Part shown: positions 1-33,180 of the stretch, piece after piece
How the letters are laid out: each line of letters opens with the position of its first letter
Position numbering within the stretch: position 1 is the first letter of the stretch
Assembly (NCBI GenBank): GCA_945865865.1
Contig: CAMBEX010000004.1
Span: 1 to 33,180, forward strand
DNA length: 33,180 bases
Source: Bdellovibrio sp. ZAP7
GTDB taxonomy: Bacteria; Bdellovibrionota; UBA1018
Direction: 5' to 3'
Translations under genes and position numbers: made by a program
Notes under the pieces: generated by a model
The model's database searches: none
What the model saw: the letters and a program-made list of their open reading frames with translations, nothing else
What the model was told of the DNA's origin: nothing

Positions 1-897
1 TAAAAGCTCAGAAGGAGTAATCGCATCCGCTTCTGGATACCCATTCAGTGTTCGATGGGTGTTCATGTAGGCGATCACATCTGGAATATTGAGTCCCGAC
101 TTGTTGTAAAGTCCGTGGCTCACATCGCAGACGGCAATGACCTTTGCGCCCAAATCGAAGATTTCTTGAGCGGCAACGGAACCGACTTTTCCGAAACCAT
201 GGACTGCAACCGTGGTGCTTCCGTCAATCTTGGGACTCGGCTTACCTTGTTGTGCGAGGTGTTTTGCTGCGTGCTGAATCGTGTAAACGACGCCTCGCCC
301 GGTACTTTCCGCGCGACCGAGTGAACCGCCAATTTCAATGGGCTTGCCGGTCACGACGCCTGGAATCGCAAAGCCTTTGTTTTGCGAGTAGGTGTCCATG
401 AGCCACGCCATCGTCTGACCGTCGGTGCCGACATCGGGTGCCGGAATATCTTTATCAGGCCCGATGAGCATACTGATTTCTGTCGTGTAGCGACGGGTCA
501 GCGATTGAGCTTCTTGACGCGAAAGCTTGGTCGGGTCAACGCGGACTCCCCCTTTGGCACCGCCCAGAGGCAGGCCCACGAGTGAGCACTTGAAGGTCAT
601 GAGCATCGCAAGGCCTGCAGTTTCAGAAAGCGAAACTTCTGGATGAAATCGGATTCCGCCTTTGCCGGGCCCAAGGGTCATATTGTGTTGAACGCGGTAG
701 CCTTCGAAGACTTTGATGCTGCCATCGTCAAGACGGATGGGAACGCTCACGCACAGCGCGCGTTTGGGATAGGCTAGGCGCGTAGCGATGTTTGGATCGA
801 GCTTCATAGTTGCTGCGGCCTCGTGAAGCTGCAGCACTGAGTTTCTGTAAAGTTCGCTCGAATCCCAAATATTCGAATGTAAGGTATGATCTGACAT
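1..897 (-). CDS. Glu/Leu/Phe/Val-type amino-acid dehydrogenase (glutamate dehydrogenase-like), 3' end truncated by window start
   Basis: Manual reverse translation from ATG at 897 gives MSDHTLHSNIWDSSELYRNSVLQLHEAA...VQHNMTLGPGKGGIRFHPEVSLSETAGLAMLMTFKCSLVGLPLGGAKGGVRVDP..., typical of the GDH family (GPxKGGIRxHP, K-rich PxGGAKGG motif). Open to base 1; SD-like GGGAGA upstream. Confidence 0.93.
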   Translation of the reverse strand, partial: MSDHTLHSNIWDSSELYRNSVLQLHEAAATMKLDPNIATRLAYPKRALCVSVPIRLDDGSIKVFEGYRVQHNMTLGPGKGGIRFHPEVSLSETAGLAMLMTFKCSLVGLPLGGAKGGVRVDPTKLSRQEAQSLTRRYTTEISMLIGPDKDIPAPDVGTDGQTMAWLMDTYSQNKGFAIPGVVTGKPIEIGGSLGRAESTGRGVVYTIQHAAKHLAQQGKPSPKIDGSTTVAVHGFGKVGSVAAQEIFDLGAKVIAVCDVSHGLYNKSGLNIPDVIAYMNTHRTLNGYPEADAITPSELL

Positions 898-1029
898 TAA
901 AACGTCTCCCGGAGATAGCTCTTAAAAATCGAGTTTCACGACCTTAGTGCGCTTTTATTTGTGAATCAAAAGGATTCTTATTGGCGCAAGCGATGGGCCC
1001 GCTGCAAAATGGAGAAGGAACGGAGTCCT

Positions 1030-2187
1030 ATGCCAGCCTCAAAGAAAATCCGTGTCGCAGTGCTTTATGGCGGTCGCTCCGGGGAACACGAAGTTTCCCT
1101 GCGTTCGGCGGCTTCGGTGGTTCGAAACCTCGACCGAAATCGGTTTGAGGTGATTTCCGTAGCCATCGATAAGCAGGGGCGCTGGTTACTAAACGATTCA
1201 GTCAAGATTTCGGAGTTGGCGGGAAAATCAGCGGTTCTTGCCATTCTTCCTGACGCTATTCCGGTGGCGCTGCTCCCAGAGGTTGCTCAGGGTAAGAGCG
1301 CTTTTGTTGCCCTAGAAAACGCTGGCCACAAGGTGGCGCCGATAGAGTTTGACGTAGTTTTTCCAGTGATTCATGGGCCGCTATGCGAAGACGGGACGAT
1401 TCAGGGAATCTTGGAGCTGGCTGAAGTCCCGTACGTGGGCTGCGGAGTTTTAGCTTCGTCGGTAGGAATGGACAAGGATGTGGCAAAACGCCTGGCTCGC
1501 GATGCAGGGCTCCCGATTGTCCCGTTTGTTTCGCTTCGAACCGGAGCTTGGCTCAAGAGTTCTGAAAAAATGGGCCAGGTTCGCGAAAGGGTTCAGCGTG
1601 AGCTGGGCTTTCCGGTTTTTGTGAAGCCCGCCAACATGGGCTCAAGCGTGGGTGTTCACAAAGTTCGCGAGGCGGCAAATTTTGATCAAGCCGTTAAAGA
1701 CGCGTTTCGATACGACACCAAGGTGCTCGTCGAGCGTGCTGTCGATGCACGAGAGATCGAGATTGCGGTCATGGAAAACTCTGAGGCTGGTGGCGCACCG
1801 CTGGTGAGCGTCGTGGGTGAAATTGTTCCGACTCACGAATTTTATTCTTACGAAGCCAAATATCTCGACGAAAATGGCGCAGTTTTGAAAATTCCGGCCG
1901 ATCTGAACCTCGAGCAGATTCGTATCGTCCAGCAGCTGGGGCGCGATATTTTTGAGGCGCTTGAGTGCGAAGGGATGGCGCGCGTGGATCTTTTTCTTGA
2001 TCGCACGAGTGGAAAGTTTTTCTTCAATGAAGTGAACACGATTCCGGGCTTCACCTCGATCAGTATGTATCCCAAGCTTTGGGAGGCTGCTGGAATGGGC
2101 TACTCGGAGCTTTTGTCGCGGCTCGTGGATCTCGCGCTTGCACGTCAGGTACGAAAACACGCGCTTTTGCGCGAATTTAAGGCCTGA
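1030..2187 (+). CDS. ddl: D-alanine--D-alanine ligase
   Basis: ATP-grasp ligase: VAVLYGGRSGEHEVSLRSA, FPVIHGPLCEDGTIQGILELAEVPYVGCGVLASSVGMDK, FVKPANMGSSVGV, NEVNTIPGFT. The ORF track starts at GTG 961; ATG 1030 is preferred because AAGGAACGGAG precedes it and the family motif starts right after. Confidence 0.96.
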   Translation: MPASKKIRVAVLYGGRSGEHEVSLRSAASVVRNLDRNRFEVISVAIDKQGRWLLNDSVKISELAGKSAVLAILPDAIPVALLPEVAQGKSAFVALENAGHKVAPIEFDVVFPVIHGPLCEDGTIQGILELAEVPYVGCGVLASSVGMDKDVAKRLARDAGLPIVPFVSLRTGAWLKSSEKMGQVRERVQRELGFPVFVKPANMGSSVGVHKVREAANFDQAVKDAFRYDTKVLVERAVDAREIEIAVMENSEAGGAPLVSVVGEIVPTHEFYSYEAKYLDENGAVLKIPADLNLEQIRIVQQLGRDIFEALECEGMARVDLFLDRTSGKFFFNEVNTIPGFTSISMYPKLWEAAGMGYSELLSRLVDLALARQVRKHALLREFKA

Positions 2188-2193
2188 TCGAAA

Positions 2194-4518
2194 TCAGCCG
2201 GCAGCGGCTTCGGGTGCGGCCTGCGGGTTCGGGTCGATCACTTCGAGATAGCCGCATTCTTTTTTCGAGCACTTGTGGACCAGGCCCTGGCGCTTGGTGA
2301 TTTTTTCGGTCAGCAGCGGAAACTTGCAGTCCGGACAAGGCGTTTGAATGGGTTTGTCCCAGAGCGCGAAATTACAGGCCGGCCACTTATTGCAGCTGTA
2401 GAAGATGCGGCGATAGCGCGACTGCTTTTGAGTGAGTTCGCCGTCAGCGCAAGAGGGGCATGGAATTCCCATGGTGATGGCGAGTGTGAACTTGCAGTTG
2501 GGGTAGTCGCTGCAGGCCAGAAATTTTCCGAACTTTCCAGCTTTCACGATCATCGGCTGCGAACATTTCTCGCACTTCTTGTCAGTGAACTCTTTCGGGA
2601 TAATCACGATGTTTCCGTCATCATCCTTGCGGAAGTCTTGCGTGTTTTTGCACTCAGGATAGTTCGAGCAAGCGAGAAACGAGCCTAGTTTTCCCCATTT
2701 GATGACCATGGTGTGGTCGCATTTTTCGCAGCGAACCTTGGTTGGCACTTCCTGGCGTTTGACGTTTTTCATTTGGATTTTGGCCGCTTCGAGAGTTTTC
2801 TCGAAGGGCTTCCAAAATTTTGCCATCATCTTTTGCCAGTCAGCTTTGCCTTCCTCGATCAAATCGAGTTGGTCTTCCATTCCCGCGGTAAACTCAGTGT
2901 TAAAATAGTCGGCAAACGAAGCCACGAGGAGTTCGGTCACCACGGTTCCAAGTTCGCTTGGAAAATAGCGGGTCGCGCGCTTTTCGACATACTCACGATC
3001 TTGAAGGTTCGAAAGAATAGTCGCGTAAGTCGAAGGACGGCCGATGCCTTTTTCTTCAAGATCCCGAATCAGGGATGCATCCGAGTAGCGAGGAGGGGGC
3101 TGCGTAAAGTGTTGAGACGGATCGATTGCCGTGTTCTTTACGTCGTCCCCCTCTTTGATTTTCGGAAGCTTCAGCGTGCGGTCCGAAGCGTTGCTCTCGT
3201 CCTCGGCACCGCGCTTCGAAACCTGGGACTCGATCTGGGACTCGGTATAAACGGCAGTAAAGCCAGGAAACTTGATCACTGATCCAGTCGCGCGAAAGCG
3301 CTGACTATGGCCCGACTTATCCAAGGTCACCACATCGACGGCGGTTTGATCGTAAATCGCGGGAGTCATTTGAGAAGCAATGAAGCGGTTCCAGATCAGC
3401 TGATAGAGGCGAAACTCATCTTTATCGACAAACTTTTCAACTTTTTCGGGATTGAATTCGAGTGAGGTCGGACGAATGGCTTCGTGCGCTTCTTGGGCTG
3501 ACTTTTTGGAAGCGTAGGCGTTGGGTTCGGCCGGAAGATACTCTTTGCCGAAGTGAGTGGCGATGTATTCACGGCAACCTGCGAGCGCGACAGGCTCGAC
3601 ACGGACCGAGTCGGTACGCATATAAGTAATCAATCCGTGCGTGCCAGCGTCTCCCAGGTCGACCCCTTCATAGAGTTTTTGCGCAAGGGTCATGGTTTTT
3701 TTTGCGCTAAATCCAAGTTTTCCTGCTGCCTCCTGTTGCATACGACTCGTAATGAAGGGGGGCTGTGCTTTTCGTGAGCGTTCTTTTTGCTCGATCGAGT
3801 CGATCTTCCACGAGGCGCCTTTGAGATCCGAGAGAAGCTGATCGACTGCCGCACGACTGGGAAGCTCAGGGTCTTTTCCGTTCGTTTTGAAGAGACGAGT
3901 ATTAAAAGGAATGCCGTCCTTTGAGAACGTACCTTCGACTTCCCAATATTCTTCGGTCTTGAATGCCTTGATCTCGGCTTCGCGGTCCACGATGATCCGG
4001 AGGGCGACGGACTGGACACGGCCGGCGGAAATTCCGCGTTTTACTTTATCCCAAAGAAGGGGACTGACTTTGTAACCCACCAGGCGATCCAAAATACGGC
4101 GAGCTTGCTGCGCGTTGTATTTGTCTTCGTTGAGTTTTTGAGGATTTTTCATCGCCTCTAAAATGGCGGGCTTGGTGATGGCGTTGAATAGGACGCGGTA
4201 ACTTTTTTTGCCCTTCTTTTTGAGCTCCTCGTTGATGTGCCAGGCGATAGCCTCGCCCTCACGGTCCGGGTCGGTAGCCAGGTAGAGATCAGGAGCCCTT
4301 TCAGACGCCTTTTTGAGTTCTTCGATGATCTTGGCCTTGGTCGGAATGACCTGGTATTCAGGCTCAAATCCTTTTTTAGGGTCTACGCCGAGCTTGCTCT
4401 TGGGCAGATCCTTGATGTGTCCCACGCTGGCTTTGACGATGTAATCGCGTCCCAGGTACTTTTGGATCGTTTTTGCCTTGGACGGCGATTCGACAATGAC
4501 GAGGCCCTTTTTTGCCAT
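2194..4518 (-). CDS. topA: DNA topoisomerase I
   Basis: 774 aa; N-terminal Toprim (LVIVESPSKAKTIQKYLG, ATDPDREGEAIAWH), active-site region YMRTDS, C-terminal zinc ribbons (CxxC...C). Type IA topoisomerase. Confidence 0.98.
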   Translation of the reverse strand: MAKKGLVIVESPSKAKTIQKYLGRDYIVKASVGHIKDLPKSKLGVDPKKGFEPEYQVIPTKAKIIEELKKASERAPDLYLATDPDREGEAIAWHINEELKKKGKKSYRVLFNAITKPAILEAMKNPQKLNEDKYNAQQARRILDRLVGYKVSPLLWDKVKRGISAGRVQSVALRIIVDREAEIKAFKTEEYWEVEGTFSKDGIPFNTRLFKTNGKDPELPSRAAVDQLLSDLKGASWKIDSIEQKERSRKAQPPFITSRMQQEAAGKLGFSAKKTMTLAQKLYEGVDLGDAGTHGLITYMRTDSVRVEPVALAGCREYIATHFGKEYLPAEPNAYASKKSAQEAHEAIRPTSLEFNPEKVEKFVDKDEFRLYQLIWNRFIASQMTPAIYDQTAVDVVTLDKSGHSQRFRATGSVIKFPGFTAVYTESQIESQVSKRGAEDESNASDRTLKLPKIKEGDDVKNTAIDPSQHFTQPPPRYSDASLIRDLEEKGIGRPSTYATILSNLQDREYVEKRATRYFPSELGTVVTELLVASFADYFNTEFTAGMEDQLDLIEEGKADWQKMMAKFWKPFEKTLEAAKIQMKNVKRQEVPTKVRCEKCDHTMVIKWGKLGSFLACSNYPECKNTQDFRKDDDGNIVIIPKEFTDKKCEKCSQPMIVKAGKFGKFLACSDYPNCKFTLAITMGIPCPSCADGELTQKQSRYRRIFYSCNKWPACNFALWDKPIQTPCPDCKFPLLTEKITKRQGLVHKCSKKECGYLEVIDPNPQAAPEAAAG

Positions 4519-4527
4519 GCTCTCTAT

Positions 4528-5493
4528 CTAGCGGGAGTTTTTCGGATTTTTCAAGAGCAGACCATTTCGATCCAAGATGAGTTGCTTTTGCAGGGCGCCT
4601 TGGAGCGATTCAAAAAAGCGCTGGGGTAGCCATTTTTGTTCGGTAGCCCAGTCCAAAAGTTCGTGAACAGTTGCGCCCGCTTGAGTAGCGCAATGTTGGG
4701 CGACTTGTTGCGCGAGGATCGCTTCGTCATTTGTGGGCGTAACAGACTGAGTTTCCGCATTCCCACTCCGGTGTTGCGCCGTTTCATTTTGATCCCGCAG
4801 GGAATAGAGGCCGCTCCATGTTTCGCCCAGGCTGAATGCACCCCAAAGTGGGTGTGCTTCATGGCGATCGAGGAGATTTTGATTTCCCGCCAGTGCGGGA
4901 TCGCCGGGAAAACAAGGAACGGCGTAGGTCGTCATGTGGTGTTCTCTCGCCCATTTTGCTGTGTTGAGTGCACCCGAACGAACGCTAGCCTCAATGACGA
5001 CGGTGGCCTTCGACCAACCCGCAATGAGGCGATTGCGTTTGATGAACTGTCCTGGCTGCGGATAGTGATCCATCGGAACCTCACTGACAAGCAGTCCACC
5101 CTGCTCGACGATCCGCTTTCTGAGCTGTGCGTTTTGCCACGGGTAGGGAACATCGAGACCTCCTGCGAGCACTGCGATCGTCGGAAGACCCGCATCGAGC
5201 GCAGCCTCGTGAGCAAATGCGTCCACGCCTCGGGCAAATCCAGAAATAATGACCAGCCCTGATGCCCCGCCTGAAGAGCCCAGTGCTGAGATCAGATTTT
5301 TGAGGCGCACAAGCGAACGCGGCTGGGGTGCTCGGGTTCCAACCACGGCAAGGCCCATATTGGGGAGGCGGTTGAAGAGCGAGAGAGCGCTTTCGTGACC
5401 CTGGATGTGAAGCTGGCGTGGTGGGTATTGAACATCCCAGATCTTCAGATCGGGGTGGGAGAGAGGAAAAAGCGTGTGAACGGGTGCATTCAT
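4528..5493 (-). CDS. dprA: DNA processing protein DprA/Smf
   Basis: 321 aa; AVVGTRAPQPRS, IISGFARGVDAFAHEAALDAGLPTIAVLAGGLDVPYPWQN, RNRLIAGWSKATVVIEASVRSGALNTA, plus a C-terminal winged-helix-like segment; 9 nt upstream of topA. Confidence 0.93.
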   Translation of the reverse strand: MNAPVHTLFPLSHPDLKIWDVQYPPRQLHIQGHESALSLFNRLPNMGLAVVGTRAPQPRSLVRLKNLISALGSSGGASGLVIISGFARGVDAFAHEAALDAGLPTIAVLAGGLDVPYPWQNAQLRKRIVEQGGLLVSEVPMDHYPQPGQFIKRNRLIAGWSKATVVIEASVRSGALNTAKWAREHHMTTYAVPCFPGDPALAGNQNLLDRHEAHPLWGAFSLGETWSGLYSLRDQNETAQHRSGNAETQSVTPTNDEAILAQQVAQHCATQAGATVHELLDWATEQKWLPQRFFESLQGALQKQLILDRNGLLLKNPKNSR

Positions 5494-5584
5494 GGTGAAG
5501 CGCTCGTTGCAAAATCATGCGCGAAACGAGCCGTGTGAATTCAATCAGGCCGATGAAAAGCGAACTGTGCGGCCGGTATCTGAA

Positions 5585-7156
5585 TCAATCGACCTGAGGC
5601 TGTTCCTCGATGGGAGGAGCTTCCGTGGGTTCGGGAGAAGGGGAGCTTTGAGGCTCGGGAGACTCCACTGACGGTACTTCTTGTGGCGTCGCCTCTTCGA
5701 GTTCCTTCAATTCTTCGAGCTCTTCGCCCTCTGGAGGAGGTGGAGGAAGTTCCTCGGGTAAAATCACATCCGAAGGGTCTGCGGTTCCGGGTTCAGGGTG
5801 TGCTTCGAGTTCATCGAGTTCTTTCGATTCGCCCGGACCGATGGGGCTCTCTTTTCGCAGAGATTCAATATCGTCAAGCTTGTCGCTGACTCGCTTTTCG
5901 CCGACGGTCCGTTTTTTCAAGAGATCGGAGACGTTTTGCAGCAGCGTGAGTCGAGTTCGAGATTTAATTTCAGTGGTGCTGTTGATCGCGATCACCGAAG
6001 AAAACTCCGGGCTGACTTGAACGACCATGAAATCGCCTTCGACGATCCAACGCTCGTCAAAACCTTCGCGACTTAAGGGGTCTTCAAGTTGGTAGGAGCG
6101 AAATACCATTCCGGGCTCAACTCCGTCGCTGGAGCCTCGGTCAATAAACGCTTGCTGATGTTGCGCGGTAATCTCGGTGGAAAGCGCGCGATTTAGAAGC
6201 AGAGTCGCGTCGAGCTCAGACTTGCCGGGAATCGGCGTTCCGGTTTTTACCCGCGGAGGAATCGGGATCAGGTTGCTGGAGCGAGGAATATGGCTGCTGG
6301 CCTGTGTGATGATCCCGGAATAGACATCATCGCGGACTCCGGTGATCTGCACCTTTCCGAGAATCGGGTAGGAGTAGCCGTTGCGGCCGAAAAGCCCGGT
6401 TTCAAACGAGTGTGGACTCGAAGTGATCGCGTAGGATTCACCCACCTGAAGGCCTCCCTCACTGGAGCTTTCCACTTGGACCAAGTCGCCTGGGGTCAAC
6501 GAAACTTTCGGTGTATTCGCATTTCGGATTGTCCCAATGAACGGAACGGTTTCGGTAGCGGCAATTGCAATCAGCTCAAATCCCGACGTGGTGGGAATCT
6601 CGTACTTACTTTTGAGATCAAATCCTTGCGGGTCAACTTCGGGTGGCAGCACGACTTGAACCTGCTCCCAGGATTGGGGGGGTAAGTCGCGCCACTCTTG
6701 AGAACGCCCATTTCTTAATGCTTTTTGAGAGTTTTCTGAGGCGGGTTCATCGGTGGACGGGGAGTCGAGCGAATCTCTTGGCTGAATAGAAATTCCAGGC
6801 AATGAGCTCCCCGAGCCGGGAAGAAACGCGATGAGGTTTTTTGGCCGGATTAAATGAGGATTGGTGATGTTGCCGTTATTGAGGGCCCAGATCTTTGGCC
6901 AGTATTTACCGTCGCCAAAGAGCCGCTTAGAAATTCCATAGAGCGTATCGCCGCGAGCGATTTCGTATTTTTCAGACTTTTTTTCTCCAGCGATAACGGC
7001 CCATTCTTCATCTGGAATGGGTTTGAGACTCTTGGAGAGTTCGAGTGTTTCTCTTTCAACATTGCGCGGGGTCGCGGCTTGCACAAGCGTAAGCGGACTT
7101 CCGGCAGTGAGAGCCACCACTACGCCGAGAGTGAGCGAGGGGATTTTTATTTTCAT
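5585..7156 (-). CDS. LysM-domain protein with signal peptide and acidic/Pro-rich C-terminus
   Basis: 523 aa; N-terminal hydrophobic signal; LysM-like YEIARGDTLYGISKRLFGDGKYWPKIWALNNGNITNPHLIRPKNLIAFLPG; E/P-rich tail. Confidence 0.85.
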   Translation of the reverse strand: MKIKIPSLTLGVVVALTAGSPLTLVQAATPRNVERETLELSKSLKPIPDEEWAVIAGEKKSEKYEIARGDTLYGISKRLFGDGKYWPKIWALNNGNITNPHLIRPKNLIAFLPGSGSSLPGISIQPRDSLDSPSTDEPASENSQKALRNGRSQEWRDLPPQSWEQVQVVLPPEVDPQGFDLKSKYEIPTTSGFELIAIAATETVPFIGTIRNANTPKVSLTPGDLVQVESSSEGGLQVGESYAITSSPHSFETGLFGRNGYSYPILGKVQITGVRDDVYSGIITQASSHIPRSSNLIPIPPRVKTGTPIPGKSELDATLLLNRALSTEITAQHQQAFIDRGSSDGVEPGMVFRSYQLEDPLSREGFDERWIVEGDFMVVQVSPEFSSVIAINSTTEIKSRTRLTLLQNVSDLLKKRTVGEKRVSDKLDDIESLRKESPIGPGESKELDELEAHPEPGTADPSDVILPEELPPPPPEGEELEELKELEEATPQEVPSVESPEPQSSPSPEPTEAPPIEEQPQVD

Positions 7157-7163
7157 CGATTAT

Positions 7164-8054
7164 TCATCCGGGGGGCGCGCTTTCAGTGGCTGGAATCGGA
7201 GCAGTGGGTGGCGGATCCAGGTCGGGAGCCGCAGGGGCTGAGTTGTCTGTCGGCGACTCGGATTTCTTGGCTGGAACGATTTCTTGAGAATTCATTTTTG
7301 CGAGTTCCCCGTTTTCGGCAGCCGGAGAGTTCGGAAAAAGTGAAAGCAGGAGTTGGCGATGTTTTGCCGCATCCTCGCGCATCTTGAGCAGGTCTTCGGC
7401 CGCAGCCATCTGGCGCAGGGTATCAGCGACATGCGCGCTTCGGTCGTACGAAGTCAGGACGCGATTGAACTCCTGAAGCGCTAATTTGTATTCTTTTTGC
7501 TTCATATAGGAGTGGCCGATGTAGAACTGCGCGGATCCTGCAAGAGCATGGTCGGCGTACTGCTCCAGGAATGATGAAAACTCGAGCACAGACTCCGAAA
7601 ACTTTTCAGCATCAAAAAAAATCATGGCCTTTCGATAGGACTGTATCGCCAAGTCATTGACGAAGTCGGCCTCGGGATCGCCGGAGGCCCGCTGAACTGG
7701 AACCGAAACGCCAGAATCATCGGCGGGGTGTTCGGGGCTGGGTTGGCCTTTAAGTCTTTGGGTGCTCACTAGGCTGTCTAGGCTGATCCGCGCCGAATCA
7801 ACTTTGTCGTTGAGGCCAGTGAGACGGCCTTCCATAGATTCGATGCGCTGGCTCAATGTGCTGATCTGAGTTTGAAGCTCGTCGAAATGTTTAGCCTGTT
7901 TTGCCTCGAATTCTTCGCGATTTTTTGTAGCGCCCGCGCAGCCTAAGGCGGCCGAGGAAGCACCGACGAGAACAATGGCGAGGGTGGCATTTGGAATCCA
8001 GGAATGCCGGGGGGAGTTGAGAAAAGACCGTGCGCGCTTGAGCCTGATCGACAT
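7164..8054 (-). CDS. YbgF/CpoB-like lipoprotein, coiled coil plus TPR
   Basis: 296 aa; hydrophobic N-terminus with lipobox-like AALGC; coiled coil (QISTLSQRIESMEGRLTGLNDKVDSA); TPR repeats (SYRKAMIFFDAEKFSESVLEFSSFLEQYADHALAGSAQFYIGHSYMKQKEYKLALQEFNRVLTSY). Confidence 0.8.
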   Translation of the reverse strand: MSIRLKRARSFLNSPRHSWIPNATLAIVLVGASSAALGCAGATKNREEFEAKQAKHFDELQTQISTLSQRIESMEGRLTGLNDKVDSARISLDSLVSTQRLKGQPSPEHPADDSGVSVPVQRASGDPEADFVNDLAIQSYRKAMIFFDAEKFSESVLEFSSFLEQYADHALAGSAQFYIGHSYMKQKEYKLALQEFNRVLTSYDRSAHVADTLRQMAAAEDLLKMREDAAKHRQLLLSLFPNSPAAENGELAKMNSQEIVPAKKSESPTDNSAPAAPDLDPPPTAPIPATESAPPG

Positions 8055-8077
8055 ATCATTAGAATAAGTGGGACAGA

Positions 8078-8320
8078 ATGAATAAACAAGGCGCGCATGA
8101 AGTTCTGACTCGCGTGATTCGGGTTCGCAAGCAGGACTCGGCCTTTATTTATCATTTGTTGGAGTCTTACGAGGGAATCGCAAGCTACTCGACCCTCGAT
8201 AGTCCTCCGGGGAGCTCTTACTGCGATCTTGAGTTGTCGATTCCGGCAGGATTTGCCGAGGACGTCGAAAGATTGCTGAGCGAGCTCGGAGATAAGGTTT
8301 ATGAAAGGACCGATCGATGA
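8078..8320 (+). CDS. Small conserved protein, DUF4911-like
   Basis: 80 aa; pattern (VRKQDSAFIYHLLESYEGIASYSTLD) resembles DUF4911; ATGA overlap with the following pilT-like gene. Confidence 0.6.
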   Translation: MNKQGAHEVLTRVIRVRKQDSAFIYHLLESYEGIASYSTLDSPPGSSYCDLELSIPAGFAEDVERLLSELGDKVYERTDR

Positions 8321-9612
8321 CCCAGGCAGGCGAAGCGGAGAAACTTCTTGAAGAACTTCTGAACGAAGCGATCGAACAGCGTGCCAGCGATATTCATCTC
8401 CGCGAAGGTTTGGCCCCTGCATTCCGCAAGAACAACGACCTCATCCCCTTGAATCGCCCGGCCACCGAACGCTTACAGTTGGTGGAAATTTTCAAAGTTT
8501 TGGCTGCTCAGCACAATGATCCCCCAGCGATTGAGACGCTTCAGGATTTTGACTGTGCTTACGGATTCCAGGAGCGAGCTCGCGTTCGCTGCAATGTATT
8601 TCGGCATAAGGGGCGTCTCGGAATCGTCATGCGCCTGATCAACCAAATAATTCCGACGGTTGAAGATCTCGGCCTGGCTCAGGTGCTGAAGTCGATTGCC
8701 GAAAGCGATCGCGGCTTGATCTTGGTGACGGGCGCTACCGGTTCTGGAAAGAGCACGACGCTTGCTACCATGGTAAATCACCTGAATTCGACCCAAAATC
8801 TGCACATTTTAACGATCGAAGATCCGATTGAGTTTCTTCATCCGCAAAAAAAAGCATCGATTACGCAACGTGAGAGCGGAAGCGACACGCAAAGCTTTGG
8901 GTCGGGTTTGCGCTCGGCGCTCAGGCAGGATCCTGACGTCATTATGGTGGGAGAAATGCGAGATTTAGAGACGGTTGATGTGGCGCTTAAGGCGGCCGAG
9001 ACCGGGCACGCGGTTTTTTCGACGGTTCACACGACAGACGTCAGGCGAACCATCGGAAGGCTGGTGTCGCTCTTTCCACCCTCCGAACAGAAAATGGCGA
9101 GACTTCGTCTCGCGGACAATCTCAAGGCCGTGATCAGCCAGCGTTTGCTCGACCGTGCTGACGGAAATGGGCGTGTTGCCGCGCAGGAGATCATGATCTC
9201 CACGGTCGCAATCCAGGAATGCATTTTGGACCCGGAAAAAACCGGTGGTATCAATGAGTTTATCGAGCAGAGCAGCGATGTTTTGGGCACGCAGACTTTT
9301 GAACAGCACCTTCTCAAGCTCTATCTTTCGGGAGTGATTACTCTTGAGACCGCGAAATCGGCGGCAGCTAGTGCCTCGGACTTTGAGAACAGGCTCCTTT
9401 ACAGTCGCGGAGGTAAAGAAGGGCAGAGCTCGGACGTCCCAAAGGTGAGTTTGGATCGGGCAGATTCTTTTGATCCTGTCAGGGAAATCGAGACCTCTTC
9501 GGGGCGACCTACCGGCGAAGCCACAGATCCTGCGTCCAATGCAAAAAAAGAGGGTGCGGATTTTCTCGCCCGTCTCAGAAGCAAAACCAAGAAAATCCGA
9601 GATACGATCTAG
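8317..9612 (+). CDS. PilT/PilU-family twitching motility ATPase
   Basis: 431 aa; Walker A GATGSGKSTT, Asp box TIEDPIEFLHPQKKASITQRE, Walker B/His box LRQDPDVIMVGEMRDLETVDVALKAAETGHAVFSTVHT. Confidence 0.92.
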   Translation: MTQAGEAEKLLEELLNEAIEQRASDIHLREGLAPAFRKNNDLIPLNRPATERLQLVEIFKVLAAQHNDPPAIETLQDFDCAYGFQERARVRCNVFRHKGRLGIVMRLINQIIPTVEDLGLAQVLKSIAESDRGLILVTGATGSGKSTTLATMVNHLNSTQNLHILTIEDPIEFLHPQKKASITQRESGSDTQSFGSGLRSALRQDPDVIMVGEMRDLETVDVALKAAETGHAVFSTVHTTDVRRTIGRLVSLFPPSEQKMARLRLADNLKAVISQRLLDRADGNGRVAAQEIMISTVAIQECILDPEKTGGINEFIEQSSDVLGTQTFEQHLLKLYLSGVITLETAKSAAASASDFENRLLYSRGGKEGQSSDVPKVSLDRADSFDPVREIETSSGRPTGEATDPASNAKKEGADFLARLRSKTKKIRDTI

Positions 9613-9669
9613 GAGTCCTGGCCCAGTACCAGTAAGCACGGTTTTGTCGCGGCTGACCTGTCTCGGATC

Positions 9670-10719
9670 TTGCAATGCGTGTCGGTCATGGCGAATTGGT
9701 TTTCCGTCTGGTTCTCACTGATTATCGGAGTCCGTCTTGTTTTCACGGGTAGCCGACCCGTCGAATTTCTCTCCAGTTTTCTCTGGGCAATTCAACGGGA
9801 ACGAATCGGACTCCAAAAGGTTGTAAACGTTTTGCACGGACTCCAAGAAACACTCGAGGCCGGGATGGTGCCTGATGAAAATCACTGGCTGTCCCTGAGG
9901 GAACTCCCCGAACCTTGGCAGACGCTGCTTTGTGATGGCCTGGAGGAACTTCGCGCATCCGGAGCTAGCCTTCTGCCAACCATCCGGAGAATTCGGGCGC
10001 TTGCAAAAGAGCAATCTACAGCGCTTTTAGAAGCTCAAGCTCGCTCCTCGCAAGCATGGGTTCAGGCGCTGGCATGTGGGCTGCTCGTGCCGGTTTTTGG
10101 CGCGTTTCTTTATGCATTCCTGCCGGGAATGAAAGACCACGCGGCGGGGTGGCTGATGGCTTGCGTGGCAGGTTTGTTGATGGCTTGCGTGGCGATGCTC
10201 TGGCTTGTTTCGATGGCTGCGCGCGCGCGCTGGGGAGGACTTTTGCCCGAGCAACGGTCGTGGTTTTTGGCGGTCAATTGCACGGGAGAAAGACTCTTGG
10301 GATTGATTCGTGCTGGACACCCAGCGGATATCGCATGGCAGCGCTCATGCGAGCCACTCGCCCGTGATGAGCCCAAGTTGGCGTCACTCTGGGGGAGCTC
10401 GGTCTGGAGTGACTCGCAGAGCAGCGAAAGTCGCGGTTCTCGTGGCTCCGCAGCCCAGATTGTTTCAGTCGGTTCCGCGCTCAGGCGTGCGATTCAAGTG
10501 AGTTTGATGGAGGGGACGCCGTGCGTGGAGCGAATCGAAGGCGGTCTGGAAGCGTTGAAGCAGGACTTCAAAGTCTCGGTGGAGCGCGAACTCTCGCTCC
10601 TTGGCACCCGAGCACTCAAGCCATTGTTCTTTTGCGTGGCTCCCTCGGTTTTGGGACAGCTCGTTGTTGCACTTTATTTTTGTTGGGGCGGGGTCGTGGG
10701 GGGCTTTTATGAAGGCTGA
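9670..10719 (+). CDS. Membrane protein with two T2SSF-like (TadB/TadC/GspF-type) segments
   Basis: 349 aa; LEELRASGASLLPTIRRIRALAKEQSTALLEAQARSSQAW + TM region, then ALRRAIQVSLMEGTPCVERIEGGLEALKQDFKVSVERELSLLGTRALKPLFFCVAPSVLGQLVVALYF. Weak-similarity family call; alternative start ATG 9688. Confidence 0.5.
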   Translation: MQCVSVMANWFSVWFSLIIGVRLVFTGSRPVEFLSSFLWAIQRERIGLQKVVNVLHGLQETLEAGMVPDENHWLSLRELPEPWQTLLCDGLEELRASGASLLPTIRRIRALAKEQSTALLEAQARSSQAWVQALACGLLVPVFGAFLYAFLPGMKDHAAGWLMACVAGLLMACVAMLWLVSMAARARWGGLLPEQRSWFLAVNCTGERLLGLIRAGHPADIAWQRSCEPLARDEPKLASLWGSSVWSDSQSSESRGSRGSAAQIVSVGSALRRAIQVSLMEGTPCVERIEGGLEALKQDFKVSVERELSLLGTRALKPLFFCVAPSVLGQLVVALYFCWGGVVGGFYEG

Positions 10720-10879
10720 TCGAACTAGCCCGGGCTGCGCATGGTTTTTTTTGCTGCTCGCGTGGTGGCTGGCGGCTTCGCTGATTTTGGGAGGCCACCC
10801 CTGGAAGTTTCCGCGAGGTGGAAAAGGCCTGTTTCGCGAAGTTTTCTTACAAAAGGGAAGCCACGTAAGGACTTTTTGA
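10709..10879 (+). CDS. Small single-TM protein (56 aa), overlaps upstream gene end and convergent downstream gene
   Basis: Manual translation MKADRTSPGCAWFFLLLAWWLAASLILGGHPWKFPRGGKGLFREVFLQKGSHVRTF*; ATG lies 11 nt inside the end of the 9670..10719 ORF. Same frame as track ORF 10601..10879. Confidence 0.4.
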   Translation: MKADRTSPGCAWFFLLLAWWLAASLILGGHPWKFPRGGKGLFREVFLQKGSHVRTF

Positions 10880-11845
10880 ATGACCCACCACTTCGAAAGC
10901 GGCAGTGCCCGGCGCGCGAAAACGAGCTTCGAGTTTTCCAGAGCGGTACACGAGGATTTCAAGGTCCGAGAGCTTGGAGCTTGCGCAGTAAAATAAACTT
11001 CCGGAGGTGTCCTCTAGGGTGAGTCCCGCGAAATCCCGATGTTGAGCTTTGAGTAGGCCTCGAAACGAAAGTTCGCCTTGGTCCACCTGAAATTTCCACT
11101 CAGTCAGGCTGCTTTTTGACCGCGAATGAAGCGCGCTCCAGACTGTGTTGAAGTCATACTTTTTTCCGCCGTAAAGAAAAAAGAAAGAACGCACGCGAGG
11201 CAGCGGAATCCAGCGTCTGCCGGGTAGGTCCATGTTGCAGCCTTCAAAGACCAGATCGGCTGGTTTACCCGAGGAGTCCACAAAACTATTGCAGTGACTC
11301 CAGACAAAGCCGTTTCCACCCAGCGGCTGGCTTCTAAAACCCATCATTCCGGTGGCGCGCTCCCAATGAAACTCCTCGCCGTCGATGGTCGTAGTGCCGC
11401 TGATTTCGAGGTCTTCGGCAGGGGTTTCTGAGCGACTCTTAAAGAGTTTAAGGCGAGTAAGAACCTCTGGAATAAGATCAAATCGCGCGTCCTGGCGGGG
11501 CTGAAATTTCAGATCCCATTGAATGGTGCGGCCTTTAGACTGAATGGTTCCGTTCGATCCTTGTTGGCTGAGCACACAGGGACCCACTTGAATTCCTGGG
11601 CCGGTCTCTGGAGAAGTGCCGTGAAATGCCTTGAGGTCGTAAGTCTGTTTGAATCCGGCCTTTTGAATATCGCGATTGGCTGCTCGATTAAAAAACACGG
11701 CCCAAGTTTCGGCGACTTGTTTGAAACCGTTGTGGCTAGTGAGAACAGCGAACTTGAGCCAGAGCGCGCGTGAACCGTCGGTGTTGTTGAGTTTTACGAA
11801 CCAAATCTTATGCACAGGTTCGATCGTTCGCCGAGCGGGAGTCAT
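10847..11845 (-). CDS. Hypothetical protein, lipocalin-like (tocopherol cyclase/CrtC/Svf1-type) fold suspected
   Basis: 332 aa; HKIWFVKLNNTDGSRALWLKFAVLTSHNGFKQVAETWAVFFNR near the N-terminus and a beta-rich C-terminus. Family assignment is pattern recognition only. Confidence 0.6.
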   Translation of the reverse strand: MTPARRTIEPVHKIWFVKLNNTDGSRALWLKFAVLTSHNGFKQVAETWAVFFNRAANRDIQKAGFKQTYDLKAFHGTSPETGPGIQVGPCVLSQQGSNGTIQSKGRTIQWDLKFQPRQDARFDLIPEVLTRLKLFKSRSETPAEDLEISGTTTIDGEEFHWERATGMMGFRSQPLGGNGFVWSHCNSFVDSSGKPADLVFEGCNMDLPGRRWIPLPRVRSFFFLYGGKKYDFNTVWSALHSRSKSSLTEWKFQVDQGELSFRGLLKAQHRDFAGLTLEDTSGSLFYCASSKLSDLEILVYRSGKLEARFRAPGTAAFEVVGHSKSPYVASLL

Positions 11846-11947
11846 GAGCAGGGTCTAACCTAAAGGTGACAAGGTTTTCGAGTTAAAACGCATGGGCTGG
11901 CCGAAACTGCATTTGCCGTATTGAGGCCCTCACAATACCATCAAGGG

Positions 11948-13138
11948 ATGAGTTCTGGTTTGAGACAAAGCCTCCGGTCTTTTGCATTCTTCGGAGTTCT
12001 GACTTTGAGTGTTCTCAATATCGCGTGCCCGGGAGGCAGCGGAACCGCCAAGGTTCGTCCTGATGACTCGTCTGGGTTTTTACCGTCGGGCCCATCAACC
12101 ACTTCCTTGTCAGAGTCATCGCAAGAGGACGTTAGAAACGCGTTTTCCATGCGTGAGTCGGTTGACCAAGATCTGGAGTCACTTGGGGCGCGGAGTGAGG
12201 CGTGCGCCGAACCCGCCATCGTGGGACTGTCATCAGAATCGACCCATGCGCCTGTCGAAGGATTGAATGTTCTGGCTTTTGAAAAGCGTCTGGCAAGTTT
12301 GCCAGAGCAGGGAAGCGGGTATTGCGCTCGCGGTGTTCGACAAAGTCTCAACGCGCTTTTTGGTCAAGGGCCTGCGAACGGACCCAATGCGAAAGACTAC
12401 AGCGAAAAGTACTTGTCCCACTGGAGAACAAAAGACTCTTGCTTCAAGCAGCAGTCTGGCTCGCTTCAACCGCCCAAGGATTTTGATATCAAGGTAATGC
12501 CGCCTTCGCGAGGCAACAGCAACGCTTACGGCCATATCGAAATTTTTTACAAAGGCAGATGGTATTCGGATTTTCAGCAAAAAAGCAGCCTCTACGGCCG
12601 GCACTATTCGAATCCAAGGACCTATCGATTGAACTCCTGCTCGGATCAAAAGGCCCACTTGCACCCTCGGAGCCTCAGGGATCAGGTGATTTTCGCAGCG
12701 GTGAATTTCACCTCAAAAGCACTTTCCTATTTGATTGAAGACGCTCGCGCGTCGGAGGGTCCGGACTCGAAACCTCAGCCACCCCACGAACTCAGTCGCG
12801 TTTCAATCAAACAGGGCGCGGTCGACTGGCGTCTTATTGATCGCACTAGAAATCAAGGTACCGTCTTTATTCTCGAAAAAGTGGCCGAGGGAAAGACTCA
12901 GCAAGTGGATTCAGACACGAACTCGGCGTTTGTCCTGCTTGAAAAAAATCAGAGGAAACTAGGAGCTGTCGCGAAAAAATTGGCTGCTGCCTACGTGGCT
13001 GACTGGATCGCCCAAGAAGGCAAAAGTTCGGTTCAGGCGATCGTTGACGAGCAGTTTGAGATCACTCCTTTGCAGCGTGAGGCCTATCTGAAAAATGGGT
13101 TAAAACCGCATCAATCCAATCGAACGTTAAAAAAATAA
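11948..13138 (+). CDS. Exported NlpC/P60- or CHAP-like cysteine amidase/peptidase candidate
   Basis: Signal/lipoprotein-like N-terminus (FFGVLTLSVLNIACPGG); GYCARGVRQSLNALFG...NAKDYSEKYL...YGHIEIFYKGRWYSDFQQKS resembles the Cys (CAxxVRxAL) and His (GHIxxYxxxWxSDF) motifs of peptidoglycan amidases. The track start at 11921 may be too long. Confidence 0.6.
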   Translation: MSSGLRQSLRSFAFFGVLTLSVLNIACPGGSGTAKVRPDDSSGFLPSGPSTTSLSESSQEDVRNAFSMRESVDQDLESLGARSEACAEPAIVGLSSESTHAPVEGLNVLAFEKRLASLPEQGSGYCARGVRQSLNALFGQGPANGPNAKDYSEKYLSHWRTKDSCFKQQSGSLQPPKDFDIKVMPPSRGNSNAYGHIEIFYKGRWYSDFQQKSSLYGRHYSNPRTYRLNSCSDQKAHLHPRSLRDQVIFAAVNFTSKALSYLIEDARASEGPDSKPQPPHELSRVSIKQGAVDWRLIDRTRNQGTVFILEKVAEGKTQQVDSDTNSAFVLLEKNQRKLGAVAKKLAAAYVADWIAQEGKSSVQAIVDEQFEITPLQREAYLKNGLKPHQSNRTLKK

Positions 13139-13169
13139 CGTCAGAGCTGCCGCGTGGTCGGGGTCTCCT

Positions 13170-14150
13170 TCAGGTGGCGAGCGTTCCCGTTTTCGCGCCG
13201 TTGAGTTCGATTTTTCTCATGAGAAGCGTGTCGCCTTCCCGGCCTTCAAGTTTCCAGATTTCAGAAATGCGGCGAACTCCCTCGTGACGCTTCATCTGAA
13301 CCACCCATTGAAGCCCCAATGCCAAAAGTTCGCGGATCGCAAGCGAGGTCAACTGACCGTTTCCGGCGAGCAGACAAAGCAGTTCGATGCGCTTGAGCGC
13401 CTCGCGCGGAGAGTTGGCGTGAAGGGTTGCCATCGCTCCTTGATGTCCGGTGTTGAGCGACTGAAGGAGTTCGAGCACCTCAGGCCCGCGGCATTCGCCT
13501 AATATGAGGCGATCGGGGCGCATACGCAGCGTCTGTCGGAGAAGGGTTCGCAGGGTGACTTCGCCAGCACCATCTGAGTTCGCGGTACGACTGATGAGTG
13601 AGAGAAAGTGAGGATGGGCGGGAGCAAGCTCTGGGGTGTCTTCGAGAGCGATGATTCGCTCGCGAGGATCGACTTCACTGAGGAGATCGCTGGCTAGCGT
13701 GGTTTTTCCGGTTCCTGTCGCACCCGAGATCAAAAGAGATTCGTGGTTTCTGACGATCTTAACCAGTTGTGAGTAAAGTGCTTCGCTCTGATGCCATCGC
13801 CGTGAGCCCGATGTGGAGCTGCAGGTCGGCAGGCGCCGGAGGGAGACCAAAATCCCATTTCGCGCGACCGGTGGAAAGGCCACATGGAGTCGATGTCCGG
13901 AGGGAAGGGTTGCGTCCACAAAAGGATGTTTGGCGTCCCATGATTTACCGGCTCGTGAGAGTTGTTCTAGAGTCCAGTTTTTGAGTTCAGGCTCGGACGG
14001 AATGGAGGCGCCTGTGCCTTGGATCGTGTCCGACTGCATTCCTGTGCCGCGGTCCACAAAAATTCCTTGCGCACCGTTAATGCAAAGATCGGTGACATCA
14101 GAGTCGGCAAGAAGATCGTCAATTCGCCGAAACCAGCTCGATGTATTCAT
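13170..14150 (-). CDS. CpaF/TadA-family secretion ATPase (short form)
   Basis: 326 aa; LLISGATGTGKTTLASDLLSEVDPRERIIALEDTPEL, LLRQTLRMRPDRLILGECRGPEVLELLQSLNTGHQGAMATLHANSPREALKRIE. ATGA overlap with the secretin. Confidence 0.92.
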   Translation of the reverse strand: MNTSSWFRRIDDLLADSDVTDLCINGAQGIFVDRGTGMQSDTIQGTGASIPSEPELKNWTLEQLSRAGKSWDAKHPFVDATLPSGHRLHVAFPPVARNGILVSLRRLPTCSSTSGSRRWHQSEALYSQLVKIVRNHESLLISGATGTGKTTLASDLLSEVDPRERIIALEDTPELAPAHPHFLSLISRTANSDGAGEVTLRTLLRQTLRMRPDRLILGECRGPEVLELLQSLNTGHQGAMATLHANSPREALKRIELLCLLAGNGQLTSLAIRELLALGLQWVVQMKRHEGVRRISEIWKLEGREGDTLLMRKIELNGAKTGTLAT

Positions 14151-15634
14151 CTTTCACCTCGCATCGCTTCTGGAAAATCCTCTGGAAAAAATTTTCGCGG
14201 CAGTGCCGCAACGTTTTCGACAGCGGGATTGAGCAAGGCGGGAATCTGGGGCAATATTTTTTCCATCGGCGCAGGCGGAGGAGTTGCGCTGGGAATCAGG
14301 ACCGCGACCAGTTCGGATTGTTCATTGAGGTAATCTTTGGACCCAAAAAGCGAACCCAGGATCGGAATTTTTCGAAGCGCCGGAAGTCCTCTGGCCTGCT
14401 CACGCGTGTTTTGCTTGAGAAGGCCCGATAAAAAAAGAGGAGAGCCAAAGCGCGCGTCGACTTGGGTTTTGAGACGATTGGCTTGGATTCCAGGAATTTC
14501 AGATTGAGAGGTGGAGAGATCGAGTTCACTGACTTCCGTGAAAATTTCGAGGCGAATCTGATCTCCGGCGCTATGGGTGACTTTGAGTTTGAGTGTAAGC
14601 CCGTGCTGCTTCCACTGGACTTGAGTGCCAAACTTCGAAGTGGTCACGATCGGGATTTCACCTCCTGCGAAAAGCTCGGCTTCTCCCGGGGTGCGAACCA
14701 CCAGCTCGGGCTTTGACAGGACTTTTGCATTTCCATTGCCCTCGAGCGCTCGCAAGGCAAGGTCGAGTTGCAAAGCGTTTCGGATTCCAAAAAACGGCTG
14801 AGTGACGATTTGAAACGCGGCCTGCTGCTCAGCAGGCCAGTTCAGTCCCAGGGCACCAAAGCTGTTTCTTCGAAGCTCCAAAAGATAGACACGAAAGTGC
14901 ACGGTGGGAGAGGAGTCCGGGAGCGCAGATATTTCAAATTGAGCTGCCGCAAATTTCGCGCGTATTTGTTTTTCTACCTCGGCCTGCTCGGCAGGGCGGG
15001 GCAAGGACCCGCGAATCCAAAGCCTGAGTCCGTGCTGCTCCACCCGGAGGTGGGTGGAATAGCTGGAATTTGCCAGCCATTCTTGGATTCGTCTCAAGCC
15101 TGATTCAAGGAGTGCGGGGCTCGGCTCGCAATCATTTTGAATCTCTTTTGGAAATCCTCGTGAAAGTGCTTCGACTCGAGCCAGTTCGTGTGCGCTTTTG
15201 ATCTCACCCCGAAGGTTGACTCCGGACTCCCCGGATCGGTAGATCTCGACTTCTTGAAGGCCGCTGAGGCCCTCCACCAAGGATCGCTTGAGTGAACTCT
15301 CGGGGGCGGTTTTTTGAATCGAAAAGGGACGGTGCTCAGCCTCACCGTCTTCTTTCCAGATCCAAAGGTCGCTGAATCCGGGAGATTGGGCTTTGACGAG
15401 TAGATAGGAGTCCGCGCTATCAACTTCGCGTGGCAGAGTCTGGGCTTTAAGTGAGGTGCCACCGAGGGAGTAGCGTTTGAGTCCAGGCACATACAAAAGT
15501 CTTTGTTCCCCGACACTTAATTCGGTCCGCGGTACCGCATTCACGGGGGCGCGAGTGGTTTCTTGGGCCATTGCCATGCGTGAATTCAGAATCGCGAGAA
15601 CCAAGAACAAACCCGTCTGGATGAGGTGATTCAT
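14147..15634 (-). CDS. CpaC/RcpA-type secretin (type II/III secretin family)
   Basis: Signal peptide MNHLIQTGLFLVLAILNSRMAMAQ; secretin core VLSKPELVVRTPGEAELFAGGEIPIVTTSKFGTQVQWKQHGLTLKLKVT...SGLLKQNTREQARGLPALRKIPILGSLFGSKDYLNEQSELVAVLIP. Track start 15664; ATG 15634 preferred for the signal peptide. Confidence 0.92.
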   Translation of the reverse strand: MNHLIQTGLFLVLAILNSRMAMAQETTRAPVNAVPRTELSVGEQRLLYVPGLKRYSLGGTSLKAQTLPREVDSADSYLLVKAQSPGFSDLWIWKEDGEAEHRPFSIQKTAPESSLKRSLVEGLSGLQEVEIYRSGESGVNLRGEIKSAHELARVEALSRGFPKEIQNDCEPSPALLESGLRRIQEWLANSSYSTHLRVEQHGLRLWIRGSLPRPAEQAEVEKQIRAKFAAAQFEISALPDSSPTVHFRVYLLELRRNSFGALGLNWPAEQQAAFQIVTQPFFGIRNALQLDLALRALEGNGNAKVLSKPELVVRTPGEAELFAGGEIPIVTTSKFGTQVQWKQHGLTLKLKVTHSAGDQIRLEIFTEVSELDLSTSQSEIPGIQANRLKTQVDARFGSPLFLSGLLKQNTREQARGLPALRKIPILGSLFGSKDYLNEQSELVAVLIPSATPPPAPMEKILPQIPALLNPAVENVAALPRKFFPEDFPEAMRGER

Positions 15635-15818
15635 GAGGCAGTGCGTTCGCAAGATGGGTTCCACTGCCCCTGAGTTGGCATTTGCAAGCTCGGACCGGAG
15701 GGTTTTGCTGCGCCCATGAGAGTCGGTTGGCCCAGCTAAGTGAGTAAATTCCTTGCTTTGCCCTCATGCCCAAGCTATTCAAGGTCACTCAATTTTCGAT
15801 CATTTGGAGGTCGTTTTT

Positions 15819-15947
15819 ATGTCATCACGTACTGGGAAAACCCGTATGGCCCGCAAAATTCGCAAAGCCCGCAAAGGTAAAGACCGTAAGCGCGCCCAGC
15901 AAAACAAAGGCACTACCCCGAAGTTTCCGATTCATATCGAGAACTAA
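15819..15947 (+). CDS. 42-aa highly basic small protein upstream of metK
   Basis: MSSRTGKTRMARKIRKARKGKDRKRAQQNKGTTPKFPIHIEN*; SD GGAGG (15806-15810) 8 nt before ATG; stop 3 nt before the metK TTG. 15 of 42 residues are K/R. In the track only as a longer overlapping ORF (15753..15947). Confidence 0.7.
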   Translation: MSSRTGKTRMARKIRKARKGKDRKRAQQNKGTTPKFPIHIEN

Positions 15948-15950
15948 GCC

Positions 15951-17114
15951 TTGAACACTCTTTTTACGTCAGAGTCGGTTACCGAAGGACATCCAGACAA
16001 AATCGCCGATCAGATTTCTGATTCGGTTTTGGATGCGATTCTCACGCAGGATCCGCGTGCGCGCGTCGCCTGTGAGACTTTGGTGACTACCGGGCTTGTA
16101 GTTATCGCCGGCGAAGTTACGACTCAGGCACGTGTGGATTACGCGCAAGTCGCGCGCGAGACCATTAAGCAGATTGGTTACGACTCATCTGAAAAAGGGT
16201 TTGATTACAAAACTTGCGGAGTCATGGTGACGCTCGATCGGCAGTCACCCGATATCTCGCAAGGAGTCACCACGGGCCAAGGACTTCACAACGTGAAGGA
16301 GCAGGGCGCCGGTGACCAGGGAATCATGTTCGGCTACGCAGTTAATGAGTCCGAACAGTTCATGCCGCTCACCATCGACCTCTCGCACAAATTGGCTTAT
16401 CGGCTGTCAGAAGTGCGCAAAAACGGGACTCTTCCGTGGCTCCGTCCGGACGGTAAGACTCAAGTCACCGCCGAGTACGAAAACGGAAAGCCCAAGCGCA
16501 TCGACGCGGTCGTGGTGAGTTCTCAACATGACGAAAACGTTTCTCACAAACAGATTCAGGAAGCCCTGATCGAAGAGGTGGTCAAAAAGACCATTCCGGC
16601 GGCGCTCCTCGATTCCAAGACCAAATACTACATCAATCCAACGGGCCGATTTGTAATTGGCGGACCGATGGGTGATTGCGGACTCACCGGTCGTAAGATC
16701 ATCGTGGATACCTACGGTGGTCACGGCGCGCACGGCGGCGGGGCTTTCTCCGGAAAAGACCCATCAAAGGTCGATCGTTCGGCCTGTTACATGGCTCGTT
16801 ATGTAGCAAAAAACCTCGTGGCCGCCGGACTCGCAGATCGTTGCCTGGTGCAACTTGCTTACGCCATTGGGGTTGCCGAGCCGGTCAGCGTTCATGTGAA
16901 TGCCTACGGAACCGAAAAGGTCTCTCTCTCAAAGCTTGAAACCGCGGCGCGCGAAGTGTTTCACCTTCGTCCCGCTGGAATCATCGAGTCGCTGAACCTT
17001 CTGCGGCCGATCTACTCGAAGACGGCAGCTTATGGCCACTTCGGACGGAGCGAGCCTGAGTTCACTTGGGAGCGTACCGATCAGGTTTCCGCACTTCGCA
17101 GCCTGCGGGGTTGA
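15951..17114 (+). CDS. metK: S-adenosylmethionine synthetase
   Basis: 387 aa; [86 protein letters not shown] start. Confidence 0.98.
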
Positions 17115-17147
17115 GCGAAACTCCAGTTCCCGTTAAGCTAGAGCCAG

Positions 17148-17375
17148 ATGAACTACGTCTATCTATTGGCGCGCTGTTTTCCCTTTTGGGCTGTGCCCAT
17201 GTCTATTGTCACGATGGAAGTCGGGAGACATTTCAGACGCCGCAAGAGCAGGCTTCAGTGGATTTACTGGGGCGTATCTCTTTTATTGATCATGAGTTCG
17301 GCTGCATGGATTTACGAGCGCGGTGATCTGCACTCGGATTCTTGGCTCCGGTGGGTACTGCTCGTGAGAAATTAG
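17148..17375 (+). CDS. Small membrane protein (75 aa)
   Basis: MNYVYLLARCFPFWAVPMSIVTMEVGRHFRRRKSRLQWIYWGVSLLLIMSSAAWIYERG...; two hydrophobic segments around a basic loop. Confidence 0.55.
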   Translation: MNYVYLLARCFPFWAVPMSIVTMEVGRHFRRRKSRLQWIYWGVSLLLIMSSAAWIYERGDLHSDSWLRWVLLVRN

Positions 17376-17515
17376 TCGCCCGTGGAAATTGGGGTCATCT
17401 GTCCAATTGTGGTGCCGAACTGAGTTCTGACCCAAAGCCGGACGCCTCAAATGGGCCGAGAGTAGCCGGAAATTCCACGGGAAATTGGCGCTCGAAAATC
17501 TTTTTGGAAAATTTT

Positions 17516-17544
17516 TTGACAGCGCGGCAAGTTTTGCTTAGCCT
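17516..17544 (+). promoter_or_regulatory. Putative sigma-70-type promoter (TTGACA-N17-TAGCCT)
   Basis: Exact TTGACA at 17516-17521, 17-nt spacer, weak -10 TAGCCT at 17539-17544; upstream of the EBP at 17667. Confidence 0.4.
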
Positions 17545-17666
17545 TTTTAAGTGTGGGGGTGTTGAAACTCTGGCGAAACGGCCGGACAGCGCCAGAAACG
17601 ACACAGAATTAGCGCAGAAGACAACACAAAATTAACTCAAGGACGGGTTAAGAAGGGGTGGCATTG

Positions 17667-18719
17667 ATGCTTTCAGTAAGGTCTCCGTTGGTGGGTGAGA
17701 GTCTCGCGATCCAGGATATTTTCAAAACGCTCAGTAAGGTTTCACAGACCGAGAGCACGATCCTGATCACGGGCGAGAGCGGCACAGGCAAGGAGCTTGT
17801 TGCCCGCGCAATTCATGAAAATTCCACACGCGCTACAAAGCCGCTGGTGATTGTGAACTGCGGAGCGATTCCCGGTGACCTTCTTGAAGCCGAGCTTTTC
17901 GGCCACATGAAGGGCGCATTTACCGGAGCCAGTCAAAATCGTATTGGACGGTTTGAACTCGCTCACGGCGGAACACTTTTCCTTGATGAAGTCGGCGAAC
18001 TCCCTTTGCATCTTCAGGTGAAGTTGCTTCGCGTTCTTCAGACCAAGCAATTTGAAGCAGTCGGTTCTTCGAAGACGATTGACGTGGATGTTCGCATCAT
18101 TGCGGCAACCAACCGCGATCTTGAAGCCGCTGTTCAAAACAAAGAATTCCGCGAAGACCTCTATTACCGCTTGAACGTGATCCCACTTCGTATGCCGTCT
18201 TTGCGCGAGCGCAAGACCGACATCGGAATGTTGGCCAATCACTTCATCACCCGAATCAATCAGGCAACCAACAAGAACGTTCAGGCTCTCTCAGCGACCA
18301 TTCTTGAGGCACTGACTGCTTACGATTATCCAGGCAACGTGCGTGAGCTTGAAAACCTCATCGAGCGTATCGTGATTCTCAAGGGCGAAGGCGAGATTGA
18401 ATTGGCGGACCTTCCTCAGCGCGTTTTCCACAAGTATGCGGAATCTCGTCCTGCGGGAGCGGGAGCGATTTCGGCTGTTGAGTTTCCACGAATGATGTTG
18501 CCAAACACGGGTTTGGATCTCAAAACCATCGTCGAAGCGTTTGAAAATCACTTGGTCGATCAGGCTTTGGCCCGCACCAGTAACAACAAGAATCGCGCAA
18601 GCGAGCTTTTGCAGATGAACCGCACGACTCTGGTTGAAAAGCTTCGCAAACGCGGAATGATCAAAGCTGTGGGCAAAAAGGCATTGTCTCAGGAAAATGA
18701 CGAGGCTCCTGCCAACTGA
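17667..18719 (+). CDS. Sigma-54 dependent transcriptional activator without receiver domain
   Basis: AAA+ domain: ITGESGTGKELVARAIHENS, GAFTGA, GGTLFLDEVGELPLHLQVKLLRVLQ; C-terminal Fis-type HTH. The AAA+ starts almost at the N-terminus. GTG 17658 is the track start; ATG 17667 has better SD spacing. Confidence 0.95.
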   Translation: MLSVRSPLVGESLAIQDIFKTLSKVSQTESTILITGESGTGKELVARAIHENSTRATKPLVIVNCGAIPGDLLEAELFGHMKGAFTGASQNRIGRFELAHGGTLFLDEVGELPLHLQVKLLRVLQTKQFEAVGSSKTIDVDVRIIAATNRDLEAAVQNKEFREDLYYRLNVIPLRMPSLRERKTDIGMLANHFITRINQATNKNVQALSATILEALTAYDYPGNVRELENLIERIVILKGEGEIELADLPQRVFHKYAESRPAGAGAISAVEFPRMMLPNTGLDLKTIVEAFENHLVDQALARTSNNKNRASELLQMNRTTLVEKLRKRGMIKAVGKKALSQENDEAPAN

Positions 18720-18750
18720 GTTTGCCTGTAGTTTAGAGAGAGAATTGAAT

Positions 18751-18788
18751 GAGGCTCGGTCGTCATGCGATCGGGCCTCTTTTTTTTT
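18751..18788 (+). terminator. Rho-independent terminator after the EBP gene
   Basis: GAGGCTCGGTCG-TCAT-GCGATCGGGCCTC stem (two G:U pairs) followed by T9. Confidence 0.8.
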
Positions 18789-18803
18789 GGGAACGCAGGT
18801 CTT

Positions 18804-19642
18804 ATGAAAAGTTTCCTGGGTTGGAGTCGAAATGTCGATCTGGAAGCGCCCGCGCGACTGAGCAGTTGGCGTAAGGTTGCGATCGGTACCTGGGGTCACC
18901 CGGGAGATCCGAGTGTTTACGGCTCAATGGATATCGACGCTGAGCCAGTCCTTGCTTACATCGAGAAGCTGAGGATTCAGAGCGGGAGGCGAGTCACGCT
19001 GACTCACGTCGTAGGCAGAATCATCGCTGAGACATTCAAGAGGCACCCTGGAGTTAACTGCCTGTTACGTCTGGGGCGTTTGTATCCGAGGAAGTCGATT
19101 GACGTCTTTTTTCAGGTTGCAGCGGATCCACAGGGAGAGGAATTGACCGGAGTCACTATTCGAGATGCGGACAAAAAGAGCATCATTGAGATTTGCCGTG
19201 AGATGGAGGATCGGGTCGCACTGATTCGTGCTCACCAGGATGCTTCGTTTGCAAAAGTGAAAAAGACAATGCCGCCGCTCCCGGCTGGATGGTGCGAAGT
19301 CTTTTGGGGTTAGCCGCATTTGTAAACTACACGCTCAATCTTTTTACCCCGTTATTGGGATCACCTCGCGATGCCTTTGGGAGCTGTATGGTTACCAATA
19401 TTGGCTCACTTGGGCTCGACACGGCCTTTGCGCCACTCGTACCTTACTCGCGGGTGCCTGTTCTTTTGGCTGTGGGTAGCGCCATGGATAGGCCTTGGGT
19501 TCGCGAGGGCAAACTCTGTGTGGCTAAGGTGCTTAGAATTTGTGTGACGCTCGATCATCGCCTGATCGACGGAGTGCATGCGAGCCACATGGCCAAGACC
19601 GTTCAAAAAATCTTTGCGGACCCTGAGCGGGAGCTGGCCTAG
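18804..19642 (+). pseudogene. 2-oxoacid dehydrogenase acyltransferase catalytic-domain protein, split by an apparent frameshift near 19280-19313
   Basis: Frame 1 (18804..19313): MKSFLGWSRNVDLEAPARLSSWRKVAIGTWGHPGDPSVYGSMDIDAEPVLAYIEKL...KKTMPPLPAGWCEVFWG*. Frame 2 (19289..19642): MVRSLLGLAAFVNYTLNLF...FGSCMVTNIGSLGLDTAFAPLVPYSRVPVLLAVG...VTLDHRLIDGVHASHM. Together they form one CAT-like domain with the DHRxxDG motif in frame 2. Confidence 0.75.
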
Positions 19643-19714
19643 GCGGGCTGAAAATGTCTGAAAATTGACGCAGCTGGGCTACCAAAACGGGCTCGCTCGC
19701 TTTACGATCCAGCC

Positions 19715-20188
19715 ATGAAAATCAGTTTCGTCAGAGTGGGTGTGGCACTGAGTCTGGGTCTTGCGAACGCGGCTTACGCCGTGGACTTTTCGGGACACTG
19801 GGTGGGTTCGGGACAGATCATTGAAGTCGTTCCTTTTGTGGGCACGAAAACCTCTCCCTGTGCTCGGATTGAAATTTCCATTGAGCACCTCACTGAAAAG
19901 CTCACAACCAAACATTACAAGGCTGACTGCGGTTTTGTGGGTCCTGACTGGGGCCCCAATGTGATGGAGATCCGTGGCACCGAAGTTTTTGAAGACGATG
20001 AAAAAACCGGAACACTGATCGACGACACACTCCTCACGCTCGATGCAAGCGGTGGCGTCCAGTACGCTTACAATTTGAGACTCAAAAAGCCCGCGGAAGG
20101 TCAGCCCGAGGTTTTGGAATCCTACTACGGCGTCAAGAGCATGGCCGGAACGATCGTCATCGAGGGCGGACTCAAGAGAGTTCCGTAG
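19715..20188 (+). CDS. Secreted hypothetical protein
   Basis: 157 aa; signal peptide MKISFVRVGVALSLGLANAAYA; predicted beta-rich body (DFSGHWVGSGQIIEV...). Confidence 0.7.
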   Translation: MKISFVRVGVALSLGLANAAYAVDFSGHWVGSGQIIEVVPFVGTKTSPCARIEISIEHLTEKLTTKHYKADCGFVGPDWGPNVMEIRGTEVFEDDEKTGTLIDDTLLTLDASGGVQYAYNLRLKKPAEGQPEVLESYYGVKSMAGTIVIEGGLKRVP

Positions 20189-20203
20189 CCTCAAAGCTTT
20201 TAA

Positions 20204-21019
20204 TTAGTTTGTCTTAGGAGCGGTTTTTTCGGACTTTTCAATGGTCTGGCGAACTAGGTTGCGAACGATCTTGCTCCGATTGGCGCCGCCCACGAGCGCC
20301 TTGGCATCGTCATAAAGGGCCGGATCGTTGACGAGTGCGCCCAGCGTTCCGTTTCCGTTATTCACTTTTTCTAGGATCGAGTTGAGGTTGGTCATCGCTT
20401 CACCCAACCTGAATTTTTCCATCTCATGATTCAGTTTGAAGCTGGCTTGCGAGAGGTTGCGTGCGGTCTCCGCCATTCCATCAAAAACTTTTTCGGAGCG
20501 ATTGGCTTTTTCAAACTGTTTAAGCAGGCGGTTCAGCGTGCTCGCGGCTTCATTAAGCGTCGCAAAGAGCTCGTCTCCCTTGGAGATAAACTGGGTGATG
20601 TCTTTCGAAGGGGCATTTGGAATCTCAGATCCCGGTGGAATTATTTCCCGATCCGCTTCGCCCTGAGAAATTCGGATAAATTTGTCGCCCAGCATTCCTT
20701 GCGCCGCGACCTCCGCGGTCGAACCAGCGCGGATCCAGTCCTCGTACTTGCGCGCAACACTGACAATTACGGAGACGTCGCGCTTTTCGGGGTCCATCTC
20801 GATTTCTTCCACCACGCCGACGCGCACGCCGCTTAAGACGACTTTGGTGCCGACAATCAGGCCATCGACGCTTTGAAAATGAATCGGATAGAGATTACTC
20901 CGAGAAAAAAGACGACTCTTGTTGCCGATCACCAGGACCGAAAACAAAAGCAGTGCGATGCCGGCGCTCACAAACACGCCGACCTTAAGATCGGATTGAG
21001 GACTCACTTTAGGCATCAC
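20204..21019 (-). CDS. mlaD: MlaD/Mce-domain substrate-binding protein
   Basis: 271 aa; single N-terminal TM, YPIHFQSVDGLIVGTKVVLSGVRVGVVEEIEMDPEKRDVSVIVSV, AAQGMLGDKFIRISQG. Confidence 0.92.
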   Translation of the reverse strand: MMPKVSPQSDLKVGVFVSAGIALLLFSVLVIGNKSRLFSRSNLYPIHFQSVDGLIVGTKVVLSGVRVGVVEEIEMDPEKRDVSVIVSVARKYEDWIRAGSTAEVAAQGMLGDKFIRISQGEADREIIPPGSEIPNAPSKDITQFISKGDELFATLNEAASTLNRLLKQFEKANRSEKVFDGMAETARNLSQASFKLNHEMEKFRLGEAMTNLNSILEKVNNGNGTLGALVNDPALYDDAKALVGGANRSKIVRNLVRQTIEKSEKTAPKTN

Positions 21020-21758
21020 CAGCTCCTAGAATAAATGACTGCACTAAGGGGTCTTTGGATTTCTGTATTTTATCAACTGTATCAATCACGTGAATTTTTC
21101 CATTATAGAGAATGGCGATGCGATCGGCAATTTCGAATGCACTCGGAATGTCATGGGTGACAAAGATTCCCGTACTGCCGCGAGCCTTAAGTTTTTTAAT
21201 GTTACTGATCAGTCTCTGGGTATTGGGCGGATCGAGGCCCGCCGTGGGTTCGTCAAAAAGGATGATCTCAGGTTCGAGGATGATCGCTCGGGCAAGGCCC
21301 GCGCGTTTTTGCATACCTCCTGAGAGTTGGGCTGGGAGAAGGTTGTTGGTGCCGGGCATATCAATCAAATCGAGCATCTGATTGACGCGGTTGTGGATTT
21401 CCTCATCGCTCAGGCTGGAGTGAGCGCGCAGCGGGTAGGCCAGATTATCCTCAACCGAGAGCGAGTCAAAGAGCGCCCCGTTTTGAAACACATAGGCGAT
21501 CTTTTTTCGGATGGGCGGCATCTCGAGCTCACCGATGTTCACGATGTTGCGGCCGTGAAAAAGGATCTCTCCTTCGTCCGGGGTCTCAAGTCCGATGATG
21601 GATCGCAGAATCACACTCTTGCCGGTTCCGGAGCCCCCAAACAAGCCTAAGATTTCACCCGTTTTGACCCCAAAAGAAACGCCTCGATGAACCGACTTTG
21701 CGCCGAAGGATTTTTTCAGATTTTTGATCTCGAGTGCGTAGTGGGTCGTGGGTTCCAT
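21009..21758 (-). CDS. mlaF: ABC transporter ATP-binding protein (MlaF-type)
   Basis: LFGGSGTGKSVILRSIIGLETPDEGEI, LSGGMQKRAGLARAIILEPEIILFDEPTAGLDP; overlaps mlaD and directly follows the permease. Track start GTG 21767. Confidence 0.93.
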   Translation of the reverse strand: MEPTTHYALEIKNLKKSFGAKSVHRGVSFGVKTGEILGLFGGSGTGKSVILRSIIGLETPDEGEILFHGRNIVNIGELEMPPIRKKIAYVFQNGALFDSLSVEDNLAYPLRAHSSLSDEEIHNRVNQMLDLIDMPGTNNLLPAQLSGGMQKRAGLARAIILEPEIILFDEPTAGLDPPNTQRLISNIKKLKARGSTGIFVTHDIPSAFEIADRIAILYNGKIHVIDTVDKIQKSKDPLVQSFILGAGDA

Positions 21759-21766
21759 AGGGTGCA

Positions 21767-22594
21767 CTAGTAGCGAGGATAAACCGTGAGAATAAAGAGT
21801 TTAGTCAGAAAGAAATCACTGATCATGATGAAGATGCTCGAGGTGACCACCACCCAGGTGGTGGTGTTTCCGATCCCTTGTGTTCCGCCTTCGGTTTGAA
21901 GTCCCTTCCAGCACGCGGTGATGGAGATGAAAAAACCAAAGACCACTGTTTTTGACATTCCTGTGAGGAGATCGGTCATGGTGAGCGTCTCGATCGTTTT
22001 TGCGAGAAAAAACTCTTTATTGATTCCGAGCTCGCCCATGGAGACGACCATTGCGCCAAAAAGGCCGATATAGTCGGCAAATAGCGTCAAAATGGGAAGC
22101 GCGATCAAACTGGCAAGCAGCCGCGGAATCACAATTCTTTTAATGGGGCTTGTGCCGAGAGCGCGGATTGCGTCGATCTGTTGCGTGACCTTCATGGAGG
22201 CAACTTCGGCTGCGATTCCGGAGCCAATTCTTCCCGCGACCAAAAGACTCGTAAAGACCGGACCCATTTCTCGTGCGATGGTCAGCGCTACCAGGCGCGG
22301 AGTGTAGAGAGTGCCGCCGAACTTTGAGAGGCCGTAGCCAAACTGCAGAGCCATGACTGAGCCCGTCGCCAGTGCGGTGACTGCAACCAGAAAGAAGGAC
22401 TGGGCACCCAGTCGCAGCAACTGCTCGAGGGTGAGTGACGGATAAAATGGCGGTTTAAAAAGCTCCCTAAAAACATCAATCGAGAGCTTGCTGAAGCCCC
22501 CGGCAAATCGAACGGCTCCTGTGAGCTTTTGCCACTGAAGTGTGGACCAGGAACTTCCGGAATGCGCGCGCGAGTCAGCGCTGATCATGGACAT
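21767..22594 (-). CDS. mlaE: MlaE-family ABC permease
   Basis: 275 aa; LVALTIAREMGPVFTSLLVAGRIGSGIAAEVASMKVTQQIDAIRALGTSPIKRIVIPRLLA. Confidence 0.94.
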   Translation of the reverse strand: MSMISADSRAHSGSSWSTLQWQKLTGAVRFAGGFSKLSIDVFRELFKPPFYPSLTLEQLLRLGAQSFFLVAVTALATGSVMALQFGYGLSKFGGTLYTPRLVALTIAREMGPVFTSLLVAGRIGSGIAAEVASMKVTQQIDAIRALGTSPIKRIVIPRLLASLIALPILTLFADYIGLFGAMVVSMGELGINKEFFLAKTIETLTMTDLLTGMSKTVVFGFFISITACWKGLQTEGGTQGIGNTTTWVVVTSSIFIMISDFFLTKLFILTVYPRY

Positions 22595-22609
22595 AGAACT
22601 GACAGGATA

Positions 22610-23194
22610 TCACTCTTTCAGACGAAGCGATTCGACGAACTTTGAGAAGGCCTCGGTTTCAGCGACAAAAAAGCGAGCCAGCGAAACCAGCGTCAAGTCA
22701 TAGACGCAGGATTTTTTTCTAAGAACTACGGTACGAATGACAAGATCCTGGCCTTCAGCCACCCCGTGTGCGGTGGTTTCGAGGGCGGGGACGTTTTGCA
22801 CCAACCGTGCATTTTCTTTTCGGTCGCGGAGCTTGGTGAGGCTCGAAAACAGGGGCTGCGAAAATTCACGCAAATCTTTTGAGGGGGATTCGTTTCCGGC
22901 TCGGCAGCCCGACGTGAGCGAGATCGTCGAAGCTGTTTTTTTTGACTGAAAGGCGACATCAGATACTTCGCTGGGCGTGACGCCTTTTGAGCGAGTCTGA
23001 ACTGGCAGGAGCGAATTCCAGTTTGGATCCTCCTTCGAAAGATCCATGACGCCGTAGGTAATTGATTTCTGGTCGACGGGTTTTACGTTGCCGACCAGTA
23101 CCGCGCAGCCGCAGAGTCCGCCTGCCCCGGCCAGGATGAAAGTCAAAGTTGCGGTCCAAATGGGGCGGCAAATCGGGATGGGCAAAAACGTCAT
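22610..23194 (-). CDS. Putative lipoprotein, first gene of the Mla/Mce-type operon
   Basis: From ATG 23194: MTFLPIPICRPIWTATLTFILAGAGGLCGCAVLVGNVKPVDQKS...; LCGC lipobox-like; 15 nt upstream of mlaE. The longer track ORF to 23602 overlaps the divergent promoter region and is not supported. Confidence 0.7.
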   Translation of the reverse strand: MTFLPIPICRPIWTATLTFILAGAGGLCGCAVLVGNVKPVDQKSITYGVMDLSKEDPNWNSLLPVQTRSKGVTPSEVSDVAFQSKKTASTISLTSGCRAGNESPSKDLREFSQPLFSSLTKLRDRKENARLVQNVPALETTAHGVAEGQDLVIRTVVLRKKSCVYDLTLVSLARFFVAETEAFSKFVESLRLKE

Positions 23195-23268
23195 AAATCG
23201 AGTGTAGACCGTCAAGCGCTCGGCGTAAACTGTGCCTTGTCTGACGTTTTTGGAAGGAGCGGAGGGTC

Positions 23269-23303
23269 CTCCGGCAAATCCGTCCGGGCTAAGTTTGCCG
23301 GAG
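23269..23303. repeat. Perfect 10-bp inverted repeat CTCCGGCAAA-N15-TTTGCCGGAG
   Basis: Left arm 23269-23278, right arm 23294-23303, in the divergent mla/TPR intergenic region; partly overlaps a second repeat GGAGG-GT-CCTCC (23261-23272). Confidence 0.85.
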
Positions 23304-23410
23304 TGTCGGAGTTGCCTGGTAAAAAAATTCCTCAAGGGTACGGGAGGTTGGAGGGGCGCCGCCGAGTTGGCAAAGCTCGATTGGGTTTCGTAAATTGAGA
23401 ATCCGCAGAT

Positions 23411-23427
23411 TTGGCACCGGGCTTGCT
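23411..23427 (+). promoter_or_regulatory. Sigma-54 (RpoN) -24/-12 promoter
   Basis: TTGGCACCGGGCTTGCT; GG-N10-GC spacing exact, near-perfect match to consensus YTGGCACGN4TTGCW; 84 nt upstream of the ATG at 23511. Confidence 0.85.
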
Positions 23428-23510
23428 TTAACGCTACTGGAACAGGACTGAAAGTCGCTTCATGAGGAGGCGGCGAGAGGTCCGAGTGCAGTAACCCGAG
23501 AGAGAGCAGG

Positions 23511-26441
23511 ATGCTCGAGACAACAGCAAGAGTCCGCAGTTTTCGCAGGTCCCTTCGAGCCGTGGCTGTTGCCGCGCCGTTGACTCTCGCCTTTATCTTC
23601 ATACTTCCGCTTTTTATCGGAATCCCTAACGTCGAAGCTTTGACGCTCGAGTCTGCGGGTGACCCGTCTCAAAACCCCGTTCGCATTCATAGATTCAAGA
23701 CACACAGCCGGATCGCATTTCGCCTCGATGAGGGGGTGGAGACTCGGTGGAAAGAAATTCCGGGCGGATTTGAGCTGTTTTTTCCAGGAATCAGCCTCGC
23801 GGATTTTGGCGTGGCGTTGGGTGAAGAGAAAATCTGGATCGAGAATTTTGAAAGGCTTCCTAAGGGAGATCCGAGACTTAAGACCCTGAGCCTGCGTGAA
23901 TCGGCGGCTGGGGTACGGGTCATTGGAATGTGGAAGTTCGCAACCGGCCCTGAGGCGCCCGCCGTACCGGCCATGGAAAACTTTCGTTATCGCAATCGGG
24001 CTTCTTCTGAGTATCTAATCGATTTTTGGCCAAAATCGGGACCCACGGTGGCGGAAGCCCGCGCAAAGACCCTGAGAAAAGACTATGAGGCGTCGATCCA
24101 CAAGGCTGAGACCGAGGCCGAGCAGCGACAGGCGCGAAGACTCGCGAACATCAAGGAGCGCGAGGAGTCCGACGACGTCGCGCGGTTCTGTCGGCAGCCG
24201 CTCTCTGATCGGCAGGATATTTTTCTTCCGTTCTTTCCGGTTCACGAGCCTCTGGATTTCAAGAAATGGTTTCCGGTAACGACTGCCGATGCGGAGTACT
24301 CGTACGCCGAACCCAAGTCAGACGCTCAGGACTCCCAGTATTACAAATTGGCACTGAGACTTTATCGACAAGGCAACTATGCGCTTGCGATCAAGACGAT
24401 CGACTTTTTTGATCACGAGTTCAAAAAATCCGCACATGAAACCGAGATGAGGTTCATCCGCGCCAACGCCATGATCAAGCTGGGGCACAAAGAGGACGCT
24501 CATCGGCTCCTCAAGGTGATCACCGTTGAGAACAAGTCCTCGCCGGTTGCATTGCATGCAGCGATGTACCTGGCGGTTCAAACCTTGGAGCGCGGCGATC
24601 ACCTCGCGGCCCTCGAAACCTTTTTTTGGCTAGCCGCCAATCACAGCAAGCACAGACTGACCTGGGTGTTTCATCTGGGCGCCGGCGAGGCGCTTTTTGC
24701 CATGAAGCAAACCGGCCGTGCCGCAAAAGAGTATCAGTGGGTCATGCGAAATGCGGGCGATCGCGAACAGCAGGCGACGGGAGCCTTTCGTTTAGGCGAT
24801 CTTTATCTGCAGCGGCTGATGCATGACCAGGCACTTGCGAGTTACTTTCAGGTCCTTCAAGTCTATCCGGAACAGGCTAAAAATTATCCCGCGATTCATC
24901 TCAACCGGGCCGAGGCACTGTATTGGCTCGGACAATTTGATCGGGCAGAAAAAGCGTTTGAAGAATTTCTGGAACGATTTCCGAGTAACTCGAACGGCTG
25001 GCGCGCGTACCTGAGAATGGCCGAGATTTCTGGGAGACGCACCGGAGACTCGGATCGAGCCAAAATGCGAGAAAGGTTTTATCAGACAGTTAATCGCCAT
25101 CCCTTCAGTCCGGGCGCGACACTTGCGCGACTCCGCATGCTTCCTTGTGGGGATCACGGTGGGCTGTCGACGGATGCCGCACGCCGGTTTTTCGAGACGG
25201 ATGCAGCAAAAATGGATGGCGGTGGACACGTGGTGATGGATCGCTACCGCGATTTCCGGGGACTTGCGCAGGTCCGCACGCTGATCAGCTTGGGGCTCGA
25301 GGATGAGGCCGTGAGCGTGGCGATCCGCGAACTGCAAGCAAACGCCCGCTCCGAAGCGCGGCACATCGTTGCGGGCCTGTTGCAGACTGTATTTAGAAAA
25401 TCTGTTCTGAACCGCATCGCGAATGGAAAAAATCTCGAGGCGCTCAAATTTTATCATGAGTATGTTGAATCGATTCCCACCACTCCGGCGATGGTGGATC
25501 CGGATTACCTGCTCAAACTTTCGCAGGCGGCCTCGGATCTGGGCATGGGAAAGTGGGCTGAGACCCTGGCGCAAAAACACGCTTCTGCACTGACGCTGGC
25601 GGAAAAACGCCGAGTCAGGGATCTGGCCGCCGAAGGCAAAGAGTCTCAGAAACGCACGGGCCCGTTCGACATTGATGAGCGGGTTAGGGATTCGGAGCGT
25701 TACTTCAGCGAGGCAAAAGCGTTGTGGGTTGCAGGAAATCAGCCTCCTGCACAAGCACGAGCTGATGCGCCGAAGGATGAAGAGGATAAGAAACTGGGAG
25801 CCGCAGCGAACGACGCACGCGAACTTAAAATCCGAGATCTCTTGGGAAAAATTTCGGAGGAGTCGCCATTTTCATTCGAGCGCGAACTCATGCTTGGCAG
25901 ACTCGATGAGGTCGCGGGCAAGCCTGCCTCCGCACTTCAACATGCGCTCAAAGCGCAGGTCCTGATGCCAGCGGTCAACAAGTCAGATTTCAGAGCAATG
26001 GCGTGGCTGGCTTCTCTCCATGCAAAGGCTGGCGACCCTAGGATTGCAGTCGAACTTTACCGTGAACTTCAGAAAAAATCGCAGACACAGACCGAAGCGA
26101 AGGGGTCCGACACCGGTGCGGTGTTTGGAATACCAGCGTTGCCGACTCTGGAGCGGCTTGTTTTGGAAGAGGCAGAACTACTAGCGCGTCTCAGCAAATG
26201 GGGAGAGGCGGCCACGGCCTACTCACGCCTCGTCGACCAGAACAAGGGCGGAAACCAGGCGCTCTACGAGTATGCTCGCGTTCTCGGAAAGACCGGAAAA
26301 ATTTCGGATCGAGAGAAAGCCCGAACCGCATTAGAAAAAATTTCTCAGTCCAAGGATGAGGACTTTTGGAAAAAACTCGCGCTTGAAGCGTTAGCAAACG
26401 ATCAAGCCGGAAACCTGTCAGCCAAGGAGGGCTCGAAATGA
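23511..26441 (+). CDS. Large exported TPR-repeat protein with AMIN-like N-terminal region
   Basis: 976 aa; N-terminal hydrophobic signal (AVAVAAPLTLAFIFILPLFIGIPNVEA); RFKTHSRIAFRLDEGVETRWKEIPGGFELFFPG resembles AMIN-type beta domains; multiple TPRs (LALRLYRQGNYALAIKTIDFFDHEF..., AEALYWLGQFDRAEKAFEEFLERFPSN). ATGA overlap with the next gene. Confidence 0.88.
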   Translation: MLETTARVRSFRRSLRAVAVAAPLTLAFIFILPLFIGIPNVEALTLESAGDPSQNPVRIHRFKTHSRIAFRLDEGVETRWKEIPGGFELFFPGISLADFGVALGEEKIWIENFERLPKGDPRLKTLSLRESAAGVRVIGMWKFATGPEAPAVPAMENFRYRNRASSEYLIDFWPKSGPTVAEARAKTLRKDYEASIHKAETEAEQRQARRLANIKEREESDDVARFCRQPLSDRQDIFLPFFPVHEPLDFKKWFPVTTADAEYSYAEPKSDAQDSQYYKLALRLYRQGNYALAIKTIDFFDHEFKKSAHETEMRFIRANAMIKLGHKEDAHRLLKVITVENKSSPVALHAAMYLAVQTLERGDHLAALETFFWLAANHSKHRLTWVFHLGAGEALFAMKQTGRAAKEYQWVMRNAGDREQQATGAFRLGDLYLQRLMHDQALASYFQVLQVYPEQAKNYPAIHLNRAEALYWLGQFDRAEKAFEEFLERFPSNSNGWRAYLRMAEISGRRTGDSDRAKMRERFYQTVNRHPFSPGATLARLRMLPCGDHGGLSTDAARRFFETDAAKMDGGGHVVMDRYRDFRGLAQVRTLISLGLEDEAVSVAIRELQANARSEARHIVAGLLQTVFRKSVLNRIANGKNLEALKFYHEYVESIPTTPAMVDPDYLLKLSQAASDLGMGKWAETLAQKHASALTLAEKRRVRDLAAEGKESQKRTGPFDIDERVRDSERYFSEAKALWVAGNQPPAQARADAPKDEEDKKLGAAANDARELKIRDLLGKISEESPFSFERELMLGRLDEVAGKPASALQHALKAQVLMPAVNKSDFRAMAWLASLHAKAGDPRIAVELYRELQKKSQTQTEAKGSDTGAVFGIPALPTLERLVLEEAELLARLSKWGEAATAYSRLVDQNKGGNQALYEYARVLGKTGKISDREKARTALEKISQSKDEDFWKKLALEALANDQAGNLSAKEGSK

Positions 26442-27406
26442 CGGAAATCATCACATCGGATCGACGGATGAGGGAACTGATTCAGCTTGCTAAGACGGTA
26501 GCTCAAAGTAAGGCTACGGTACTCATTCAAGGTGAGAGCGGAACGGGCAAGGAGCTCATGGCGAGCCTGGTCCACGAGAACAGCACGCGCTCCGGTCGCA
26601 CGTTTGTCGCGATCAACTGCGCTGCGATTCCTGAAAATCTCCTTGAGTCCGAACTCTTTGGATATGAGCGCGGCGCTTTTACCGGAGCGGTTTCCAGCAA
26701 GGCCGGAAAATTTGAGTTCGCAAACGGCGGAACCCTTCTATTGGATGAAATTTCAGAAATGGATATCCGTCTCCAGGCAAAACTCTTGCGAGTGATTCAG
26801 CAAGGAGAGGTCGATCGCCTAGGCGGACGCAAACCGATCGGCGTGGATGTTCGAATCATCGCGACCACCAACCGCAATCTCGCAGACTGCGTGCGCGAAG
26901 GGAGTTTCCGTGAGGATCTCTACTACCGCTTGAACGTCGTGAATCTCACCATTCCTCCGCTGCGTGAGCGAGTGGGTGATGTGGAGATTCTTGCCAAGCA
27001 TTTTATGTCAGTCTATTCCTCCAGGAACGGAAAATCCCTGACCGGAATTTCCACCGAGGCATTGGGTCTTTTGCAGTCTCACGCTTGGCCAGGCAATGTT
27101 CGAGAGCTTGAAAACGTCATCGAGCGTTCGGTGATCACCACACTGGGTGGAGTCATCGCACAGAGCGATCTCGTGCTCGAACGTAATGCCATGACCGGGA
27201 TTCTCAACGAAGAGCTTGCCCAGAAAAGCGAACGGACGGGGTGGGAACCAGGGCGCACGCTCGACGATATCGAGCGCGAGGTTATTCTCAAAGCGCTCAA
27301 CTACCACCAGGGAAATCGCACGCACACTGCGCGCGCTCTGGGAATCTCGATTCGAACGCTGAGAAACAAGCTTTCGGACTACAGGCATCTCGGAATCAGC
27401 GTTTAG
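26438..27406 (+). CDS. Sigma-54 dependent activator without receiver domain (flagellar regulator candidate)
   Basis: 322 aa; IQGESGTGKELMASLVHENS, GAFTGA, GGTLLLDEISEMDIRLQAKLLRVIQQGEVDRLGG, C-terminal Fis HTH HQGNRTHTARALGISIRTLRNKLSDYRHLGI. Confidence 0.96.
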   Translation: MTEIITSDRRMRELIQLAKTVAQSKATVLIQGESGTGKELMASLVHENSTRSGRTFVAINCAAIPENLLESELFGYERGAFTGAVSSKAGKFEFANGGTLLLDEISEMDIRLQAKLLRVIQQGEVDRLGGRKPIGVDVRIIATTNRNLADCVREGSFREDLYYRLNVVNLTIPPLRERVGDVEILAKHFMSVYSSRNGKSLTGISTEALGLLQSHAWPGNVRELENVIERSVITTLGGVIAQSDLVLERNAMTGILNEELAQKSERTGWEPGRTLDDIEREVILKALNYHQGNRTHTARALGISIRTLRNKLSDYRHLGISV

Positions 27407-27474
27407 TTGGAGCAGGCTTGGCCGGGCAAAATTTTCTCTGTGATCTTCTTGCAGCAGAATCTTTTTGCCTGGCT

Positions 27475-27493
27475 CCTCTCCGGTTGGGAGAGG
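27475..27493. repeat. 7-bp perfect hairpin CCTCTCC-GGTTG-GGAGAGG between the EBP and flgB
   Basis: Arms read directly; no T-run follows on the + strand. Confidence 0.6.
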
Positions 27494-27598
27494 GATCAGT
27501 CAGTAAGTGTTGGAAATGTTTGGATCAGTGGTTACCGGAAGGATCGGTAAAAAGGGCATGCAACTTGAACTTTATCGCAAGAGAGGGGGGCGTAGATC

Positions 27599-28015
27599 AT
27601 GAGCGATTCGGGTTTTGATTCGACTATTGGCGCGCTCAATACGTCTCTGAACTTGCGCTTGCTGAACCAGAACGTGATTGGCGCCAATATCGCCAACGCA
27701 GACACTCCTGGTTACAAAGCCAAGTCGGTGGAGTTTGAGGGCGCGCTTCGTGAGGCACTCGGAGTGGGGCAAGGAGTTCAGGCCCAAGGCAGTCATCCTG
27801 AACACATTCAGCGCAGAGCAACGGATCCTGTTTTTCCAGAAATTTATGACGATCCCAATGGAGTCGAATCGCTGGATGGAAACACCGTGGATCGCTCTGC
27901 TGAGATGGCGGAGCTCGCCGAAAATCAATTGCTGTATGACGCTTCGGCCGAAATGCTGAAACGGAAACTAGGAATGCTCAAGTACGCAATCTCTGAAGGG
28001 GGAGGTAACCGTTAA
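27599..28015 (+). CDS. flgB: Flagellar basal-body rod protein FlgB
   Basis: 138 aa; LNLRLLNQNVIGANIANADTPGYKAKSVEFEGALREAL; position directly before flgC. Confidence 0.95.
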   Translation: MSDSGFDSTIGALNTSLNLRLLNQNVIGANIANADTPGYKAKSVEFEGALREALGVGQGVQAQGSHPEHIQRRATDPVFPEIYDDPNGVESLDGNTVDRSAEMAELAENQLLYDASAEMLKRKLGMLKYAISEGGGNR

Positions 28016-28452
28016 TGGATTTCTTTTCTTCCATGCGCGTAAGCGCAAGCGGGCTAGACGCTCAAACCAAGCGGATGAATACGATCTCAAGCAATATCGC
28101 AAACGCCGAGACCACACGCGGCGTAGATGGCGGTCCCTACAAGAGAAAAGACGCTGTTTTTCAGGCACAAACCGATCGCGAGAGTTTTGGAGAGATTCTT
28201 CAGGACCAACTCGACGAGCAGGTTCAGGGAGTTCAGGTCACCGACATTCAGGACGACCCGAACCCGCCCCGCATGGTTTACAATCCGTCTCACCCGGATG
28301 CGAACGAAGAGGGCTACGTGGCAATGCCCAACGTCAACACCGTTCTTGAGATGGCCAACATGATCAGCGCGCAGCGTTCTTACGAAGCCAATGTAACGGC
28401 GATGGGTGCGGCCAAAGCCATGGCTCAAAAAGCCTTGGAAATCGGAAGATAA
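28015..28452 (+). CDS. flgC: Flagellar basal-body rod protein FlgC
   Basis: 145 aa; MDFFSSMRVSASGLDAQTKRMNTISSNIANAETT...GYVAMPNVNTVLEMANMISAQRSYEANVTAMGAAKAMAQKALEIGR; TAATG overlap with flgB. Confidence 0.97.
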   Translation: MDFFSSMRVSASGLDAQTKRMNTISSNIANAETTRGVDGGPYKRKDAVFQAQTDRESFGEILQDQLDEQVQGVQVTDIQDDPNPPRMVYNPSHPDANEEGYVAMPNVNTVLEMANMISAQRSYEANVTAMGAAKAMAQKALEIGR

Positions 28453-28464
28453 AGGGAGCTCTAG

Positions 28465-28836
28465 ATGTCGAATAATCTGACGATAGAAAATCTAGGAAAA
28501 CAGATTCAGCTCGGTAACCCCGAAGGGATGCTTGGGAGTGGGATCAGCTCGGAACAATCAGTCACCCGAGAAATGGCCAAGAACGGAATGCAGGCGCCTT
28601 CAGTGGGCGACTCCGCGGGAACTTTCTCTGATGCTCTCCGAAGTTCGGTCGAGAAGGTGAACGAGTATCAGAGTCAGGCAGACACGGCGATCAAAGAGAT
28701 GGTCGCTGGAAAAAACAAAAATATTCATGAAACGATGCTCGCCATCGAGCGTGCTGACAGTTCTCTCAAGCTGATGATGCAGGTGAGAAACAAGGTGCTC
28801 GATGCGTATCGCGAAATCATGCGTATGCAGGTGTAG
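28465..28836 (+). CDS. fliE: Flagellar hook-basal body protein FliE
   Basis: 123 aa; FSDALRSSVEKVNEYQSQADTAIKEMVAGKNKNIHETMLAIERADSSLKLMMQVRNKVLDAYREIMRMQV. Confidence 0.96.
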   Translation: MSNNLTIENLGKQIQLGNPEGMLGSGISSEQSVTREMAKNGMQAPSVGDSAGTFSDALRSSVEKVNEYQSQADTAIKEMVAGKNKNIHETMLAIERADSSLKLMMQVRNKVLDAYREIMRMQV

Positions 28837-28862
28837 TGAACTAAGTAGGAAGTGAGGACAAC

Positions 28863-30548
28863 TTGGGAGATTACCTAAAAAAAGTTTTTGGGCAGATCGC
28901 TGACTTCTTCAAAGGGCTTTCGCCCGGACGTCAGGTCGCGCTGATCACTACCGGGGGCACCATCGTGGCCGCGATGGCGATGCTCTTTCTTTGGGCTGGT
29001 AGAACCAGTTACCAAAGTCTGATGACCAATCTTAATCCGGAGGATTCGCAGAACGTCATGCGATTTCTCAGGGAAAAGAACATTCCATTTAAGATGGATG
29101 ACGCTGGACGGTCGATTTCGATTCCCTCTGAGGTGGTTGATGAAACCCGGCTTGCTCTGGCAACGCAGGGCATGCCCCAGAGTAGCGTCGTCGGCTACGA
29201 GGTGTTTGATAAGCAACAGTTGGGCACGACTAGCCTTGTTCAACGACTCAATCAGAAACGTGCTCGCGAAGGCGAGCTGATGAGGACGATTCAAACCATC
29301 AAGGGAGTCAAACGCTCCCGCGTGCATTTAGCTATTCCTGAAAAGAGCGCTTTTGTTGAGGATCAGAAAAAATCTACGGCATCAGTGGTACTGGATCTCG
29401 AACCCGGGATCCTCCTCAACGAAAAGCAGATCTACGGAATTGGTAATCTCGTGTCTCGCGCGGTTGAAGGTCTCGACATCGACGACGTCGTGATCGTCGA
29501 CTCGAACGGAAAGACACTCTCCAAGAACGCGGGGGACTCGTTGGCTTCTGCGAACTCAAGTCAAATTGAGTTCAAACAGAAGATCGAGCGCGACATGGAA
29601 GCGCGCATTGAAGGCATGCTTTCACGCGTGGTCGGTGATGGCCGCGTGGTTGCTACGGTTTCGGCCGATGTCGACTTCGCGCAGGTGAGTGAGACGCAAA
29701 CCATCTATGACCAGGACGGATCCGCCGTTCGTTCGATGGAAAAAAACAGTCAGTCCATGGAGGGCACGAGACCCAATCCAGGGGGTGCTGCCGGAGCGAC
29801 GTCCAATTTGCCGGGACAGCCTCAACAAGCTAACGGCGAGATTAAATCCGACACCAAGCGGATAAACGAAGTGGTCAATTACGCGGTTCCGCAGACTATC
29901 CGCACCACGACGCGCCCTTCGGGAAGTGTGAAGAAGCTCTCAGTGGCGGTCGTTCTGGATGGACGACAAAGCAAGAGCACCAACAAGGATGGGCAGGTAG
30001 AGAACAAGAGCGAAGCATGGTCAGCTGAGAAGCTCAAAGAGTTTGAGGCTGTTGTTTCGGGAGCCGTGGCGCTCGATCGCAAGCGTGGAGACACTCTTGA
30101 GGTCAAGAACATGGAGTTCACTCGCGTAGATCTCGACACCGCCGAAGATGAGCTGGCTGCACACCAGCGCAAGGCCTACATTCAAAACATGGTGGTCTAC
30201 GGAGTGGTGGGCATCCTGTTTGTCTTGTTCTTCTTGTTTGTGGTTCGACCTTTCGTCAAGTGGGTGACTGAGAACACGATCGACAGCGTCGATACGTTTT
30301 TGCCTCAGACGATCGAGGAACTCGAAAAACTTCAAAAGAACAATTCACTGCCAGGCCTGGAAGATGCGGTTCCAGTGATGCCGGACCGGCTCGACCCAGA
30401 GAAGGTCGAGGGAGAGATGATGCGCGAGAAAATCACGACGCTCGTCGAGACCAACCCTCACAAGGCGGCGCTGATCCTCAGGGATTGGCTCCACACCGAG
30501 GGTCCAAAGAAGGAAAAGGAAGCCGGCGGAAAAGGAAAAACGGCTTAA
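28863..30548 (+). CDS. fliF: Flagellar MS-ring protein FliF
   Basis: 561 aa; two TM segments, GYEVFDKQQLGTTSLVQRLNQKRAREGELMRTIQTIKGVKRSRVHLAIPEKS, NEVVNYAVPQTIRTTTRPSGSVKKLSVAVVLDG. TTG start with GAGGA SD. Confidence 0.97.
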   Translation: MGDYLKKVFGQIADFFKGLSPGRQVALITTGGTIVAAMAMLFLWAGRTSYQSLMTNLNPEDSQNVMRFLREKNIPFKMDDAGRSISIPSEVVDETRLALATQGMPQSSVVGYEVFDKQQLGTTSLVQRLNQKRAREGELMRTIQTIKGVKRSRVHLAIPEKSAFVEDQKKSTASVVLDLEPGILLNEKQIYGIGNLVSRAVEGLDIDDVVIVDSNGKTLSKNAGDSLASANSSQIEFKQKIERDMEARIEGMLSRVVGDGRVVATVSADVDFAQVSETQTIYDQDGSAVRSMEKNSQSMEGTRPNPGGAAGATSNLPGQPQQANGEIKSDTKRINEVVNYAVPQTIRTTTRPSGSVKKLSVAVVLDGRQSKSTNKDGQVENKSEAWSAEKLKEFEAVVSGAVALDRKRGDTLEVKNMEFTRVDLDTAEDELAAHQRKAYIQNMVVYGVVGILFVLFFLFVVRPFVKWVTENTIDSVDTFLPQTIEELEKLQKNNSLPGLEDAVPVMPDRLDPEKVEGEMMREKITTLVETNPHKAALILRDWLHTEGPKKEKEAGGKGKTA

Positions 30549-30590
30549 TTGATCGCTCCACCATGGGGCGCTCTATCGAGGGTTTAGACA

Positions 30591-31604
30591 ATGTCCTACG
30601 AGAATTACGACGAAATGTCGGGTCTAGAAAAATCCGCACTGCTACTCAATGTCCTGGGTAATCAGGTGACCGCATCGGTGTTCAAACAGATGCGCGATAA
30701 CGATGTTAAGCGCCTAGTGACTGCGATGGGCAACGTAACTCGTGTGCCGATTCCTATGGTCAAGGAAGTCCTCGAGGCCTTCTACACGGAGATCGCCGAG
30801 GAGGACAGTCTGCTCTTTGGTCAGGCGCAGGGGAGAGACTTTGTTTTGGCAACGCTCGGCGAAGAGCGGGCGAAAACAGTTCTTGGACAACTCTCAGTGG
30901 TGGAGGGAAGCAGAACTCTCGAAGCTCTCGAGCTTGTGGACTCTCGTACGCTTTCGAACTTTTTGCTCAACGAACATCCTCAGACTATCGCGCTTATTCT
31001 TGCGCATCTTGAACCCAGCAAAAAGTGTGATGTGCTGCGACGTTTGCCAGAAGCCATGCAGACCGAAGTGGTTTTGCGTATCGCCAATCTCGACTTCATT
31101 TCACCCAGTCTCATCGCGCAGGTCGACGAGGTCCTCAAACAGGAACTGGCCACTCTGGGGTCCATCGATACCCAGCAGCTCGGAGGAGTTCCGCCAATCG
31201 CCGAAATGCTCAATGTCATGGACAAGACCAACGAGCAGAACATCATGGCGCGCGTCGAAGAGAAGGATCCTCAGCTTGCCGAAGAAATCCGAAAACTCAT
31301 GTTCGTTTTCGAGGACATCGTCTTCATCGACGATCGTGGAATGCAGGTCCTGCTCAAAGAAGTCCCGAACGACAAGCTGGTCATCGCGCTCAAAACCGCG
31401 CCCGAGGAGATCAAAGACAAGATCTTCAGAAACATCTCGAAGCGCGCGGCCGATCTATTGCGCGAAGATCTCGAGGCCCTGGGTCCGGTGCGCCTGTCGG
31501 ACGTGGATGCCGCTCAGCAGGAGATCGTCAATGTGGCAAAGCGGCTTGAAGGCGAAGGCAAGATCATGATCAGCCGCGGTGGCGACGGGGATGCCTTGGT
31601 ATGA
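30591..31604 (+). CDS. fliG: Flagellar motor switch protein FliG
   Basis: 337 aa; EHPQTIALILAHLEPSKKCDVLRRLPEAMQTEVVLRIANLDFISPSLIAQVDEVLKQEL, MFVFEDIVFIDDRGMQVLLKEVPNDKLVIALK. Confidence 0.98.
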   Translation: MSYENYDEMSGLEKSALLLNVLGNQVTASVFKQMRDNDVKRLVTAMGNVTRVPIPMVKEVLEAFYTEIAEEDSLLFGQAQGRDFVLATLGEERAKTVLGQLSVVEGSRTLEALELVDSRTLSNFLLNEHPQTIALILAHLEPSKKCDVLRRLPEAMQTEVVLRIANLDFISPSLIAQVDEVLKQELATLGSIDTQQLGGVPPIAEMLNVMDKTNEQNIMARVEEKDPQLAEEIRKLMFVFEDIVFIDDRGMQVLLKEVPNDKLVIALKTAPEEIKDKIFRNISKRAADLLREDLEALGPVRLSDVDAAQQEIVNVAKRLEGEGKIMISRGGDGDALV

Positions 31605-32440
31605 CGAGTAGATTCAGGCCCGCGCATATGGACATCAAGAACGAACCTAAGACAGCGGGAGATCGCACGATCCGTGAGTTGAGCTACGGATTGGAGAAGC
31701 AGGTGAGAGAATTTCAGATGCCTAAGCTCAACGGTCCGGGCGACGGTGACTATCGCGTACTCAAGGCCAAGTACGGTTCGCTTGCTACGACCGATTCGGA
31801 CCGTTCTGGCTTGATGGATCCGAAGTTTCACCTGAATCAGTTGGTGCGAGATCCGCTGCTCATCGAAGAAGAAGAGCGCAGGGCGATCGAGGAACGCGTT
31901 CGAGCGCGTCTTTCGGAGCTTGCCGAAGAGGAAAAAAAAACGGCAGGAACCCAAGGGTTTCAAGCCGGACTTGAAAAGGGCCGTCAGGAGGCGTTGAAGA
32001 TCTTTCGTTCAGAGGCGAGCGAACGCCTTGAGAGCTTTGATGCCTTTCTGGATCACTGTGAAAACGCCAAGGCCGAAATTTTCAAGGCCAATGAACGCTT
32101 TCTGACTGAGATGGTCTTTCGCATCGCCCGGATGGTGTTGCTCAAGGAAGTAACAACCGACCGCGAATATGTGAGTCGACTTGCAAAAAGTATCGTCGAT
32201 CAAATCGGAGTGAGAGAGAACATCCGAATCCGTATAAGTGAAGGGGATTTTGCGACTGCGCAGCAGATCAAAGAAAATCTTGAAACCGCCCTTGGGGCGC
32301 TTAAAAACCTGAGCATCGAGGCTTCTTCGCAGGTCGGCGCGGGCGGATGTCTCATCGATACGCAGTGGAACTCAGTGGATGCCACGCTGGAGGCCCAACT
32401 CAAGGGTCTGCATGAAGCGCTAGTGGGCAAAAATTCTTAA
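31601..32440 (+). CDS. fliH: Flagellar assembly protein FliH
   Basis: 279 aa; EEEERRAIEERVRARLSELAEEEKKTAGTQGFQAGLEKGRQEALKIF and a C-terminal FliH/HrpE-type domain; between fliG and fliI. ATGA overlap with fliG. Confidence 0.88.
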   Translation: MTSRFRPAHMDIKNEPKTAGDRTIRELSYGLEKQVREFQMPKLNGPGDGDYRVLKAKYGSLATTDSDRSGLMDPKFHLNQLVRDPLLIEEEERRAIEERVRARLSELAEEEKKTAGTQGFQAGLEKGRQEALKIFRSEASERLESFDAFLDHCENAKAEIFKANERFLTEMVFRIARMVLLKEVTTDREYVSRLAKSIVDQIGVRENIRIRISEGDFATAQQIKENLETALGALKNLSIEASSQVGAGGCLIDTQWNSVDATLEAQLKGLHEALVGKNS

Positions 32441-32456
32441 AGCGAGGTTCTGAACA

Positions 32457-33180
32457 ATGTCTTGGGAACTCGATGAAAACTCCTACCAACGCCGCCTAGA
32501 GAGTGCGCTGCTCTATCACGAGGCGGGGCGCGTGACACAGTCTGTGGGCATGGTCTACGAGGCGTACCTGCCTGGAGCTGGGATTGGCAGTCTTTGTCAG
32601 ATTCTTCCAGCGGGTGATCCGTATTCGACTCACGGGGTTGAGGCTGAGGTGGTTGGTTTTCGCGACAGACGGGTCATGTTGATGCCGTTTGGCGACGCGC
32701 AGGGCGTGAGTAATCACAGCCTGGTTGTACTCAAGAAAAAAGATTCAAGTGTGTTGGTCGGAGAATCCTTGCTCGGTCGTGTGATCGATTCACGAGGTGA
32801 ACCGATGGATGGAAAAGGTCCGATCGCATTGACCGGCGCCTCCGAGGAACGCCCCCTTTATCAAAAGCCCTCGCATCCTCTCGAACGTACGATGATCACC
32901 CAGCCTCTGGATTTGGGGATTCGTTCGATCAATGGCCTCATCACTTGCGGTCGTGGTCAGCGCGTGGGGATCATGGCGGGTTCGGGTGTGGGTAAGTCAG
33001 TTTTGCTCGGAATGATGGCGCGCCACACGGCCGCCGACGTGAACGTCATCGCGCTGATCGGTGAGCGTGGTCGCGAGGTGCGTGAATTTATCGAAAAAGA
33101 TTTGGGGCCAGAAGGCCTCGCCCGTTCGGTAGTGATCGTGGCCACTTCTGATCAATCGCCACTCCTTCGTATGCGGGGCG
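32457..33180 (+). CDS. fliI: Flagellum-specific ATP synthase FliI (3' truncated by window end)
   Basis: Manual translation MSWELDENSYQRRLESALLYHEAGRVTQSVGMVYEAYLPGAGIGSLCQI...GVEAEVVGFRDRRVMLMPFGDAQGV...LLGRVIDSRGEPMDGKG...GIRSINGLITCGRGQRVGIMAGSGVGKSVLLGMMARHTAADVNVIALIGERGREVREF. Confidence 0.97.
   Translation, partial: MSWELDENSYQRRLESALLYHEAGRVTQSVGMVYEAYLPGAGIGSLCQILPAGDPYSTHGVEAEVVGFRDRRVMLMPFGDAQGVSNHSLVVLKKKDSSVLVGESLLGRVIDSRGEPMDGKGPIALTGASEERPLYQKPSHPLERTMITQPLDLGIRSINGLITCGRGQRVGIMAGSGVGKSVLLGMMARHTAADVNVIALIGERGREVREFIEKDLGPEGLARSVVIVATSDQSPLLRMRG

Follow-up and report, generated by a model that had tools for sequence, protein, structure and literature searches.

The early flagellar genes of Bdellovibrio sp. 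ZAP7 raise the question of how their transcription is started and what restrains it afterwards. In the 33,180-nucleotide stretch of DNA analysed here (the window), flgB, flgC and fliE (27599..28836) and fliF, fliG and fliH (28863..32440) follow, all on the forward strand, the genes for a 976-residue TPR protein (23511..26441) and for a 322-residue sigma-54 enhancer-binding protein (EBP; 26438..27406) that lacks a receiver domain. The relatives surveyed by tblastn fall into six families, designated f1 to f6, with the window belonging to f1. About 40 genomes, drawn from all six, retain the order TPR-EBP-flgB-flgC-fliE-fliF-fliG-fliH, with additional DNA separating the EBP gene from flgB in f2. 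All f1 relatives that carry a name are MAGs, and the labels read Bdellovibrionales, Oligoflexia or Bacteriovoracaceae.

Upstream of the TPR gene lies the forward-strand element TTGGCACCGGGCTTGCT (23411..23427), in which GG (23413-23414) and GC (23425-23426) are separated by ten bases. The preliminary description had presented it as a near-perfect sigma-54 element with exact GG-N10-GC spacing in the right orientation, and the sequence confirms this, with 83 nt between the 3’ end of the element and the TPR ATG at 23511 and a predicted transcription start near 23438. It is the only zero-mismatch copy of TGGCACN5TTGCW in the window, where matches with two or three mismatches are at or below the chance level, and in a scan of both strands with a sigma-54 PWM whose scores are approximate it ranks highest at 16.8, the runner-up scoring 15.1. 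The source assembly (2.34 Mb, 86% complete) contains 16 copies of TGGCAYN5TTGCW against a single one for the reversed-pattern control, and rpoN was found in 38 of 38 genomes, the source genome included. A listed minus-strand ORF (22610-23602) crosses the promoter and has an in-frame ATG at 23194, just upstream of the half-site block described below; because the relatives suggest that the divergent gene starts at this ATG, we treat 23195-23510 as intergenic. Other exact sigma-54 sites in the same genome (L089, L091, L094, L099, L100 and L101) often precede short genes whose products look like secreted proteins or lipoproteins, and both the half-site block and the paired leader hairpins are absent from these six sites.

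Alignment across relatives, which the preliminary description had proposed as a check, shows the -24/-12 site just upstream of the orthologous TPR gene in all 35 loci of f1, f2, f4 and f6 for which upstream DNA is available. In f1, f4 and f6 (31 of 31 loci) it nearly always reads TGGCA[CT]N5TTGCT, and the four f2 genomes all have TTGGCAC-N6-TGCT forms; these loci score between 12.5 and 17.1, and about five scores above 14 are expected per Mb of shuffled loci. We considered a chance occurrence at 23411-23427 and dropped it, since the site is conserved upstream of an orthologous gene. The earlier proposal of a sigma-54 promoter thus draws strong support from conservation, the presence of rpoN and the genome-wide enrichment of the motif, and the -24/-12 consensus with its GG-N10-GC spacing is very probably such a promoter.

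The site has been lost in two families: none of the 13 f5 genomes has it upstream of the TPR gene, nor does the one f3 genome. Most f5 loci and f3 share a conserved TCTGCYACAAT, which at a guess resembles an extended -10. In a tree of FliF, FliG and FlgC, whose deep support is modest, f5 forms one clade and f3 groups with f4 and f6, which suggests that the promoter was lost twice, independently in f5 and in f3. The f5 leaders upstream of the TPR gene (L078-L082) also have TTCTGCCACAATAGG in common, together with a ATTCACGACTAGGAAGGGAGTGATCGGTAC block that hardly varies; these may represent another promoter and a GGA-containing leader. A sigma-28 promoter was considered for f5 and dropped, as TTAAG-N16-CCGATA was not seen there by eye.

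Three short forward-strand hairpins lie downstream of the promoter. H1 (23454..23474; GTCGCTTC-ATGAG-GAGGCGGC), identified in the leader from sequence and RNA folding, has two G-U pairs and a loop without GGA. H2 (23504..23516; GAGC-AGGAT-GCTC) surrounds the TPR start codon and has a CsrA-type loop, and H3 (26420..26433; AGCC-AAGGAG-GGCT) surrounds the Shine-Dalgarno sequence of the EBP gene and has an ANGGAN loop. Energies of single leaders give weak MFE z-scores (-1.1 for the window), so the case for structure in the leader rests on comparison. Short hairpins with an ANGAN or ANGGAN loop are present in 26 of 31 leaders, compared with 1.2 on average and at most 5 in dinucleotide shuffles, and ANGAN is flanked by four complementary pairs in 34.6% of instances in leaders but 2.5% in gene bodies, an excess that is register-specific. 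The leader stems vary in sequence and the loops are constant, in an alignment that was chosen for stems and therefore gives biased counts. H3 (GCC-AAGGAG-GGC) forms at least four pairs in 29 of 39 loci, f5 included, and in f2 its stem is replaced to give GAC-AGGAG-GTC. The covariation of H3 is 0.196 compared with 0.087 in shuffles (0 of 500) and falls when the partners are slid, in a test that is anchored on the Shine-Dalgarno sequence only and in a region that in many loci is also TPR coding sequence. A search of Rfam with 23300-23700 returned no match.

The loops match described targets of CsrA and RsmE, which include the CAGGA(U/A/C)G repeats of CsrB and the ANGGAN hexaloop of RsmE (PMC7652899). 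A csrA gene is present in 54 of 56 genomes and fliW in 51 of 53; in the genomes compared, the two share a contig and are separated by a few hundred bases. With loops of this kind and a near-universal, linked csrA-fliW pair, CsrA is the likeliest binder, and the combination of csrA with short GGA-loop hairpins at a start codon (H2) and a Shine-Dalgarno sequence (H3) suggests that the hairpins are probably CsrA sites. H1 is the weakest case among them, its loop being AUGAG in the source genome and AUGAN without GGA in several other leaders. These loops, and the fact that H3 follows in part from the TPR coding and Shine-Dalgarno sequences, lend some weight to the alternative that the hairpins are 5’-end stabilisers, structures that present the transcript to the ribosome, or sites for another RNA-binding protein; we consider this a serious but somewhat less probable explanation, against which stand the C-AGGA(U/A/C)-G and C-ANGGAN-G loops known from CsrA and RsmE targets (PMC7652899), the near-universal csrA-fliW pair and the covariation of H3. 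Across 56 genomes the sequence GAGCAGGAWGCTC has about 60 occurrences compared with 12 for a control, and 12 of the roughly 60 are this leader, such that other targets may exist.

The EBP gene itself overlaps the TPR stop codon by ATGA (26438-26441). Its product starts directly with the AAA+ domain and has no receiver, but Walker A, the GAFTGA motif (aa 79-84) and a Fis-type HTH are all intact, bearing out the earlier statement that the operon encodes a sigma-54 EBP; its Sigma54_activat domain with GAFTGA and its HTH are the features that characterize bacterial enhancer-binding proteins. The best NCBIfam model is FlbD (NF050807), with 439 bits against a curated cut-off of 750 and the receiver region missing, and because the score is below the cut-off we describe the protein as FlbD-like only.

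A candidate enhancer for an EBP emerged from comparison of 31 promoters. The conserved block CCGTCAA...CGTAAACTGT...CTGACG (23209..23246) appears in relatives as CCGTCAA-N-CGNCGTAAACTGT-N-CTGACG(G), in many cases with GGTCAAAA after it, about 100-200 bp before the -24 element and in DNA that is otherwise divergent. A loose form, GTCAA-N15..30-TGACR, is present within 320 bp upstream of 24 of the 31 promoters, with 48 matches in total in 761 kb of strand, and there is none at the other 15 exact sigma-54 sites of the source genome. The f2 loci have related half-sites at closer spacing, as judged by eye, and the block is absent in f5 and f3. A genome search with CGTCAA-N18..30-TGACGG gave mostly scattered matches at about twice the control level, and the short pattern alone is therefore unspecific. 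Where the block lies and how its half-sites are spaced are consistent with an EBP enhancer, and we regard this as probably its role; a plausible -10/-35 of the divergent gene overlaps it as well, and it may be part of that gene's promoter too.

The preliminary description had gone further and predicted a positive feedback loop in which the operon encodes its own activator. The promoter-specific block makes this plausible, as does the situation in f5, where the promoter and the block are missing in 13 of 13 genomes and the GAFTGA stretch is lost in 12 of 12 genomes with EBP sequence. The HTH of the f5 protein is near-identical, and as the block is missing there the EBP must also read other sites. 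Other loci speak against the loop: five keep the promoter with a mutated GAFTGA (GAFAGT in four f2 loci and DAFAGA in G023), and f3 has GAFTGA in its EBP without the promoter. There are also other candidates, with 13 full-length EBPs in the source genome, one of which (window 17658-18719) is a second receiver-less protein with GAFTGA and 51% identity over 235 aa to the operon EBP. Self-activation is nevertheless the best, if unproven, reading; activation by the co-encoded EBP in the source genome seems rather likely, and the joint proposal of a sigma-54 promoter plus self-activation only marginally less so.

The principal competing explanation is that the sigma-54 promoter is activated by another EBP in trans, and that the co-encoded protein mainly serves later flagellar promoters, as in an ordinary cascade. 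The twelve or so further EBPs, including the receiver-less one in the window, could supply such an activator, and in f2 and G023 promoter and half-sites are retained despite the mutated GAFTGA; however, the tight linkage between EBP and promoter, and the absence of promoter, block and GAFTGA together in f5, speak against it, and we consider it possible but rather unlikely. It is very improbable that 23411-23427 is unused or not the main promoter and that a sigma-70 or sigma-28 promoter drives the operon, for although f5 and f3 lack the element and must use another promoter, perhaps TCTGCYACAAT, and attack-phase promoters of B. bacteriovorus are mostly of the FliA type (PMC3627812), the site is conserved in 35 of 35 loci of four families.

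The preliminary description had assumed one operon continuing into flgB, and this is upheld in part: the TPR and EBP genes overlap by ATGA, and in several relatives the gap between the EBP gene and flgB is only 2-22 nt or the genes overlap, for which reason co-transcription through flgB is likely, but the gap in the window is 192 nt and holds a separate conserved element. This element, AGGGCATGCAACTTGAA (27553..27569, forward strand), contains GGCAT-N5-TTGAA and has sigma-54 spacing with the -12 GC changed to GA. In nine f1 loci (the window, L049-L053, L061, L066 and L077) GGCAY-N5-TTGAA lies no more than 75 nt before flgB, and it has three matches elsewhere in 399 kb; it could be a variant promoter or another element. 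Intergenic inverted repeats at 23269-23303 (CTCCGGCAAA/TTTGCCGGAG) and 27421-27473 (GCCGGGCAAAA/TTTTGCCTGGC) adjoin both promoter-like elements, and motifs resembling CGGCAGA/TTCTGCCG recur in intergenic DNA of relatives.

We infer from these features that RNA polymerase with sigma-54 at 23411-23427 would transcribe the early flagellar operon once opened by an EBP that occupies the half-site block farther upstream, the most likely activator being the receiver-less FlbD-like protein made from the second gene of the same transcript, which would create positive feedback. CsrA bound to the hairpins at the TPR and EBP starts would then restrain the transcript post-transcriptionally, with FliW as its likely antagonist. 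A more tentative extension, which we would not put forward as the probable state of affairs, is a double-locked switch in which a receiver-less and possibly constitutive EBP activates the sigma-54 operon that encodes it and CsrA-FliW brakes translation of both the TPR protein and the activator, with at least one family rewired to another promoter class through loss of the -24/-12 element and the sigma-54-contact loop, and with the DNA-reading head and a CsrA-like start hairpin kept.

Each of these components has relatives among known systems. Caulobacter FlbD, which acts with FliX, is likewise a flagellar sigma-54 EBP and is the best NCBIfam match of the operon protein; it is not controlled by phosphorylation and represses fliF transcription (PMC3096577). 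FlbD, however, has a (divergent) receiver and acts at class III promoters, whereas the protein described here has no receiver and precedes flgB-fliH in an operon whose promoter it may activate. Receiver-less EBPs of the PspF type similarly consist of AAA+ and HTH domains without an N-terminal regulatory domain, but here the core is FlbD-like and the operon flagellar. Control of flagellar mRNAs by CsrA-FliW, as at Bacillus hag and Campylobacter flaA, also involves GGA-loop hairpins at or near translation starts and linked csrA and fliW, although here the putative target is not flagellin but an early operon that includes a regulator gene. The GAFTGA-less NtrC proteins of Caulobacter and Rhodobacter have lost the L1 loop and act at sigma-70 promoters (PMC10274813), a precedent that parallels the loss of GAFTGA in f5, though NtrC is a nitrogen regulator with a receiver and the f5 protein is flagellar. 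There are known examples of sigma-54 flagellar operons, of flagellar EBPs and of CsrA-FliW control; what appears new is the combination of a receiver-less EBP in its own operon with a family in which promoter and GAFTGA were lost together. Published promoter mapping in Bdellovibrio stresses FliA (PMC3627812), and in the open-access literature searched we found no description of sigma-54 control of flagella in Bdellovibrio relatives. If the proposed mechanism is correct, the operon offers a compact and testable model for the initiation and restraint of a self-driving flagellar programme, and f5 would provide a natural example in which a sigma-54 activator has apparently moved to another promoter class.

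The TPR protein has a possible counterpart in the Campylobacter motor. AlphaFold2 with 26 sequences (pLDDT 85, pTM 0.65) predicts an N-terminal beta-sandwich followed by a long TPR superhelix. Among PDB structures, Foldseek ranks chain K of 9HMF, the periplasmic flagellar scaffold of Campylobacter jejuni, first (E 3e-12 across 970 columns); from its length of 773 residues chain K would be mature PflA. PflA shares the N-terminal beta-sandwich, a linker and the long TPR superhelix, and the same authors have already suggested PflA for Bdellovibrio (PMC12222027). The TPR protein has this architecture together with an export signal, as judged by eye. TM-scores to chain K are low (0.26/0.30), as is usual in long flexible solenoids, and other TPR solenoids also score well; when PflA relatives were sought in the PDB by sequence, the 60 matches listed were all generic TPR matches, in a sequence set from which 9HMF, an alpha-carbon trace, may be missing. 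By predicted fold, architecture and locus the protein appears PflA-like, with orthology not proven. The fold match points to it as a concrete candidate for PflA in these bacteria, encoded together with motor genes in one operon.

The DNA to the left of the promoter contains further genes of interest. At 8317-15664 and 20204-22594, next to the flagellar genes, are type II/IV-type secretion genes, with two T2SSE ATPases and a secretin among them, as well as an Mla-type lipid transport operon on the minus strand. At 18765-19642 the catalytic domain of a 2-oxoacid dehydrogenase acyltransferase is distributed over two ORFs that overlap in different frames, reflecting a frameshift, a decayed gene or an assembly error.
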